NCBI RefSeq assembly: GCF_002831645.1
Contig: NZ_CP025117.1
Location: 1,743,514 to 1,807,513, forward strand
From: Olleya sp. Bg11-27
Lineage (GTDB): Bacteria; Bacteroidota; Bacteroidia; Flavobacteriales; Flavobacteriaceae
Length of the DNA stretch: 64,000 nucleotides
Reading direction: 5' to 3'
Under the pieces are notes generated by a model. That model saw only the letters and a program-made list of their open reading frames with translations. It was not told the DNA's origin and ran no database searches. Shown piece by piece: positions 1 through 64,000 of the stretch (the stretch's first letter is position 1; each line of letters begins with the position of its first letter). A program made the position numbers and the translations under genes.

Positions 1-620
1 AAGAGGATATGCCATTCTTAGAAGATGGAACTCCGGTTGATATCGTATTGAATCCATTAGGTGTACCATCGCGTATGAACATTGGACAGATATATGAAAC
101 TGTTTTAGGATGGGCTGGTCAAGATTTAGGTCGTACGTATGCAACACCAATTTTTGATGGTGCTACAATTGATCAAATTAACGCATTAACAGACGAAGCA
201 GGTATCCCTAGATATGGACATACTTATCTTTATGATGGTGGAACAGGAGATCGTTTTGATCAACCTGCAACCGTTGGAGTTATCTACATGCTTAAATTAG
301 GGCATATGGTTGACGATAAGATGCACGCACGTTCTATTGGACCGTACTCATTAATTACGCAACAACCTTTAGGAGGTAAAGCGCAGTTTGGAGGGCAACG
401 TTTTGGAGAGATGGAAGTTTGGGCACTTGAGGCTTACGGAGCATCTGCAACGTTAAGAGAAATCTTAACTGTAAAATCTGATGACGTGGTTGGTAGAGCT
501 AAAACTTACGAAGCTATCGTTAAAGGAGAGCCAATGCCAGAACCTGGATTACCAGAATCTTTCAACGTATTAATGCACGAATTGAAAGGGTTAGGATTAG
601 ACATTAGATTAGAAGAATAA
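1..620 (+). CDS. rpoB: DNA-directed RNA polymerase subunit beta, C-terminal part (cut by window start)
   Basis: The reading frame is open from the first bases of the window, so this is the last roughly 205 residues of RpoB, not a short gene starting at the ATG at 9. The [20 protein letters not shown] block followed by SRMNIGQ is the highly conserved end of the beta subunit, and [20 protein letters not shown] is the clamp-anchoring segment that contacts beta-prime. It is part of the catalytic core of RNA polymerase. rpoC follows after 70 bases on the same strand, the universal rpoBC order, so they are co-transcribed. The C-terminal tail after the conserved block ([21 protein letters not shown]) is ordinary for the family. 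Confidence 0.97.
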
Positions 621-634
621 TTTTAAGTGAGTCG

Positions 635-665
635 AGCAGTCTATAAATTTATTTTTTAGACTGCT
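635..665 (+). other. Hairpin in the rpoB-rpoC intergenic gap
   Basis: A perfect 9-bp inverted repeat, AGCAGTCTA at 635-643 and TAGACTGCT at 657-665, encloses a 13-base A/T loop between the rpoB stop and the rpoC start. Only three T residues follow the stem, so it is a poor terminator. It could be an mRNA processing or stabilising element of the rpoBC transcript. The function is inferred only from position and pairing. Confidence 0.45.
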
Positions 666-690
666 TTACAAACTGAACACTATAAGAATT

Positions 691-3600
691 ATGGCAAAAA
701 AACAAGATAAGAATACAGTACAGAGGTTTAACAAAATCTCTATTGGTTTAGCATCACCAGAATCTATTTTAGCAGAATCTAGAGGTGAAGTTTTAAAACC
801 AGAAACTATCAATTATCGTACACATAAACCTGAACGTGATGGTTTATTCTGTGAGCGTATTTTTGGTCCTGTAAAGGATTACGAATGTGCTTGTGGTAAG
901 TATAAGCGTATTAGATATAAGGGTATTGTTTGCGACCGTTGTGGAGTTGAAGTTACTGAAAAGAAAGTACGTCGTGATAGAGTAGGACACATTAACTTAG
1001 TGGTTCCTGTGGCTCATATCTGGTACTTCCGTTCTTTACCAAACAAAATTGGATACATTTTAGGGTTACCATCTAAGAAATTAGATATGATCATTTACTA
1101 CGAACGTTATGTAGTAATTCAAGCAGGTAATGCTAAAAATGAAGAAGGAGAGCCTTTAAAAAAATTAGACTTTTTAACTGAAGAAGAGTATCTAAATATA
1201 TTAGAAACACTTCCTCAAGATAATCAATATTTAGATGACACGGACCCAAGCAAGTTTATTGCTAAGATGGGTGCTGAGTGTTTAATCGATCTATTGTCTC
1301 GCATTGATTTAGATACGCTATCATACGAGTTACGTCATAAAGCAAATACAGAAACGTCTAAACAACGTAAAACTGAGGCTTTAAAACGTTTACAAGTTGT
1401 TGAAGCATTACGTGAATCTAATGAGCACAGAGAGAATCGTCCTGAATGGATGATCATGAAAGTTGTGCCAATCATACCACCAGAATTAAGACCTTTAGTG
1501 CCTTTAGATGGTGGACGTTTTGCAACTTCAGATTTAAATGACCTGTATCGTCGTGTAATTATCCGAAACAACCGTCTTAAAAGATTAGTTGAGATAAAAG
1601 CACCAGAAGTGATTTTACGTAATGAAAAACGTATGTTACAAGAATCAGTAGATTCTTTATTTGATAACACACGTAAATCATCAGCAGTAAAAACAGATTC
1701 TAATAGACCATTAAAATCATTATCAGATTCACTTAAAGGTAAGCAAGGACGTTTCCGTCAAAACTTACTTGGTAAGCGTGTTGATTATTCTGCACGTTCT
1801 GTAATTGTTGTTGGACCAGAACTTAGATTATTCGAGTGTGGTTTACCTAAAAATATGGCGGCAGAGCTTTACAAACCTTTCGTAATTAGAAAATTGATTG
1901 AAAGAGGTATTGTAAAAACAGTTAAGTCTGCAAAGAAAATTATAGATAAAAGAGAACCAGTAGTTTGGGATATTTTAGAGAATGTTTTAAAAGGACATCC
2001 AGTACTTTTAAATCGTGCTCCTACATTACACAGACTAGGTATACAAGCATTTCAACCTAAATTAATTGAAGGTAAAGCTATCCAATTACACCCATTAGCA
2101 TGTGCGGCATTTAATGCCGATTTTGATGGGGATCAAATGGCGGTTCACTTACCATTAGGACCTGAAGCTATTTTAGAATGCCAACTTTTAATGTTAGCTT
2201 CTCATAATATCTTAAATCCAGCAAACGGAGCTCCTGTTACTGTACCTTCTCAGGATATGGTACTTGGTCTATATTATATGACTAAGCACAGATTTTCTAC
2301 ACCAGAGGTAAAAGTAAGAGGAGAAGGTTTAACATTCTATTCTGCAGAAGAAGTAAATATTGCTTATAATGAGAAGAGAGTTGAATTAAATGCAGGGATT
2401 AAAGTTAGAACAATGGACTTTAATGAGGCTGGAGAATTAGTTCCTCAGATTATTGAAACTACTGTTGGTCGTGTTTTATTTAACGAGAAAGTGCCAGCAG
2501 CAGCGGGTTATATCAATGAAGTATTAACTAAGAAATCTTTAAGAGATATTATTGGTAATATTTTAAAGGTAACTAGTGTACCTGAAACTGCAGATTTCTT
2601 GGATGCAATTAAGACTTTAGGGTACTACTTCGCATTTAAAGGAGGATTATCTTTCAGTTTAGGAGATATTATCATCCCACCAGAAAAACAATCGATGATT
2701 GATGCTGCCAACGAAAAAGTTGATGGTGTGACTGGTAACTATAACATGGGACTAATTACAAATAACGAACGTTATAACCAAGTTATTGATATTTGGACGT
2801 CTACCAATGCAGAATTGACTGAATTGTCAATGAAACGTATTAGAGAAGACCAACAAGGATTTAACTCGGTATATATGATGCTTGATTCTGGAGCCCGTGG
2901 ATCTAAAGAACAGATTCGTCAGCTTACAGGTATGCGTGGATTAATGGCTAAGCCTAAAAAATCTACAGCAGGAGGAGGATCAATTATTGAAAATCCAATT
3001 TTATCTAACTTTAAGGAAGGTCTTTCAATTTTAGAATACTTTATATCAACTCACGGTGCGCGTAAAGGACTTGCCGATACAGCACTTAAAACGGCCGATG
3101 CAGGTTACTTAACACGTCGTTTAGTAGATGTATCTCAAGACGTTATTGTAAATAGCGAAGATTGTGGTACGTTAAGAGGGGTAGAAGTATCTGCACTTAA
3201 GAAGAATGATGAAGTTGTTGAAAAATTAGAAGCACGTATTGTAGGTCGTATTTCATTAAATGATGTATATGACCCGTTAAGTGAAGAAGTTTTAGCTGAA
3301 GCTGGTCAATTAATTGACGAAGAAGTTGCCGCTAGAATAGAAAAATCACCAATTGATTCTGTTGAAGTACGTTCACCATTATCTTGTGAAGCTAAAAAAG
3401 GAATCTGTGCACAATGTTACGGTCGTAACTTAGCTACCAATAAAATGGTACAACGTGGTGAAGCAGTTGGTGTTGTAGCAGCGCAATCTATTGGAGAGCC
3501 AGGTACACAGTTAACACTTCGTACGTTCCACGTTGGGGGTATTGCAGGTAACATTTCGGAAGAAAATAAGTTAGCTGTTAAGTTTGACGGTATTGCTGAA

Positions 3601-4992
3601 ATCGAAGATTTAAAAACAGTTAAAGGAACAAACAAGGAAGGTGAAGAGGAAGATATTGTAATATCTCGTACTTCTGAGCTTAAATTAATTGATAAGAAAA
3701 CAGGTATTACTTTAAGTACAAATAATATCCCTTATGGTTCTACCATTTTAATTAAAAATGGAGATAAACTTAAGGCAGGAGATGTTGTTTGTCAGTGGGA
3801 TCCATATAACGGTGTAATTATTTCTGAATTTGCAGGTAAAGTGAGATATGAAAATATCGAACAAGGTATTACTTACCAAGTAGAAATTGATGAGCAAACA
3901 GGTTTCCAAGAAAAAGTAATTTCAGAGTCTAGAAATAAAAAGTTAATACCAACGCTTATTGTTGAGGATAGTAAAGGTGAAGCGATTCGTTCTTACAACT
4001 TACCGGTAGGTGCCCACATTATGATTGATGATGGAGAGAAAATTAAGGTTGGAAAAATCTTAGTTAAAATTCCTCGTAAATCTTCTAAGGCAGGGGATAT
4101 TACAGGAGGTTTACCACGTGTAACAGAATTGTTTGAAGCGCGTAACCCTTCTAACCCAGCAGTTGTTAGTGCAATTGATGGTGTGGTTTCTTTTGGTAAA
4201 ATAAAAAGAGGTAATCGTGAGATTATTGTAGAATCTAAATTAGGTGAAATCAAGAAGTATTTAGTGAAGTTATCTAGCCAGATTTTGGTACAAGAAAATG
4301 ACTTTATTAAAGCGGGAATGCCTTTATCTGATGGTTCTGTAACGCCTAACGATATCCTTAATATTAAAGGACCATCTGCAGTGCAACAATACTTAGTAAA
4401 CGAAGTACAAGAAGTATATCGTCTACAGGGTGTGAAGATTAATGATAAGCATTTTGAAGTTGTTGTAAGACAAATGATGCGTAAAGTAAGAATTATTGAT
4501 TCTGGAGATACAATCTTCTTAGAAGATCAATTAGCTCACAAATCTGATTTTATTGAAGAAAATGATAACATTTTTGGAATGAAAGTAGTGGAGAGTGCTG
4601 GAGATTCTTCTACTTTAAAAGAAGGTCAGATTATATCTGCTTTCCAATTAAGAGATGAAAATTCAATTTTACGTCGTGAAGATAAGCAACTTGTAGTAGG
4701 AAGAGACGCGCAGCCAGCAACAGCAACGCCAATCTTACAAGGTATTACAAGAGCGTCTTTACAAACTAAATCGTTTATATCTGCCGCTTCTTTCCAAGAA
4801 ACGACTAAGGTATTAAATGAAGCAGCGGTAGCTGGTAAAATAGATAATCTTGAAGGTCTTAAAGAAAATGTAATTGTAGGACATCGTATACCAGCAGGTA
4901 CAGGTATGAGAACTTATGAGAATATTATAGTAGGATCTAAAGAAGAATTTGATCAAATGATGAAAGCAAAACAAGAAGTTAATTATAACTAA
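691..4992 (+). CDS. rpoC: DNA-directed RNA polymerase subunit beta-prime
   Basis: This is the 1433-residue beta-prime subunit, holding the RNA polymerase active site. Visible landmarks are the N-terminal zinc ribbon (CACGKYKR then [10 protein letters not shown], about residues 66-90), the catalytic NADFDGDQM loop whose three Asp residues bind the active-site Mg2+ (about 475-483), and the second zinc site (CGTLRG, then [15 protein letters not shown], about 830-920). The trigger-loop region with [16 protein letters not shown] follows. The length is typical of Bacteroidetes RpoC, which has no large lineage-specific insertion here. The ATG at 691 gives [14 protein letters not shown], the usual flavobacterial start. 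It follows rpoB by 70 bases and ends in an intrinsic terminator at 5041. Confidence 0.99.
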
Positions 4993-5040
4993 TTGTTTAA
5001 CTGGAATGTATAGATTAATTTCTAAAGTATAATAATTAAA

Positions 5041-5071
5041 AGAATCCTGCATTATTGCGGGATTCTTTGTT
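5041..5071 (+). terminator. Intrinsic terminator after rpoC
   Basis: The arms AGAATCCTGC (5041-5050) and GCGGGATTCT (5057-5066) pair over 10 positions with one G-U pair and a six-base loop. A short T-rich tail (TTGTTT) follows. It ends the rpoBC transcript just before the DUF3467 gene, though some readthrough into that gene is plausible because its ATG lies only 16 bases further on. Confidence 0.75.
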
Positions 5072-5086
5072 TAAAAAAATAAAGGT

Positions 5087-5407
5087 ATGGCAGATAATAA
5101 GGACAATAAACCCAAACAAGGACAAGTAAATATCGAGTTAGACGAGAAAATCGCAGAAGGGATATACTCTAACTTAGCAATAATTAATCACTCAGTTTCT
5201 GAGTTTGTTGTGGATTTTGTGAGCATTATGCCCGGAACTCCTAAGAGTAAGGTTAAATCTAGAATAATATTAACACCGCAACATGCCAAAAGATTATTAA
5301 AGGCTTTGGGTGAAAATGTTCAAAGATTTGAAAAAGCACATGGAGAAATTAAAGATTATGAGCAATCTCCAATTCCATTAAATTTTGGACCTACAGGTCA
5401 AGCTTAA
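5087..5407 (+). CDS. DUF3467 family protein
   Basis: The 106-residue product matches the small DUF3467 family. It has a charged, Lys-rich N-terminus, then a compact domain with YSNLAIINHSVSEFVVDF and LTPQHAKRLLKALGENVQRFE. There is no signal peptide or membrane segment, so it is a cytoplasmic protein. The family has no established role; in Bacteroidetes it is commonly found just downstream of rpoC, as here, which hints at a link to transcription but does not prove one. The gene starts 95 bases after rpoC, behind a terminator whose stem ends 20 bases before the ATG, and is closed by its own strong terminator at 5411. Confidence 0.9.
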   Translation: MADNKDNKPKQGQVNIELDEKIAEGIYSNLAIINHSVSEFVVDFVSIMPGTPKSKVKSRIILTPQHAKRLLKALGENVQRFEKAHGEIKDYEQSPIPLNFGPTGQA

Positions 5408-5410
5408 AAT

Positions 5411-5447
5411 AAAAAGCCTTTTTACTAATTAGTAAAAAGGCTTTTTT
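5411..5447 (+). terminator. Strong intrinsic terminator after the DUF3467 gene
   Basis: A perfect 16-bp stem (AAAAAGCCTTTTTACT and its complement) with an AATT loop is followed by seven T residues. The stem begins four bases after the DUF3467 stop codon. Confidence 0.92.
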
Positions 5448-5625
5448 TATTTGCGAAACAACATATAGTTTAATACTATTATTTATTATTATGTAATAAT
5501 ATTAAGTTATAGCTTGTTTAGGAGCTGCTATTTTAAGTCTGTTTATAGTGATTTAAATAAAGTATCAATGTACTTGTATGTAAATCTAATAAAAGTGTTT
5601 TAAGTAGCTTTAAATTCGTTTTTAC

Positions 5626-7215
5626 TTATTCAAATTCTGATACGTAATGAAATTTGATGCTTGGGTATTTTTGTTGTGTCATTTGTAATGAAAACGGAGA
5701 ATCTGCTAAAAAGACTAATTGACCTCTTTTGTCTTTTGCTAGATAACGTTGTTTGACTCTTATAAACTCTTTGTATTCATTATTTTTCTTATCGGTAGGA
5801 TCTACCCAACACGCTTTGTAGACATTTAGGTTTTCATAGGTACATTTTGCACCATATTCATGTTCTAATCTGTATTGAATAACTTCGTATTGTAGTGCTC
5901 CAACCGTACCAATAATCTTTCTACCATTTAATTCTAAGGTAAATAATTGGGCAACACCTTCATCCATTAATTGGTCTATTCCTTTATTTAATTGCTTTGA
6001 TTTTAAAGGATCTGCATTATTAATGTACCTAAAGTGTTCTGGCGAAAAGCTAGGAACACCTTTATAATTAAGGATTTCACCTTCTGTAAGTGTATCTCCA
6101 ATTTTAAAAGTTCCGGTATCTTGTAAGCCCACTATGTCTCCTGGATAGGAGATGTCTACAATTTCTTTTTTCTCTGCAAAAAAGGCATTTGGACTAGAGA
6201 ATTTTACTTTTTTATTATGTCTTACGTGTAAATATTGGGTGTTACGTTTAAATTCACCTGAAACAATCTTAACAAAGGCAAGTCTATTTCTGTGATTTGG
6301 ATCCATATTAGCATGAATCTTAAAGACAAACCCAGAGAATTTATCTTCCTCAGGCTTAACAAGACGTTCTTCACTTTGTTTAGGTCTTGGTTTTGGCGCT
6401 ATTTCAACAAAGCAATCTAATAGTTCTCTAACTCCAAAACTGTTTAAAGCAGAGCCAAAAAAGACGGGTTGTAGCTCACCTTTAAGATAAGCTTCATTAC
6501 TAAATTTAGGATAGATACCTTCTACTAATTCTATTTCTTCACGTAGCGTATTAGCCGCCTTTTCTCCAATTAATGTGGTTAATTCTTCAGAATTTAAATC
6601 ATTAATTTCAATAGTATCTTCGATATTTTTTCTACTGTCACCACTAAATAAATTGATGTTTTTCTCCCAAATGTTATAGATTCCTTTAAAGTCATAGCCC
6701 ATACCTATAGGGAAACTTAATGGCGTAACTTTTAACTTTAATTTTTGCTCTATTTCATCTAATAATTCAAATGCATCTTTACCTTCTCGGTCCATCTTAT
6801 TAATAAACACAATCATTGGTATGTTACGCATACGACAAACTTCAACTAATTTTTCTGTTTGTTCCTCCACACCTTTTGCGACGTCAATAACAACAATGAC
6901 ACTATCTACAGCTGTAAGTGTTCTAAAAGTATCTTCAGCAAAATCTTTGTGACCAGGGGTATCCAGAATATTTATTTTAATCCCATCATATTCAAAAGCT
7001 AATACAGAAGTCGCTACAGATATACCACGTTGGCGTTCTATCTCCATAAAGTCACTGGTAGCCCCTTTCTTTATTTTATTACTCTTTACAGCTCCTGCTT
7101 CGTTAATAGCGCCACCAAATAGTAGTAATTTTTCAGTAAGTGTAGTTTTACCTGCATCGGGATGCGATATAATACCAAAGGTTCTTCGTCTTTTAATTTC
7201 GTCTAAGAATTTCAT
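5626..7215 (-). CDS. prfC: Peptide chain release factor 3
   Basis: The 529-residue product is the class II release factor RF3, a translational GTPase that removes RF1/RF2 from the ribosome after peptide release. The G domain shows the P-loop SHPDAGKTT (residues 18-26), the switch I region with ERQRGISV, the G3 motif DTPGHKDF and the G4 motif NKMD. The order and length match full-size RF3 rather than EF-G. The start at 7215 gives MKFLDEIKRRRTFGIISHP, the standard N-terminus. A TATATTTG element on the minus strand (7230-7237) lies just upstream and fits the flavobacterial -7 box, although I see no good TTTG box at the right distance. No clear terminator follows the stop at 5626. Confidence 0.97.
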   Translation of the reverse strand: MKFLDEIKRRRTFGIISHPDAGKTTLTEKLLLFGGAINEAGAVKSNKIKKGATSDFMEIERQRGISVATSVLAFEYDGIKINILDTPGHKDFAEDTFRTLTAVDSVIVVIDVAKGVEEQTEKLVEVCRMRNIPMIVFINKMDREGKDAFELLDEIEQKLKLKVTPLSFPIGMGYDFKGIYNIWEKNINLFSGDSRKNIEDTIEINDLNSEELTTLIGEKAANTLREEIELVEGIYPKFSNEAYLKGELQPVFFGSALNSFGVRELLDCFVEIAPKPRPKQSEERLVKPEEDKFSGFVFKIHANMDPNHRNRLAFVKIVSGEFKRNTQYLHVRHNKKVKFSSPNAFFAEKKEIVDISYPGDIVGLQDTGTFKIGDTLTEGEILNYKGVPSFSPEHFRYINNADPLKSKQLNKGIDQLMDEGVAQLFTLELNGRKIIGTVGALQYEVIQYRLEHEYGAKCTYENLNVYKACWVDPTDKKNNEYKEFIRVKQRYLAKDKRGQLVFLADSPFSLQMTQQKYPSIKFHYVSEFE

Positions 7216-7595
7216 TAAATAAATTTTTACAAATATAGATGTATAGGTTTTAATGTCCTACCTACAAAATCATTTATTGTAAGTTAGTTTGTTTAATTAT
7301 CAGTGTGTTTTGTCTGTATTTATTTGGTTTAAAACGATGATTTGTAAGTTGAAAAGGTTGCGAATGTGTATTTAGGCATTCGTTTTTTGTTTTTAATCGT
7401 TGATAAGATATGTACGTGAATGATTTTAAATTTGTTATATTTATTTATTATAACCTATAAAGTGACTGTTTAACGAATAAATACACTTTTTAGGAGCTAA
7501 TTAAATGACAAAAGTCTATTAGTCTATACATTTGTGTTTGATTGTGTTTGAAATCGCAATAAAAAATTTTCCTAAAAAATTGATTATAGAATTAT
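7216..7595. other. Divergent intergenic region between prfC and the giant secreted-protein gene
   Basis: These 380 bases contain no supported gene. For the minus strand there is a TATATTTG box at 7230-7237 before prfC. For the plus strand there is a TACATTTG box at 7527-7534, about 60 bases before the giant gene, matching TAnnTTTG, but no convincing TTTG partner 20 bases upstream. A 6-bp stem CGAATG/CATTCG at 7361-7382 is followed by six T residues and looks like a weak terminator with no evident gene before it. Confidence 0.45.
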
Positions 7596-10500
7596 ATGAA
7601 AAACTCTACTCCATTCTTGTTTTACTTTAAGATGTTAAAACCATTTTTTAGTGCTACTGTAAAGTCTTTATTTTTACTGTGTTTTTTAAATTTGGGCATG
7701 ACTTATGGGCAAAATAAGTCTACCGTACTTAATAAAGATCCTAATGTAAAGATAGCTCCTATAAAATATTCCGATGAGGAGATTCATGAAGATTCTAAAG
7801 TTGACTCTTTTGAAGGTTTTTTCGGTGGCTTGTCTAAACTACAATCTGATGCTACCGCAAGAACGGTTACTTCAGTCGATTTAAATGGTACAGGTGCAGG
7901 GGTTGACAATAGTGTTGCAGCTATAGTTGGTTTTATTTATCGTACTGTCTCAATTGATAATACGGTCACAACGACTAGTGGTACGCTTAATAGTGCAACC
8001 ATTACTTTTTCTAGTGATCCGTCAGGGACCCCATCCGGTGCTCCCGATCCGAATGATAGAGTATGGTTGTATGATAGTAGTGGAGCGTCTCTTGGATCTG
8101 TTACTATTAATGCTGCTTTTGGTCCTTATGTTTCACCGGGTTATGGTACAAATAGTTTTACTATACAAACTTCTGGAAATGGGGTGTACAATATTACAGA
8201 AACCAATGGTGCAGCTATTTTAGTAGCTAACTTTGAAGATTTTCTTTACAATTTTGCCTATGCTCACACTGGAGGAGTCGTGACTGATGGGACGCGTTAT
8301 ATGATCGTTAGTGTAACAGACGCTAATAATACTTTAAGTGCAACTTCTGAAATAAATCTTGTTAATCCTCCTGCAGCGGTTGATGATGTTAATACTATTC
8401 TGGCTAACGCTATTGTACCAGTATCTGGTGATTTATTGTCGAATGATACAGATGCCACTACAGGAGATGTGTTGACAATAACTGAAATTTATGGTTTTAC
8501 AACTACGGTTGATGCTACCTATGCGACTACTTATGGTTTTCTTACCGCTCAATCGGATGGGAGTTATGATTATATAGCAGATAACAATAATATTGCTGTT
8601 CGCGGATTAGGGAATGGTGCTTCTATTACAGATGTTATTTCCTATACGGTTACTGATTTAAATGGTAATGTTGATTTTGGTTATTTAACAATTACAATTA
8701 ATGGGGTGGATGAATTACCTGTAGCTACAGATAACCTTAATACTGTCGCAGTTAATACAGCGATTACTGCTAGTGGGAATGTTATTTTTGACGATGACGG
8801 TTTTGGTGTAGATACAGGAGATAGGCCTTTAGCCCAGTTAATATGGGAAACGGAATATGCAGATGGTGTGCCTATAAATGGAACTAGCAGATTGATAAAC
8901 GGTGTTAATGTGTCCTTTGTTACTAGTGATCCTGGTGCAGTTGGAACTGTTACTAATCAAACTGTAAATTATGGCACAAATGGAGGGCACTCAGGGTATT
9001 TGTTGTTTAATTCTAACCCTACAGTTAATCCAGCTCCAGATAATACTTTAATTATAAATTTTGATAATCCTGTTGCTAATCTGTTTTTTACGATTTCTGA
9101 TATTGATTATTCCCAAGGGACATCATGGCAAGATTTAATGCGTGTAACAAGTTCTTTGGATGGGGCTAATGTAAGCTATGTTTCTAGAGCTAATGGATCT
9201 GTTGTAACTGTTGGTAGTGATACTTTTTATGGTACAGGTTCCGTTCCTCCTAACGATGCTCATGGAAATGTAAGTTTTTATTTTGATACACCTGTTGACC
9301 AGATTATTTTGGATTATAATTATGGTCCACAAGTGACCGATGCTGATCCAAGTAATCAAATTGCAGGTCTGACAGATCTAAACTGGCAGGATAGTGCAGT
9401 GCCTAGAGTAGGAGAAGTGTATGGGAATATTGCAGACGTTGGTGTTTCTATTCCTACGACTTATGGTTTTATTGTGTTAAATGGAGATGGAACGTATACT
9501 TATACTTTAGATACGTCGAACCCTGATGTGATTAATTTATTGGTGGGTGATACATTAACGGATGTTATTCCATATACATTAATTGATTCAGTGGATAATA
9601 CTGGTAATAAAGATACCGCTAACTTAACAATGACCATTAACGGTTCTGCTACGGATAGTGATATGGATGGTGTCGTAGATGCGAATGATTTAGACGATGA
9701 CAATGATGGTATTTTGGATGTTAATGAATTAGAGTGTTCTGCTGGTTTTGTGGATTTAAATCAAACGTTTACTAATAACTCAACAGGAACTAATGGAGGA
9801 ACAGGGACAGCAATATTGTCAAATTTATATCCGTTTAGTGGTGCTGATGTAGTAACGGCTGTTTATGAAGTTCAGGGTAATGCTAATTGGAGTTCGGGTG
9901 TTAGAAGTCTGACTGGTACTGCGGGTATTTCTGGAGCATATATAAATACACAACCTGAAAACACTGATTTTCCTAGTGGTGATGTAGGAGTGTATACTTA
10001 TACTTTTTCTGAACCAGTGTATAATGTAGAATTCAAATTTGGTGGTCTCGATAATCAGGATAGAGCAGATTTTTTGGCCGCGAATAGTGGTGTAAACACC
10101 TCGGTTTTTTTAAGTGATATTAATTTGGGGGCTAATGGAACATTTACAGGTCAAAATGTTGTTAGCTCAGCAGGAGGAAGTAATGCTCCTAATAATGCAA
10201 TACAAGTATCTATTCCAGGTCCAGTAACAGAGGTGACTATAACGGTAGGTAAACAAGATGGTAACGCAGGTAATGTTACCATGCAATTTTATGAATTAGA
10301 GTACTGCATTGGACTAGACACAGATGCTGATGGTATACCTGATTACTTAGATTTAGATAGTGATAATGATGGTTGTTTTGATGCTATTGAAGGTGGAGAT
10401 AATATTTTGTTAGCAAATGTAAATACAGATGGAACGCTAGATGGAACTGTAGATTCTGTAACAGGAGTGCCTAATAATGTTGATGTTAATAATGGACAAA

Positions 10501-13500
10501 CTGTTGGAGGGGCTGCAGACAATACGATTTTTGATAGTTTTAATCAATGTGATCAAGATGGAGATGGGGTTGTAGATGCTAATGATGCCTGTAGTGGTTA
10601 TGATGATAGTGTTGATATTGACGGAGATTTAGTTCCAGACAGTTGTGATTTAGATAACGATAATGATGGAATTTTAGATAGTAATGAAGGTAAATGTAAT
10701 ACACTAGAACAATCAGGCTCTTGGACAATTTCAGGTACAACAGCGTCCTACACTTTTACTAACGGTATAATAGCAAACGTAACAACTACAAATAGTGCGG
10801 GGTTTTTAGAAGATAATTTTACTAATCAAGCCTTTTGGTCAGAAGATTTAGCGAATGATGTTTCTTTAGAAAATTCATATGTATGGGGAACTACATTAAC
10901 AGTCAATTATGTTGATAGTTTAGGTAACCCTATTAAAGTTACTAATCCAATTATTCATTTGGATAGATTAGGAGGGACGGAAGCTGGTATTCAAAATGGA
11001 GCGATAGTGACTTTGTTAAATGGCTTAACATGGAATGCTTTATCAGGAACATCTGATTTTAGTACGACGTCCACAACAGCTTCAGATTCAGGAATTGGTA
11101 CGACTGCAGATGCTGGTCATATTCAAGATAGTACTCAAGATGATTCAGATGGTACTGCTGCAGGAACGTTACAAATTAATGGAGAAATTTCTACTTTTAC
11201 TATTGAGTTTGTTCAAGGTGGTTTATTTGGAACTTCTACTGATAGTATTGAGTTAATTCTTGCTGCTTGTCAAAGTTTGGATACTGATACTGATGGAACA
11301 CCGGATTATCTAGATAATGATTCTGATGGAGATGGTTGTTTTGATGCTTTTGAAGGTGGTGATACAATAAACACGACAGATATTGATGTTGATGGTCAGT
11401 TAACAGGTACTGTTGATTCGACTACAGGTGTACCGAATAATGTAGATGTTAACACTGGTCAAACAGTAGGAAGTTCAACGAATGCTGCTTTTAACGCATG
11501 TACAGTGGGAATAGTAAGCGGAACAATCTTAGATGAGAACGGAGATCCAGTATCAGGAATCGTCTTAACATTAGATGATGGCGATGCAGGAACAGTTGAT
11601 CCAACAGCGACTACAGATGCAAGTGGAAACTATAGTTTCACAAATGTACCAGTAGGCGAGTATACAGTAGAGCAAACAACACCAGCAAATACAACAGTAG
11701 TTGATGGCGATACAACAGATGACGGTGATACTGTAGTAAATACAGACACAACAGATAGTAGTATTCCAGTAACAGTAACCGCAGGAGAAGTTGATGCCGA
11801 TAACAACTTTGAGAATAGTCCAGCACCAGGAAGCGTAAGCGGAACAATCTTAGATGAGAACGGAGATCCAGTATCAGGAATCGTCTTAACATTAGATGAT
11901 GGCGATGCAGGAACAGTTGATCCAACAGTGACTACAGATGCAAGTGGAAACTATAGTTTCACAAATGTACCAGTAGGCGAGTATACAGTAGAGCAAACAA
12001 CACCAGCAAATACAACAGTAGTTGATGGCGATACAACAGATGACGGTGATACTGTAGTAAATACAGATACAACAGATAGTAGTATTCCAGTAACAGTAAC
12101 CGCAGGAGAAGTTGATGCCGATAACAACTTTGAGAATAGTCCAGCACCAGGAAGCGTAAGCGGAACAATCTTAGATGAGAACGGAGATCCAGTATCAGGA
12201 ATCGTCTTAACATTAGATGATGGCGATGCAGGAACAGTTGATCCAACAGTGACTACAGATGCAAGTGGAAACTATAGTTTCACAAATGTACCAGTAGGCG
12301 AGTATACAGTAGAGCAAACAACACCAGCAAATACAACAGTAGTTGATGGCGATACAACAGATGACGGTGATACTGTAGTAAATACAGACACAACAGATAG
12401 TAGTATTCCAGTAACAGTAACCGCAGGAGAAGTTGATGCCGATAACAACTTTGAGAATAGTCCAGCACCAGGAAGCGTAAGCGGAACAATCTTAGATGAG
12501 AACGGAGATCCAGTATCAGGAATCGTCTTAACATTAGATGATGGCGATGCAGGAACAGTTGATCCAACAGCGACTACAGACGCAAGTGGAAACTATGTTT
12601 TCACAAATGTACCAGTAGGCGAGTATACAGTAGAGCAAACAACACCAGCAAATACAACAGTAGTTGATGGCGATACAACAGATGACGGTGATACTGTAGT
12701 AAATACAGACACAACAGATAGTAGTATTCCAGTAACAGTAACCGCAGGAGAAGTTGATGCCGATAACAACTTTGAGAATAGTCCAGCACCAGGAAGCGTA
12801 AGCGGAACAATCTTAGATGAGAACGGAGATCCAGTATCAGGAATCGTCTTAACATTAGATGATGGCGATGCAGGAACAGTTGATCCAACAGTGACTACAG
12901 ATGCAAGTGGAAACTATGTTTTCACAAATGTACCAGTAGGCGAGTATACAGTAGAGCAAACAACACCAGCAAATACAACAGTAGTTGATGGCGATACAAC
13001 AGATGACGGTGATACTGTAGTAAATACAGACACAACAGATAGTAGTATTCCAGTAACAGTAACCGCAGGAGAAGTTGATGCAGACAACAACTTTGAGAAT
13101 AGTCCAGCACCAGGAAGCGTAAGCGGAACAATCTTAGATGAGAACGGAGATCCAGTATCAGGAATCGTCTTAACATTAGATGATGGCGATGCAGGAACAG
13201 TTGATCCAACAGCGACTACAGACGCAAGTGGAAACTATGTTTTCACAAATGTACCAGTAGGCGAGTATACAGTAGAGCAAACAACACCAGCAAATACAAC
13301 AGTAGTTGATGGCGATACAACAGATGACGGTGATACTGTAGTAAATACAGACACAACAGATAGTAGTATTCCAGTAACAGTAACCGCAGGAGAAGTTGAT
13401 GCAGACAACAACTTTGAGAATAGTCCAGCACCAGGAAGCGTAAGCGGAACAATCTTAGATGAGAACGGAGATCCAGTATCAGGAATCGTCTTAACATTAG

Positions 13501-16500
13501 ATGATGGCGATGCAGGAACAGTTGATCCAACAGCGACTACAGATGCAAGTGGAAACTATGTTTTCACAAATGTACCAGTAGGCGAGTATACAGTAGAGCA
13601 AACAACACCAGCAAATACAACAGTAGTTGATGGCGATACAACAGATGACGGTGATACTGTAGTAAATACAGACACAACAGATAGTAGTATTCCAGTAACA
13701 GTAACCGCAGGAGAAGTTGATGCAGACAACAACTTTGAGAATAGTCCAGCACCAGGAAGCGTAAGCGGAACAATCTTAGATGAGAACGGAGATCCAGTAT
13801 CAGGAATCGTCTTAACATTAGATGATGGCGATGCAGGAACAGTTGATCCAACAGCGACTACAGATGCAAGTGGAAACTATAGTTTCACAAATGTACCAGT
13901 AGGCGAGTATACAGTAGAGCAAACAACACCAGCAAATACAACAGTAGTTGATGGCGATACAACAGATGACGGTGATACTGTAGTAAATACAGACACAACA
14001 GATAGTAGTATTCCAGTAACAGTAACCGCAGGAGAAGTTGATGCAGACAACAACTTTGAGAATAGTCCAGCACCAGGAAGCGTAAGCGGAACAATCTTAG
14101 ATGAGAACGGAGATCCAGTATCAGGAATCGTCTTAACATTAGATGATGGCGATGCAGGAACAGTTGATCCAACAGCGACTACAGACGCAAGTGGAAACTA
14201 TGTTTTCACAAATGTACCAGTAGGCGAGTATACAGTAGAGCAAACAACACCAGCAAATACAACAGTAGTTGATGGCGATACAACAGATGACGGTGATACT
14301 GTAGTAAATACAGACACAACAGATAGTAGTATTCCAGTAACAGTAACCGCAGGAGAAGTTGATGCCGATAACAACTTTGAGAATAGTCCAGCACCAGGAA
14401 GCGTAAGCGGAACAATCTTAGATGAGAACGGAGATCCAGTATCAGGAATCGTCTTAACATTAGATGATGGCGATGCAGGAACAGTTGATCCAACAGCGAC
14501 TACAGATGCAAGTGGAAACTATAGTTTCACAAATGTACCAGTAGGCGAGTATACAGTAGAGCAAACAACACCAGCAAATACAACAGTAGTTGATGGCGAT
14601 ACAACAGATGACGGTGATACTGTAGTAAATACAGATACAACAGATAGTAGTATTCCAGTAACAGTAACCGCAGGAGAAGTTGATGCAGACAACAACTTTG
14701 AGAATAGTCCAGCACCAGGAAGCGTAAGCGGAACAATCTTAGATGAGAACGGAGATCCAGTATCAGGAATCGTCTTAACATTAGATGATGGCGATGCAGG
14801 AACAGTTGATCCAACAGCGACTACAGATGCAAGTGGAAACTATAGTTTCACAAATGTACCAGTAGGCGAGTATACAGTAGAGCAAACAACACCAGCAAAT
14901 ACAACAGTAGTTGATGGCGATACAACAGATGACGGTGATACTGTAGTAAATACAGATACAACAGATAGTAGTATTCCAGTAACAGTAACCGCAGGAGAAG
15001 TTGATGCCGATAACAACTTTGAGAATAGTCCAGCACCAGGAAGCGTAAGCGGAACAATCTTAGATGAGAACGGAGATCCAGTATCAGGAATCGTCTTAAC
15101 ATTAGATGATGGCGATGCAGGAACAGTTGATCCAACAGCGACTACAGATGCAAGTGGAAACTATAGTTTCACAAATGTACCAGTAGGCGAGTATACAGTA
15201 GAGCAAACAACACCAGCAAATACAACAGTAGTTGATGGCGATACAACAGATGACGGTGATACTGTAGTAAATACAGATACAACAGATAGTAGTATTCCAG
15301 TAACAGTAACCGCAGGAGAAGTTGATGCCGATAACAACTTTGAGAATAGTCCAGCACCAGGAAGCGTAAGCGGAACAATCTTAGATGAGAACGGAGATCC
15401 AGTATCAGGAATCGTCTTAACATTAGATGATGGCGATGCAGGAACAGTTGATCCAACAGTGACTACAGATGCAAGTGGAAACTATAGTTTCACAAATGTA
15501 CCAGTAGGCGAGTATACAGTAGAGCAAACAACACCAGCAAATACAACAGTAGTTGATGGCGATACAACAGATGACGGTGATACTGTAGTAAATACAGATA
15601 CAACAGATAGTAGTATTCCAGTAACAGTAACCGCAGGAGAAGTTGATGCCGATAACAACTTTGAGAATAGTCCAGCACCAGGAAGCGTAAGCGGAACAAT
15701 CTTAGATGAGAACGGAGATCCAGTATCAGGAATCGTCTTAACATTAGATGATGGCGATGCAGGAACAGTTGATCCAACAGTGACTACAGATGCAAGTGGA
15801 AACTATAGTTTCACAAATGTACCAGTAGGCGAGTATACAGTAGAGCAAACAACACCAGCAAATACAACAGTAGTTGATGGCGATACAACAGATGACGGTG
15901 ATACTGTAGTAAATACAGATACAACAGATAGTAGTATTCCAGTAACAGTAACCGCAGGAGAAGTTGATGCCGATAACAACTTTGAGAATAGTCCAGCACC
16001 AGGAAGCGTAAGCGGAACAATCTTAGATGAGAACGGAGATCCAGTATCAGGAATCGTCTTAACATTAGATGATGGCGATGCAGGAACAGTTGATCCAACA
16101 GCGACTACAGACGCAAGTGGAAACTATGTTTTCACAAATGTACCAGTAGGCGAGTATACAGTAGAGCAAACAACACCAGCAAATACAACAGTAGTTGATG
16201 GCGATACAACAGATGACGGTGATACTGTAGTAAATACAGACACAACAGATAGTAGTATTCCAGTAACAGTAACCGCAGGAGAAGTTGATGCCGATAACAA
16301 CTTTGAGAATAGTCCAGCACCAGGAAGCGTAAGCGGAACAATCTTAGATGAGAACGGAGATCCAGTATCAGGAATCGTCTTAACATTAGATGATGGCGAT
16401 GCAGGAACAGTTGATCCAACAGCGACTACAGACGCAAGTGGAAACTATGTTTTCACAAATGTACCAGTAGGCGAGTATACAGTAGAGCAAACAACACCAG

Positions 16501-19500
16501 CAAATACAACAGTAGTTGATGGCGATACAACAGATGACGGTGATACTGTAGTAAATACAGATACAACAGATAGTAGTATTCCAGTAACAGTAACCGCAGG
16601 AGAAGTTGATGCAGACAACAACTTTGAGAATAGTCCAGCACCAGGAAGCGTAAGCGGAACAATCTTAGATGAGAACGGAGATCCAGTATCAGGAATCGTC
16701 TTAACATTAGATGATGGCGATGCAGGAACAGTTGATCCAACAGCGACTACAGATGCAAGTGGAAACTATGTTTTCACAAATGTACCAGTAGGCGAGTATA
16801 CAGTAGAGCAAACAACACCAGCAAATACAACAGTAGTTGATGGCGATACAACAGATGACGGTGATACTGTAGTAAATACAGATACAACAGATAGTAGTAT
16901 TCCAGTAACAGTAACCGCAGGAGAAGTTGATGCAGACAACAACTTTGAGAATAGTCCAGCACCAGGAAGCGTAAGCGGAACAATCTTAGATGAGAACGGA
17001 GATCCAGTATCAGGAATCGTCTTAACATTAGATGATGGCGATGCAGGAACAGTTGATCCAACAGCGACTACAGATGCAAGTGGAAACTATAGTTTCACAA
17101 ATGTACCAGTAGGCGAGTATACAGTAGAGCAAACAACACCAGCAAATACAACAGTAGTTGATGGCGATACAACAGATGACGGTGATACTGTAGTAAATAC
17201 AGACACAACAGATAGTAGTATTCCAGTAACAGTAACCGCAGGAGAAGTTGATGCCGATAACAACTTTGAGAATAGTCCAGCACCAGGAAGCGTAAGCGGA
17301 ACAATCTTAGATGAGAACGGAGATCCAGTATCAGGAATCGTCTTAACATTAGATGATGGCGATGCAGGAACAGTTGATCCAACAGCGACTACAGATGCAA
17401 GTGGAAACTATGTTTTCACAAATGTACCAGTAGGCGAGTATACAGTAGAGCAAACAACACCAGCAAATACAACAGTAGTTGATGGCGATACAACAGATGA
17501 CGGTGATACTGTAGTAAATACAGATACAACAGATAGTAGTATTCCAGTAACAGTAACCGCAGGAGAAGTTGATGCAGACAACAACTTTGAGAATAGTCCA
17601 GCACCAGGAAGCGTAAGCGGAACAATCTTAGATGAGAACGGAGATCCAGTATCAGGAATCGTCTTAACATTAGATGATGGCGATGCAGGAACAGTTGATC
17701 CAACAGCGACTACAGATGCAAGTGGAAACTATAGTTTCACAAATGTACCAGTAGGCGAGTATACAGTAGAGCAAACAACACCAGCAAATACAACAGTAGT
17801 TGATGGCGATACAACAGATGACGGTGATACTGTAGTAAATACAGATACAACAGATAGTAGTATTCCAGTAACAGTAACCGCAGGAGAAGTTGATGCCGAT
17901 AACAACTTTGAGAATAGTCCAGCACCAGGAAGCGTAAGCGGAACAATCTTAGATGAGAACGGAGATCCAGTATCAGGAATCGTCTTAACATTAGATGATG
18001 GCGATGCAGGAACAGTTGATCCAACAGTGACTACAGATGCAAGTGGAAACTATAGTTTCACAAATGTACCAGTAGGCGAGTATACAGTAGAGCAAACAAC
18101 ACCAGCAAATACAACAGTAGTTGATGGCGATACAACAGATGACGGTGATACTGTAGTAAATACAGATACAACAGATAGTAGTATTCCAGTAACAGTAACC
18201 GCAGGAGAAGTTGATGCCGATAACAACTTTGAGAATAGTCCAGCACCAGGAAGCGTAAGCGGAACAATCTTAGATGAGAACGGAGATCCAGTATCAGGAA
18301 TCGTCTTAACATTAGATGATGGCGATGCAGGAACAGTTGATCCAACAGTGACTACAGATGCAAGTGGAAACTATAGTTTCACAAATGTACCAGTAGGCGA
18401 GTATACAGTAGAGCAAACAACACCAGCAAATACAACAGTAGTTGATGGCGATACAACAGATGACGGTGATACTGTAGTAAATACAGATACAACAGATAGT
18501 AGTATTCCAGTAACAGTAACCGCAGGAGAAGTTGATGCCGATAACAACTTTGAGAATAGTCCAGCACCAGGAAGCGTAAGCGGAACAATCTTAGATGAGA
18601 ACGGAGATCCAGTATCAGGAATCGTCTTAACATTAGATGATGGCGATGCAGGAACAGTTGATCCAACAGTGACTACAGATGCAAGTGGAAACTATAGTTT
18701 CACAAATGTACCAGTAGGCGAGTATACAGTAGAGCAAACAACACCAGCAAATACAACAGTAGTTGATGGCGATACAACAGATGACGGTGATACTGTAGTA
18801 AATACAGATACAACAGATAGTAGTATTCCAGTAACAGTAACCGCAGGAGAAGTTGATGCCGATAACAACTTTGAGAATAGTCCAGCACCAGGAAGCGTAA
18901 GCGGAACAATCTTAGATGAGAACGGAGATCCAGTATCAGGAATCGTCTTAACATTAGATGATGGCGATGCAGGAACAGTTGATCCAACAGCGACTACAGA
19001 TGCAAGTGGAAACTATAGTTTCACAAATGTACCAGTAGGCGAGTATACAGTAGAGCAAACAACACCAGCAAATACAACAGTAGTTGATGGCGATACAACA
19101 GATGACGGTGATACTGTAGTAAATACAGATACAACAGATAGTAGTATTCCAGTAACAGTAACCGCAGGAGAAGTTGATGCCGATAACAACTTTGAGAATA
19201 GTCCAGCACCAGGAAGCGTAAGCGGAACAATCTTAGATGAGAACGGAGATCCAGTATCAGGAATCGTCTTAACATTAGATGATGGCGATGCAGGAACAGT
19301 TGATCCAACAGTGACTACAGATGCAAGTGGAAACTATAGTTTCACAAATGTACCAGTAGGCGAGTATACAGTAGAGCAAACAACACCAGCAAATACAACA
19401 GTAGTTGATGGCGATACAACAGATGACGGTGATACTGTAGTAAATACAGATACAACAGATAGTAGTATTCCAGTAACAGTAACCGCAGGAGAAGTTGATG

Positions 19501-22500
19501 CCGATAACAACTTTGAGAATAGTCCAGCACCAGGAAGCGTAAGCGGAACAATCTTAGATGAGAACGGAGATCCAGTATCAGGAATCGTCTTAACATTAGA
19601 TGATGGCGATGCAGGAACAGTTGATCCAACAGCGACTACAGATGCAAGTGGAAACTATAGTTTCACAAATGTACCAGTAGGCGAGTATACAGTAGAGCAA
19701 ACAACACCAGCAAATACAACAGTAGTTGATGGCGATACAACAGATGACGGTGATACTGTAGTAAATACAGACACAACAGATAGTAGTATTCCAGTAACAG
19801 TAACCGCAGGAGAAGTTGATGCCGATAACAACTTTGAGAATAGTCCAGTAGTTGGAACAGTAACAGGAACAGTAGATATTACAGATACTTCAGTTCCAGG
19901 CGATACTTTAGATGTTGTTGTTACAGATAACGATTTAAATATAGATTCAGCAGTAATTGAAACTATAGATGTGGTTGTTGTAAATGATGTTACAGGAGAA
20001 AGTGAAATTGTAACGTTAACTGAAACAGGAGTAGATACAGGAGTATTTACAGGAACAGTTGATACAGTATTCGGAACAACAGGAGGAACGGATAATGATG
20101 GAACGATTAATACACAAACAGGAGATACAGTAACTGTAACTTATGACGATGTATTAGATGCAGACGGAAATGATCCAGTAGCCGTAACCGATACTGATAT
20201 TGTAGGAGCAGGAGCAACTGGAACAGTAGATATTACAGATACTTCAGTACCAGGCGATACTTTAGATGTTGTTGTTACAGATAACGATTTAAATACAGAT
20301 TCAGCAGTAATTGAAACTATAGATGTGGTTGTTGTAAATGATGTTACAGGAGAAAGTGAAATTGTAACGTTAACTGAAACAGGAGTAGATACAGGAGTAT
20401 TTACAGGAACAGTTGATACAGTATTCGGAACAACAGGAGGAACGGATAATGATGGAACGATTAATACACAAACAGGAGATACAGTAACTGTAACTTATGA
20501 CGATGTATTAGATGCAGACGGAAATGATCCAGTAGCCGTAACCGATACTGATATTGTAGGAGCAGGAGCAACTGGAACAGTAGATATTACAGATACTTCA
20601 GTACCAGGCGATACTTTAGATGTTGTTGTTACAGATAACGATTTAAATACAGATTCAGCAGTAATTGAAACTATAGATGTGGTTGTTGTAAATGATGTTA
20701 CAGGAGAAAGTGAAATTGTAACGTTAACTGAAACAGGAGTAGATACAGGAGTATTTACAGGAACAGTTGATACAGTATTCGGAACAACAGGAGGAACGGA
20801 TAATGATGGAACGATTAATACACAAACAGGAGATACAGTAACTGTAACTTATGACGATGTATTAGATGCAGACGGAAATGATCCAGTAGCCGTAACCGAT
20901 ACTGATATTGTAGGAGATACAGATACGGATGGTGATGGAGTGATTGATTCTGTAGAAATACTTAACGGTACAGATCCAAATAATGCATGTGATTATAACG
21001 TAGCAGATATTACAGAAGTAATCACAGCAACAACAGATTGTGATAATGATGGATTAACTGATGCAGAAGAAATCAACGGACCAGATGGAGATCCAACTAC
21101 AGATGATGGTACGGATCCTACAGAACCAGATACAGACGGTGATGGTGTGTTAGACGGAACAGAAATACTTAACGGTACAGATCCAAATAATGCATGTGAT
21201 TATAACGTAGCAGATATTACAGAAGTAATCACAGCAACAACAGATTGTGATAATGATGGATTAACTGATGCAGAAGAAATCAACGGACCAGATGGAGATC
21301 CAACTACAGATGATGGTACGGATCCAACAGAATCAGATACAGATGGAGATGGTGTGTTAGATGGGACAGAAGTTGCAAATGGTACAGATCCAAATAATGC
21401 ATGTGATTATAACGCAGTAGATATTACAGAAGTAATCACAGCAACAACAGATTGCGATAATGACGGTCTAACGGATGCAGAAGAAATTAATGGACCAGAT
21501 GGAGATCCAACTACAGATGATGGTACGGATCCAACAGAATCAGATACAGATGGAGATGGTGTGTTAGATGGGACAGAAGTTGCAAATGGTACAGATCCAA
21601 ATAATGCATGTGATTATAACGCAGTAGATATTACAGAAGTAATCACAGCAACAACAGATTGCGATAATGACGGTCTAACGGATGCAGAAGAAATTAATGG
21701 ACCAGATGGAGATCCAACTACAGATGATGGTACGGATCCAACAGAATCAGATACAGATGGAGATGGTGTGTTAGATGGGACAGAAGTTGCAAATGGGACA
21801 GATCCAAATAATGCATGTGATTATAACGTAGCAGATGTTACAGAAGTAATCACAGCAACAACAGATTGCGATAATGACGGTTTAACGGATGCAGAGGAAA
21901 TTAATGGACCAGATGGAGATCCAACAACAAATGATGGTACGGATCCAACAAATCCAGATTCAGATGGAGATGGCGTATCTGATGGTACGGAAGTATTAGT
22001 TGATAATACAGATCCAAATAACGTTTGTGATTTTGTAGTAGGAAGTATAACATTACCTCAAGATGCGTTATTCTTAACGCTTGATTGTGATGGTGACGGT
22101 GTAACAAACGGTCAAGAGATTATAGATGGAACTGATCCTATCAATGCGTGTGATTATACAATAGGAAGTCAAGATGAAACTATGGTTTCACTTACTTGGG
22201 AAGCATTAGATTGTGATGGTGATGGTGTAATTAATGGTACAGAATTAGATGATAATACTAATCCATTAAATCCATGTGAATTTATCTTATCTAGTACTAC
22301 TGTACCACAATCAGTGGAATGGTTAGAAGGAGATTGTGATTCTGATAATGTGCCTAACGGAGAAGAATTTCCTTTAGGAGATACTGATGATGATGGAACT
22401 CCTAACTGGTTGGATGCAGATGATGACAATGATGGTGTTGATACGATCAATGAAGATTATGCAGATACAGATGTTTCAGATGGGGATGTAGATCCAACAG

Positions 22501-23009
22501 GTGATAACGATCCAACGAATGATGATACGGATGGAGATTCTATTCCAGATTATTTAGATACGGATGATGATAATGACGGAGTTTTAACGTCTGATGAGTA
22601 TCCTGACCCTAATGATAATGGTATCGGGTTTGGTGATGATGCTGTTGATAGTGATGGTGATGGTTTACCAGATTATTTAGATGTAAATAACGCTTCATCT
22701 TCTGAAGATAACCTTGAAATATTTAATGCAGTTACACCTAACGGAGATGGTGATAATGATGTGTTTGTAATTAGAAACATAGAGTTATATCCTGAAAATA
22801 CTGTTAAGATTTATAATAGATGGGGAGTTGTAGTTTATGAGACTTCAGGTTACGGATCAAATGGTAACTATTTTGATGGTCGATCTAACGGAAGAGTCAA
22901 TGTTCAGGAAGATGAATTATTACCTGTAGGGACTTACTTCTATATTATAGAGTATACCGTGGAAGGTGATACTAAATCAAGAGCAGGATATTTATATATT
23001 CAACGTTAA
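7596..23009 (+). CDS. Giant T9SS-secreted repeat protein (type B sorting domain), SprB-like adhesin candidate
   Basis: This encodes 5137 residues in one uninterrupted frame. An N-terminal signal peptide ends near TYGQ; the Met at 7632 gives a more compact signal peptide and is an alternative start. Residues about 60-700 hold beta-rich modules, two of them VCBS/cadherin-like. Thrombospondin type 3-like DxDxDG runs appear near 687-710 and again to about 1290. Residues about 1307-4088 are 26 copies of a 107-residue SdrD_B/Cna_B-like domain (SGTILDENGDPVSGIVLTL...). Then come three 118-residue repeats, five 69-residue Ca2+-binding repeats, more DxDGDG runs and a C-terminal gliding-motility type B sorting domain (TPNGDGDNDVF, YNRWGVVVYE). 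The product should be exported by T9SS and displayed on the cell surface, probably as a Ca2+-stiffened adhesin. The following PorP/SprF and OmpA genes support this. The adhesive role is inference. Confidence 0.93.
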   Translation: MKNSTPFLFYFKMLKPFFSATVKSLFLLCFLNLGMTYGQNKSTVLNKDPNVKIAPIKYSDEEIHEDSKVDSFEGFFGGLSKLQSDATARTVTSVDLNGTGAGVDNSVAAIVGFIYRTVSIDNTVTTTSGTLNSATITFSSDPSGTPSGAPDPNDRVWLYDSSGASLGSVTINAAFGPYVSPGYGTNSFTIQTSGNGVYNITETNGAAILVANFEDFLYNFAYAHTGGVVTDGTRYMIVSVTDANNTLSATSEINLVNPPAAVDDVNTILANAIVPVSGDLLSNDTDATTGDVLTITEIYGFTTTVDATYATTYGFLTAQSDGSYDYIADNNNIAVRGLGNGASITDVISYTVTDLNGNVDFGYLTITINGVDELPVATDNLNTVAVNTAITASGNVIFDDDGFGVDTGDRPLAQLIWETEYADGVPINGTSRLINGVNVSFVTSDPGAVGTVTNQTVNYGTNGGHSGYLLFNSNPTVNPAPDNTLIINFDNPVANLFFTISDIDYSQGTSWQDLMRVTSSLDGANVSYVSRANGSVVTVGSDTFYGTGSVPPNDAHGNVSFYFDTPVDQIILDYNYGPQVTDADPSNQIAGLTDLNWQDSAVPRVGEVYGNIADVGVSIPTTYGFIVLNGDGTYTYTLDTSNPDVINLLVGDTLTDVIPYTLIDSVDNTGNKDTANLTMTINGSATDSDMDGVVDANDLDDDNDGILDVNELECSAGFVDLNQTFTNNSTGTNGGTGTAILSNLYPFSGADVVTAVYEVQGNANWSSGVRSLTGTAGISGAYINTQPENTDFPSGDVGVYTYTFSEPVYNVEFKFGGLDNQDRADFLAANSGVNTSVFLSDINLGANGTFTGQNVVSSAGGSNAPNNAIQVSIPGPVTEVTITVGKQDGNAGNVTMQFYELEYCIGLDTDADGIPDYLDLDSDNDGCFDAIEGGDNILLANVNTDGTLDGTVDSVTGVPNNVDVNNGQTVGGAADNTIFDSFNQCDQDGDGVVDANDACSGYDDSVDIDGDLVPDSCDLDNDNDGILDSNEGKCNTLEQSGSWTISGTTASYTFTNGIIANVTTTNSAGFLEDNFTNQAFWSEDLANDVSLENSYVWGTTLTVNYVDSLGNPIKVTNPIIHLDRLGGTEAGIQNGAIVTLLNGLTWNALSGTSDFSTTSTTASDSGIGTTADAGHIQDSTQDDSDGTAAGTLQINGEISTFTIEFVQGGLFGTSTDSIELILAACQSLDTDTDGTPDYLDNDSDGDGCFDAFEGGDTINTTDIDVDGQLTGTVDSTTGVPNNVDVNTGQTVGSSTNAAFNACTVGIVSGTILDENGDPVSGIVLTLDDGDAGTVDPTATTDASGNYSFTNVPVGEYTVEQTTPANTTVVDGDTTDDGDTVVNTDTTDSSIPVTVTAGEVDADNNFENSPAPGSVSGTILDENGDPVSGIVLTLDDGDAGTVDPTVTTDASGNYSFTNVPVGEYTVEQTTPANTTVVDGDTTDDGDTVVNTDTTDSSIPVTVTAGEVDADNNFENSPAPGSVSGTILDENGDPVSGIVLTLDDGDAGTVDPTVTTDASGNYSFTNVPVGEYTVEQTTPANTTVVDGDTTDDGDTVVNTDTTDSSIPVTVTAGEVDADNNFENSPAPGSVSGTILDENGDPVSGIVLTLDDGDAGTVDPTATTDASGNYVFTNVPVGEYTVEQTTPANTTVVDGDTTDDGDTVVNTDTTDSSIPVTVTAGEVDADNNFENSPAPGSVSGTILDENGDPVSGIVLTLDDGDAGTVDPTVTTDASGNYVFTNVPVGEYTVEQTTPANTTVVDGDTTDDGDTVVNTDTTDSSIPVTVTAGEVDADNNFENSPAPGSVSGTILDENGDPVSGIVLTLDDGDAGTVDPTATTDASGNYVFTNVPVGEYTVEQTTPANTTVVDGDTTDDGDTVVNTDTTDSSIPVTVTAGEVDADNNFENSPAPGSVSGTILDENGDPVSGIVLTLDDGDAGTVDPTATTDASGNYVFTNVPVGEYTVEQTTPANTTVVDGDTTDDGDTVVNTDTTDSSIPVTVTAGEVDADNNFENSPAPGSVSGTILDENGDPVSGIVLTLDDGDAGTVDPTATTDASGNYSFTNVPVGEYTVEQTTPANTTVVDGDTTDDGDTVVNTDTTDSSIPVTVTAGEVDADNNFENSPAPGSVSGTILDENGDPVSGIVLTLDDGDAGTVDPTATTDASGNYVFTNVPVGEYTVEQTTPANTTVVDGDTTDDGDTVVNTDTTDSSIPVTVTAGEVDADNNFENSPAPGSVSGTILDENGDPVSGIVLTLDDGDAGTVDPTATTDASGNYSFTNVPVGEYTVEQTTPANTTVVDGDTTDDGDTVVNTDTTDSSIPVTVTAGEVDADNNFENSPAPGSVSGTILDENGDPVSGIVLTLDDGDAGTVDPTATTDASGNYSFTNVPVGEYTVEQTTPANTTVVDGDTTDDGDTVVNTDTTDSSIPVTVTAGEVDADNNFENSPAPGSVSGTILDENGDPVSGIVLTLDDGDAGTVDPTATTDASGNYSFTNVPVGEYTVEQTTPANTTVVDGDTTDDGDTVVNTDTTDSSIPVTVTAGEVDADNNFENSPAPGSVSGTILDENGDPVSGIVLTLDDGDAGTVDPTVTTDASGNYSFTNVPVGEYTVEQTTPANTTVVDGDTTDDGDTVVNTDTTDSSIPVTVTAGEVDADNNFENSPAPGSVSGTILDENGDPVSGIVLTLDDGDAGTVDPTVTTDASGNYSFTNVPVGEYTVEQTTPANTTVVDGDTTDDGDTVVNTDTTDSSIPVTVTAGEVDADNNFENSPAPGSVSGTILDENGDPVSGIVLTLDDGDAGTVDPTATTDASGNYVFTNVPVGEYTVEQTTPANTTVVDGDTTDDGDTVVNTDTTDSSIPVTVTAGEVDADNNFENSPAPGSVSGTILDENGDPVSGIVLTLDDGDAGTVDPTATTDASGNYVFTNVPVGEYTVEQTTPANTTVVDGDTTDDGDTVVNTDTTDSSIPVTVTAGEVDADNNFENSPAPGSVSGTILDENGDPVSGIVLTLDDGDAGTVDPTATTDASGNYVFTNVPVGEYTVEQTTPANTTVVDGDTTDDGDTVVNTDTTDSSIPVTVTAGEVDADNNFENSPAPGSVSGTILDENGDPVSGIVLTLDDGDAGTVDPTATTDASGNYSFTNVPVGEYTVEQTTPANTTVVDGDTTDDGDTVVNTDTTDSSIPVTVTAGEVDADNNFENSPAPGSVSGTILDENGDPVSGIVLTLDDGDAGTVDPTATTDASGNYVFTNVPVGEYTVEQTTPANTTVVDGDTTDDGDTVVNTDTTDSSIPVTVTAGEVDADNNFENSPAPGSVSGTILDENGDPVSGIVLTLDDGDAGTVDPTATTDASGNYSFTNVPVGEYTVEQTTPANTTVVDGDTTDDGDTVVNTDTTDSSIPVTVTAGEVDADNNFENSPAPGSVSGTILDENGDPVSGIVLTLDDGDAGTVDPTVTTDASGNYSFTNVPVGEYTVEQTTPANTTVVDGDTTDDGDTVVNTDTTDSSIPVTVTAGEVDADNNFENSPAPGSVSGTILDENGDPVSGIVLTLDDGDAGTVDPTVTTDASGNYSFTNVPVGEYTVEQTTPANTTVVDGDTTDDGDTVVNTDTTDSSIPVTVTAGEVDADNNFENSPAPGSVSGTILDENGDPVSGIVLTLDDGDAGTVDPTVTTDASGNYSFTNVPVGEYTVEQTTPANTTVVDGDTTDDGDTVVNTDTTDSSIPVTVTAGEVDADNNFENSPAPGSVSGTILDENGDPVSGIVLTLDDGDAGTVDPTATTDASGNYSFTNVPVGEYTVEQTTPANTTVVDGDTTDDGDTVVNTDTTDSSIPVTVTAGEVDADNNFENSPAPGSVSGTILDENGDPVSGIVLTLDDGDAGTVDPTVTTDASGNYSFTNVPVGEYTVEQTTPANTTVVDGDTTDDGDTVVNTDTTDSSIPVTVTAGEVDADNNFENSPAPGSVSGTILDENGDPVSGIVLTLDDGDAGTVDPTATTDASGNYSFTNVPVGEYTVEQTTPANTTVVDGDTTDDGDTVVNTDTTDSSIPVTVTAGEVDADNNFENSPVVGTVTGTVDITDTSVPGDTLDVVVTDNDLNIDSAVIETIDVVVVNDVTGESEIVTLTETGVDTGVFTGTVDTVFGTTGGTDNDGTINTQTGDTVTVTYDDVLDADGNDPVAVTDTDIVGAGATGTVDITDTSVPGDTLDVVVTDNDLNTDSAVIETIDVVVVNDVTGESEIVTLTETGVDTGVFTGTVDTVFGTTGGTDNDGTINTQTGDTVTVTYDDVLDADGNDPVAVTDTDIVGAGATGTVDITDTSVPGDTLDVVVTDNDLNTDSAVIETIDVVVVNDVTGESEIVTLTETGVDTGVFTGTVDTVFGTTGGTDNDGTINTQTGDTVTVTYDDVLDADGNDPVAVTDTDIVGDTDTDGDGVIDSVEILNGTDPNNACDYNVADITEVITATTDCDNDGLTDAEEINGPDGDPTTDDGTDPTEPDTDGDGVLDGTEILNGTDPNNACDYNVADITEVITATTDCDNDGLTDAEEINGPDGDPTTDDGTDPTESDTDGDGVLDGTEVANGTDPNNACDYNAVDITEVITATTDCDNDGLTDAEEINGPDGDPTTDDGTDPTESDTDGDGVLDGTEVANGTDPNNACDYNAVDITEVITATTDCDNDGLTDAEEINGPDGDPTTDDGTDPTESDTDGDGVLDGTEVANGTDPNNACDYNVADVTEVITATTDCDNDGLTDAEEINGPDGDPTTNDGTDPTNPDSDGDGVSDGTEVLVDNTDPNNVCDFVVGSITLPQDALFLTLDCDGDGVTNGQEIIDGTDPINACDYTIGSQDETMVSLTWEALDCDGDGVINGTELDDNTNPLNPCEFILSSTTVPQSVEWLEGDCDSDNVPNGEEFPLGDTDDDGTPNWLDADDDNDGVDTINEDYADTDVSDGDVDPTGDNDPTNDDTDGDSIPDYLDTDDDNDGVLTSDEYPDPNDNGIGFGDDAVDSDGDGLPDYLDVNNASSSEDNLEIFNAVTPNGDGDNDVFVIRNIELYPENTVKIYNRWGVVVYETSGYGSNGNYFDGRSNGRVNVQEDELLPVGTYFYIIEYTVEGDTKSRAGYLYIQR
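11513..19858 (+). repeat. 26 tandem 321-bp repeats within the giant gene (107-residue SdrD_B/Cna_B-like domain)
   Basis: The unit is exactly 321 bp and 26 units fill 8346 bp without a partial copy. By eye, units differ at only five sites: Ala/Val (gcg/gtg), a gat/gac Asp codon, Ser/Val (agt/gtt), a second gat/gac Asp codon, and gccgat/gcagac. The five sites assort in many combinations. Each encoded domain has 16 Asp and 5 Glu but no Lys, Arg or His, a net charge near -21. The fold is inferred from the SGTILDENGDPVSGI start and the DASGNYSFTNVPVGEYTV strand pattern, typical of Cna_B/SdrD_B domains. Confidence 0.97.
19871..20932 (+). repeat. Three tandem 354-bp repeats within the giant gene (118 residues each)
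   Basis: The unit begins at 19871, 20225 and 20579, exactly 354 bp apart. The encoded unit starts TVDITDTSVPGDTLDVVVTD and contains VTLTETGVDTGVFTGTVDT, a beta-sandwich-like pattern also rich in Asp and Thr and free of Lys and Arg. The only difference I noticed is Ile versus Thr in DLNID/DLNTD in the first copy and a silent change in its PGD region. I do not recognise a named family with certainty. Confidence 0.93.
20925..21959 (+). repeat. Five tandem 207-bp repeats within the giant gene (thrombospondin type 3-like, 69 residues each)
   Basis: A shared point in the unit recurs at 20964, 21171, 21378, 21585 and 21792, a constant 207 bp. The encoded unit carries TDGDGVLDGTE, NGTDPNNACDYN and TDCDNDGLTDAEEINGPDGD, i.e. 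paired DxDxDG calcium-binding loops and two Cys. The copies are more diverged than the 321-bp units. Array ends are approximate. Confidence 0.9.
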
Positions 23010-23075
23010 TAATTGAAAAATAAAGAGGTAGTTTTAAACTGCCTCTTATAAAAAATAAATTCATACCTATTTATA

Positions 23076-24008
23076 ATGAAAAATAGAATTTTAATTTTAG
23101 TAGCTGTAATAAGTACTTTTTGCTTGGTTGATGTATCTGCCCAACAAGATGCTCAATACACGCAATACATGTATAATACACTAAGTATTAATCCAGCTTA
23201 TGCTGGGGCTAGAGATGGTTTAAGTGCCTTGATATTGTATCGTACACAATGGGTGGGCTTAGATGGAGCTCCAGATACAGGGACATTTAATATCCATACA
23301 CCATTAGGAAATGAAGGTAAGGTTGGTGTTGGACTTTCTGTTGTTAATGATAGGATAGGGCCAAGTCAAGAAACTTTTTTAGATGCTTCTTTTTCTTACT
23401 CAATTAATACTTCAGATAAAGGAAAACTATCTTTAGGAATAAATGCAGGTGGAAGTCTAATGGATATAAAATATTCAGAACTAAATCAGTATAACAATGG
23501 TGATCCATTATTAGCGACTGATGTAGATAATAAGTTTTCACCTCAGTTTGGAGCAGGTGTTTATTATAGAAGTGCTGACACATGGTATTTAGGACTTTCT
23601 GTTCCTAATATGCTTGAAACAAAGTATTTGGATAAAGGGTCGTTATCTGAAGCTTCTGAGAGAATGAATTTTTATGTAATGGGAGGGTATGTATTTGATA
23701 TTAATACAGATTTAAAATTGAAACCTGCCTTTTTAGCTAAAGCAGTTTCTGGAGCGCCATTACAGGCAGATTTAACGGTTAATGCATTGTATAAAGATAA
23801 ATTTACTGTCGGTTTAGCATATCGTTGGTCTGCAGCTGTCAGTGGACTTCTAGGATATCAGGTGTCTGATAGTGTTATGTTAGGGTTTGGTTATGATAGA
23901 GAGGTTACAGATTTAGGATTAACTAAATTTGATTCAGGTTCTTTTGAAGTCTTTTTAAGATTTGAACCAAGGGATGTAACTAAAATTTTATCACCAAGAT
24001 TCTTTTAA
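23076..24008 (+). CDS. PorP/SprF family type IX secretion system membrane protein
   Basis: The 310-residue product starts with a signal peptide (MKNRILILVAVISTFCLVDV, cut after SAQ) followed by DAQYTQYMYNTLSINPAYAG, the hallmark N-terminus of PorP/SprF outer-membrane beta barrels. Alternating hydrophobic strands continue to the C-terminal FLRFEPR. In Flavobacterium johnsoniae SprF is encoded right after sprB and is needed to secrete that type B sorting-domain adhesin. The same arrangement is seen here, 66 bases after the giant gene, so this protein is most likely its dedicated secretion partner. A weak hairpin without a T tract (23023-23047) lies in the gap and may lower, rather than stop, transcription into this gene. 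Confidence 0.93.
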   Translation: MKNRILILVAVISTFCLVDVSAQQDAQYTQYMYNTLSINPAYAGARDGLSALILYRTQWVGLDGAPDTGTFNIHTPLGNEGKVGVGLSVVNDRIGPSQETFLDASFSYSINTSDKGKLSLGINAGGSLMDIKYSELNQYNNGDPLLATDVDNKFSPQFGAGVYYRSADTWYLGLSVPNMLETKYLDKGSLSEASERMNFYVMGGYVFDINTDLKLKPAFLAKAVSGAPLQADLTVNALYKDKFTVGLAYRWSAAVSGLLGYQVSDSVMLGFGYDREVTDLGLTKFDSGSFEVFLRFEPRDVTKILSPRFF

Positions 24009-24027
24009 TATATTGATACTATAGATT

Positions 24028-25941
24028 ATGAAAAATAAATATATACTTTCTGCCTTAATCATTGCACTAACGTTTACATTTTCATTTGGACAAGATGATG
24101 GTATTTCTACAGGTATAGATAAAAAGTATGATAAATTGTCATATGTAGCAACAACAAAAGAATTGTTGAAACTTGTAGAGAAAGGAAATAGAACACCAGA
24201 AGTTTATAAAAAGCTTGCTAACTCGTACTATTTTAATAGTAAAATGGAAGATGCCGCTAAGTGGTATGGTGAGTTATTCATGTTAGACGCAGTTGTAGAA
24301 TATGAGTATTATTATAGATATGCAATGAGTTTAAAGGCTATTGGAGATTATAAGAGTGCTAATGCTACCATGACAAAATTTGCAACTTACAAGCCAGAAG
24401 ATTCTAGAGCCATTTTATTTTCTAAGTCACCTAATTATTTAGAAACTATTGAAGCGCTTTCCGGAGATTTTGAATTAGAAAATTTAGATTTAAATTCTCG
24501 TTTTTCAGATTTTGGAACGTCTTTCTATAAAGATGGAATTGTATTTGCATCGTCTAGAGGTGATGGTGATTTATACAAATGGAATGAACAACCATTCTTA
24601 GATTTGTATTTTAAAAGTGACGACTCTGTTGCAGTAGTTCCTTTTTCAGAAAACTTAAATACTAAATTTCACGAGTCTTCAACCTCCTTTACTAAGGATG
24701 GAAATACGGTGTATTTTACAAGAAATAATTACTTCAAAGGTAAGGTTAGAAAAAGTGGAGAGAAAGTTAATGGATTAAAGATTTTTAAAGCCGAATTTGT
24801 AAATGGTGCATGGAAAAAGATGGTTAGTATGCCATTTAATAATGACGATTATAATGTGGCGCATCCAGCATTAAGTTTAGATGAAACTAAATTATACTTT
24901 GCAAGTGATATGCCAGGGACTCATGGTAAATCTGATATCTATTATGTCGATATTTTAGAAGATGGTGCTTATGGAGAACCTGTTAACCTTGGAAGTACTA
25001 TTAATACAGAGGGTAGAGAAAATTTTCCGTACATAAGTAATAATGGAACATTATATTTTTCTTCAGATGGACAACAAGGGCTTGGAGGATTAGATATTTT
25101 TATGACTAATTTAGACGGTTCAAATCAAGAGATTACTAACTTAGGTAAGCCGATTAATAGTTCTAGAGATGATTTCGAGTTTATTATAGACGAATTTTCT
25201 AATATAGGATATTTAACATCTAACAGATACAATGGTAAAGGGGATGATGATATTTATAGATTTCAAAGAACTTTTTGTACTCAGTTAGTCTCAGGAACGA
25301 CAGTAAACAAAAAAACAAATGTTATTATACCTTACGCAAGTGTAGTGGTTATAAACGAAAAAGGAGTGGAAGTCCAAAACTTAACTTCAGATCAGAATGG
25401 CGCATTTAGCTATGAAGGGGCATGTTATAAACAGAAGTATAATGTTATTGCATCTAAAGATGGTTATATTCAAGCAGACCAAACGTTTTTAGTTAATCCT
25501 AAAAAGAAAGAAGATGTTGTTTTAAAACTAAAATTAACACCAGATACGTCACAACCTGCAGAAGTTGGGATGGATTTAGTAGAGGTTTTAAACTTAAAGC
25601 CTATATATTTTGACTTTGATAAATCTAACATTAGACCTGACGCAGAACTAGAATTAAAGAAGGTTATTGATTATATGATAAAGTACCCTTCAGTAAGAAT
25701 TGATGTGCAGTCACATACAGATTCTAGAGCATCAGACGATTATAACTGGGCTTTATCTAACAGAAGAAACGTTTCGACTAAACAATATATTATCCAAAAA
25801 GGAGGCATATCGGCAGACAGATTAGAGGGTAAAGGATACGGAGAGACTATGTTGGTAAATAGATGTAGTAACGATGTTAAATGTACAGAAGAAGACCATG
25901 ATTTAAATAGAAGAAGTAATTTTATTATTATTTCTAGATAA
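24028..25941 (+). CDS. OmpA family protein with TPR, PD40 propeller and carboxypeptidase-regulatory-like domains
   Basis: The 637-residue product has a signal peptide (to SFGQ) and a short TPR-like helical region (about residues 40-130). A WD40-like PD40 beta propeller follows (about 160-410; FASSRGDGDLY, YFASDMPGTHGKSDIYYV, YFSSDGQQGLGGLDIFM). Next is a carboxypeptidase-regulatory-like domain (about 425-500) and a C-terminal OmpA peptidoglycan-binding domain (YFDFDKSNIRPDAELEL, then HTDSRASDDYNWALSNRR). It should be anchored at the outer membrane and grip peptidoglycan. It starts 19 bases after the PorP/SprF gene. The giant protein, PorP/SprF and OmpA triplet is a recurring arrangement for type B T9SS cargo in Bacteroidetes. 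Confidence 0.93.
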   Translation: MKNKYILSALIIALTFTFSFGQDDGISTGIDKKYDKLSYVATTKELLKLVEKGNRTPEVYKKLANSYYFNSKMEDAAKWYGELFMLDAVVEYEYYYRYAMSLKAIGDYKSANATMTKFATYKPEDSRAILFSKSPNYLETIEALSGDFELENLDLNSRFSDFGTSFYKDGIVFASSRGDGDLYKWNEQPFLDLYFKSDDSVAVVPFSENLNTKFHESSTSFTKDGNTVYFTRNNYFKGKVRKSGEKVNGLKIFKAEFVNGAWKKMVSMPFNNDDYNVAHPALSLDETKLYFASDMPGTHGKSDIYYVDILEDGAYGEPVNLGSTINTEGRENFPYISNNGTLYFSSDGQQGLGGLDIFMTNLDGSNQEITNLGKPINSSRDDFEFIIDEFSNIGYLTSNRYNGKGDDDIYRFQRTFCTQLVSGTTVNKKTNVIIPYASVVVINEKGVEVQNLTSDQNGAFSYEGACYKQKYNVIASKDGYIQADQTFLVNPKKKEDVVLKLKLTPDTSQPAEVGMDLVEVLNLKPIYFDFDKSNIRPDAELELKKVIDYMIKYPSVRIDVQSHTDSRASDDYNWALSNRRNVSTKQYIIQKGGISADRLEGKGYGETMLVNRCSNDVKCTEEDHDLNRRSNFIIISR

Positions 25942-25962
25942 GATCACCAGGTTTAGATAAAC

Positions 25963-25996
25963 AAAAAGCATCTCTATTTTTAGAGATGCTTTTTTT
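25963..25996 (+). terminator. Intrinsic terminator ending the giant protein-porP-ompA operon
   Basis: AAAAAGCATCTCTA pairs with TAGAGATGCTTTTT around a TTTT loop, followed by more T residues. It lies about 20 bases after the OmpA-family stop codon. Confidence 0.92.
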
Positions 25997-26063
25997 ATTA
26001 AAATAAACTAAAAACAAAATATTCAAAATTCTAATTATTAACTTTGTGTATCAATTATAATGA

Positions 26064-26600
26064 ATGAAAGAAGAAAACGTAATTTTAGTTAACCAATTTG
26101 ATGAGCAGATAGGATTAATGCCTAAAATGGAAGCGCATGAAAAAGCGCTATTGCATAGGGCTTTTTCTGTTTTTGTATTTAATAATAAAAATGAATTAAT
26201 GCTACAACAAAGAGCATTAACTAAGTACCACTCTCCTGGATTATGGACAAACACCTGTTGTAGTCACCAAAGAGAAGGAGAAACTAATTTACAAGCAGGT
26301 TCTAGACGTTTAATGGAAGAGATGGGGTTTGTTACCGATTTGGTAGAAAAGACCTCTTTTATATACAAAGCGCCTTTTGACAATGGTTTAACAGAGCATG
26401 AATTAGATCACATTATGGTTGGCTATTATGAAGACAACCCAAATATAAATAAAGAGGAAGTTGAGTGCTGGAAATGGATGCCATTAGAGGATGTGAGAAA
26501 AGATATAGAAGCACAACCGCACTTATACACCGCTTGGTTTATAATTATTTTTGATAAGTTTTACCATTTTATAAATATAAATCATGAGAGTAACAGTTAG
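26064..26600 (+). CDS. idi: Isopentenyl-diphosphate delta-isomerase (type I)
   Basis: The 178-residue product is a type I Nudix-fold isopentenyl diphosphate isomerase. It interconverts IPP and DMAPP for isoprenoid synthesis, such as menaquinone and carotenoids. The metal and active-site features are visible: TNTCCSHQREGE carries the catalytic Cys and metal-binding His, and SRRLMEEMGF is the Nudix-like glutamate helix. The later WKWMPLEDV block is also typical. The length matches the bacterial enzyme. A TAACTTTG box at 26039-26046 fits the flavobacterial -7 element close to the start. The 3' end overlaps the next gene by 17 bases, so the two are translationally coupled. Confidence 0.96.
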   Translation: MKEENVILVNQFDEQIGLMPKMEAHEKALLHRAFSVFVFNNKNELMLQQRALTKYHSPGLWTNTCCSHQREGETNLQAGSRRLMEEMGFVTDLVEKTSFIYKAPFDNGLTEHELDHIMVGYYEDNPNINKEEVECWKWMPLEDVRKDIEAQPHLYTAWFIIIFDKFYHFININHESNS

Positions 26601-26994
26601 TAGAAAAGCTCATTTTAATGCAGCACATCGATTATATCGTAAAGATTGGTCGTTTGAAAAAAATAACGAGATCTTTGGAAAATGTAATAATCCTAACTAT
26701 CATGGTCATAATTATGAATTGATAGCAAGTGTTACAGGAGATATAGATCAAGAAACAGGATTTGTCATAGATGTAAAAATTTTAAAAGACATTATTAAAG
26801 TTGAAGTTGAAGATGCTTTTGATCATAAAAATCTGAATTTAGATGTTGCCGAGTTTAAAGATGTAAATCCAACTGCAGAAAACATTGTGGTTGTTATTTA
26901 CAATAAAATTAAGGCGCAGTTAAAACCTAGCCTAGACCTAGAGGTTACCCTTTATGAGACACCAAGAAACTTTGTTAGTTATTCTGGTAAATAA
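26584..26994 (+). CDS. 6-pyruvoyl tetrahydropterin synthase / 6-carboxytetrahydropterin synthase family protein
   Basis: The 136-residue product belongs to the PTPS/QueD family, which acts on dihydroneopterin triphosphate. Zinc ligands are the His in FNAAHRL and the two His in NYHGHNYEL. The catalytic Cys sits in GKCNNPNYHGH, five residues before HGH, as in animal PTPS (CNNPNGHGH) rather than the three-residue spacing of E. coli QueD. The acid and His of the triad lie in FDHKNLN, and the substrate Glu in LYETPRN. It may serve queuosine (QueD) or a pterin pathway; the sequence alone does not decide, so no symbol is given. It overlaps idi by 17 bases in another frame. Confidence 0.92.
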   Translation: MRVTVSRKAHFNAAHRLYRKDWSFEKNNEIFGKCNNPNYHGHNYELIASVTGDIDQETGFVIDVKILKDIIKVEVEDAFDHKNLNLDVAEFKDVNPTAENIVVVIYNKIKAQLKPSLDLEVTLYETPRNFVSYSGK

Positions 26995-27088
26995 ACTATT
27001 TAATATAAATAAAGGCTTTAAAATGCATATAAATAGTTCTAATTTCGAACTTTATATGTAGCTTTGCAGCTAAATAAATTTAAAAGTT

Positions 27089-27358
27089 ATGGCAAATAAA
27101 AGAGACCTAAAAAAAGACATTAATTACGTTTTAGGAGATATTATTGAAGCAGTATATGTTTGGGAATATTCAAACACTGATAAGGACAATTCAAAAAGTG
27201 AAGCAATTATAGATGACGCTATTGAGACATTTGACGATCTTATTTCTAAATTAAACACAAAAGTTGAAGAAAATAAGAAAGCTCATTTTAACGCTATTAA
27301 GTCTGACCTTGAGGTAAAAGGACGCGCGTTAATTGAAAGAATAAATAAATTAGGATAA
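27089..27358 (+). CDS. Hypothetical protein, small and charged
   Basis: This 89-residue protein starts MANKRDLKKDINYVLGDIIE. It is predicted to be mostly helical, rich in Lys, Asp and Glu, with no signal peptide or membrane segment. I recognise it only as the kind of short conserved hypothetical common in Flavobacteriaceae; no function can be given. It is a real gene by codon pattern, by a TAGCTTTG box at 27059-27066 that matches TAnnTTTG 23 bases before the ATG, and by its placement between idi/PTPS and tRNA-Thr. I see no strong hairpin between its stop and the tRNA promoter. Confidence 0.8.
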   Translation: MANKRDLKKDINYVLGDIIEAVYVWEYSNTDKDNSKSEAIIDDAIETFDDLISKLNTKVEENKKAHFNAIKSDLEVKGRALIERINKLG

Positions 27359-27373
27359 TTTATTAAAAAAAAG

Positions 27374-27405
27374 TTTGGTCAATCTAATAGTTAGTACTAT
27401 ATTTG
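27374..27405 (+). promoter_or_regulatory. Flavobacterial housekeeping promoter of tRNA-Thr
   Basis: TTTG at 27374-27377 and TATATTTG at 27398-27405 are separated by 20 bases. This is an exact match to the Bacteroidetes sigma-A consensus (TTTG at -33, TAnnTTTG at -7). The tRNA begins 12 bases later. Confidence 0.85.
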
Positions 27406-27416
27406 CCAACTCTTTT

Positions 27417-27493
27417 GCCGATGTAGCTCAGCTGGCTAGAGCAGCTGATTTGTAATCAGCAGGTCGTGGGTTCGAGTCCCTCCATCGGCTCCA
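27417..27493 (+). tRNA. tRNA-Thr (anticodon TGT)
   Basis: A full cloverleaf can be drawn. The acceptor arms are GCCGATG and CATCGGC, followed by discriminator T and an encoded CCA at 27491-27493. The D arm holds GCTCAGCTGGCTAGAGC, the anticodon stem GCTGA/TCAGC encloses TTTGTAA with anticodon TGT, and the T arm is GTGGGTTCGAGTCCC. The anticodon reads ACA and other ACN threonine codons. Confidence 0.97.
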
Positions 27494-27527
27494 AAAAGCT
27501 TCTCAATTTTGAGAAGCTTTTTTTTTG
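27494..27527 (+). terminator. Intrinsic terminator after tRNA-Thr
   Basis: AAAAGCTTCTCA pairs with TGAGAAGCTTTT around an ATTT loop and is followed by a run of T. It abuts the tRNA 3' end. Confidence 0.9.
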
Positions 27528-27543
27528 TTTAAAAAAGCCAAAT

Positions 27544-27577
27544 AAAAAAAGCCATTTAATAATTTAAATGGCTTTTT
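27544..27577. terminator. Bidirectional intrinsic terminator before the DUF4369 lipoprotein gene
   Basis: GCCATTTAA and TTTAAATGGC form the stem, with seven A residues on the left and seven T on the right, so it works on both strands. It lies 22 bases beyond the stop of the minus-strand lipoprotein gene. Confidence 0.85.
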
Positions 27578-27598
27578 TTATAAGTGTAAATATGTAAT

Positions 27599-28297
27599 CT
27601 ATTGTTCTGATTTTTTAATATCTAAGATATAGTCATTTAATTGTTTACCATATTTTGAGGCTTTTACCTTAGGTGTTAAAACAATGTTTATAGTATCTAA
27701 GAATTTAATGTTAGCGTCATATATCTCAGAAAGGGCTAAGTAAGGAGCAACCTCACTATCATTATTTGAAACGGCAAAGTTGGCAGTATATAAATACTTT
27801 CTTTTAGTAAAGCTATTTAAGGCTAGTTCTATTTGTTTTAGCTTGACACTATCGTTTGCTTTAGCGGCTTCAAACAGTTCCTTAGTTAAGTCTAAATTTT
27901 TATCATTAAACTTAGCAATCATGGCAAGATACTCTTCCAAAGTTTCATGTTGTTTTGATCCTTTGATTTTAGCATCGTATGAAAAGTTTTTCAAAGTAGT
28001 ATTAATTTCCGTTAAACCTTTGTCCGCAAAAAAGGATATGCGGTCATCTTCTTTGGTGTTTTTATTTAAATACAAATAAAACATCTCTGGTTCAGTTATG
28101 TCAGATTGTAATTTAAATTCAGACGTCCCATTAATACTTATGGAATCCATAGTTACTAATACGGTATCTTGTACTTTTTTTAAGTAAATAGTTCCTTTTT
28201 TTAAGCCTTTTACAGTTCCTTGTACAGTTAACTTGTCAGTATCGTTTCCACAAGAAAATATAGAAACTAATAGTAATAATGCAATAATTTTTTTCAT
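27599..28297 (-). CDS. DUF4369 domain-containing lipoprotein
   Basis: This 232-residue protein begins MKKIIALLLLVSIFSCGND, a lipoprotein signal with the lipidated Cys at residue 16. The rest resembles the DUF4369 domain (VQGTVKGLKKGTIYLKKVQD, then TEPEMFYLYLNK). That domain is usually the N-terminal half of Bacteroidetes thiol-disulfide reductases of the TlpA/ResA type. Here there is no thioredoxin CxxC domain after it, only a helical region, so a redox role cannot be assumed. It should sit in the periplasm or on a membrane leaflet. Monocistronic, with a bidirectional terminator after it. Confidence 0.85.
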   Translation of the reverse strand: MKKIIALLLLVSIFSCGNDTDKLTVQGTVKGLKKGTIYLKKVQDTVLVTMDSISINGTSEFKLQSDITEPEMFYLYLNKNTKEDDRISFFADKGLTEINTTLKNFSYDAKIKGSKQHETLEEYLAMIAKFNDKNLDLTKELFEAAKANDSVKLKQIELALNSFTKRKYLYTANFAVSNNDSEVAPYLALSEIYDANIKFLDTINIVLTPKVKASKYGKQLNDYILDIKKSEQ

Positions 28298-28348
28298 TTA
28301 AAGTCGGTTTTTATCGTTAGCAAATATCAATTAAAATAAACAATAATA

Positions 28349-29656
28349 CTAACCACCGGCAGCTAATTGCATTAAAATAGTGCAACCAATGGCAGCTAAA
28401 GTACCTACAGCATATCCAAATACCGCTAATAATACACCTACTGTCGCTAAAGAAGGATGAAAAGCAGAAGCTACAATAGGGGCAGAGGCTGCACCACCAA
28501 CATTGGCTTGACTACCTACCGCCAAGAAGAAATAGGGAGCTCTTATTAATTTGGCAACAATTATTAATAGTATTGCATGAATGGTCATCCATATAAAGCC
28601 TATACCAATAAGACCAACGTTGTCAAATATTGAGGCAATATCAATTTTCATTCCTATTGTTGCGACCAGAATGTAAATAAAAACACTTCCAAATTTACTC
28701 GCGCCTGCACCTTCAAAGTTTTTTGCTTTTGTAAACGATAGTATGATTGCTATTATGGTAGCAATACTGATCATCCAGAAAAAGGTGCTATCTAAAAAGG
28801 TAAAGGTGTTTTTTAATGTTTGAGATTCTATACCTGACACAACTTTACCAAAGTAAGGTGCCAAATGGTCTGCTAGGTAATGCGCGGCACTTACAGATCC
28901 AAAGGCTATCGCAGCTAGTAACATTAAATCTGTCACCGTAGGATTGCGTTTAACACTTTCGGTAAATGAAGACACTTTCTCTTTTAAAGCTTCTATGGAA
29001 GATGTATCTGCTTTGAGCCATTTATTTATTTTAGCTCGTTTTCCAATACCAATTAATAAAATAGCCATCCATACATTTGCAACTACAATATCAACAAAAA
29101 CCATCTTACCATACTCAGCTTGGTTATAGCCATAAATTTCTAACATTGCAGTTTGGTTGGCACCTCCACCAATCCAGCTTCCTGCAAGTGTAGATAAGCC
29201 TCTCCAGACAGCATCCGGTCCTTCTCCTCCAACAGTTTCTGGAGAAATTGCCGAGATTATTAAAATAGCAATAGGACCGCCAATAACAATACCTATGGTT
29301 CCAGTAAAAAACATAATTAATGCTTTCCAACCTAAATTAAATACAGCTTTTAGATCTATGCTTAATGTCATTAGTACTAAAGCTGCCGGTAAAAGGTAGC
29401 GACTAGCTACAAAGTATAAATTAGTTTTATGGGTTATAACATCTCCAGTATCATTTGCGGAAGTCCATTCTGGAGCTATTAATCCTATGGTAGTCAATAT
29501 AGCAGGTAACATATAAGCCATAAATAGGCCTGGTACGATTTTATAAAATTTTTCCCAAAAACCGCCTTTTAAGGATTCTGTATAAAAAATTAATCCTAAT
29601 GCAAGCATTAGTACGCCAAAGACGACGGTGTCATTTGTAAATAGTGGTTCACTCAT
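28349..29656 (-). CDS. DUF819 family integral membrane protein
   Basis: The 435-residue product has about a dozen hydrophobic segments and the family's conserved Gly-rich stretches (GSWIGGGANQTAM, GSQANVGGAASAPIVASA). These match DUF819, a family related to bile-acid/Na+ symporter-like and other two-repeat transporters. The substrate is unknown. The start MSEPLFTNDTVVFGVLM places the first membrane segment right at the N-terminus. It lies 51 bases upstream of the DUF4369 gene on the same strand, so they may share a transcript. Its 5' side faces the small-RNA array, whose first promoter begins 69 bases away on the opposite strand. Confidence 0.88.
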   Translation of the reverse strand: MSEPLFTNDTVVFGVLMLALGLIFYTESLKGGFWEKFYKIVPGLFMAYMLPAILTTIGLIAPEWTSANDTGDVITHKTNLYFVASRYLLPAALVLMTLSIDLKAVFNLGWKALIMFFTGTIGIVIGGPIAILIISAISPETVGGEGPDAVWRGLSTLAGSWIGGGANQTAMLEIYGYNQAEYGKMVFVDIVVANVWMAILLIGIGKRAKINKWLKADTSSIEALKEKVSSFTESVKRNPTVTDLMLLAAIAFGSVSAAHYLADHLAPYFGKVVSGIESQTLKNTFTFLDSTFFWMISIATIIAIILSFTKAKNFEGAGASKFGSVFIYILVATIGMKIDIASIFDNVGLIGIGFIWMTIHAILLIIVAKLIRAPYFFLAVGSQANVGGAASAPIVASAFHPSLATVGVLLAVFGYAVGTLAAIGCTILMQLAAGG

Positions 29657-29724
29657 AGTATTCGTTTATAGATAATGCAAAATAATCAAATAATATGGTT
29701 ATTTAATGGTTTGAAAATAAAGTT

Positions 29725-29739
29725 TGGCACAGCATTTGT
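29725..29739 (+). promoter_or_regulatory. Sigma-54-like promoter of RNA copy 1
   Basis: TGGCACAGCATTTGT matches the -24/-12 layout TGGCAC-N5-TTGC except for T in place of C at -12. The GG to -12 G distance is 12 bases, as required. The predicted start (12 bases after the -12 base) falls at 29751, beside the first paired base of the RNA. Confidence 0.7.
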
Positions 29740-29751
29740 AATATATGCTGT

Positions 29752-29864
29752 GTAATTAAATATGAAGACTTTCTAATACTAGGTGTGGTTACCTAAACAG
29801 AGACGAGTAATAATTACATTGGTTGGTTAGTATGAAAAAGCACTCTTTTTAGAGTGCTTTTTCT
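29752..29864 (+). ncRNA. Candidate structured small RNA, copy 1 of 4
   Basis: I predict an RNA of about 113 nt. The outer helix is GTAATTA at the 5' end with TAATTAC (29812-29818). The middle helix is TTTCT with AGAGA (one G-U). The inner hairpin is TAGGT-GTGGTT-ACCTA. After these come an unpaired TTGGTTGGTTAG segment and a terminator hairpin, GAAAAAGCACTCT/AGAGTGCTTTTTC at 29834-29863. The terminator closes the transcript without overlapping any coding sequence. There is no ribosome-binding or ORF evidence. Whether it matches an Rfam family cannot be judged from the sequence alone. Confidence 0.75.
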
Positions 29865-29917
29865 ATTTAATCATTTTAATAAACATTTAACAAGGCTTAG
29901 TGTTAGTAACTAGGATT

Positions 29918-29932
29918 TGGCACGACAATTGT
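29918..29932 (+). promoter_or_regulatory. Sigma-54-like promoter of RNA copy 2
   Basis: TGGCACGACAATTGT fits the sigma-54 consensus TGGCACG-N4-TTGC at every position but the last (T for C at -12). The predicted start is 29944, one base before the first paired base of copy 2. Confidence 0.72.
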
Positions 29933-29944
29933 TATATTAGTATT

Positions 29945-30057
29945 GTAATTAAGTATGAAGACTTTCTAACACTAGGTGTGGTTACCTAAACAGAAACGAG
30001 TATTAATTACATTGGTTGGTTAGTATGAAAAAGCACCCTTTATAGGGTGCTTTTTCT
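29945..30057 (+). ncRNA. Candidate structured small RNA, copy 2 of 4
   Basis: This copy has the best pairing of the four. The outer helix is GTAATTAA (29945-29952) with TTAATTAC (30003-30010), 8 bp. The middle helix is TTTCT (29963-29967) with AGAAA (29992-29996), fully Watson-Crick. The inner hairpin is TAGGT (29973-29977) with ACCTA (29984-29988) around GTGGTT. The terminator stem is GAAAAAGCACCCT/AGGGTGCTTTTTC (30027-30056), where the C-G pairs replace T-A pairs of copies 1 and 3. These paired changes support selection on RNA structure. Confidence 0.77.
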
Positions 30058-30111
30058 ATGTAACAGGTTTTAGTAAATTATTAACAATTGTTGATGAAAG
30101 TAAAATGATAT

Positions 30112-30126
30112 TGGCACGACAATTGT
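30112..30126 (+). promoter_or_regulatory. Sigma-54-like promoter of RNA copy 3
   Basis: TGGCACGACAATTGT is identical to the copy 2 element although the sequence upstream of it has diverged. The predicted start is 30138, one base before the first paired base of copy 3. Confidence 0.72.
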
Positions 30127-30138
30127 TATATACATATA

Positions 30139-30250
30139 GTAATTAAATATGAAGACTTTCTAATACTAGGTGTGGTTACCTAAACAGAGACGAGTAATAA
30201 TTATATTGGTTGGTTAGTATGAAAAAGCACTCTTTTAGAGTGCTTTTTCT
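30139..30250 (+). ncRNA. Candidate structured small RNA, copy 3 of 4
   Basis: The sequence is close to copy 1. The outer helix is GTAATTA with TAATTAT (a G-U pair where copies 1 and 2 have G-C). The middle helix TTTCT/AGAGA and the inner hairpin TAGGT-GTGGTT-ACCTA are kept. The tail TTGGTTGGTTAGTATG leads into a terminator stem GAAAAAGCACTCT/AGAGTGCTTTTTC with a loop one base shorter than in copy 1 (30221-30249). Confidence 0.75.
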
Positions 30251-30303
30251 ATTTAATAGTTTTAATATATGATTAACAGAACTGATTGTTATAAAAATGA
30301 AAC

Positions 30304-30318
30304 TGGCACGACAATTGT
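30304..30318 (+). promoter_or_regulatory. Sigma-54-like promoter of RNA copy 4
   Basis: TGGCACGACAATTGT again, identical to copies 2 and 3, within an otherwise diverged upstream sequence. The predicted start is about 30330, two bases before the first paired base of copy 4. Confidence 0.72.
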
Positions 30319-30331
30319 AAGTATTTAGTTA

Positions 30332-30447
30332 GTAGTTATTTACATGGACTTTTGCTTTAGGTGTGGTTACCTAAACAAAACGAGTAGTAACTATGATATT
30401 TTTGGTTGGTTAGTATGAAAAAGCATCCCTTTTAGGATGCTTTTTCT
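30332..30447 (+). ncRNA. Candidate structured small RNA, copy 4 of 4 (most diverged)
   Basis: The primary sequence differs most here but the helices survive. The outer helix is GTAGTTA with TAACTAT. The middle helix is TTTTG with CAAAA, where the other copies have TTTCT/AGAAA. The inner hairpin is TAGGT-GTGGTT-ACCTA, unchanged. The terminator stem is GAAAAAGCATCC/GGATGCTTTTTC (30417-30446). Both strands of the middle helix and of the terminator changed together. The loop GTGGTT, CGAGTA and the TTGGTTGGTTAGTATG tail are unchanged, so those are the likely functional bases. Its terminator may also serve the convergent hydrolase gene. Confidence 0.75.
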
Positions 30448-30472
30448 ATTTATCACAAGTAATGTAACACTC

Positions 30473-31399
30473 TTATTTTTTTATAAAAGAAATGATGTTT
30501 TCTAATAAATCTTTGGCTAGAGGTCTTTGGGACTCGTTATAAGACTTCGAGTTTTCCAAATCGCCACCTTCAATTGTGACTAGGACATGATTCATGTCCT
30601 TTATAATTTTTAATTCAGCTTGAGCTGATGCTTCTTTTAATAGTTTAGCTTCGGCTTCGCTAACTTGTAAGTCTTTAGTCCCATTAATAATGAGAATAGG
30701 CATTTCCAGAGTGCCTAAAATAGCAGTTGGATTATATTGCATCCAATTTATTATAAATCGCTGTGTCTCAATGTTAAAAATAGAAGATAACGCTACGGGA
30801 TAATCAGTGGTTGTTTTTCCAGTTTTTAAAATTTTAAAAATACGTTTGGTGTCAGGAGAGAATTGAGGAGCCGTTTTTTCAACTTGTTCTAAAATAACAT
30901 TGTCAATACTTAGAGCAGATCCAGCAAGCGATATAAAACCCGTAATTTTGTCTTTAGCTGCTAGCATACCTATTAAGCTGCCTTGATCATGACCGATAAC
31001 GTATATGTTTTTGTATTTGTTTTGTTTTTTAAAATAATCTATGACAGTACTGGCATCAGACACAAAGTCATCAAATATAATGGCATTGTTAACATTATTC
31101 TCTCGTATTTGCTTCACGATACGCTTATCAAATCTGAAGGTTGTAATATTACTATTAGTTAAGCCTACAGCTAATTTTTTGATATTATTGGTTTTCTGAA
31201 AATTTTGGTTACCATCCTTATCTGTAGGGCCTGATCCTCCAATGATTATAGCTAAATTTGAGACGTTATCCACATTAGGGATTAACAATGTCCCATTAAT
31301 ATACCTGTTTATTACAAGGTCTTGACTAGAATAGTTTAGGTCCTGGCCTGTGACATTAGCAGATAGAAAAGCAAGTAAGAGTAAGGGGTATAATTTCAT
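30473..31399 (-). CDS. Secreted alpha/beta hydrolase with GHDQG nucleophile motif
   Basis: I start this gene at 31399, giving MKLYPLLLLAFLSANVTGQ, a clear signal peptide. A longer frame from 31438 would put 13 unsupported residues before it. The 308-residue protein is an alpha/beta hydrolase: an oxyanion-type IIGGSGPTDKDG segment, the nucleophile elbow VIGHDQGSLIGM, an acid in IINGTKDLQV and a His in MNHVLV. The elbow normally reads G-x-S-x-G; here the codon is GAT (Asp). Asp nucleophiles occur in haloalkane dehalogenases and epoxide hydrolases of the same fold, but the rest looks like a serine-peptidase/esterase-type relative. The substrate is unknown. A TAAATTTG box at 31456-31463 may be its -7 element. 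Confidence 0.85.
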   Translation of the reverse strand: MKLYPLLLLAFLSANVTGQDLNYSSQDLVINRYINGTLLIPNVDNVSNLAIIIGGSGPTDKDGNQNFQKTNNIKKLAVGLTNSNITTFRFDKRIVKQIRENNVNNAIIFDDFVSDASTVIDYFKKQNKYKNIYVIGHDQGSLIGMLAAKDKITGFISLAGSALSIDNVILEQVEKTAPQFSPDTKRIFKILKTGKTTTDYPVALSSIFNIETQRFIINWMQYNPTAILGTLEMPILIINGTKDLQVSEAEAKLLKEASAQAELKIIKDMNHVLVTIEGGDLENSKSYNESQRPLAKDLLENIISFIKK

Positions 31400-31788
31400 G
31401 ATTAGATGTTTTGACCATTGAGACAAATAAAATGCCAAAACGGAATTTAATTACTCAAATTTACATTTAATTTGTGATTTTTAGAACCGAATGGTATTCT
31501 ATTTATAAATGTTATTAATCGTTTTTATATCACCTTTATCGGTTAATGTTAAAATTTATAGTATTTCATCGATTTATTTTGTTTTTTAACCTAAATCATT
31601 GGAATAAGTTTTATGTTTGCAGCGTACTAGAAATTACATACTTTTTAGTTCAATGGATTAATTAATTAATATTTGCATTATTTAAGTTTTTAAAACCTAA
31701 TGTAAAAATGACAAATAGCAAAAAGCCAAGGTTGAGGGACCTTGGCTTTTCTGTTTCAAAAAAGAAAATATAAATTTTCGATATAATA
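31400..31788. other. Intergenic region between hydrolase and alkB-like genes, with a possible short transcript
   Basis: No supported gene. On the plus strand TATGTTTG at 31612-31619 fits the -7 box and the terminator hairpin at 31721-31750 lies about 100 bases further on, which would give a transcript of roughly 125 nt. I find no TTTG box at the right spacing. An ATG at 31708 opens a 21-codon frame running through the hairpin, which I do not regard as coding. Confidence 0.35.
31721..31751. terminator. Intrinsic terminator downstream of the alkB-like gene
   Basis: AAAAGCCAAGGT and ACCTTGGCTTTT pair perfectly over 12 bp around TGAGGG. It lies about 40 bases past the alkB-like stop and has A/T tracts on both sides, so it can act on either strand. 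Confidence 0.85.
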
Positions 31789-32382
31789 TTATTTAATAAT
31801 CCTGAAAGTCAAATTTATTCTTGACTTAACCTCTTGTCTTGTTTTAGCAATTTGATGTAACCAATGATGCTGCGTCGTACCTTTCATTAATAGTAGGCTA
31901 CCGTGTTCCAACAATAGTTTGTGTTTTAAGTCTTTGTTATCTTTATGTTTTAAATTAAAGTATCGTGCACCTCCAAAAGTTATAGAGGCTATAATGGGAT
32001 TGGTACCTAACGTTTTTTCATTGTCTGAATGCCATCCATTACTATCTTGACCATCTCGATATAAGTTAGCAAGGCATGTGGTAAATGTAGTCTCTGTTTG
32101 ATCGTCTATTTTCTTTTTTATTTCGCTTAAAGCGGAAGTAAAGCCACGTGGATGCATGATAATATTTGAATAGCTATAAGGGTTACCGTTATGACCAAAT
32201 AGTGCCGTAAGTCTAGGTTGTGCATAGGTTTTACCGAATACTGTAATGTCATCTTGCTGCCAAGGAATGTCATTTAAAAGTAAGTCGAAGTACGTATTAG
32301 CTTCTTCTAGATTGAAAAAATTAGGGAAATAACTAATCTCTGCATCTGGTAAGTTCAGTTTTATTTCTTCAGAAAATAACAT
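31789..32382 (-). CDS. AlkB-like alpha-ketoglutarate-dependent dioxygenase
   Basis: The 197-residue product belongs to the AlkB 2OG-Fe(II) oxygenases, which repair alkylated nucleic acid bases by oxidative demethylation. The iron ligands are visible: H and D in GWHSDNE (about residues 117-123) and the distal His in the MKGTTQHHWLHQI segment. The 2-oxoglutarate-binding Arg residues lie in the C-terminal RINLTFR. LYRDGQDSNGWHSD is typical of the ALKBH2/3-like bacterial group. It begins three bases after the DoxX-like gene stop, so both are on one transcript. No adaptive-response regulator (Ada) is nearby in this window. Confidence 0.93.
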   Translation of the reverse strand: MLFSEEIKLNLPDAEISYFPNFFNLEEANTYFDLLLNDIPWQQDDITVFGKTYAQPRLTALFGHNGNPYSYSNIIMHPRGFTSALSEIKKKIDDQTETTFTTCLANLYRDGQDSNGWHSDNEKTLGTNPIIASITFGGARYFNLKHKDNKDLKHKLLLEHGSLLLMKGTTQHHWLHQIAKTRQEVKSRINLTFRIIK

Positions 32383-32385
32383 GTC

Positions 32386-32745
32386 TTATAATTTTAAATA
32401 ATAATACGCCCAATACACTAATATAAATTGTAATGGAATACGAAGTAGTAAAATCCACATTGGTAAGCCAACGGAGGCTTTTTTGTTCGATAGCATGTGA
32501 TAATGAACCAATAAAAATACGATAAGCATGACTATTATAGAATAAATGGCAACGTTTTTTAATATAGGGATACAAAGCGAAATACCCAAGGTAACTTCCG
32601 CAATACCACTTAATAGCACTAAAAGTTTATGGGTGGGTAAATACAATGGCATGACACGTAAATATATCTTAGGTTGTGTAAAATGAATCATTCCAGAAAC
32701 CACGTATAGGGCTGACATAATATAAAGATGCCAAGGATAAGTCAT
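32386..32745 (-). CDS. DoxX-like small integral membrane protein
   Basis: The 119-residue protein has four hydrophobic segments and a DoxX-like signature (SGMIHFTQPKIYLRVMPLYL, then LSGIAEVTLGISL). Family members are four-helix membrane proteins of mostly unknown biochemical role. It is the first gene of a two-gene unit with the AlkB-like dioxygenase, three bases downstream. It is transcribed away from the VanX-like dipeptidase gene, 44 bases off on the other strand, so both promoters must overlap in that gap. Confidence 0.8.
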   Translation of the reverse strand: MTYPWHLYIMSALYVVSGMIHFTQPKIYLRVMPLYLPTHKLLVLLSGIAEVTLGISLCIPILKNVAIYSIIVMLIVFLLVHYHMLSNKKASVGLPMWILLLRIPLQFILVYWAYYYLKL

Positions 32746-32789
32746 AGTTCGTTTTTTATTTTATAAATTTAGCCCATAATTTAGATCTT

Positions 32790-33455
32790 ATGAAGTTTAG
32801 CTTAGCGTTTTTACTAATATTTATTACCACCACTTGTCTTGCGCAATTACGTGATGGCTTTGTATATGCACAAGATATTATTGATGATTTAGCAGTCGAG
32901 CTAAGGTACTGTAATGAGAATAATTTTGTTGGAGAGCAAATAGATGGCTATAATAAAGAGGTGGTTATTATGACTGATGTGGCAGCAAAAGCATTAAAGA
33001 AAATACAGGACACACTTAAAAAACAAGGCTTAGGTATTAAAATTTACGATGCTTATAGACCGCAACGTGCTGTAAATCATTTTGTACGTTGGGCAAAGCA
33101 AATTAATGACACGTTACAGAAACAACAGTTTTATCCAAACGTTAAAAAACGGAATCTGTTTAAACAAGGGTATATCGCATCAAAATCTAGGCATAGTAGT
33201 GGGAGTACTTTAGATCTAACAATCATTAATTTAGAAACAGGAATAGCTCTGGATATGGGGAGTCCATACGATTTTTTTGGCCCAGAATCTTGGGTAGACA
33301 ATAAAAAACTGACTAAAAAGCAGCAATCTAATAGACAATTATTACAACATGTCATGTTGGCTAATGGATTTAGAAACTATGCGCAAGAGTGGTGGCATTT
33401 TACTTTAAGAGGAGAGCCCTATAGAAATCAATATTTTGATTTTCCTATAGAGTAG
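32790..33455 (+). CDS. M15D (VanX-like) D-alanyl-D-alanine dipeptidase, exported
   Basis: The 221-residue protein has a signal peptide (MKFSLAFLLIFITTTCLAQ) and then a VanX-type zinc peptidase. Zinc ligands lie in SRHSSGSTLDL (SxHxxGxxxD, about residues 131-141) and EWWHF (ExxWH), with the catalytic Glu in the latter. YDAYRPQRAVNHF is the usual preceding motif. It should cleave D-Ala-D-Ala dipeptides in the periplasm, probably in cell-wall recycling. VanH or VanA homologues are absent around it, so vancomycin resistance is not implied. A bidirectional terminator follows at 33501. Confidence 0.93.
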   Translation: MKFSLAFLLIFITTTCLAQLRDGFVYAQDIIDDLAVELRYCNENNFVGEQIDGYNKEVVIMTDVAAKALKKIQDTLKKQGLGIKIYDAYRPQRAVNHFVRWAKQINDTLQKQQFYPNVKKRNLFKQGYIASKSRHSSGSTLDLTIINLETGIALDMGSPYDFFGPESWVDNKKLTKKQQSNRQLLQHVMLANGFRNYAQEWWHFTLRGEPYRNQYFDFPIE

Positions 33456-33500
33456 TAAAGGCATCGTGTTTATTAGTTTTAGTCTGATAAAATTCAATAC

Positions 33501-33537
33501 AAAAAATAGCCATAGCTGACGCTGTGGCTTTTTTTTG
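33501..33537. terminator. Bidirectional intrinsic terminator between VanX-like and VOC genes
   Basis: AGCCATAGC pairs with GCTGTGGCT (one G-U) around TGAC, with six A residues on the left and eight T on the right. Both converging genes end near it. Confidence 0.88.
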
Positions 33538-33547
33538 TATATAGTCT

Positions 33548-34060
33548 TTATTTTGTGTAGGCACCAGAGGAATAGGTTAACTCATAACTATGTGTGTATA
33601 TTTCGAAAACAATTCCAAAGGGATCTTCTACATAGCACATTTTAAAAGGTTTGTCTTTTGGGTAATACTCCCTAATAGGCATTCTCTGTTTACCACCATA
33701 AGAGACAATTTTATCAATAAGGTCTTCAATATTGGGATCTTGCACGCAAAAGTGAAACAGTCCGGTATTAAAAGGATTAAATTCTGGGGCTGCTTTTACG
33801 CCATTTGGAAAAGAAAATAACTCAATACCTATTCCGTCTGAAGTTGCTAAGTGTGCTATTTCAAACGTGTCCCAATCTTCGCCAAAGACATCAATGCACA
33901 TCTGGCCTATAGCCGTTTCTTTTTCTTTTTTAACTTTAGAAGGCTCCATAATAATATACCATCCCATTACTTCAGAATAGAATTGAACAGCTTTGTTTAT
34001 ATCAGGGACCGTAATCCCAATATGAGAAAAAGATTTTGGATAATTTTTTTTAGTGGTCAT
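33548..34060 (-). CDS. VOC family protein (glyoxalase/bleomycin-resistance fold)
   Basis: The product is a VOC-fold metalloprotein. The N-terminal FSHIGITVPDINKAVQFY carries the first metal-ligand His, and later blocks (LFHFCVQDP, CYVEDPFGIVFEIY) carry the second His region and terminal Glu. The family includes glyoxalase I, dioxygenases and epimerases; the exact reaction cannot be read. I choose the ATG at 34060 (170 residues) over 34081, because a good promoter (34079-34109) would start transcription near 34073, after the longer start. It is divergent from an HxlR-type regulator, which very likely controls it. Confidence 0.88.
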   Translation of the reverse strand: MTTKKNYPKSFSHIGITVPDINKAVQFYSEVMGWYIIMEPSKVKKEKETAIGQMCIDVFGEDWDTFEIAHLATSDGIGIELFSFPNGVKAAPEFNPFNTGLFHFCVQDPNIEDLIDKIVSYGGKQRMPIREYYPKDKPFKMCYVEDPFGIVFEIYTHSYELTYSSGAYTK

Positions 34061-34078
34061 ATTATTTTTTTTAGAGTA

Positions 34079-34109
34079 CAAAGATATTTTATATTTGCAG
34101 TATTGGCAA
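34079..34109 (-). promoter_or_regulatory. Promoter of the VOC gene
   Basis: Read on the minus strand, TTG (34107-34109) and TATCTTTG (34079-34086) are 20 bases apart, matching the flavobacterial sigma-A consensus. It overlaps the plus-strand -7 box of hxlR-like gene transcription, so a bound regulator could block both. Confidence 0.7.
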
Positions 34110-34127
34110 TAACTTACTAAAAAGTAA
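34090..34127 (+). promoter_or_regulatory. hxlR-like gene -7 box and candidate operator
   Basis: TATATTTG (34090-34097) fits the plus-strand -7 element. Just beyond it, TTACT-AAAA-AGTAA (34114-34127) is a perfect inverted repeat. HxlR-family regulators bind TACT/AGTA-type dyads, so this is a likely self-operator that also covers the VOC promoter. Binding is inferred. Confidence 0.55.
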
Positions 34128-34180
34128 TATACTATACTAAAAGAGATAAATGCTTATTATCAGTTATTTATAGATGTAAA

Positions 34181-34492
34181 ATGATCAAAAATAATTACTG
34201 TCCGCTTAATTATACCATGAATTTGATTGGGACGAAATGGAAGCCTCTTATTTTATTTCACTTATTGAATGGTGCCTTGCGTTCAGGACAATTACAGAAG
34301 CATATTTCAGGAATTTCAAATAAAATGTTTACACAATCGGTTAGAGAGCTAGAAAAAGATGGTCTTATTACTAGAAAAATTTATCCTGTAGTTCCGCCAA
34401 AAGTAGAGTACAAACTGAGTGCTAGAGGACGTTCTTTGGAGCCTATTTTAAGAAGTTTAGATCAATGGGGAGTTGATGATAATTTAAAGTAG
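34181..34492 (+). CDS. HxlR/MarR-like winged-helix transcriptional regulator
   Basis: The 103-residue protein is an HxlR-family winged-helix regulator. The N-terminal NYCPLNYTMNLIGTKWKPLI carries the conserved Cys at residue 7, which in redox-sensing members is modified by electrophiles or oxidants. The recognition region is KHISGISNKMFTQSVRELE, then the wing GLITRKIYPVVPPKVEYKLS. Its divergent neighbour is a VOC-fold enzyme, a common target for such regulators when they sense aldehydes or quinones. The candidate operator lies 54 bases upstream of the ATG. A bidirectional terminator follows. Confidence 0.92.
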   Translation: MIKNNYCPLNYTMNLIGTKWKPLILFHLLNGALRSGQLQKHISGISNKMFTQSVRELEKDGLITRKIYPVVPPKVEYKLSARGRSLEPILRSLDQWGVDDNLK

Positions 34493-34513
34493 TATTTCTA
34501 ATTTTATAACAAC

Positions 34514-34548
34514 AAAAAAAAGCCACAACATAAGTTGTGGCTTTTTTT
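34514..34548. terminator. Bidirectional intrinsic terminator between hxlR-like and yceI-like genes
   Basis: GCCACAAC and GTTGTGGC pair around ATAA, with eight A residues before and seven T after. Both convergent genes stop within about 20 bases. Confidence 0.9.
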
Positions 34549-34565
34549 AAATTAATAAGATTATT

Positions 34566-35213
34566 TTAAGCCTTTTTAGCTTTAACCATTATTTTTATTT
34601 CTACATTATCTTTTATTACCTTGTCTCCTAATGCAGCAGCATCAAAAGCTTTTCCAGAGTTATACATAATATTCCATTCTGTTCTGTCAATAGAAAAAGT
34701 ATCACTTGATAATGTTACGTCATCACCAGTAACAACAACAGTTGCAGGAAAAGTTATATTCTTTTTAATACCTTTCATTGTTAAGTTACCACTTACATTT
34801 TTACCATCTACCTTAGTTATTTCAAAAGCAGCAGTAGCAAATTGTTCTGCATCAAAAAAGTCAGCGCCTTTTAAATGTCCAATTAATTTTCCGTTAGCTT
34901 CATCGTCAGCAGGAATATCTGTACACTTGATAGTGTTGATATCAAACATAAAACTTCCACCGACTAGTTTGTCGCCTTCAAATTTAACAACACCATTAGA
35001 TACGTTTATGGTTCCTTCATGTCCACCAACAATTTTGTTAGCTTTCCAGATGATCATAGAGTTTGCTGGGTCTGCTTTATATTTAGCAGCCTCATTGTTT
35101 TCAACAACAGTTTCAACAGCTCCAGTTTTTGCTTCTTTAACATCGCTTTTACAACCAACAAGAGTTACTCCTACTATGGCTACAGCAAAAAGATTTAATA
35201 CAATTTTTTTCAT
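34566..35213 (-). CDS. YceI family lipoprotein
   Basis: The 215-residue product has a lipoprotein signal (MKKIVLNLFAVAIVGVTLVG with Cys at residue 21), a low-complexity linker, and then a YceI-like lipocalin barrel. Landmarks are SMIIWKANKIVGGHEGTI, GSFMFDINTIKC, HLKGADFFDAEQFATAAF and LTMKGIKKNITFPA. Family members bind long isoprenoid chains or similar lipids in the periplasm and are often stress-related. A TATATTTG box on the minus strand (35249-35256) is a probable -7 element, with the palindrome TTCCATGGAA at 35266-35275 just upstream. It is divergent from grpE-dnaJ. Confidence 0.92.
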   Translation of the reverse strand: MKKIVLNLFAVAIVGVTLVGCKSDVKEAKTGAVETVVENNEAAKYKADPANSMIIWKANKIVGGHEGTINVSNGVVKFEGDKLVGGSFMFDINTIKCTDIPADDEANGKLIGHLKGADFFDAEQFATAAFEITKVDGKNVSGNLTMKGIKKNITFPATVVVTGDDVTLSSDTFSIDRTEWNIMYNSGKAFDAAALGDKVIKDNVEIKIMVKAKKA

Positions 35214-35310
35214 GATATACGTTTTTTAGTCTTTAGTGATTTATTGTGCAAATATATAAATAATCTTCCATGGAAACTAATTAAATAATTGTTAAAATAA
35301 ATAATGACAT

Positions 35311-35347
35311 TTTGGCACTATTTATAGTAATGGCAATACTTTTGCCA
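35311..35347 (+). promoter_or_regulatory. grpE-dnaJ promoter region
   Basis: TTTG (35311-35314) and TACTTTTG (35337-35344) are 22 bases apart, a fair flavobacterial sigma-A promoter. The overlapping string TGGCAATACTTTTGC (35331-35345) also matches the sigma-54 layout TGGCA-N6-TTGC with the correct GG to GC spacing. The first reading is more likely, because a TTTGC at the -7 box is common in this family and would create the match by chance. Confidence 0.6.
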
Positions 35348-35380
35348 TCTCTATTACAGTATTTTAAATTAAGTACAACA

Positions 35381-35938
35381 ATGAGCAAGAAAAGTAAAAA
35401 AGAAACAGACATAGAAGAGGGAGTAAATGCAACTTCAACTCAAGTAGATACAGATACAACACAAGAAGAAGTTGTAGAACAATTATCTCCAGAAGAGCAA
35501 TTAAAATCAGACTTACAGCAAGAAAAGGATAAGTTTTTACGCCTTTTTGCAGAGTTTGAAAACTACAAAAAACGTACATCAAAAGAACGTGTTGAGTTGT
35601 TTCAGACAGCTAGTAAGGATGTAATGGTGTCAATGTTACCTATTTTAGATGATTTTGAACGCGCCTTATTGCATATCGATGATGACAAAGAAGCAGAGGA
35701 GTTACGTAAAGGAGTCTTGTTAATTTATAACAAACTATTAAATGCTTTACAACAAAAAGGATTGGCAACAATAGAGGTTAGAAAAGGAGATGTGTTTAAT
35801 GCAGATCACCATGAGGCAATAACGCAAATCCCAGCACCTACTGATGATCTAAAAGGTAAAATTATTGACGTTATAGAAAAAGGATATAAACTAGGTGAGA
35901 CAGTTATACGTTTTCCTAAAGTAATTATAGGACAATAA
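35381..35938 (+). CDS. grpE: Nucleotide exchange factor GrpE
   Basis: I start at 35381 (MSKKSKKETD), 185 residues. The frame is open to 35312 but that extension encodes a hydrophobic stretch unlike GrpE and overlaps the promoter. GrpE releases ADP from DnaK. The N-terminal charged region is followed by the long dimer coiled coil (about 45-90; EEQLKSDLQQEKDKFLRLFA, FENYKKRTSKER) and the C-terminal beta wing (GDVFNADHHEAI, KGYKLGETVIRFPKVIIG). dnaJ follows after seven bases. dnaK is not in the window, which is usual for this lineage. Confidence 0.96.
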   Translation: MSKKSKKETDIEEGVNATSTQVDTDTTQEEVVEQLSPEEQLKSDLQQEKDKFLRLFAEFENYKKRTSKERVELFQTASKDVMVSMLPILDDFERALLHIDDDKEAEELRKGVLLIYNKLLNALQQKGLATIEVRKGDVFNADHHEAITQIPAPTDDLKGKIIDVIEKGYKLGETVIRFPKVIIGQ

Positions 35939-35945
35939 TATAAGC

Positions 35946-37073
35946 ATGGCTAAAAGAGATTTCTACGAAATATTAGGTATAAGTAAGTCGGCAACTCAAG
36001 TCGAAATTAAAAAAGGATACCGTAAAAAGGCAATCGAGTTTCATCCAGATAAAAATCCGGATGATAAGGATGCTGAATCTAAATTTAAGGAGGCAGCAGA
36101 AGCTTATGAGATATTAAGCGACGAAAATAAAAAAGCACGTTACGACCAATATGGACACCAAGCATTTGAAGGTGGCGGCGGTGGCGGTGGCTTCAATGGT
36201 GGCGGCATGAATATGGATGACATATTTAGTCAGTTTGGAGATATCTTTGGAGGCGGAGGCTTCGGAGGAGGAGGATTCTCTGGCTTTGGAGGACAACAAC
36301 AACGTCGTGTTAAAGGGAGTAACCTTCGTGTTCGTTTAAAGTTAACATTGGAGGAGATTGCTAATGGTGTTGAAAAGAAAATTAAAGTAAAACGTAAAGT
36401 TCAAGCGCCTGGTACAACTTACAAAACTTGTAGCACTTGTAATGGTGCTGGTCAAGTTACTAGAGTGACCAATACTATTTTGGGACGTATGCAAACAGCA
36501 TCACCTTGTCCAACGTGTAGTGGTGCTGGACAAACTATAGATAAAAAACCAAGCGAAGCAGATGCGCAAGGGATGATTGCTAAGGAGGAAACGATTCCTG
36601 TAAATATTCCTGCAGGTGTAGTAGATGGTATGCAACTTAAAGTATCTGGAAAAGGTAATGAGGCACCAGGAAATGGTGTTTCTGGAGATTTATTAGTTGC
36701 AATAGAAGAAGAAGCACACGAGTCTTTACAACGTGAAGGTGATAATTTACATTACGATTTATACGTTAGCTTGCCAGATGCTATTTTAGGTAACTCTAAA
36801 GAAATAGATACGGTAACCGGAAAAGTCCGTATTAAAATTGAAGCAGGAATGCAGTCAGGAAAAATATTACGCTTACGCGGAAAAGGGATTCCTAGTATAA
36901 ACGGTTACGGAAAAGGAGACTTATTAGTACATGTTAATGTTTGGACACCAAAAACGTTAAACAAAAAGCAAAAAGATTTCTTTGAGAGTATGCGAGAAGA
37001 TGAACATTTTGTTCCTAAGCCAGAACGCAGTGATAAGTCATTTTTCGAAAAAGTAAAAGACATGTTTTCTTAA
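35946..37073 (+). CDS. dnaJ: Chaperone DnaJ with a reduced zinc finger
   Basis: The 375-residue product has the J domain with the HPD motif (EFHPDKNPDD, about residues 31-40), a Gly/Phe-rich linker (about 72-120), a zinc-finger region, and two C-terminal substrate-binding beta domains. It stimulates DnaK ATPase and binds unfolded proteins. Only two CxxCxGxG motifs are present, CSTCNGAG and CPTCSGAG, where classical DnaJ has four. By position they correspond to motifs 2 and 3, which form zinc site II; motifs 1 and 4 (zinc site I) are missing. I recall this being common in flavobacterial DnaJ, so it is probably not damage. It is co-transcribed with grpE. Confidence 0.95.
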   Translation: MAKRDFYEILGISKSATQVEIKKGYRKKAIEFHPDKNPDDKDAESKFKEAAEAYEILSDENKKARYDQYGHQAFEGGGGGGGFNGGGMNMDDIFSQFGDIFGGGGFGGGGFSGFGGQQQRRVKGSNLRVRLKLTLEEIANGVEKKIKVKRKVQAPGTTYKTCSTCNGAGQVTRVTNTILGRMQTASPCPTCSGAGQTIDKKPSEADAQGMIAKEETIPVNIPAGVVDGMQLKVSGKGNEAPGNGVSGDLLVAIEEEAHESLQREGDNLHYDLYVSLPDAILGNSKEIDTVTGKVRIKIEAGMQSGKILRLRGKGIPSINGYGKGDLLVHVNVWTPKTLNKKQKDFFESMREDEHFVPKPERSDKSFFEKVKDMFS

Positions 37074-37104
37074 TTGAAACATATCTATAAAGTGTTTATT
37101 TAGT

Positions 37105-37140
37105 AAGAAAATCCGTTATAATTAACGGATTTTCTTGTTT
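37105..37140 (+). terminator. Intrinsic terminator after dnaJ
   Basis: AAGAAAATCCGTTA (37105-37118) pairs perfectly with TAACGGATTTTCTT (37123-37136) around TAAT, then GTTTTTTG. It ends the grpE-dnaJ transcript. Confidence 0.88.
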
Positions 37141-37203
37141 TTTGTTTAACTATTTAAATCATTTAACATCTTAGTTTAATAAAAAATATTATATTTGGTT
37201 TAT

Positions 37204-37287
37204 CGCTAGCTTAGCTAGTGGTAATTTTTCTTTTTCATAGCAATTTTTTCCCATCCTTTATTTGTTTAAAGGGTGGGTTTTGTTTTT
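37204..37287 (+). ncRNA. Candidate small RNA in the dnaJ-ABC transporter gap
   Basis: A TATATTTG box (37190-37197) would start an RNA near 37204. The next bases form a hairpin, CTAGC-TTA-GCTAG, then about 30 bases of U-rich single strand. A terminator hairpin CCCATCCTTTA/TAAAGGGTGGG (37250-37277) follows, with one G-U pair and a TTTTGTTTTT tail. It has the hairpin, linker, terminator architecture of many small RNAs and no ORF. No TTTG box is seen at the right distance, and no family is recognised, so this is a moderate guess. Confidence 0.45.
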
Positions 37288-37307
37288 AATGAGATTTTTA
37301 TTTTTGT

Positions 37308-37460
37308 AGTGCATCGCGCCAACAAAAGTGAACTCGTCGAATTAATCCCAACGCAGGTTGGGATCCCAAAAGGGTAGAAGGTGGACTTTCACTTTTATAG
37401 CGTTTTGCGCAAACAAAAAAGAGAACTAGTACAATTACTCCCAAAGCAGATTGTAATGCA
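37308..37460 (+). repeat. Degenerate direct repeat of ~60 bp, two copies ~88 bp apart
   Basis: The segment from about 37308 and the one from about 37398 align over roughly 60 bases. Shared landmarks are TAGTGC/TAGCGT, GCGCCAACAAAAG/GCGCAAACAAAAAAG, GAACTCGTCGAATTAATCCCAA/GAACTAGTACAATTACTCCCAA (split in two here) and GCAG. The first copy carries a palindrome TCCCAAC-GCAG-GTTGGGA. The two look like diverged members of an interspersed family or remains of a mobile or coding sequence. The rest of the gap to 37666 is A/T-rich and I see nothing else in it. Confidence 0.55.
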
Positions 37461-37666
37461 AGATGATAACGGATTAACCTTTAATTTTCGGATGCTTGTT
37501 ATATACAAGGTAATATCTCATATATAGTCCTCTCAAAGCGTAAAGCGTAATAATAAAATTGATCACACCTAGTTAAAAATAAGTAAATCTATTACGTTAC
37601 TCTTTTAACATTTTCTATATTTACAACGCGTGCTATAAGTAGCTATGCTAATCAATTATAAAATCT

Positions 37667-38590
37667 ATGAGCAACCTTTTAGAGGTGCATCAAGTATCTA
37701 AAAATTTTGGAAACTTTACTGCACTTAATAATGTGTCTATAACTGTACCTAAAGGCAGTATTTTTGGTTTATTAGGACCAAATGGAGCAGGGAAAACAAC
37801 CTTAATTAGAGTGATTAACCAAATAACAATGCCAGATACTGGTCATGTGCTATTGGACGGAGAGCCTCTTAAAAATCATCATATAAGAGATATTGGATAC
37901 TTACCAGAAGAGCGTGGATTGTATAAATCTATGAAAGTGGGAGAGCAAGCACTATATTTGGCACAATTAAAAGGGATGGATAAAGCAGAGGCTAAAAAAC
38001 GACTTAAAATGTGGTTTGAGCGTCTTGAAATTGGAGATTGGTGGAATAAAAAAATACAAGAACTATCTAAAGGGATGGCTCAGAAGATACAATTTGTAGT
38101 GACTGTCTTACATGAACCTAAATTGTTGATTTTTGATGAGCCTTTTTCGGGTTTTGACCCTATTAATGCTAACTTAATTAAAGATGAGATATTAAGATTA
38201 CGTGACGAGGGAGCAACCGTTATATTTTCTACACATCGCATGGAGTCTGTGGAAGAATTGTGTGATCATATTGCCTTAATCCATAAATCTAATAAAGTCT
38301 TAGATGGTAATTTAATGGATATTAAACGCCAATATAAAACCAATACCTTTCAGATTGGTATTAATCCAAATAATAGTAATTTGGAACAGGAATTAACTAA
38401 TAAATTTAGCGTAACATCTGCAGAGTTTAAAACACTTGGAGACGATTTAAAACTGAATGTAAAGTTGTCAGAAAATGAAACCGCTAACGATTTATTAAAC
38501 TATCTTACTAGTCAAGGACAAGTCTCTCATTTTGTAGAAGTCATTCCTAGCGCAAACGATATTTTTATTCAAACAGTAAAGAATAACTAA
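37667..38590 (+). CDS. ABC transporter ATP-binding protein (NatA/DrrA-type exporter)
   Basis: The 307-residue product is an ABC ATPase with Walker A GPNGAGKTT (about residues 36-44), the signature ELSKGMAQ (S-K-G-M variant of LSGGQ), Walker B LLIFDEPFSGFDP and the H-loop STH. Its C-terminal 80 residues form the extra domain seen in NatA-type exporters (DUF4162-like). It should energise the permease encoded two bases downstream. The first gene of a five-gene operon. The first 593 bases upstream are non-coding, so the operon has its own promoter, which I could not place with confidence. Confidence 0.94.
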   Translation: MSNLLEVHQVSKNFGNFTALNNVSITVPKGSIFGLLGPNGAGKTTLIRVINQITMPDTGHVLLDGEPLKNHHIRDIGYLPEERGLYKSMKVGEQALYLAQLKGMDKAEAKKRLKMWFERLEIGDWWNKKIQELSKGMAQKIQFVVTVLHEPKLLIFDEPFSGFDPINANLIKDEILRLRDEGATVIFSTHRMESVEELCDHIALIHKSNKVLDGNLMDIKRQYKTNTFQIGINPNNSNLEQELTNKFSVTSAEFKTLGDDLKLNVKLSENETANDLLNYLTSQGQVSHFVEVIPSANDIFIQTVKNN

Positions 38591-38592
38591 TT

Positions 38593-39906
38593 ATGAATCA
38601 TCTTTCACTTATCATACAACGCGAGTATTTAACAAAAGTTAGAAACAAATCATTTTTAATAATGACTATTCTTAGTCCATTAATAATGATTGCGCTAATT
38701 ACAGTTGTGATGTATTTGTCACAAATGAATAATAATAAGAAACGTACTATTTCTGTTTTGGATGAGTCTGGTTATTTAACAGAAGCATTTACGGATACAG
38801 AAAATACAAAATATAATGTATTGACAGGGGTAACACTTGATAATGCAAAAATAATAGTTGAAGAGCAAGGCGATTATGGGCTGCTTCATGTTAATAAAAT
38901 AGAACATTTTGATGATGTATCTAATAGCATCCAATTTTATTCTGAAGAATCACCATCAATATCTGTAATTTCTTCTTTAGAAGATAAAATTGAAAAAGAG
39001 CTGACCAATCGTAACATGGCTCAAAAGGGAATTGATATTGACATTATTGAAGCATCTAAGATTACAATAGATATTGCTCAAGAAAATTTTTCAGGGGTAA
39101 AATCATCTAAGATTGATAGTGTTGTTAAATTGGCGTTTGGTGCTGCTGCCGGTTACTTGTTATTCATGTTTATTATTATTTATGGTAATATGATTATGCG
39201 TAGTGTTATTGAAGAAAAAACGAGCCGGATTATTGAGGTTATCATATCTTCAGTTAAACCAATACAATTAATGTTAGGTAAAATTATAGGAACATCTTTA
39301 GCGGGTATTACGCAATTTGTAATATGGATTATTCTTGGTGGCGTATTATTGACAGTGGTTTCTGCTGTTTTTGGTATCGACTTCGCACAAGCGCAAACAC
39401 CACAACAGGAATTAATGATGCAAGCATTGGATAACCCGGACGCAGGTATGAAGATGCAAGGGTTATTTACAGCCTTTTATAATTTGCCTTTAGCTAATTT
39501 GGTTATTGCTTTTTTACTATTTTTTATTAGTGGATACTTATTATACAGTTCATTATATGCTGCAATTGGAGCTGCTGTAGATAATGAAACGGATACGCAG
39601 CAATTTATGTTGCCAATATTAATGCCATTAATATTGGCAGTTTATGTAGGAATGTTTACTGTTATTGAAGATCCGCATGGGACAGTAAGTACTATATTTT
39701 CGTTTATCCCGTTTACATCTCCTGTCGTTATGTTAATGAGGATTCCGTTTGGCGTGCCAATTTGGCAACAAGTTGTGTCATTATTGATTTTAGTTGCTAC
39801 ATTTATGGGAACCGTTTGGTTTGCAGCAAAAATTTATAGAGTTGGTATTTTGATGTATGGTAAAAAACCGACTTATAAGGAGTTGTTAAAATGGATTAGA
39901 TACTAA
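38593..39906 (+). CDS. ABC-2 type permease (NatB-like exporter)
   Basis: The 437-residue product has one N-terminal membrane helix (about residues 20-42), a large extracytoplasmic domain to about 175, and then five or six clustered helices, the ABC-2/NatB layout. The stretch MRSVIEEKTSRIIEVIISSVKP is typical: the EEKTSRIIEVI coupling region sits right after the second helix. Partner of the ATPase just upstream. NatAB homologues export Na+ or drugs, but the substrate here is unknown. Confidence 0.92.
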   Translation: MNHLSLIIQREYLTKVRNKSFLIMTILSPLIMIALITVVMYLSQMNNNKKRTISVLDESGYLTEAFTDTENTKYNVLTGVTLDNAKIIVEEQGDYGLLHVNKIEHFDDVSNSIQFYSEESPSISVISSLEDKIEKELTNRNMAQKGIDIDIIEASKITIDIAQENFSGVKSSKIDSVVKLAFGAAAGYLLFMFIIIYGNMIMRSVIEEKTSRIIEVIISSVKPIQLMLGKIIGTSLAGITQFVIWIILGGVLLTVVSAVFGIDFAQAQTPQQELMMQALDNPDAGMKMQGLFTAFYNLPLANLVIAFLLFFISGYLLYSSLYAAIGAAVDNETDTQQFMLPILMPLILAVYVGMFTVIEDPHGTVSTIFSFIPFTSPVVMLMRIPFGVPIWQQVVSLLILVATFMGTVWFAAKIYRVGILMYGKKPTYKELLKWIRY

Positions 39907-39918
39907 TAATGAAATAAA

Positions 39919-40869
39919 ATGCAAGACGGTAAGGTTTCTAGTAAAATAGGAGAAAGTGTTGAGAATTTAAGTGATGCTATTGTTGATAGTTCCATGTGGG
40001 AAAAACTCGTGGAATTTTTAAATTTTAAGATCTATACGTTTACAAATGCTCAGGAAAATATTACAGGTGTTTTAAAAGTAAAAAATCTATTACTTGTCAT
40101 TTTAGTTCTTATGTTAACAACATATATACTACGTTGGGTAAGAAATCTAGTCACTCATAAATTATCTGATGATGATAAAGCTAAGTTTGTAACCGTTTTT
40201 TCATTCGCACGTTGGATTATTTACGCCATCGTTTTTATGGTTGTAATAGATTCTTTAGGGATTGATATTACAGCTGTTTTTGCAGCTTCCGCAGCTTTAT
40301 TAATTGGTGTTGGTTTAGCTTTGCAAACTTTATTTCAAGATATTATCTCAGGTGTTTTTATACTAATAGACCAATCAGTACATGTGGGTGATATTATTGA
40401 GATCGATGGTAAAGTTGGTCGTGTAGAAGAAATTAAATTACGAACGACAAGAGCAGTAACAATTGATAATAAAGTATTGGTGATACCTAATCATTTGTAT
40501 TTAACTAATAGTTTATATAATTGGACTCAAAATGGTTCTACAACTAGAGAAAGTGTAGATGTAGGTGTGGCTTATGGTAGTGATGTTAACTTGGTTAAAA
40601 AGCTATTGCTTGACGCTGCTAAGTCTTGTAAACTTGTATTTAAACAACCAGCACCCACTGTTTTATTTACAGACTTTGGAGATAGTTCTTTAAACTTTAG
40701 AGTAGCTTTTACCATAGAAGATAGTTTTAATTCAAGAATACCTAAAAGTGAAATTAGGTTTGCAATAGACAAACTATTCAGAGAAAATAATATTTCAATC
40801 CCTTTTCCACAAAGAGATATACATATTATTCAAGACTCGACTCAAAAAGAAAAAATTTCAATCAGATAA
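39919..40869 (+). CDS. MscS family mechanosensitive ion channel
   Basis: The 316-residue product has three membrane segments (about residues 52-72, 92-112, 118-150). The third is the Gly/Ala-rich pore helix (AASAALLIGVGLALQTLFQD). The conserved MscS beta domain follows (GVFILIDQSVHVGDIIEIDG, KVGRVEEIKLRTT, VLVIPNHLYL). It should open on membrane tension to release solutes during hypo-osmotic shock. It lies 12 bases after the ABC permease gene and 12 before the next, so it is part of the same operon. Confidence 0.95.
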   Translation: MQDGKVSSKIGESVENLSDAIVDSSMWEKLVEFLNFKIYTFTNAQENITGVLKVKNLLLVILVLMLTTYILRWVRNLVTHKLSDDDKAKFVTVFSFARWIIYAIVFMVVIDSLGIDITAVFAASAALLIGVGLALQTLFQDIISGVFILIDQSVHVGDIIEIDGKVGRVEEIKLRTTRAVTIDNKVLVIPNHLYLTNSLYNWTQNGSTTRESVDVGVAYGSDVNLVKKLLLDAAKSCKLVFKQPAPTVLFTDFGDSSLNFRVAFTIEDSFNSRIPKSEIRFAIDKLFRENNISIPFPQRDIHIIQDSTQKEKISIR

Positions 40870-40881
40870 TTAATAGCGTTT

Positions 40882-41766
40882 ATGCAGAAACATTTTAAAT
40901 TAGTCCTACTTGTAATACTACTCTTTAGTGGGGTTTATAGTGCTAACGCGCAGCTAACAGATTTAGCGCGTTTAGAATATTCTTACATACCAAAAAACAA
41001 TTCGGAAGACAGTTTTGATCGTTTTCGTTTTGCATTAAATTATCCAATCAAAATTAAAGAAGATAGTTATTTGCTTATTGGGGGGGATTATAGTCGAATT
41101 ACACTAAATTTAGAAGATCGTTACCCTTTTCCAACGTCTAATTTAAGACGTTTACATATTTTAGATTTTAATTTAGGCTATACTTTTAAAGTGTCTGAAA
41201 ATTGGCGATTAGGAGCTAAAATAACGCCAAGATTAGCGTCTACATTAAGACATAAAATTAGCGGAGACGATTTGTTTTTAAATGGAGGGGTTTATGCTAT
41301 ACATGACAAAACGAAGGATAAGAGTATAAAAAAACCTTATCGTTTAATTTTAGGACTAACCTATAATAGTACGACGGGTATCCCACTGCCATTACCGTTT
41401 GTGAGTTATTATCGTCGTGTAAATGAAAAATGGTCCTATAATTTAGGTGTGCCTAAAACAAACTTGAAGTATTTTATAAACGAACAAAATATTATTCAAA
41501 CCTTTGTTGGTATTGATGGGTATTTTGCTAACACACAAGAACGTTTTGTTATTGATGGAAAAGAGGCAGATAGCGTGTCGTTATCTATAATATTGGCAGG
41601 TATTGGGTATGAGTATTGTTTTACAGACCATTTAGTTTGGTATGCTTACACAGGCTATAGTTTAAGTATGAATAATAGATTGAGAGACGAGAATCGAGAA
41701 GACGTATTTAAGTTGGATAATGTCAATACGTTTTATTTAAGAACAGGAATTAAATTTAAAATATAA
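40882..41766 (+). CDS. Outer-membrane beta-barrel protein, DUF6268-like
   Basis: The 294-residue protein has a signal peptide (to NAQ) and many alternating strands with aromatic girdles, ending in TFYLRTGIKFKI, a typical outer-membrane barrel C-terminus. It resembles proteins annotated DUF6268; I am fairly but not fully sure of that family. The function is unknown. The stop codon overlaps the ATG of the next gene (TAATG), so the sigma-54 regulator is translationally coupled to this outer-membrane protein. A link between envelope state and the regulator is a tempting inference only. Confidence 0.75.
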   Translation: MQKHFKLVLLVILLFSGVYSANAQLTDLARLEYSYIPKNNSEDSFDRFRFALNYPIKIKEDSYLLIGGDYSRITLNLEDRYPFPTSNLRRLHILDFNLGYTFKVSENWRLGAKITPRLASTLRHKISGDDLFLNGGVYAIHDKTKDKSIKKPYRLILGLTYNSTTGIPLPLPFVSYYRRVNEKWSYNLGVPKTNLKYFINEQNIIQTFVGIDGYFANTQERFVIDGKEADSVSLSIILAGIGYEYCFTDHLVWYAYTGYSLSMNNRLRDENREDVFKLDNVNTFYLRTGIKFKI

Positions 41767-42929
41767 TGCCAAAAATATTAGTAATAGAAGACGAAGCAGC
41801 GATTAGAAGAGTATTAATAAAAATTCTATCGGAAGAAAACGATACGTATCAAGTCGAAGAAGCAGAAGACGGACTAGTTGGTTTAAATAAAGTAAGAAAA
41901 GAAGATTACGATTTAATTTTGTGCGATATTAAAATGCCAAAAATGGATGGTGTTGAGGTTTTGGAAGCAGTCAAAAAAATAAAACCAGAAATACCAATGG
42001 TGATGATCTCTGGTCATGGGGATTTAGATACAGCTGTAAACACGATGCGTTTAGGGGCTTTTGATTATATCTCAAAGCCGCCAGATTTAAACCGTTTATT
42101 AAATACAGTTCGTAATGCTTTAGATCGAAAGGAATTAGTTGTAGAAAATAAAATTCTTAAAAAGAAGGTTAGTAAAAAATACGAAATGATTGGAGATAGC
42201 GATGCTATTGCTCAAATTAAGGGTATTATAGATAAAGTGGCACCTACCGACGCTAGAGTTTTAATTACGGGACCAAATGGGACAGGAAAGGAATTAGTGG
42301 CGCATTGGTTGCACGAAAAAAGTACAAGATCAAAAGGACCGATGATAGAAGTTAATTGTGCAGCTATACCATCAGAGTTAATCGAAAGTGAATTGTTTGG
42401 GCACGTCAAAGGGGCGTTTACAAGTGCAGCTAAAGATAGAGCAGGTAAGTTTGAAGCAGCCAATGGGGGAACCATTTTCCTAGACGAAATTGGGGATATG
42501 AGTCTATCAGCACAAGCAAAAGTATTACGAGCGTTACAAGAAAGTCGTATACAACGTGTGGGTAGTGATAAGGATATAAAAGTAGACGTGCGTATTGTTG
42601 CAGCAACTAATAAAAACTTAAAAAAGGAAATTTCGGAAGGAAATTTCCGAGAGGATTTATACCACAGATTAGCCGTTATATTGGTTAAAGTTCCAGCATT
42701 AAATGATAGACGTGACGATATTCCGTTACTAATAAATCATTTTTCTGCAAAAATAGCAGAAGAGCAAGGGACAATACATAAAGTTTTTTCGGCTAAAGCC
42801 ATAAAATTATTGCAAGATTATGACTGGACTGGTAATATTAGAGAGCTTCGTAATGTTGTAGAAAGATTAATCATTTTAGGAGCAGCGGAAGTTAGCGAGC
42901 AAGACGTTAAATTATTTGCGAGTAAATAA
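41766..42929 (+). CDS. Sigma-54-dependent response regulator lacking a DNA-binding domain
   Basis: The 387-residue product has a receiver domain (residues 1-120; phospho-acceptor Asp in LILCDIKMPKMDG, conserved Lys in YISKPP). An AAA+ sigma-54 activation domain follows: Walker A GPNGTGKE, Walker B GGTIFLDEIGDM, arginine-finger region FREDLYHRL. Two oddities stand out. The sigma-54 contact loop reads GAFTSA instead of GAFTGA. The protein stops right after the AAA+ lid (VKLFASK), so the Fis-type helix-turn-helix normally at the C-terminus is absent. Such activators, e.g. Helicobacter FlgR, work without binding an enhancer. No histidine kinase is adjacent in this operon. Last gene, closed by a terminator. 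Confidence 0.94.
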   Translation: MPKILVIEDEAAIRRVLIKILSEENDTYQVEEAEDGLVGLNKVRKEDYDLILCDIKMPKMDGVEVLEAVKKIKPEIPMVMISGHGDLDTAVNTMRLGAFDYISKPPDLNRLLNTVRNALDRKELVVENKILKKKVSKKYEMIGDSDAIAQIKGIIDKVAPTDARVLITGPNGTGKELVAHWLHEKSTRSKGPMIEVNCAAIPSELIESELFGHVKGAFTSAAKDRAGKFEAANGGTIFLDEIGDMSLSAQAKVLRALQESRIQRVGSDKDIKVDVRIVAATNKNLKKEISEGNFREDLYHRLAVILVKVPALNDRRDDIPLLINHFSAKIAEEQGTIHKVFSAKAIKLLQDYDWTGNIRELRNVVERLIILGAAEVSEQDVKLFASK

Positions 42930-42960
42930 TTGTAAAGCATAAAATACATTTATAGTAATA

Positions 42961-42992
42961 AAAAAGCCTCAATATTTATTGAGGCTTTTTTA
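42961..42992. terminator. Bidirectional intrinsic terminator after the ABC-mscS-regulator operon
   Basis: AAAAAGCCTCAATA and TATTGAGGCTTTTT form a near-perfect stem around a short A/T loop. It serves both the plus-strand operon and the minus-strand gene ending at 43004. Confidence 0.9.
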
Positions 42993-43003
42993 TTTTGTTA
43001 CTA

Positions 43004-43759
43004 TTATTTACAACTGTGTAGTAGTTGAAGATAATTTTCTGTTGTGCGTATTATTTTATCTAAATAATAGGACTTTAATTCTTCTATGGATTTAGAAGTT
43101 AATATTGTTTTGTCTTCAGAAGTGGTACTGACGCTAGCGTTACAATTACAGTTTTTCAATAAATCGTTATACCCTTTTATATTCTCAGCTATTGTTTTGT
43201 CTTGCTGTGTCATAAAAACCTCTTTTTCTAATATCGATTCTTTGACCTTTTGCTCTTCAAGTTTTCTTTTTAAGTCATTAGCCTTTTGTTCTAATTCTGC
43301 TTGTTGTCTCTTTAAGTCTGCTTGTTGTTGTTCTAATTGTGATAATTCATTGTTATTCCCATTAGAAACGTCGCTAATGTCGTCTTGTACGTTAGTACAA
43401 ACCTCATATTCATAAAAAGTTTTATCAATTAAATCTTCAGCCATATATAAGTAAGATCGTCCAGCTGCCAAATCATCACCTAATAGTGCAGTGTCTAGAT
43501 AGGTAGAGATGCTTTGTGATAAGTCATAAGTAGTAGTGCAATCTGTAGATTCTAATAGACTCTTAGTTGTTTCAATAGATTTTTTTGCTAATCTGGCATG
43601 ATACTTTAATCCTTCAAAATTATAAGACTTAATACCTTCTGTTATATTTTTACTAACTATTCTAAGGTTTGTATGTACATCACCTTCTTGATATACAGCA
43701 GCATGACTAGTGTTTAAAAAGATAATAGATAAAACAAGGAGTAAATATTTTTTTTTCAT
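43004..43759 (-). CDS. Hypothetical exported protein with a coiled coil
   Basis: I start at 43759, where MKKKYLLLVLSIIFLNTSHA is a clear signal peptide; the frame is open further upstream but that part overlaps the ppk2 gene start. The 251-residue protein has an N-terminal helical domain (about 25-140) with two Cys, a long coiled coil rich in Gln, Glu and Lys (about 145-190; LEQQQADLKRQQAELEQ), and a C-terminal helical tail containing CNCNAS. No family is recognised. It probably sits in the periplasm. The Cys pairs could form disulfides. Confidence 0.8.
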   Translation of the reverse strand: MKKKYLLLVLSIIFLNTSHAAVYQEGDVHTNLRIVSKNITEGIKSYNFEGLKYHARLAKKSIETTKSLLESTDCTTTYDLSQSISTYLDTALLGDDLAAGRSYLYMAEDLIDKTFYEYEVCTNVQDDISDVSNGNNNELSQLEQQQADLKRQQAELEQKANDLKRKLEEQKVKESILEKEVFMTQQDKTIAENIKGYNDLLKNCNCNASVSTTSEDKTILTSKSIEELKSYYLDKIIRTTENYLQLLHSCK

Positions 43760-43946
43760 AAGTAGGATATTTTTAATTTGGGTTTGCGAAAATAACATAA
43801 TCTTGTAATTAAACGGTATAAAACATCTTTTAATCGGTAATATGCATGTTTTGTACTCTTGTTCTCTATGTGATTTCCATATTTTGAAACTGATTAAAGC
43901 GAGGAGTAAAAATAATTGCATTATATTTATTAAATAAATTGGAACA

Positions 43947-44825
43947 ATGAAAGACATCAATACTAATGACCATAAGATCACTTCAAAAATAAAATTAAGT
44001 GGCTTGCCAAGTAAACATGATTTAGGAGCAGATAAGGATACTACGGAAGAAGAACTGAAACGAGTAAGACGTAAGTTGGGAGATCTTCAAGATACCATGT
44101 ATGCACATGGTAAATATTCTGTTTTAGTATGTTTACAAGGTATGGACACGTCTGGAAAAGATAGTTTAATACGCGAGGTTTTTAAAGATTTTAATGCAAG
44201 AGGTGTTGAAGTGATGAGTTTTAAGGTGCCTACCGAGCTAGAGTTAAAGCATGATTACCTTTGGCGTCACTACATTAAGTTACCAGCAAGAGGTAAATTT
44301 GGAGTGCACAATCGTACACATTATGAAAACGTATTAGTGACGCGCGTACATCCTGAATATATCTTGGGAGAAAAGTTGCCTTTTGTGCATAGTATTGACG
44401 ATGTCAACGAGAGTTTTTGGGATAAGCGTTTTGAGCAAATCAATAATTTTGAGAAGCATTTAACTGATAATGGGACTTTAGTTTTTAAATTTTTTATGAA
44501 TTTATCAAAAGACGAACAACGTAACCGTTTACTACGTCGTTTGGATAAAAAAGAAAAAAATTGGAAATTTTCTGCAGGCGATCTAAAAGAACGCAAGCTA
44601 TGGGACCAATATATGGATTGTTATGAAGATGCTATAAATAGAACAAGCACAGAAAATGCACCTTGGTATAATATTCCAGCAGACGATAAGCACACAGCAC
44701 GATTAATCGTAGCTCAAATTTTGTATGATACATTAAAAGAGTATAAAGACATAAAAGAGCCAGAGTTGGATGATAAAACTAAAGCCAATCTACATTTGTA
44801 TAAAGACCAATTAAATAACGAGTAA
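43947..44825 (+). CDS. ppk2: Polyphosphate kinase 2 family protein
   Basis: The 292-residue product is a PPK2-family polyphosphate:nucleotide phosphotransferase, which uses polyphosphate to phosphorylate nucleoside mono- or diphosphates. The P-loop-like CLQGMDTSGKDS is at about residues 67-78. The family block HNRTHYENVLVTRVHP and the lid-region helices (RRLDKKEKNWKFSAGDLKER) follow. One PPK2 domain of about 290 residues is consistent with class I or III. The class, and therefore nucleotide preference, is not decided by reading. It is divergent from the coiled-coil gene. No exopolyphosphatase is nearby. Confidence 0.93.
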   Translation: MKDINTNDHKITSKIKLSGLPSKHDLGADKDTTEEELKRVRRKLGDLQDTMYAHGKYSVLVCLQGMDTSGKDSLIREVFKDFNARGVEVMSFKVPTELELKHDYLWRHYIKLPARGKFGVHNRTHYENVLVTRVHPEYILGEKLPFVHSIDDVNESFWDKRFEQINNFEKHLTDNGTLVFKFFMNLSKDEQRNRLLRRLDKKEKNWKFSAGDLKERKLWDQYMDCYEDAINRTSTENAPWYNIPADDKHTARLIVAQILYDTLKEYKDIKEPELDDKTKANLHLYKDQLNNE

Positions 44826-44841
44826 TATTAATTTGGACGTT

Positions 44842-44941
44842 ACCTTTATCCTGAATGTAGTTCAGGATAAAGGTCGTGCTTTCACTACTCGCTCTCTGCG
44901 AGGAGCTCAGACAAACCGTTCAATCACTAACGCAACCTATC
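44842..44941 (+). repeat. REP-like palindromic element between ppk2 and the M28 peptidase gene
   Basis: A perfect 14-bp inverted repeat, ACCTTTATCCTGAA and TTCAGGATAAAGGT (44842-44874), surrounds TGTAG. Just after it, CTCGC-TCTCT-GCGAG (44888-44902) forms a second hairpin in an unusually GC-rich stretch that ends at the next start codon. It has no T tract, so it is unlike the other terminators here. It looks like an interspersed flavobacterial repeat, but only one copy is present in the window. Confidence 0.55.
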
Positions 44942-46339
44942 ATGAAACAACTAGCATTATTTATAACCTTTTTGCTATCATTAAACGTCACAGCTCAATC
45001 AGATCAAGACGCATTAAAAACCATTTACAGTCAATCTTTAACTAATGGAAAAGCTTATCAATGGTTAGATCATTTATCAAATCAAATAGGTGGTCGTTTA
45101 TCAGGATCTGTAAGTGCAGAAAAAGCAGTGCAATACACAAAATCAGAACTCGAGAAATTAGGTTTAGATAAGGTGTGGTTGCAAGAAGTGATGGTTCCAA
45201 AATGGGAGCGTGGAGATAAAGAAGTTGCATATTTTACAACTAATACTAGTCGGTTTGATGTCAATATTTGTGCTTTAGGAGGTTCTATTGCAACAGCAAA
45301 TTCAGGATTAGAAGCAGCAGTTATAGAAGTTAATAGTTTTGAAGAATTGGCAGAACTTGGAACAAAGGTTAAAGGTAAAATAGTGTTTTTTAATGGTGCA
45401 ATGAATCCGGAGTTAATACATACTTTTGAAGCTTACGGCGGCTGTTCTAAACAGCGGTACGCAGGCGCTTATGAAGCTAGTAAATTGGGAGCTGTTGGAG
45501 TTATAGTTAGATCTTTAAACTTACGTCAAGATGATTTGCCGCATACAGGAAGCATGGGATATATGGATTTATCAAACGACCAACGCATACCATCTGCAGC
45601 AATTAGTACAAATGATGCTAATAAGCTGTCTGAAGCATTAAAAAAAGACACTAATTTAAAATTCTATTTTAAGCAAAACTGTCAACAATTTGAAGACGTG
45701 TTGTCCTATAATGTTATTGGTGAAATTACAGGAAGCGAATTTCCAAATGAGTTTATGGTTGTTGGGGGACATTTAGATTCTTGGGATTTAGGAGATGGCT
45801 CTCATGATGACGGAGCAGGAGTAGTGCAATCTATGGATGTGATCAGATTATTAAAGGAAAGCGGAATCAAACCTAAACGTACCATCAGAGTTGTGCTATT
45901 TATGAATGAAGAAAACGGGTTACGTGGCGGAAAAAAATATGCTGAAGAAGCTAAGCGCAAAAACGAAAATCATGTCTTTGCTTTAGAGAGTGATTCAGGA
46001 GGGTTTTCCCCTCGTGGGTTTAGTTTTGATTGTAGTGAAGCTGTATTAAATAAAGTGTTAGGTTGGGAGTCTTTATTCAAACCATACCTTATTCATTATT
46101 TTGAAAAAGGATACAGTGGTGCGGATATTGGACCATTAAAAAATGAAACGATTGTAATGGCTGGTCTACGTCCAGATTCTCAGCGGTATTTTGATCATCA
46201 TCACGCCGCAAACGATACGTTTGATGCGGTAAATAAACGCGAGTTGGAGCTTGGTGCAGCAACAATGACAAGCTTAGTGTATTTGTTTGATAAATACGGG
46301 GCAAGTGATATACCACAGGTTAAGGAATTTAAAGATTAG
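44942..46339 (+). CDS. Exported M28 family zinc aminopeptidase / carboxypeptidase Q-like
   Basis: I start at 44942, where MKQLALFITFLLSLNVTAQ is a signal peptide; an upstream ATG at 44876 runs through the repeat element. The 465-residue protein has a PA insert domain (about 120-240) and an M28 catalytic domain. The metal ligands are H and D in GGHLDSWD, D in DDGAG, E-E in NEENGLRG, D in LESDSGG and the last His in FDHHHAANDT. It resembles plasma glutamate carboxypeptidase/carboxypeptidase Q. It should hydrolyse short peptides in the periplasm. Three more small genes follow closely, with M23 and DinB-like products, so it may head a four-gene unit. Confidence 0.93.
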   Translation: MKQLALFITFLLSLNVTAQSDQDALKTIYSQSLTNGKAYQWLDHLSNQIGGRLSGSVSAEKAVQYTKSELEKLGLDKVWLQEVMVPKWERGDKEVAYFTTNTSRFDVNICALGGSIATANSGLEAAVIEVNSFEELAELGTKVKGKIVFFNGAMNPELIHTFEAYGGCSKQRYAGAYEASKLGAVGVIVRSLNLRQDDLPHTGSMGYMDLSNDQRIPSAAISTNDANKLSEALKKDTNLKFYFKQNCQQFEDVLSYNVIGEITGSEFPNEFMVVGGHLDSWDLGDGSHDDGAGVVQSMDVIRLLKESGIKPKRTIRVVLFMNEENGLRGGKKYAEEAKRKNENHVFALESDSGGFSPRGFSFDCSEAVLNKVLGWESLFKPYLIHYFEKGYSGADIGPLKNETIVMAGLRPDSQRYFDHHHAANDTFDAVNKRELELGAATMTSLVYLFDKYGASDIPQVKEFKD

Positions 46340-46342
46340 TAA

Positions 46343-46810
46343 GTGGATCTAGTCGCTATTATATTAGAATGTTTTGTTGATTTTTATTTGTTTTTTTTAG
46401 ATTATAAATTTTGGAAAAAGAAAAAAGCACAACGTAAATACGAAAAGGAGCAGGGGTTGCCAAAACAGCTTATGGTTTATCCCTCAAGCAAAATTTATTT
46501 AAGAGTATTGTTTTTACTTGTTGTGCTTACTTTTCCAGTTTGTTTTCTGCTTTTTATAAATAAAGACCAAAATGTTATGAATAAACAGATGACGCAAATT
46601 CATGAATTACTTAAAGCTGAAAAAAAACAATTCAGTACATATCCAAAACAGTTAAACACTATTATTAGAAATAACCCTTTGCACAGAAATTTGACTCTTG
46701 ATGCTTGGGGGAATGCCTTTTCATATAGTGTTACAGAAGATGGGTTAGAGTACAGCTTAGTTTCAAAAGGTGCGGATGGTGTTTTAAATACAGAAGATGA
46801 TGTGGAATAA
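46343..46810 (+). CDS. Membrane protein with GspG-like C-terminal domain, GTG start
   Basis: The frame begins with GTG at 46343, three bases after the M28 stop; the next ATG (codon 44) would drop a conserved-looking, Lys-rich N-terminus. The 155-residue product has a hydrophobic first segment, a basic stretch (FWKKKKAQRKYEKEQ), a second membrane segment (about residues 52-72), and a C-terminal block LTLDAWGNAFSYSVTEDG ... SKGADGVLNTEDDV. That block is the pattern of the type II pseudopilin GspG calcium-binding end. It lacks a prepilin leader, so it is not itself a pseudopilin. Function unknown. Confidence 0.72.
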   Translation: MDLVAIILECFVDFYLFFLDYKFWKKKKAQRKYEKEQGLPKQLMVYPSSKIYLRVLFLLVVLTFPVCFLLFINKDQNVMNKQMTQIHELLKAEKKQFSTYPKQLNTIIRNNPLHRNLTLDAWGNAFSYSVTEDGLEYSLVSKGADGVLNTEDDVE

Positions 46811-47408
46811 TTATAAAATGATGTTGTTCTGTTGCTTGCTTTTTTTTCAATGTAAAGAAGACAGACAAGTTGCAATAGATACTAAAAGACAAGATGCAAA
46901 AGAAGATGTACTAAAATTTAAAAAGAAACCACTAGACACTTTTAAAGTGACTAGTGGTTATGATTTTCCTGTAGGAAAACCTGATGCAAAACACTATTAT
47001 AATGCGCAAGGGTTTCAAGAAAATGACCATTTAGGAGATGATTGGAATGGCATTGGAGGAGGTAATACCGATTTAGGTGATCCAATTTATGCAATAGCAA
47101 ATGGCTATGTCTCTTTTGCGGAAGATATAGAAGGGGGGTGGGGCAATGTCATTCGAATCGTGCATTATAATCCTGATAATTCTAAAATTGAATCACTCTA
47201 TGCGCATTGTCAATCCATTTCTGTTTTGAAAGGACAATACGTAACAAAAGGGGCTAATATTGGAACAATAGGTACGGCAAACGGTGCTTATATGGCTCAT
47301 TTACATTTAGAGATAAGGACTATTTTGAACCTACCAATAGGTCCTGGGTATTCTTCAGAAACAGAAGGCTATTTAGGCCCAACAGATTATATTAATAACA
47401 ATAGATGA
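46797..47408 (+). CDS. M23 family metallopeptidase lipoprotein
   Basis: The 203-residue product has a short lipoprotein signal (MMWNNYKMMLFCCLLFFQC; Lys at 7 supports the first Met at 46797 over that at 46818) and an M23 LytM-like domain. Zinc ligands lie in NDHLGDDWNG (HxxxD) and the HLHLE motif. Between them is the GNVIRIVHYN / YAHC pattern of the family. It may cleave peptidoglycan cross-bridges, or regulate such cleavage, from the membrane. It overlaps the previous gene by 14 bases in another frame, and the DinB-like reading frame starts within two bases of its stop. Confidence 0.9.
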   Translation: MMWNNYKMMLFCCLLFFQCKEDRQVAIDTKRQDAKEDVLKFKKKPLDTFKVTSGYDFPVGKPDAKHYYNAQGFQENDHLGDDWNGIGGGNTDLGDPIYAIANGYVSFAEDIEGGWGNVIRIVHYNPDNSKIESLYAHCQSISVLKGQYVTKGANIGTIGTANGAYMAHLHLEIRTILNLPIGPGYSSETEGYLGPTDYINNNR

Positions 47409-47410
47409 TA

Positions 47411-47454
47411 ATGAAAACACAATTTTTTTTCTTACTTTAATCATAACAACTACA
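47411..47454 (+). other. Frameshifted signal-peptide start of the DinB-like gene (T8 tract)
   Basis: An ATG at 47411, two bases after the M23 stop, reads MKTQFFFLL and hits TAA. If the run of eight T (47423-47430) had nine, the same ATG would read MKTQFFFLTLIITTTMLSQ and continue in frame into the DinB-like protein, a perfect signal peptide. This is a +1 frame break in a homopolymer: slippage-based phase variation, a real mutation, or a sequencing error. Confidence 0.75.
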
Positions 47455-47979
47455 ATGCTTTCTCAAAATAAGGACTTACCATATTACGAATTACCGGAAC
47501 CGTCAGAAAAATTTACAGCAGGTACAGTTGCTGCAAGACAAATAGATGCTTTAGGGTTTCGGTTTTATCATGCAACAGATGGTTTAACAGAAGAAGATCT
47601 TCTTTACAAACCAAGTGATTCGGTGAGAACATCAGGTGAGACAGTGGATCATATTTATAGTTTGTCAAAAATAATTTTGAATTCAACAGTAAAAAAAGAG
47701 AATGTAAAAGCGGACAACGATTTTACTTTTGAACAAAAGCGTATTGCTACTTTGAATAATTTAAAACAAGCATCCGATATTTTAAGTCAATCTGAAGATA
47801 TCTCTCAATTTAAAATCATTTTTGGTGATAAGCAAATTCCGTTTTGGAATAATATTAATGGACCAATATCAGATTCTGTTTGGCACTGCGGACAAATAGC
47901 ATCGTTTAGACGTATTACAGGTAATCCGATGAATTCTAAAGTAAATCACTTTTCTGGGAAAATAGAGAAGGATAAATAA
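47455..47979 (+). CDS. DinB-like helical-bundle protein (5' end frameshifted)
   Basis: The open part encodes 174 residues. The four-helix pattern (TAGTVAARQIDALGFRFYHATD, shortened here to its start, then TVDHIYSLSKIIL) and a late WHCGQIASFRRITG block are typical of DinB/YfiT-like proteins, in which three His residues bind a metal. Here His lies in VDHIY and WHCGQ, with a third not obvious. It probably has a signal peptide when in frame (see the T tract upstream), which is unusual for DinB proteins. The ATG at 47455 falls inside that signal peptide, so translation from it would give a cytoplasmic form. Confidence 0.72.
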   Translation: MLSQNKDLPYYELPEPSEKFTAGTVAARQIDALGFRFYHATDGLTEEDLLYKPSDSVRTSGETVDHIYSLSKIILNSTVKKENVKADNDFTFEQKRIATLNNLKQASDILSQSEDISQFKIIFGDKQIPFWNNINGPISDSVWHCGQIASFRRITGNPMNSKVNHFSGKIEKDK

Positions 47980-48081
47980 GTCATTTTGTTAATCCTAGAA
48001 AACACAGCTTGACAAACTAAAAACTGTGCGCTTTTTGCGTTTTATACAAAGTGAATTAACGGTTAATCAAGCGTGTTATAA

Positions 48082-48480
48082 TTAAAGACACTTGCTTTTA
48101 ATTAGAATCAAGCTGTTTAAATTGAGTGGTTTATTGACGTAACCTCTAACTAGGTCATTCGTTTTTGCTTTACTAACATCTAAGTTGTCCACAGAGGAAC
48201 TGGTGATAAAAATGGGTGTCTTTTTATGTAGACTGGTGCTTTTATAAACCTCTAAAAATTGCCAACCATCCATTATTGGCATATTGATGTCTAATAAAAT
48301 TAAGTCTGGTAAAGCGCCGTGTCTATTATGGATATTATTTAACCCCTCTAAAGCCTCTTGTCCATTTTTAAAAACAACACATTTATTAGAAAAGTTATTC
48401 ATCTTAAAAAGTTTTTGTACCGCAAAAGCATAGATCGGGTCATCGTCAATAATGCAAATTAAGTTTATTGGATCAGTCAT
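48082..48480 (-). CDS. Single-domain response regulator (CheY-like)
   Basis: The 132-residue product is a receiver domain only: acidic pocket CIIDDDP, phospho-acceptor Asp in LILLDINMPIMDGW, conserved Thr/Ser in FITSSS and Lys in YVNKPL. With no output domain it acts through protein contacts, typically as a phosphorelay partner. It overlaps the upstream histidine kinase gene by eight bases and is almost surely that kinase's substrate. The gene ends near 48082 with no clear terminator. Confidence 0.95.
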   Translation of the reverse strand: MTDPINLICIIDDDPIYAFAVQKLFKMNNFSNKCVVFKNGQEALEGLNNIHNRHGALPDLILLDINMPIMDGWQFLEVYKSTSLHKKTPIFITSSSVDNLDVSKAKTNDLVRGYVNKPLNLNSLILIKSKCL

Positions 48481-49972
48481 GATTAAAATGTATTATAAAT
48501 TTAGTGCCTTTTCCAACAACGCTTTCAACGTATATTTTGCCACCAATAGCTTCTATTTGGTTTTTTACAATAAATAGCCCAAGTCCTCTGGCATCTTTGT
48601 GTTTGTGAAACACGTTATACATACCAAATAATTTGTTTCCATGCTTATCTAAATCAATACCCTGACCATTATCAGTAATGGTTAGGAGTGTGTGTTTGTC
48701 TTTTTTTAAGGCTTCTATTTTTATTATGGGATTAATATTGGGTCTTTTATATTTAATAGCATTGGTTAAAAAATTTATAATAATACTATCTAAATAAGCA
48801 GGTATGGCTTTAACCGTAGTTTCTTCATCTATGGCGATATCTATTTCAACAGAATTAGCTATTGTTAATCCTTTGATTGTTTTTAAAGCATTTGAAGTAT
48901 AATGTAACAGATTTAAAGATTCTAGTTTGTTGTTATCTAAAGTGTGGTAGAGTGCAACATCATTTAGGTTTTGAATAGTTTGGTTTAAATTATCGACTGC
49001 TTTTTCGATAAGAGGAAAGTATTCGTTAGTAATAGATTCTGGATATTCTTCTTTTTTTAATTTTAAAAGCATGTCTAGATTACCGCCGTGTGATCTTAAA
49101 TTGTGAGATACGATATGAGCAAAATTAATTAACCGATCATTTTGTTTAGATGTCACTTTTAATAAACCTGTTATTCTGTCTTGACTATTTTTTATTTCAG
49201 ACACATCATTAATATTTGCAATAAAATGTTTAGGATCGCCATTAGCATCTCTAACAATTATTAAGGACAATATACAGTGAATAGTTGATCCGTTTTTATG
49301 TAAATATCTTTTTTCTATTTGATGATTATCTAAGTTCCCAGATAACATTAAATTCAATTCTTTTACACCAAGGTCTTTATCTTCTAAATGGGTTTGTTTT
49401 AAAAAGTTAGATTCTAGGAACTCTTCTTCGGTATAACCTAGAATTTTACAAATACCGTGATTTACTTTAAGCCAATTACCTTCTAGACTTAAAAGTGCCA
49501 TGCCTGTTAGTGAGTAGTTAAAAAGAGATCTAAATTGTTTTTCTTTTAAAACCGTTTTTTTGTTTTCAATTGTTTTTGTTGTAATATCTTGAAAAACTCC
49601 TCGTACGGCTGTGCATTTGCCATTTACGCATTTTGGGTGACCAATAGATCGTATCCATTTTTCGTTTCCTTTAGCGGTAATAATTATAAATTCGTCATCA
49701 AAGGTTTTTCCGTTTGCTAAGGCATCATTGAATAGTTTTGTAATCTTTTCTCTATGTATTCCTTCTTTATAAAAATTAATAGCATGTTCTACATCAGGAA
49801 TATAATCTGTATTAACTTCATGTATTTTCTTAGTAAAAGAACTCCATTTTAAAGTGTTAGTTATAACATCAAGTTCCCAAGAGCCAATAGCGAGTGAATT
49901 TTCAATGGTTGTCAAAAAGTCTTTGTCATGAATTTCGTCAGACAATATGGTTTGGTTGGAATCAGTTAACAT
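48473..49972 (-). CDS. PAS domain sensor histidine kinase, soluble
   Basis: The 499-residue product has two PAS domains (about residues 25-135 and 145-265; FRSLFNYSLTGMALLS and ILGYTEEEF in the second), a HisKA-like dimerisation helix with the phospho-His in IVSHNLRSHGGN, and a HATPase domain. Its N box is NFLTNAIKYKR, G1 DNGQGID and G2 RGLGLFIVK. There is no membrane segment, so it senses a cytoplasmic signal or ligand through the PAS domains. The downstream overlapping CheY-like gene is the likely partner. The pair forms a standalone two-gene operon. Confidence 0.95.
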   Translation of the reverse strand: MLTDSNQTILSDEIHDKDFLTTIENSLAIGSWELDVITNTLKWSSFTKKIHEVNTDYIPDVEHAINFYKEGIHREKITKLFNDALANGKTFDDEFIIITAKGNEKWIRSIGHPKCVNGKCTAVRGVFQDITTKTIENKKTVLKEKQFRSLFNYSLTGMALLSLEGNWLKVNHGICKILGYTEEEFLESNFLKQTHLEDKDLGVKELNLMLSGNLDNHQIEKRYLHKNGSTIHCILSLIIVRDANGDPKHFIANINDVSEIKNSQDRITGLLKVTSKQNDRLINFAHIVSHNLRSHGGNLDMLLKLKKEEYPESITNEYFPLIEKAVDNLNQTIQNLNDVALYHTLDNNKLESLNLLHYTSNALKTIKGLTIANSVEIDIAIDEETTVKAIPAYLDSIIINFLTNAIKYKRPNINPIIKIEALKKDKHTLLTITDNGQGIDLDKHGNKLFGMYNVFHKHKDARGLGLFIVKNQIEAIGGKIYVESVVGKGTKFIIHFNHD

Positions 49973-50192
49973 ATTTAAGGGAATTTGTTTGAAAATATTA
50001 TAAAAAGATAGAATTATTTGTTGTTATCCTTCTTTTTTGAATCGAAAATAATATTTTTTTTAGATTAAACGCGTTTTTTGAGGTTTAAACGTAGAATGTA
50101 GAATACTCTCGTGTGATTCATCTCTGTGAAATGCAATTTTTATCGCTGATAGGGTTTTTAGTAAAGGTTGTAGTCTTTTAGTTTTTGGTATT

Positions 50193-50225
50193 AAAAAAGC
50201 CACCTCTATATTAGAAATGGCTTTT
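50193..50225 (-). terminator. Intrinsic terminator after lysA
   Basis: On the minus strand AAAAGCCATTTCTA pairs with TAGAGGTGGCTTTT (two G-U pairs) around ATA, followed by T residues. It lies about 25 bases after the lysA stop. Confidence 0.78.
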
Positions 50226-50249
50226 ATAAATGATAATAGCAGTACCTTG

Positions 50250-51455
50250 TTATATGTCAATTTCAATTTGATTGTTTAAAATGTCATCAAATGTTTCTCT
50301 TTTTCTGATTAAATGAGCGTCTCCGTTGTAAACTAATACTTCTGCAGGTCTGTAACGCGAGTTATAGTTACTAGCCATAGAGTAGCAATACGCGCCGGCA
50401 TTACTAAAAGCTAAAATGTCACCTTCATTAATTTCTGAAATACGTCTGTTAGTTGCAAAAGTATCCGTTTCGCAGATGTAACCAACAACACTATAAAAAC
50501 GCTGGCGGCCTTCCGGGTTAGAAATATTTCTAATACTATGTTGTGAGCCGTACAGCATTGGTCTAATTAAGTGATTAAAACCACTATCTACTTGTGCAAA
50601 AACTGTTGAGGTTGTTTGTTTAACCACGTTTACATTCACTAAAAAATGTCCAGCTTCGCTAACTAAAAATTTCCCTGGTTCAAAAGCTAAAGTTAATGGT
50701 CTACCATATTCAGCACAAAATGCATTAAATCGGGTCGTTAATTTTTCTCCAAACTCTTCGATATTCGTTTCTATATCTCCAGTGTTGTAAGGGACTTTAA
50801 AACCAGAGCCAAAATCTATAAAATCTAAATGTCTAAAGTTTTTAGCAGTTTCAAATAAAATTTCACTAGCATATAAAAAGACATCAATATCTAAAATATC
50901 ACTTCCGGTGTGCATGTGGATTCCGTTGATATTCATTTTTGTGTTTTCAACAATTCTTAAAATATGCGGAATCTGATGTATGGAGATTCCAAATTTACTA
51001 TCTATATGTCCAACAGATATATTAGTGTTTCCACCAGCCATGACATGTGGATTAATTCTAATACAAACAGGTGTTTTAGGGTGTTTAGTTCCAAATTGTT
51101 CTAATATAGAGAGGTTATCAATATTAATTTGACACCCTAATGCTGCAACAGTTTCTATTTCTTGTAGCGAGACGCCGTTTGGGGTGAAAATGATGTTTTC
51201 GGCAGCAAACCCAGCAGCTAATCCTAATTGTACTTCTTGCAAAGACACTGTGTCTAGTCCAGCACCGAGCTGTTTCATTAATTTTAAAATTGAGATATTG
51301 GATAACGCTTTAACTGCGTAATTGATTTTTAATTGATCTACAGTTTTAAAAGCAGAGGTTAAACGATTGTATTGTGCAGCTATAATATCTGCATCATAAA
51401 TGTATACAGGACTCCCAAAGTCCTCTGCTATCTTAAGTAATTGACTGTTTTGCAT
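50250..51455 (-). CDS. lysA: Diaminopimelate decarboxylase
   Basis: The 401-residue product is the PLP-dependent enzyme that makes L-lysine from meso-diaminopimelate, the last step of the DAP pathway. The PLP Lys is in NYAVKALSN (about residue 49). The HTGSDI and GSGFK motifs hold phosphate-binding residues, EPGKFLVSEAG is typical, and CETDTFA contains the active-site Cys of the alanine-racemase-fold dimer. The C-terminal AYCYSMASNYNSRYRPAEV block is diagnostic. A TATCTTTG box on the minus strand (51471-51478) is a probable -7 element 15 bases upstream. Confidence 0.96.
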   Translation of the reverse strand: MQNSQLLKIAEDFGSPVYIYDADIIAAQYNRLTSAFKTVDQLKINYAVKALSNISILKLMKQLGAGLDTVSLQEVQLGLAAGFAAENIIFTPNGVSLQEIETVAALGCQINIDNLSILEQFGTKHPKTPVCIRINPHVMAGGNTNISVGHIDSKFGISIHQIPHILRIVENTKMNINGIHMHTGSDILDIDVFLYASEILFETAKNFRHLDFIDFGSGFKVPYNTGDIETNIEEFGEKLTTRFNAFCAEYGRPLTLAFEPGKFLVSEAGHFLVNVNVVKQTTSTVFAQVDSGFNHLIRPMLYGSQHSIRNISNPEGRQRFYSVVGYICETDTFATNRRISEINEGDILAFSNAGAYCYSMASNYNSRYRPAEVLVYNGDAHLIRKRETFDDILNNQIEIDI

Positions 51456-51602
51456 CTTTTAATTTTTGATCAAAGATATTTTTTTAGTGGTATTAAAAAA
51501 TTTAATTATAATAATATTACATATTTAAAACAAATTGTTAATTATTTAACAATTTATAAATTCTTCATTTTGTTAACTTTTTTCATAATTAAATATTAGG
51601 GT

Positions 51603-51627
51603 AAGTAAATGTGATTATTTACTTTTG
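51603..51627 (+). promoter_or_regulatory. sucC -7 box inside an inverted repeat
   Basis: TACTTTTG (51620-51627) fits the flavobacterial -7 element 27 bases before sucC. It overlaps the right arm of AAGTAAAT-GTGATT-ATTTACTT (51603-51624), a perfect 8-bp inverted repeat that could be an operator. No TTTG box is seen at the usual distance. Confidence 0.45.
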
Positions 51628-51654
51628 TTATTCTAAAATTTTACTCTAAACAAG

Positions 51655-52845
51655 ATGAATTTACACGAATATCAAGGAAAAGAATTATTAAGCAGCTTTG
51701 GCGTACGTATCCAACGTGGTATTGTAGCACAAAATGCTGAAGAAGCGGTTGCTGCAGCTAAAAAATTAACTGAAGATACTGGAACAGGATGGCACGTTGT
51801 TAAAGCGCAAGTTCATGCTGGTGGACGTGGTAAAGGTGGTGGAGTTAAGTTGGCTAAAAACTTAGACGCAGTTAAAACTATCGCTGGAGAAATTATAGGA
51901 ATGGATTTGGTAACACCTCAAACTTCAGCAGAAGGTAAGCGTGTGCACCAAGTATTAATATGTGAAGACGTATACTATCCTGGAGATTCTGAGCCAGAAG
52001 AATATTATATGTCTGTATTATTAAATAGAGGTAATGGACGTAACATGATTATGTATTCTACAGAAGGTGGAATGGATATTGAAACTGTTGCTGAAGAAAC
52101 ACCACATTTAATCTTTACAGAAGAAATCGATCCTGCAACAGGAATCTTACCTTTTCAAGCGCGTAAAATTGCTTTTAACTTAGGTTTGTCAGGAGCAGCT
52201 TTTAAAGACATGACTAAATTTGTAACAGCATTATATACTGCTTATGACAAGTCAGACTCTTCATTATTTGAAATCAACCCAGTTTTAAAAACTAGTGATG
52301 ACAAAATAATGGCAGTTGATGCTAAAGTAACGATTGACGATAACGCCTTATTTAGACATAAAGATTTAGCAGCAATGCGCGATTTACGTGAAGAAAATGC
52401 TATTGAAGTAGAAGCAGGAGAGCAAGGACTTAACTATGTAGACCTTGACGGAAACGTGGGTTGTATGGTAAATGGTGCTGGTTTAGCGATGGCAACTATG
52501 GATTTAATTAAGCAAGCAGGTGGAGAGCCAGCTAACTTTTTAGACGTTGGTGGTACTGCAGATGCAGCAAGAGTAGAAATTGCTTTCGAGCTTATTTTAA
52601 GAGATCCAGCTGTTAAAGCAATTTTAATTAACATTTTTGGTGGTATCGTTCGTTGTGATCGTGTTGCTCAAGGTGTAATTGATGCTTATAAAAACATGGG
52701 TAACATTAGTGTACCAATTATTGTACGTTTACAAGGTACTAATGCAGATATCGCTAAAAAATTAATTGACGATTCTGGATTAGATGTAATGAGTGCTACA
52801 GAATTCCAAGAAGCAGCAGATAAGGTACAAGCAGTATTAGCTTAA
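51655..52845 (+). CDS. sucC: Succinyl-CoA ligase [ADP-forming] subunit beta
   Basis: The 396-residue product begins MNLHEYQGKELLSSFGV, the canonical start of the beta subunit, and has the ATP-grasp fold with KAQVHAGGRGKGGGVKLA near residues 45-60. The CoA/phosphate-side block GGIVRCDRVAQGV is close to the C-terminus. It makes ATP from succinyl-CoA in the TCA cycle together with the alpha subunit SucD. In flavobacteria sucC and sucD are often apart, and sucD is not in this window. Followed by a strong terminator. Confidence 0.97.
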   Translation: MNLHEYQGKELLSSFGVRIQRGIVAQNAEEAVAAAKKLTEDTGTGWHVVKAQVHAGGRGKGGGVKLAKNLDAVKTIAGEIIGMDLVTPQTSAEGKRVHQVLICEDVYYPGDSEPEEYYMSVLLNRGNGRNMIMYSTEGGMDIETVAEETPHLIFTEEIDPATGILPFQARKIAFNLGLSGAAFKDMTKFVTALYTAYDKSDSSLFEINPVLKTSDDKIMAVDAKVTIDDNALFRHKDLAAMRDLREENAIEVEAGEQGLNYVDLDGNVGCMVNGAGLAMATMDLIKQAGGEPANFLDVGGTADAARVEIAFELILRDPAVKAILINIFGGIVRCDRVAQGVIDAYKNMGNISVPIIVRLQGTNADIAKKLIDDSGLDVMSATEFQEAADKVQAVLA

Positions 52846-52863
52846 TACTTTAATGTATATAAT

Positions 52864-52898
52864 AAAAAAAAGAGCAACTATTTAGTTGCTCTTTTTTT
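52864..52898. terminator. Bidirectional intrinsic terminator after sucC
   Basis: AGAGCAACTA pairs with TAGTTGCTCT between runs of seven A and seven T. It overlaps the last codons of the convergent DUF1456 gene, so that gene's stop codon lies in the hairpin. Confidence 0.9.
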
Positions 52899-53205
52899 GT
52901 GACTTATTGTACGTTTTGTTTAAGTCTATTTTTTTAGGTTTCGCTTTCGCGGAATCATCGCCAGATGGTTTCTCTCCTTTTTTAGGCATTGGTCCTCTTA
53001 AGTGGATTACTAAGCCATTTAAAAAGTTACGTAAAATCTGATCACCACACTCTACATAGTTAGGATGGTCTTCACGTCTAAAAAGAGCATTTAGTTCTGA
53101 TTTAGTAACTCTAAAGTCTACCAAAGCTAAGATATCCACAATATCTGTATCACGCAATTGATGCGCTACTCTCAGCTTTTTTAAAATATCGTTGTTTGTC
53201 ATCAT
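52882..53205 (-). CDS. DUF1456 family protein, single repeat
   Basis: The 107-residue product carries one DUF1456 module (NNDILKKLRVAHQLRDTDIV, then FRREDHPNYVECGDQILRNF and NGLVIHLRGP). E. coli YehS has two such modules; here a single one is followed by a Lys/Ser-rich tail. The function is unknown. A TACTTTTG element on the minus strand (53226-53233) is a probable -7 box 20 bases upstream. The gene ends inside the sucC terminator, an economical convergent arrangement. Confidence 0.9.
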   Translation of the reverse strand: MMTNNDILKKLRVAHQLRDTDIVDILALVDFRVTKSELNALFRREDHPNYVECGDQILRNFLNGLVIHLRGPMPKKGEKPSGDDSAKAKPKKIDLNKTYNKSQKKSN

Positions 53206-53348
53206 AGTCTTATTATTTATAAGTGCAAAAGTACAAACTTGTAAAGTTGATACGTTATTGTTTACACGTTATTTTACTAACAGGCTTTTATTAGATGGTT
53301 TAAGGTGCAAATCTTATTTTTTTGAATCACTATTATTTAAATAATGTA

Positions 53349-55352
53349 CTAAACTTTTAGTTCTTCTAATTTCCCTTGATACATTTTAATTTCATCACGT
53401 AATTTGGCAGCAATAATAAAGTCTAAAGCTTTAGCTGCACCTTCCATCATTTTACGTTTTTCTCTAATTTTCTTTTCTAATTCCCCCTTAGATAAATACT
53501 CACTTTCAGGCTCTGCAGCACGAGCAGCTTCTAATTCGTAACTATAAGTACTTACCGAGTTTTTTCCTAAAGCACTATCTAAACTTTTGTTTAAAGCTTT
53601 TGGAACTTGGTTATTGGAGGTGTTATACGCAATCTGTTTTTCTCGCCTGTATTCTGTTTCGTCCATTGTTTTTTGCATGCTTTTAGTGATCTTATCTGCA
53701 TACATAATTGCTTTTCCATTAAGGTTACGTGCAGCACGACCAACCGTTTGGGTTAAAGATCTAGCAGAACGTAAAAAACCTTCTTTATCGGCATCTAAAA
53801 TAGCAACTAAAGAGACTTCGGGTAAATCTAAGCCTTCACGCAGTAAGTTAACACCAACCAATACATCGTAGATACCTTTACGTAAATCTTGCATGATTTG
53901 AACACGCTCTAAAGTATCCACATCACTGTGTATGTAATTTACACGTACATTAATTCGGCTTAAGTATTTCGTTAATTCTTCAGCCATACGTTTGGTTAAA
54001 GTCGTTACCAAAGTACGTTCGTCCTTTTCAACACGAAGTTGAATTTCTTCAATTAAATCATCTATTTGGTTAAGACTAGGTCTAACCTCAATAATAGGAT
54101 CCAATAAACCTGTGGGACGTATGATTTGCTCTACGTAGAGACCATCTGTTTTTTGTAGTTCGTAATCGGCAGGCGTTGCACTAACATAAATGACTTGGTT
54201 TTGAAGGGCTTCAAACTCTTCAAATTTTAAAGGCCTGTTGTCCATGGCAGCAGGTAATCTAAAACCATAATCAACTAAGTTTTCTTTTCGGCTTCGGTCA
54301 CCACCATACATGGCGTGTACTTGGGATATGGTGACATGACTCTCGTCCACAACCATTAAATAATCGTCCGGGAAATAATCTAGTAAACAGAAAGGACGTG
54401 TGCCAGGATCACGACCATCAAGGTAACGCGAGTAATTCTCGATACCAGAACAATATCCTAATTCTCTTATCATTTCTAAGTCAAACTCGGTGCGTTCTTT
54501 TAGACGTTTAGCTTCTAGGTGTTTCCCTATTTCTTTAAAATAATCGTATTGTTTTACTAAATCGTCTTGTATCGATTTTATGGCATTTTGTAATACATCG
54601 GGTGATGTTACAAACATGTTTGCTGGGTAAATGGTAAGTTGTTCATATTTTTCCACTACTTCATTCGTTTGAATATTGAAGGATTCAATGTCTTCAATTT
54701 CATCTCCAAAAAAGTGAATACGAAAGGCATCATCAGCATAACTAGGGAAAATATCCACTGTATCTCCTTTTATTCTGAAATTTCCATGCTTAAAATCGGC
54801 TTCTGTACGTGAATACAAACTTTGTACTAATTGATGTAATAATTTTGTACGCGATATTTGTTGATCAATTTCAATCGTAATTACGTTTTTTTGAAATTCG
54901 ACAGGGTTACCTATACCATATAAACAAGACACTGATGCGATAACTATAACATCACGACGCCCAGATAATAGGGAAGAGGTGGTGCTTAGTCGCATTTTTT
55001 CTATTTCCTCGTTAATAGATAAATCTTTTTCTATGTAGACACCAGATGTTGGAATATAAGCTTCCGGTTGGTAGTAATCGTAGTAGGATACAAAATACTC
55101 GACAGCATTATCAGGAAAAAACTGTTTAAACTCAGAGTATAACTGCGCTGCTAAAGTCTTGTTATGGGCTAAAACTAAGGTTGGTCGTTGCGTTTCTTCT
55201 ATGACGTTGGCAACCGTAAAAGTTTTACCAGAACCAGTAACACCTAATAAAGTTTGATACTTGTCTTGGCTGTCCAAACCAGCTACTAATTGCTTAATAG
55301 CGCTAGGCTGGTCTCCTGTTGGTTTAAACTCTGATTGTATTTTGAATTTCAT
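53349..55352 (-). CDS. uvrB: Excinuclease ABC subunit B
   Basis: The 667-residue product is UvrB, the damage-verification helicase of nucleotide excision repair. Walker A is LLGVTGSGKTFT (about residues 38-49), the beta-hairpin is YYDYYQPEAY, motif II is MVVDESHV, and motifs V-VI are LREGLDLPEVSLV and TQTVGRAARN. The C-terminal UVR motif (KLRDEIKMYQGKLEELK) binds UvrC. Full length and no internal breaks. The ATG at 55352 is 12 bases beyond a TAATTTTG string, too close for a normal leader, so a leaderless message is possible. Confidence 0.97.
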   Translation of the reverse strand: MKFKIQSEFKPTGDQPSAIKQLVAGLDSQDKYQTLLGVTGSGKTFTVANVIEETQRPTLVLAHNKTLAAQLYSEFKQFFPDNAVEYFVSYYDYYQPEAYIPTSGVYIEKDLSINEEIEKMRLSTTSSLLSGRRDVIVIASVSCLYGIGNPVEFQKNVITIEIDQQISRTKLLHQLVQSLYSRTEADFKHGNFRIKGDTVDIFPSYADDAFRIHFFGDEIEDIESFNIQTNEVVEKYEQLTIYPANMFVTSPDVLQNAIKSIQDDLVKQYDYFKEIGKHLEAKRLKERTEFDLEMIRELGYCSGIENYSRYLDGRDPGTRPFCLLDYFPDDYLMVVDESHVTISQVHAMYGGDRSRKENLVDYGFRLPAAMDNRPLKFEEFEALQNQVIYVSATPADYELQKTDGLYVEQIIRPTGLLDPIIEVRPSLNQIDDLIEEIQLRVEKDERTLVTTLTKRMAEELTKYLSRINVRVNYIHSDVDTLERVQIMQDLRKGIYDVLVGVNLLREGLDLPEVSLVAILDADKEGFLRSARSLTQTVGRAARNLNGKAIMYADKITKSMQKTMDETEYRREKQIAYNTSNNQVPKALNKSLDSALGKNSVSTYSYELEAARAAEPESEYLSKGELEKKIREKRKMMEGAAKALDFIIAAKLRDEIKMYQGKLEELKV

Positions 55353-55457
55353 AAAACAAAATTACAGAATATAACGGAGTTATTTATTTAAAGTAAGGTT
55401 AAAGGTTTATTAGATTGATGAATAGCCGAATGTAAAATGTTTGTTTGTAACCCTATT

Positions 55458-58400
55458 TTAAAGCCTAAGTGCAAAATGACCTTTTACTTGAAATTCAATA
55501 GCTCCTTTTTTAACGTCTGCAACAAACCAATAGTCATTGGCGGGCATTAAATTATCATTATACCTTCCATTCCAGCCTTGAGAGTTGTGAGTTAATGTTT
55601 TTAGTAATTTACCATAACGATCGTAAATAGTTACAATAGTACCTTCAAGTTGATTAACGCCAGTAATATGCCACGTATCAAAGTACCCATCTCCATTTGG
55701 TGTTACAAATTTTGGAACGTCAATAATAACAATGTCTTTGGATGTAGAATTACACCCGTTTAGATCGATAACCGTTATGGTGTGAGGACCAATGGGTGTA
55801 TTACTAAAAACGTTAGATTCTTGTGGTTCGTTATCATCAAACTGATAAAGGTAATTTCCGATTCCTGAAATTTCTACAGTGACATTATTAGGGTCTGAAA
55901 AATCGACGGTTTCTGTAAAGTCTATGGTTGCTGCTTCAGATTCTGAGACTGTAAAAGTTGTTGAGGTTGTACATCCAAATTGTGTGGTTACAGTTACGGA
56001 GTAAGTACCTATTTCGGTAACTTCTATATAGCTATTGGTATTATTTGTGGACCAAGAATAAGTGTCTGAAGGGACATTAGTTTCTGCAGAAACCAGTAGT
56101 GGTAAGTCATCTACACAAAGGACTTGATCTGGAATATCTAATTCCGGTTTTCTATTTACTATTGTTTTAAAGCTCGAGGTGTTAAAGCAACCAGTCATGT
56201 TATTTTCTATTCTTACAAAATAGCGTGTGTTATTTTCAGAATCGACACTCAAATCACTTATAGCATTGGTGTTGTTTATAGCGTCATTTTGAGAGGTAAA
56301 GTAAGAAACACTAAAGCTATTTGGGTTTTGGTTATCTAATACTGAAGCATTTTGTTGACTTAAATCAAATATGGCAAAGGTGTCATAGTCATCATCACAA
56401 GTTTGTAAGTCTTGTAAATTACTGAAAGTTGGCGTTGTATTTACATTTAAAACAAAAGTATCAATAGCATAACAGGTACTTCCTGTAAAATTAGCTCTAA
56501 TAAATAGGGTTTGATTACCAATAGTGTAATTGTAATTTGTGTTTATTGCGTTTTGTTGTGTGTTAGCTTCTGTTTGCGACGTGTAAAAAGCCGTTTCAAT
56601 AGATTGTGTCGTGTCTATTAAGTCTGGCAACGCTTCATTTAAATCATAAACAAAGGAGGAGTCTTCGCATAAGTTTATGATTGTATTGGGAGTGATTGTT
56701 GGTGGTACGTCGACAATTAATTCTAACGGAATTTCAGCATAACAATTAGAGACTGTGTTTAAAACTTTGATAAACACTATTTGTGGATTAGAAGTATTAG
56801 TAAAGTTTTCAGGGGCTGTAATTAGGTTAATGCTTTGTTGTAAATCTTCTGATGTCGTGTAATATTCTACTACGGTATTATCTTGTCTTATGGAAAGCAC
56901 TTCAACTTCAGAAAGCGTTAAATCAAAAGTTGAAACTCCATCAGTATCATCATCACAAACATGTAAAGCGCTAGCTGTATTTGTTGCGGGTACAGCAATG
57001 ACGTTAAACTCAAAACTAGTAATACCTTTACAAAACGTACCATTGTCTATAGTCACAAATATTTCTTGTGGATTTACAGTTGTTGTAAAACTATCAGGTA
57101 ATGGGTTTGCTTGTGCTTCTGCATCTTCTAGTGTTAAATGATAAGTAATGCTCAAGGTCTCAGAGGTACCTTGATTTATTTCTGTTGAGACTTCTGTTAA
57201 ATCGAAAGTGTCAAAACCGTCATTACTAACATCATCACAAACATAAACATCGGAAGGTGGTGTGTAAATTGGGTTAGAACCAACTTCTATTTGAAAAGAA
57301 GCGGTGCCGTAACAGTCTACATCAGTTACATTTTGAACACGGACATAAATGGTTTGCGGATCTGTTGTATTTTCAAAAATAACGGTTTTATCTATAGGGT
57401 TACTTCCTGAATCAGCATCGGCTTGAGAGGTGAAGTAAAGTACTTCTTTTCCTGTCTGACCATGTAATATTTCAGCATCTTTATCAGAAAATAGAAATTC
57501 GCCAATTTGATTGCCATCTGTTTCGCAACTAATTAAAGTGGTAATGGGCTCAAAAACGGGTAATGTATTGACAAAAATTATAAAATTTTCAATAGAAAAG
57601 CACCCCGTAGTTGTATTCTCTATTCTGCAGAAAACTAGTTGTGTATTTGCGTTATAACTGGTATTATTATTAATAGGATTTGTGTTTGTATCTGCGTCTG
57701 ATTGAGAGGTATGAAATGTAAAAGTTCTATTGGTTGTGTCTGCAATCATTTGAGATATTGTAGTCGTTAAATCTACAATAGAAAAGCCATCTTGATCATC
57801 ATCGCAAATGGTAATATTGTCAGGGTTAGAACTTTCTGGTGCAGGTAATATCTGGATAGTTAATGCTGAGGTTGCAGTACAATTGTTTTGGTTTTGTACA
57901 CGCACAAATACAGTTAAGGGGTTGCTTGTGTTGTCGTAAAAGGGAGGCAATGGATTTGTATTTGAATCGGCGTCTGCTTGAGTTTCAAAGTAAGAGACGG
58001 ATCCATTAGGGGTTCCGGTGGCAACGTAGTCGTTAAAACTGAATAAATCAATGCTTGTAAAACCATCACTATCTATATCACAATAATCTTGAGCCGTTAG
58101 GGTTTGAATTTCAAATCCATCATTTATAATTAATTGTATTGATGAATTGTGAGAACACGAATCGCTATTTAATACAATAAATAATGTTTTAGGAGTGGTG
58201 TCTACGACATAAAGTACATTTTGATCGATGGGATTAAGGGTAGCGAGTTGTTCTGCTTCTGTTTCGTAAAAATCAATAGTGACATCTTCTACACCATTAA
58301 TAATTGCTATTGCTATTTGCAGTAAATCAAAGTCTACGATACCGTCATTTGGTATGTCGTCACACTGATAGTAATCTGTAATTTCTGTTGCGGATTCCAA

Positions 58401-60275
58401 TAAAAAAGTATGGAGTTCTAAGGGAACGACAGAAGAACAGCCTGTTGTGTTATCTTCCACTCTTATAAAAACAATTTGAATAAATTCTTGCGAGTTAGGA
58501 TAGTTCGTAGCATCGTTAATAGCATTTTCTCCACTAAAGGCTTCGTCTGATGTTTCGTGATAGGTTACAGTAACATCACTTAGACCTTGTAGAACATCAT
58601 CTATGTTTTGTGTTAGATTAAACGTGTCGTAACCGTCCCCATCTTGATCGCAAGCATCTAGTAGTTGACGGTCTGGATTTATAGCAGGATTAGAACTAAT
58701 TTGAAGATCTAGGGTTGTTGTCGTACGACACCCAGTTGTAATATCTACAATACTAACATGTAATGTTTCTGTACTATTGGAAGTAACGTAAGGAGAATCT
58801 ATAGGGTTGTCTCCATTTAGAGCGTCAGTTGCGTTAAAATGATAATTGACATTATAATTGGGATTTGTATTTGTTATTTCATCATCTTTTTCTGTTAAGC
58901 TAATACTTGCCGTTCCTGTGGTGCAAATATTTAAGGGTGATGGTACAGTTATGGTCGGAAAAGGATTGATTATAAGATTAAATGTGCCGATGTAGATACA
59001 TCCGGTTGCATCATTTTCAGCGCTGTAGTATATCGTTTGAGTAGGTGTTGTACTTAAAAAGGAAGTGATTCCGTTTGTGTTACTTTGTGCTTGTGATTCC
59101 GTTGAATGAAAACTAATCGTATAATTCGCATTTGGTAACAAGGCTTCGACTTCAGTAATTTTTATAGTTAAATCAAAATTTTCTTCTCCGTCATTAGAAA
59201 CATCATCACAAATTTCGATAGCTGTGAGTGTAGGCCCATCTTGTATTGTATTAAGTGCAATATTTACAGAATCTTCAAAAGTACATGAATCCATATTTAG
59301 TGGCACTGTGATACTAACGGTATAGTTTCCATCAGTATCGACAACTAAAGTGCTATTGGTTTCATTGGGAATTACTGTATTATTTAAAGACCATACATAG
59401 GATGCTTGTGGATTGCTCGTGTCAGCATTTAAAATTACTGTTGCGTCGCATGTATTGATGTCTTCGCCGAGATCTACGCTGTCTGTAAAACTATTACCTT
59501 CGATAAAAACAGCCGAATCAAAATTTCGATCCGTTTGATCGGCAATTATTAATTTAATGTGGTATTGTACATTTGGAGTAATGGAAGCAGAAGCACTTAA
59601 TGTTGTTGTTCGACCATTAAAATTAGTGTCACCAAGATTATAGCCTTCAAAGTATTGACTGTTTTCCTCTGGGCAAAAGCCAACTATTTCATCATGAATT
59701 GTAGTTGTGTTTACAGGTGTATTAGTTCCTGGTATTATGGCTATGTTTTGATATGGAGCTCCGCTACCAGATTCTCTAATTAAAAAAGCGAAACCATCAG
59801 AATATAGACAGGGATATTCAGCAAAATATTCTTCTGAGGCTAAGATGTAATTAAATTGGACCACACTTGAACTTGAAATAAAATCAAAATCGATAGAGGT
59901 TGCATTTAAGGTATTAGTAATGCCTAGTGCAGTTTCTAAATCTGGATCTGTTATCCAGTCGGTGTTACCCTCGTTGAGTGGATTTGTGTTTTGTGTGTTA
60001 CCAGCAGCCCTAGCTTGTCCTGTAGATAATACTATTCCGTTCTGAAAAGGGAAGTTTGAGTCGGCTTTTTCAAAATAACCAAAGCTTGAAAACCCATTAA
60101 TGGATCCATTTACGGTCGTGTTTATGTTGGTTACTTCTACGCAGCCTTGCACTAAATTATTTTCTACTAATTGTTGTGCAGAAAAGGAGTCGTCTATGGC
60201 TACTTGTTGTGAAAAACTAACAGAAGTTAGTGTGCCAATTATAGCCATAATTGGAAGTTTTAGGTTAAGTTTCAT
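55458..60275 (-). CDS. Large T9SS-secreted protein: choice-of-anchor L domain, 11 Asp-rich modules, type B sorting domain
   Basis: The 1605-residue product has a signal peptide (to SFSQ) and a choice-of-anchor L domain (about residues 25-265; FDFISSSSVVQFNYILASEE, DGFAFLIRESGSG). An Ig-like/PKD segment follows. Residues about 354-1375 hold eleven modules of roughly 80-95 residues, each opening with a CDD-x-DG-x-FDL pattern (e.g. CDDDQDGFSIVDLTT) and closing with a strand like IFVRVQN...C. A second Ig-like piece and a C-terminal type B sorting domain (FVTPNGDGYFDTWHI, YDRYGKLLKTL, GWNGRYND) end the protein. It should be surface-exposed or released via T9SS. No PorP/SprF gene is next to it, unlike the giant gene. 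Confidence 0.92.
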   Translation of the reverse strand: MKLNLKLPIMAIIGTLTSVSFSQQVAIDDSFSAQQLVENNLVQGCVEVTNINTTVNGSINGFSSFGYFEKADSNFPFQNGIVLSTGQARAAGNTQNTNPLNEGNTDWITDPDLETALGITNTLNATSIDFDFISSSSVVQFNYILASEEYFAEYPCLYSDGFAFLIRESGSGAPYQNIAIIPGTNTPVNTTTIHDEIVGFCPEENSQYFEGYNLGDTNFNGRTTTLSASASITPNVQYHIKLIIADQTDRNFDSAVFIEGNSFTDSVDLGEDINTCDATVILNADTSNPQASYVWSLNNTVIPNETNSTLVVDTDGNYTVSITVPLNMDSCTFEDSVNIALNTIQDGPTLTAIEICDDVSNDGEENFDLTIKITEVEALLPNANYTISFHSTESQAQSNTNGITSFLSTTPTQTIYYSAENDATGCIYIGTFNLIINPFPTITVPSPLNICTTGTASISLTEKDDEITNTNPNYNVNYHFNATDALNGDNPIDSPYVTSNSTETLHVSIVDITTGCRTTTTLDLQISSNPAINPDRQLLDACDQDGDGYDTFNLTQNIDDVLQGLSDVTVTYHETSDEAFSGENAINDATNYPNSQEFIQIVFIRVEDNTTGCSSVVPLELHTFLLESATEITDYYQCDDIPNDGIVDFDLLQIAIAIINGVEDVTIDFYETEAEQLATLNPIDQNVLYVVDTTPKTLFIVLNSDSCSHNSSIQLIINDGFEIQTLTAQDYCDIDSDGFTSIDLFSFNDYVATGTPNGSVSYFETQADADSNTNPLPPFYDNTSNPLTVFVRVQNQNNCTATSALTIQILPAPESSNPDNITICDDDQDGFSIVDLTTTISQMIADTTNRTFTFHTSQSDADTNTNPINNNTSYNANTQLVFCRIENTTTGCFSIENFIIFVNTLPVFEPITTLISCETDGNQIGEFLFSDKDAEILHGQTGKEVLYFTSQADADSGSNPIDKTVIFENTTDPQTIYVRVQNVTDVDCYGTASFQIEVGSNPIYTPPSDVYVCDDVSNDGFDTFDLTEVSTEINQGTSETLSITYHLTLEDAEAQANPLPDSFTTTVNPQEIFVTIDNGTFCKGITSFEFNVIAVPATNTASALHVCDDDTDGVSTFDLTLSEVEVLSIRQDNTVVEYYTTSEDLQQSINLITAPENFTNTSNPQIVFIKVLNTVSNCYAEIPLELIVDVPPTITPNTIINLCEDSSFVYDLNEALPDLIDTTQSIETAFYTSQTEANTQQNAINTNYNYTIGNQTLFIRANFTGSTCYAIDTFVLNVNTTPTFSNLQDLQTCDDDYDTFAIFDLSQQNASVLDNQNPNSFSVSYFTSQNDAINNTNAISDLSVDSENNTRYFVRIENNMTGCFNTSSFKTIVNRKPELDIPDQVLCVDDLPLLVSAETNVPSDTYSWSTNNTNSYIEVTEIGTYSVTVTTQFGCTTSTTFTVSESEAATIDFTETVDFSDPNNVTVEISGIGNYLYQFDDNEPQESNVFSNTPIGPHTITVIDLNGCNSTSKDIVIIDVPKFVTPNGDGYFDTWHITGVNQLEGTIVTIYDRYGKLLKTLTHNSQGWNGRYNDNLMPANDYWFVADVKKGAIEFQVKGHFALRL

Positions 60276-60399
60276 GTGTTTTTAGGTTTTGGGAACCACG
60301 ATAAAAAACATATTTCACCGTTTAAAAACACAATATTAAATAAATAATCTATTAAACACAAGTAATATAGATTAAAAACCGTTTTTAAAATATTGTAAA

Positions 60400-62238
60400 T
60401 TAATAGTTTACGTATACCCAGCCTGTTTGGACGCTATAATTAGAGTCTTTTAAATTTAAAACATAAAAGTAAGTGCCTACCGGAACTATTTTTCCATGGT
60501 TATTTAAACCTTGGTTAATTAGACCATACCATTTAGTAGTATTATCTCCTTTAAAAATTAAGGTACCATAACGATTGTAGATTAATAACTCGTGGTTTTC
60601 AAATATGGAGTACAAGCCTTGAATATTAAAATAGTCATTAATACTATCGTTGTTAGGAGAAAAACCTTGTGGCACATAAGGTGGGCAGTTTTCGGTAACT
60701 AGGTCCAAAACATATAGGTCAAAGCATAGTTCTGTAAAGGCTGTTATATAAATGCTTTGCGGTGTAGTGCTAGATCCATAAGAAGCCAGGTTTGTTATCG
60801 TATTATCAGACACTATGTCTTCTGTGGTTTCATAGAAAGAAAAACTTAAATACTGATTTTGATTAATTTGAGATAATGCTTCCGTTAAATCAAAAGTGGC
60901 TTTGTTATAACCTTTATTGCATTCCAAAATTGGTTGAAGGTGTATTGTTTCTGGAAATGGGAGCAATTGTATTTCTTGGAAGTTGTTATTGTTTACTTCG
61001 TTAGTTTCTGTTATAATGCCATTATTTAATCCATCATTATCTACAACAAGTTGGATTGTAAATGTGTCAGAAATAGAATTAGGGATTTGTATTGTAATTT
61101 GATTGTTTTCTTCACCTCCAATAGGGATGTCATTAATAGTTTGACTTTGATCAACTAAAACGGCATCAATAAAAAAGGCTATTGGTGTGTTTGCTGGGAG
61201 CGTGTCTGTACTATTGCTATTAAAAACAGAATAATTAAGGGTTACAGCTCTACTAGCACAGCTAACCTCATAATTATTTGTAATTATAGTGGCATCTGGT
61301 AATTGGCTATTAAGTACTGTTATAATATTATTAATAATAATTAAGTCAGCTCTAAATATTCCATTACTATCTGGAGCGCCTGTTGTGAGGTTAATGGTGA
61401 CTTGATTGTCTCCAATTTGAATATTGTTTTCAATATTATAAACATCCAGATCTGCATTGTAAAAGTTATTAGCATTGGTGAAGCTATTAGTCCCGTTAAA
61501 AGCGTTGTCAGCTGAGTTTAAAGGGGGATTGGATAGAATATTTCCGTTTATAGACAAGGATTCTCCAAAGTTAAGCGCATTGTCTCCTTCCCAAGCTAAA
61601 AAACCAATTTTAGCATTGTCATTATCTAATACATTGACGTTTTCTAGAATAATGGTTTTGTCTTGTACTTCTTCATTTATAATTTCTAAGCCTAGAAATA
61701 GATTAACTTGATTTAGTGGTAGTGTATTGTCTTCATAGATAACATATAAACTCCATCCGGCATAATTGGTTCTATTATTACAATAGCCAGGTGTGTTTGC
61801 TAAAGCATCAGAAATATCTAATCCCGAAAATTGATAATTGCCATTACCTTCCGAAATAATTTGATCAGTGACGTTTGCATAACTAGCAAAATAGGTTAGT
61901 ATCCCATTAAATCCTGCATTGTAGTCCACAGTATAGGTGTCCTCGGCAATTACTGTGGAGGTATTTAGCATTACTTCGGTGTCTCCAGAACCGGAGCCAG
62001 ACCAAAATAAGTAAGCAGCTATTATCGATGTATTTGTTGGGAGGTTTAAGCTTGCTTGAGAAGACGGGAGGATTTCGCAAAAAGCTTGTGATAAATTGTT
62101 TTCTGCTTGATTTAAAGTGTTCCCGATTGCTGTGTAGTCATATCTTCCATTGTATTGCTGAAAGAGCGTAATATCTTGAGCATTTACATTTTGAAAGCAA
62201 AGGCTTACCAGGAGAAAAGCATAACATAGGTCTTTCAT
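60400..62238 (-). CDS. T9SS-secreted protein with DUF3344-like and CARDB-like regions, type B sorting domain
   Basis: The 612-residue product has a signal peptide (to NVNA). The N-terminal region contains AAYLFWSGSGSGDTEV and NYAGWSLYVIYEDN, as in DUF3344-type extracellular domains. A CARDB-like Ig domain follows (about residues 330-430; LPANTPIAFFIDAVLVDQSQ, VVDNDGLNNGIITETNEVNN). Then comes one degenerate copy of the Cys-Asp module (CNKGYNKATFDLTEA) and a type B sorting domain (GFSPNNDSINDYFNIQG, YNRYGTLIFKGD). It lies 32 bases after the next gene upstream, so it is in the same operon as the partial gene at the window end. Confidence 0.88.
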   Translation of the reverse strand: MKDLCYAFLLVSLCFQNVNAQDITLFQQYNGRYDYTAIGNTLNQAENNLSQAFCEILPSSQASLNLPTNTSIIAAYLFWSGSGSGDTEVMLNTSTVIAEDTYTVDYNAGFNGILTYFASYANVTDQIISEGNGNYQFSGLDISDALANTPGYCNNRTNYAGWSLYVIYEDNTLPLNQVNLFLGLEIINEEVQDKTIILENVNVLDNDNAKIGFLAWEGDNALNFGESLSINGNILSNPPLNSADNAFNGTNSFTNANNFYNADLDVYNIENNIQIGDNQVTINLTTGAPDSNGIFRADLIIINNIITVLNSQLPDATIITNNYEVSCASRAVTLNYSVFNSNSTDTLPANTPIAFFIDAVLVDQSQTINDIPIGGEENNQITIQIPNSISDTFTIQLVVDNDGLNNGIITETNEVNNNNFQEIQLLPFPETIHLQPILECNKGYNKATFDLTEALSQINQNQYLSFSFYETTEDIVSDNTITNLASYGSSTTPQSIYITAFTELCFDLYVLDLVTENCPPYVPQGFSPNNDSINDYFNIQGLYSIFENHELLIYNRYGTLIFKGDNTTKWYGLINQGLNNHGKIVPVGTYFYVLNLKDSNYSVQTGWVYVNY

Positions 62239-62270
62239 TACTCAATATTCTTGCTTAAAAATACAAATTA

Positions 62271-64000
62271 CTATCGTTTTAAAGTGAAATGATCTTTGTA
62301 AATACGACCATCCTGTAGTTTTACTGTAAACCAGTAGTCATTAGTGGGCATTGGTAAACCGTTAAAAGTGCCATCCCAACCTTGACTAGAAGGGGCGAAT
62401 TGTTTTATTAATTTACCATACCTATCAAAAATTTGTATGACAGAATTAGGTTGGAATTGACTAGATACACCATAAACTTGCCAATAATCATTCTGACTGT
62501 CGTTATTTGGTGTAAAGTATAGAGGGAAACCTACTACAGAAAATAATTGATCAATAGTGCCACAATCATTTTTTATATCTTTTACAGTAGCAGTATAAAA
62601 TCCAGGTGAAATATTGTTAAAAATATTGCTAGATTGAAAGCCTGTGCTTTCTCCTGAAAAATCGATAAGCTCAAATTGGTACTCGCCTTCTCCTGAAGTT
62701 AATACAGTAACTTGGTTATTATCAATTGTGCTGTCAACGACTATAATGTCATTGATTGTTGCAATATTCGAAGGTTCTACTGTTATCGTTCTGCTTTTTG
62801 AACATCCTAAAATATTAGTTACAGTAACTACGTATGTGCCTATTGCATTAACTTCTACGTTAATCGTTGTGTCTCCTGTATTCCAATTATAATAATAATA
62901 ATTGTTACTATTTCCAATAACACCTCCAGTTATACTTAGTGCTTCAGGGAAATTATTAAGGCAATATAATAGTGTTTCGTCTGCTTCAAGTTGAGGTAAT
63001 TCTAATATGGATAATGCGACTTCATTAATACCATAACAGGCATTGTCATCTTCTACTCGTACGTAGATGATTTGATTGTAAGGTGTTGTATTGTTGTAAT
63101 TATTAGGTAAAGGGTTTTGCTCTAGTAAGGCATCATTATAATTATCGTAATAATTAATATCTAAATTTGAGGGTAGTCCGTTTAAAATAGTTGTTGAAAA
63201 TTCGCTTAAATCAAACGCGTTCAGCCCATCTTCTGAGCCAACTTCATCACAAACAGGAGGTGCAATGTAATTATTAATTGAAGTTGTACTGACTTCTAAC
63301 GTTAATTCTGCCGTTTCAAAGCAACCAGTAATAGGATTGGTTACAATTGCAATTACTGTTTGAGGATTGCTAATATTACTGTAGGCTAAACTATTCAATT
63401 CATTTGTTTGTGACGTAGCATCAGTATAATTTTCGTAAAAATCAACTTGATTATTACTAGAGAAAGCATCAGTAATATCAGTGATAGCTTCATCTAAATT
63501 AAAAATAGTAAACCCATCTATAAGATCATCGTCATCACATTGAAATAATATACTATCAAATGTTGTAATTATTGGATTAACCACCAAGTTAAGTGGTGTA
63601 ATACTTATACAACCTACATCTAATGCATTTTCTACTCTAACATAAATAGTTTGCTGATTTGGTGTAGTGTTGTAAAAATTATCACTCAGCACATCAGTAT
63701 TATTCAGGGCGTTTAAGAAAGTAGAATGATATGAAAAAATATAATTTGACGCATTGCTACCACCAATTTCATTGTTTTTGCTTGATAAAATGAATAAAGA
63801 TTGTCCATTAGTATCATTCCCATCTGTGGTATCATCGCAAACTTGATAATCTGTTGGTGTTGTTATTGTTGGGCCATTTTTTATGGTTAAATTAAATGGT
63901 ACTATCGTGTAACATTCTGTAATCGTGTTGGTGACTTTAGCATATAAGGTTTGAGGGTTGCTAATATTTGTGTAAGGACTGCTTATCGCGTCGCTATTTA
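62271..64000 (-). CDS. T9SS-secreted protein with Asp-rich modules, C-terminal part (cut by window end)
   Basis: The frame is open through the window edge, so the GTG at 63692 is not a true start. About 576 residues are visible. They contain at least three modules of the same kind as in the 1605-residue protein (VCDDTTDGNDTNGQSLF, QCDDDDLIDGFTIFNLDEA, VCDEVGSEDGLNAFDLSEF), an Ig-like region, and a type B sorting domain (YFTPNNDSQNDYWQVYG, FDRYGKLIKQF, GWDGTFNGLPMPTNDYWF). It is paralogous to the 1605-residue protein. The 5' end, signal peptide and promoter lie outside the window. Confidence 0.92.
   Translation of the reverse strand, partial: NSDAISSPYTNISNPQTLYAKVTNTITECYTIVPFNLTIKNGPTITTPTDYQVCDDTTDGNDTNGQSLFILSSKNNEIGGSNASNYIFSYHSTFLNALNNTDVLSDNFYNTTPNQQTIYVRVENALDVGCISITPLNLVVNPIITTFDSILFQCDDDDLIDGFTIFNLDEAITDITDAFSSNNQVDFYENYTDATSQTNELNSLAYSNISNPQTVIAIVTNPITGCFETAELTLEVSTTSINNYIAPPVCDEVGSEDGLNAFDLSEFSTTILNGLPSNLDINYYDNYNDALLEQNPLPNNYNNTTPYNQIIYVRVEDDNACYGINEVALSILELPQLEADETLLYCLNNFPEALSITGGVIGNSNNYYYYNWNTGDTTINVEVNAIGTYVVTVTNILGCSKSRTITVEPSNIATINDIIVVDSTIDNNQVTVLTSGEGEYQFELIDFSGESTGFQSSNIFNNISPGFYTATVKDIKNDCGTIDQLFSVVGFPLYFTPNNDSQNDYWQVYGVSSQFQPNSVIQIFDRYGKLIKQFAPSSQGWDGTFNGLPMPTNDYWFTVKLQDGRIYKDHFTLKR

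Follow-up and report, generated by a model that had tools for sequence, protein, structure and literature searches.

The window analysed here, a 64,000-nucleotide stretch of Olleya sp. Bg11-27 DNA, contains on its plus strand, at 29725–30451, four consecutive units, in each of which a TGGCAC-N5-TTGT motif is followed by a structured 5' domain and then by a terminator. The array is best described as four tandem sibling small RNA genes, each with its own predicted sigma-54 promoter and its own terminator. In copy 1 the promoter (TGGCACAGCATTTGT) lies at 29725–29739 and the RNA is predicted to extend from its start to the terminator end at 29751–29866, with the tail GGTTGGTTAGT at 29821–29831 and an intrinsic terminator hairpin at 29834–29863. 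Copy 2 has its promoter (TGGCACGACAATTGT) at 29918–29932, the RNA at 29944–30059, the tail at 30014–30024 and the hairpin at 30027–30056; the corresponding positions in copy 3, whose promoter is likewise TGGCACGACAATTGT, are 30112–30126, 30138–30252, 30208–30218 and 30221–30249. Copy 4, with a diverged 5' domain and a longer link ahead of the tail, has its promoter (again TGGCACGACAATTGT) at 30304–30318, the RNA at 30330–30449, the tail at 30404–30414 and the hairpin at 30417–30446.

An earlier, sequence-only reading had placed a four-copy array here, and coordinates, promoters, folding and repeat comparison confirm it. Its proposed end at 30447 is right to within a few bases (the last hairpin ends at 30446 and the T-rich end lies near 30449), the siblings do have terminators of their own (a hairpin was found in each of the four copies), and the promoters of copies 2–4 are identical as claimed. 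The proposed spacing of 193–194 bp fits the first two promoter steps (193 and 194 bp) but not the last, which measures 192 bp, or 190–196 bp by other repeat blocks. With the nucleotide that follows TTG set as −12, the same predicted starts are obtained (29751, 29944, 30138 and 30330), each within 1–2 nt of the point where the outer helix begins on its 5' side. The claim that promoters were kept as spacers diverged also holds, since likeness between copies is 45–63% in the upstream spacers and 80–100% in the promoters. Tail and terminator together are 90–98% alike among the four copies, and the 5' domain is 91–97% alike among copies 1–3 and 64–67% alike between these and copy 4. The next gene downstream is an abhydrolase on the minus strand (30473–31438). 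A sigma-54-like site at 31424–31437 (minus strand), 38 nt before an ATG of this ORF, was considered and set aside, a like site being present in only 3 of 67 relatives. Elsewhere in the window, an ORF at 7596–23009 (plus strand) encodes a predicted 5137-aa protein that contains numerous near-identical repeats (SGTILDENGDPVSGIVLTLDDGDAGTVDP...); the genes after it appear by eye to be PorP/SprF-like and OmpA-like.

The exact combination of promoter and tail was found in 78 of 299 Flavobacteriaceae genomes (the Olleya genome included), with no match for a reversed control. Across 196 genomes of the order it occurred in 4 of 30 Flavobacteriaceae and in 0 of 166 genomes from other families, many of which are small or incomplete. 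BLASTN with copy 1 matched 31 of 100 family genomes, again including its own, many matches covering the terminator alone. Scanning GTDB contigs for promoter and tail returned at least 118 stretches; eight listed matches outside Bacteroidota (L036, L040, L066, L078, L079, L091, L131 and L134), and L097, look like chance. The eight were dropped from the neighbour counts given below, and all nine from the counts of unpaired tails, ORFs and upstream elements; loci with numbers below L036, which come from the own genome or the BLASTN set, were dropped from all of these, and units without a detected hairpin from the unpaired-tail statistics. A model, R1, matched 74 of 100 genomes at E 0.01, a tally that we do not take as a family count, as many weak matches look terminator-only; its search also produced additional, shorter variants with promoter and tail. 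Within the Olleya genome, full units found by BLASTN are confined to the array, a fifth match (E 2e-4) being a look-alike terminator, and R1 gave four more weak matches, the best at E 3e-5.

The genomic setting of the units recurs. Among the matches listed, 111 unit groups were compared over up to three ORFs on each side, with names taken from the window's own genes: the abhydrolase cluster was present at 68 loci, an M15 dipeptidase at 65, an AlkB-like oxygenase at 56 and a DUF819 transporter-like protein at 54. Two to four exact promoter–tail matches were found in nine of the 78 pattern-bearing genomes, and named arrays among the matches listed include those of Lacinutrix algicola (four copies), Kordia algicida (four) and Olleya sediminilitoris (three). 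The nearest named relatives of the window RNAs are from Olleya. In a tree, window copies 1–3 group together in a separate clade (95/86), and two O. sediminilitoris copies do the same (96/89). Amplification or homogenisation is therefore ongoing within lineages; judged by these comparisons, tandem copy number is labile.

Each RNA is predicted to comprise a 5' domain, made up of a long outer helix plus an inner hairpin bearing GUGUGGUUAC, followed by the mostly unpaired tail GGUUGGUUAGU and the terminator. Folding z-scores for copies 1–4 were −4.6, −3.1, −4.4 and −3.9, and the terminators of the window copies differ by compensatory changes. In an alignment of 23 units of the window's subfamily (A3, two rows ending early), 97.2% of cells in the three elements (outer helix, inner hairpin, terminator) were paired, and changes on both sides were seen in 13 of 30 pairs. 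Slid controls of the same alignment reached 42–53% paired; none of 500 shuffles did as well on four of five measures, and 68 of 500 did so on the fifth, the number of further pair types. The 5' domain was tested within this one subfamily because RNAalifold on an alignment of 50 diverse units (A2, with L092, L094, L097, L102, L104, L152 and L153 left out) recovered the terminator helix alone. Other lineages have different 5' domains, which are short in L272, L274, L287 and L288 (62–73 nt from promoter to tail). No conserved reading frame was found in the units: in 126 of them, among the matches listed, the longest closed ORF had a median of 16 and a maximum of 38 codons.

The motif TGGCAY-N5-TTG occurs seven times in the window against 0.92 expected, a number reached by 0 of 100 shuffles, and four of the seven sites are the array promoters. 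To judge conservation we used the BLASTN-found loci L007–L035, which were fetched without use of the promoter, leaving out those from the own genome. They hold 20 tail-bearing places (at most one mismatch), and 15 of these have TGGCAY-N5-TTG 78–106 nt upstream, where the chance of such a site in shuffled sequence is 0.12% per place. One of the remaining five has a promoter at a shorter distance and four have none, among them L021, an mRNA 3' end. The Olleya genome (4.31 Mb, one contig) carries rpoN, and a search with the sigma-54 activator domain PF00158 listed 11 matches, four of them strong (E 4e-68 or better). These matches, the presence of rpoN and the conservation in 15 of 20 places support the sigma-54 promoters put forward in the sequence-only reading. 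As rpoN is near-universal (297 of 299 Flavobacteriaceae genomes), its presence alone predicts nothing.

One of the four strong PF00158 matches lies in the window itself, an NtrC-like response regulator at 41766–42929 (plus strand) with receiver, sigma-54 interaction and AAA+/AAA lid domains, in which the domain search gave no match to a helix-turn-helix or other DNA-binding domain. About 11 kb from the array, it is a possible candidate for the activator. A search upstream of the units gave no conserved activator site. A paired TGATATYA element enriched there was rejected in this role, as most units that bear it adjoin the start of a divergent gene (51 of 56 element-bearing units, from 118 looked at among the matches listed), and it is more likely to belong to the divergent gene than to the small RNA. 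The pair TGATATYA ... TGATATCA, 11 bp apart near the divergent gene start (e.g. L042, L050, L069 and L072), has an operator-like appearance.

The steadiest part of the RNA is the near-invariant 11-letter tail, GGUUGGUUAGU, directly ahead of the terminator. This invariance is partly imposed, the pattern-derived set having been searched with the tail itself, and a less biased view comes from 26 loci found by model search (L263–L288; four others fetched were known units). Of the 26, 18 combine the 10-letter tail with a promoter that has no more than one mismatch, and two more (L273 and L280) have GGTTAGTTAG with a promoter. L284 has the tail and no promoter, L277 and L281 are mRNA 3' ends (the former with one mismatch in the tail, the latter encoding a fasciclin domain), and L279, L282 and L286 represent another RNA lacking a sigma-54 site. 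This different conserved RNA reads GGGGTGGTTCCCTTAC ... GGTTGGTTATTTAGG before a terminator. The variants GGTTAGTTAGT and GGTTGGTTATT appeared in the looser model search. Folding gives the tail a mean unpaired value of 0.70, compared with 0.38 over the RNA as a whole, and the tail value exceeds 0.6 in 87 of 124 units among the matches listed. A single tail per RNA was found in the four window copies and in the units inspected. Because the tail persists while the 5' domain changes, we regard it as the probable business end of the RNA, and as the likeliest part to be of importance; the sequence-only reading had overlooked both the tail and its presence at mRNA 3' ends. In the L152 unit a stretch of the 5' part (ACTAACCAA) was seen by eye to be complementary to the unit's own tail.

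Eight whole genomes contain 52 sites of the tail word against 30 of the reversed word. These comprise 18 small RNA units (one without a strict promoter), five clpB 3' ends, three exported-protein gene ends, four other pre-terminator sites, 11 sites inside reading frames and 11 left unassigned. The word is rare, at four to nine sites per genome with reading-frame sites included; terminators are far more numerous. In all 14 folded mRNA or unassigned ends a strong hairpin directly follows the tail. The clpB mRNA ends in the tail in five of the eight genomes, clpB having been examined in those five and called by the family model TIGR03346 in one (L253) and by sequence likeness in the other four. 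No strict sigma-54 site was found within 1.1–1.4 kb upstream of any of the five; in Flavobacterium psychrophilum, clpB is listed under a sigma-54-type motif (PMC9723704).

A second class of tail-bearing mRNA encodes an exported IEFSVFPDGQFDF protein. All ten homologues among the loci fetched have TGGCAY-N5-TTG 49–95 nt ahead of the start codon, and eight have the tail 7–19 nt past the stop codon. Four of these eight were found via the tail itself; among the six homologues found independently of it (L092, L094, L152, L153, L111 and L289), four bear it. The genes of L111 and of the own genome (L289) have the promoter and no tail. At L092, L094, L152, L153 and L111, a predicted sigma-54 small RNA of a second type, with the same tail, adjoins uvrA (UvrA called by model in L092), and the exported-protein gene with its sigma-54 promoter follows; this gene ends in the tail at four of the five loci. 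The own genome holds two tandem exported-protein genes (L289 and L290, at G000:C1:3113367-3115339) without a Pfam match, each with a sigma-54-like promoter, and one of the two proteins is 50% identical to another genome's tail-bearing gene product. The second tandem copy, like the first, has the sigma-54-like site and no tail.

Searches for targets gave little. Perfect anti-tail sites (CTAACCAAC) are not enriched in the own genome, with 41 against 44 for the reversed word, and four of the 41 lie opposite the array RNAs themselves. The other 37, all beyond the array, were mapped relative to reading frames, and among three contexts read there was no convincing 5'-leader target. Identical anti-tail sites at L171, L172 and L175 were considered as rRNA and rejected: they lie in a repeated stretch with no Rfam match. 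Tested at the starts of 36 window ORFs, the tail reached −14.1 kcal/mol at best, and 17% of shuffled tails did as well.

Because neighbours recur, base changes compensate and promoters are conserved, the units are very likely to be small RNAs transcribed with sigma-54. We lean towards trans-acting RNAs in which the tail serves as a common base-pairing seed, a role that is less secure because perfect targets are not enriched and pairing at ORF starts is no better than in shuffles. Under such a scheme an enhancer-binding protein would sense a signal, sigma-54 RNA polymerase would transcribe each RNA from its own promoter, and the RNAs would accumulate and act in trans. We infer the signal by analogy: it may be protein-folding or envelope stress, as the sigma-54 regulon of F. 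psychrophilum includes chaperones, Lon, gliding and exported proteins (PMC9723704). The tail would form imperfect duplexes with C/A-rich, ACUAACCAACC-like stretches in target mRNAs, stabilised or presented by the 5' domain, and the tail and terminator on clpB and exported-protein mRNAs, or on their 3' fragments, would bring these into the same RNA regulon.

The rival that stays alive, rather unlikely in our estimation, is a protein-binding decoy, in which the GGUU/AGUU-repeat tail would be the site of an RNA-binding protein that the RNAs titrate, CsrB-like, from mRNAs such as clpB. It survives because complementary sites are not enriched and the same tail stands beside terminators in unrelated RNAs and mRNAs; tandem copies would also raise the dose. 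However, known decoy RNAs carry many repeated sites, not the single tail seen here, and a search of the own genome for a candidate protein with RRM_1 (the RbpB kind) found none, the control Bacteroides ihuae being positive. It is improbable that the tail merely serves 3'-end stability or termination, with the RNA acting through its 5' domain (the GUGUGGUUAC hairpin) or being a by-product. The position directly ahead of a hairpin in mRNAs and the selected structure of the 5' domain would fit such a role, but that domain is very different from one lineage to another and sometimes short while the tail stays, and the tail word is rare. Copying of an untranscribed repeat or of a mobile element could yield tandem near-identical copies, yet the same neighbours recur in relatives, full units in the own genome are limited, by BLASTN, to the array (further R1 matches having E 3e-5 or worse) and base changes are compensatory, leaving this explanation with very little probability. 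A cis-acting leader or attenuator, suggested by a structured RNA ending in a terminator, can practically be dismissed, since the downstream abhydrolase is on the opposite strand and each copy terminates itself.

Returning to small RNAs that act through their tail, we tentatively propose a 3'-end code of the Flavobacteriaceae, in which GGUUGGUUAGU, set directly ahead of the terminator, would bring mRNAs for stress and secreted proteins, by way of their 3' UTRs, into one post-transcriptional regulon with dedicated sigma-54 small RNAs. Its members might include the mRNAs for clpB, the exported IEFSVFPDGQFDF protein and the fasciclin-domain protein, read by common targets or by an RNA-binding factor. 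If so, a shared 3'-end code operates in an organism in which no RbpB-like RRM protein is detectable. Post-transcriptional control in the Flavobacteriaceae is little explored, and a conserved small RNA family with a defined tail offers a direct handle on what reads GGUUGGUUAGU, be it RNAs or proteins, and on the reason for its presence in clpB. Labile tandem copy number, moreover, provides a natural experiment in regulatory-RNA dose.

Rfam, whose library we take to contain the Flavo-1 and Qrr models, gave no family over the gathering threshold at the array, only a tRNA elsewhere in the window, and only tRNAs over threshold in 14 relatives (111 kb). The 46 weak matches up to E 10 were at chance level and included no Qrr. 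The likeness to Qrr raised in the sequence-only reading is confined to logic. Qrr1–5 of Vibrio are sibling small RNAs with sigma-54 promoters, their own terminators and a very constant pairing stretch; they are activated by LuxO and use Hfq. The array RNAs resemble them in having several siblings, a sigma-54 promoter directly upstream (as judged by sequence), their own terminators and a constant stretch, and differ in phylum, in forming one tandem array and in a tail that adjoins the terminator and is common to mRNAs.

The sequence-only reading knew of no such system in flavobacteria, and a search of open-licence PMC papers found no description of this RNA family. That view is qualified by Rfp36 of F. 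psychrophilum, a putative regulatory RNA listed with a sigma-54-type motif at its mapped start (PMC9723704, Table 2); compared by description, it shares a sigma-54-type promoter with the array RNAs. Rfp18 of the same species is absent from the sigma-54 part of the selected table (PMC9723704). The strict promoter–tail pattern was absent from all 17 genomes of the most-sampled genus, g128, which is perhaps Flavobacterium.

The FopS/GibS RNAs of Bacteroides thetaiotaomicron are described as a paralogous family that shares an unpaired seed, with a terminator after it, and includes a member derived from a 3' UTR; they have sigma-ABfr or PM2 promoters and a seed at the 5' end, are bound by RbpB (RRM) and are placed within Bacteroidaceae (PMC11697453). 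The array RNAs are likewise paralogous, with a predicted unpaired candidate seed shared among them and followed by a terminator, and with mRNA 3' ends that share it; unlike FopS/GibS as there described, they have predicted sigma-54 promoters and a tail at the 3' side. A further parallel, again by description, is GlnZ, an enterobacterial small RNA reportedly produced from the 3' UTR of the glutamine synthetase mRNA under sigma-54 control, which resembles the present case in the possible use of an mRNA 3' UTR as a small RNA source. Taken together, these comparisons make it the best reading, by analogy, that the array RNAs work like Qrr or FopS while being members of neither. Sibling sigma-54 small RNAs and shared-seed families are thus already known in kind; what is new here is the tandem array, its occurrence in flavobacteria and a tail held in common with mRNA ends.
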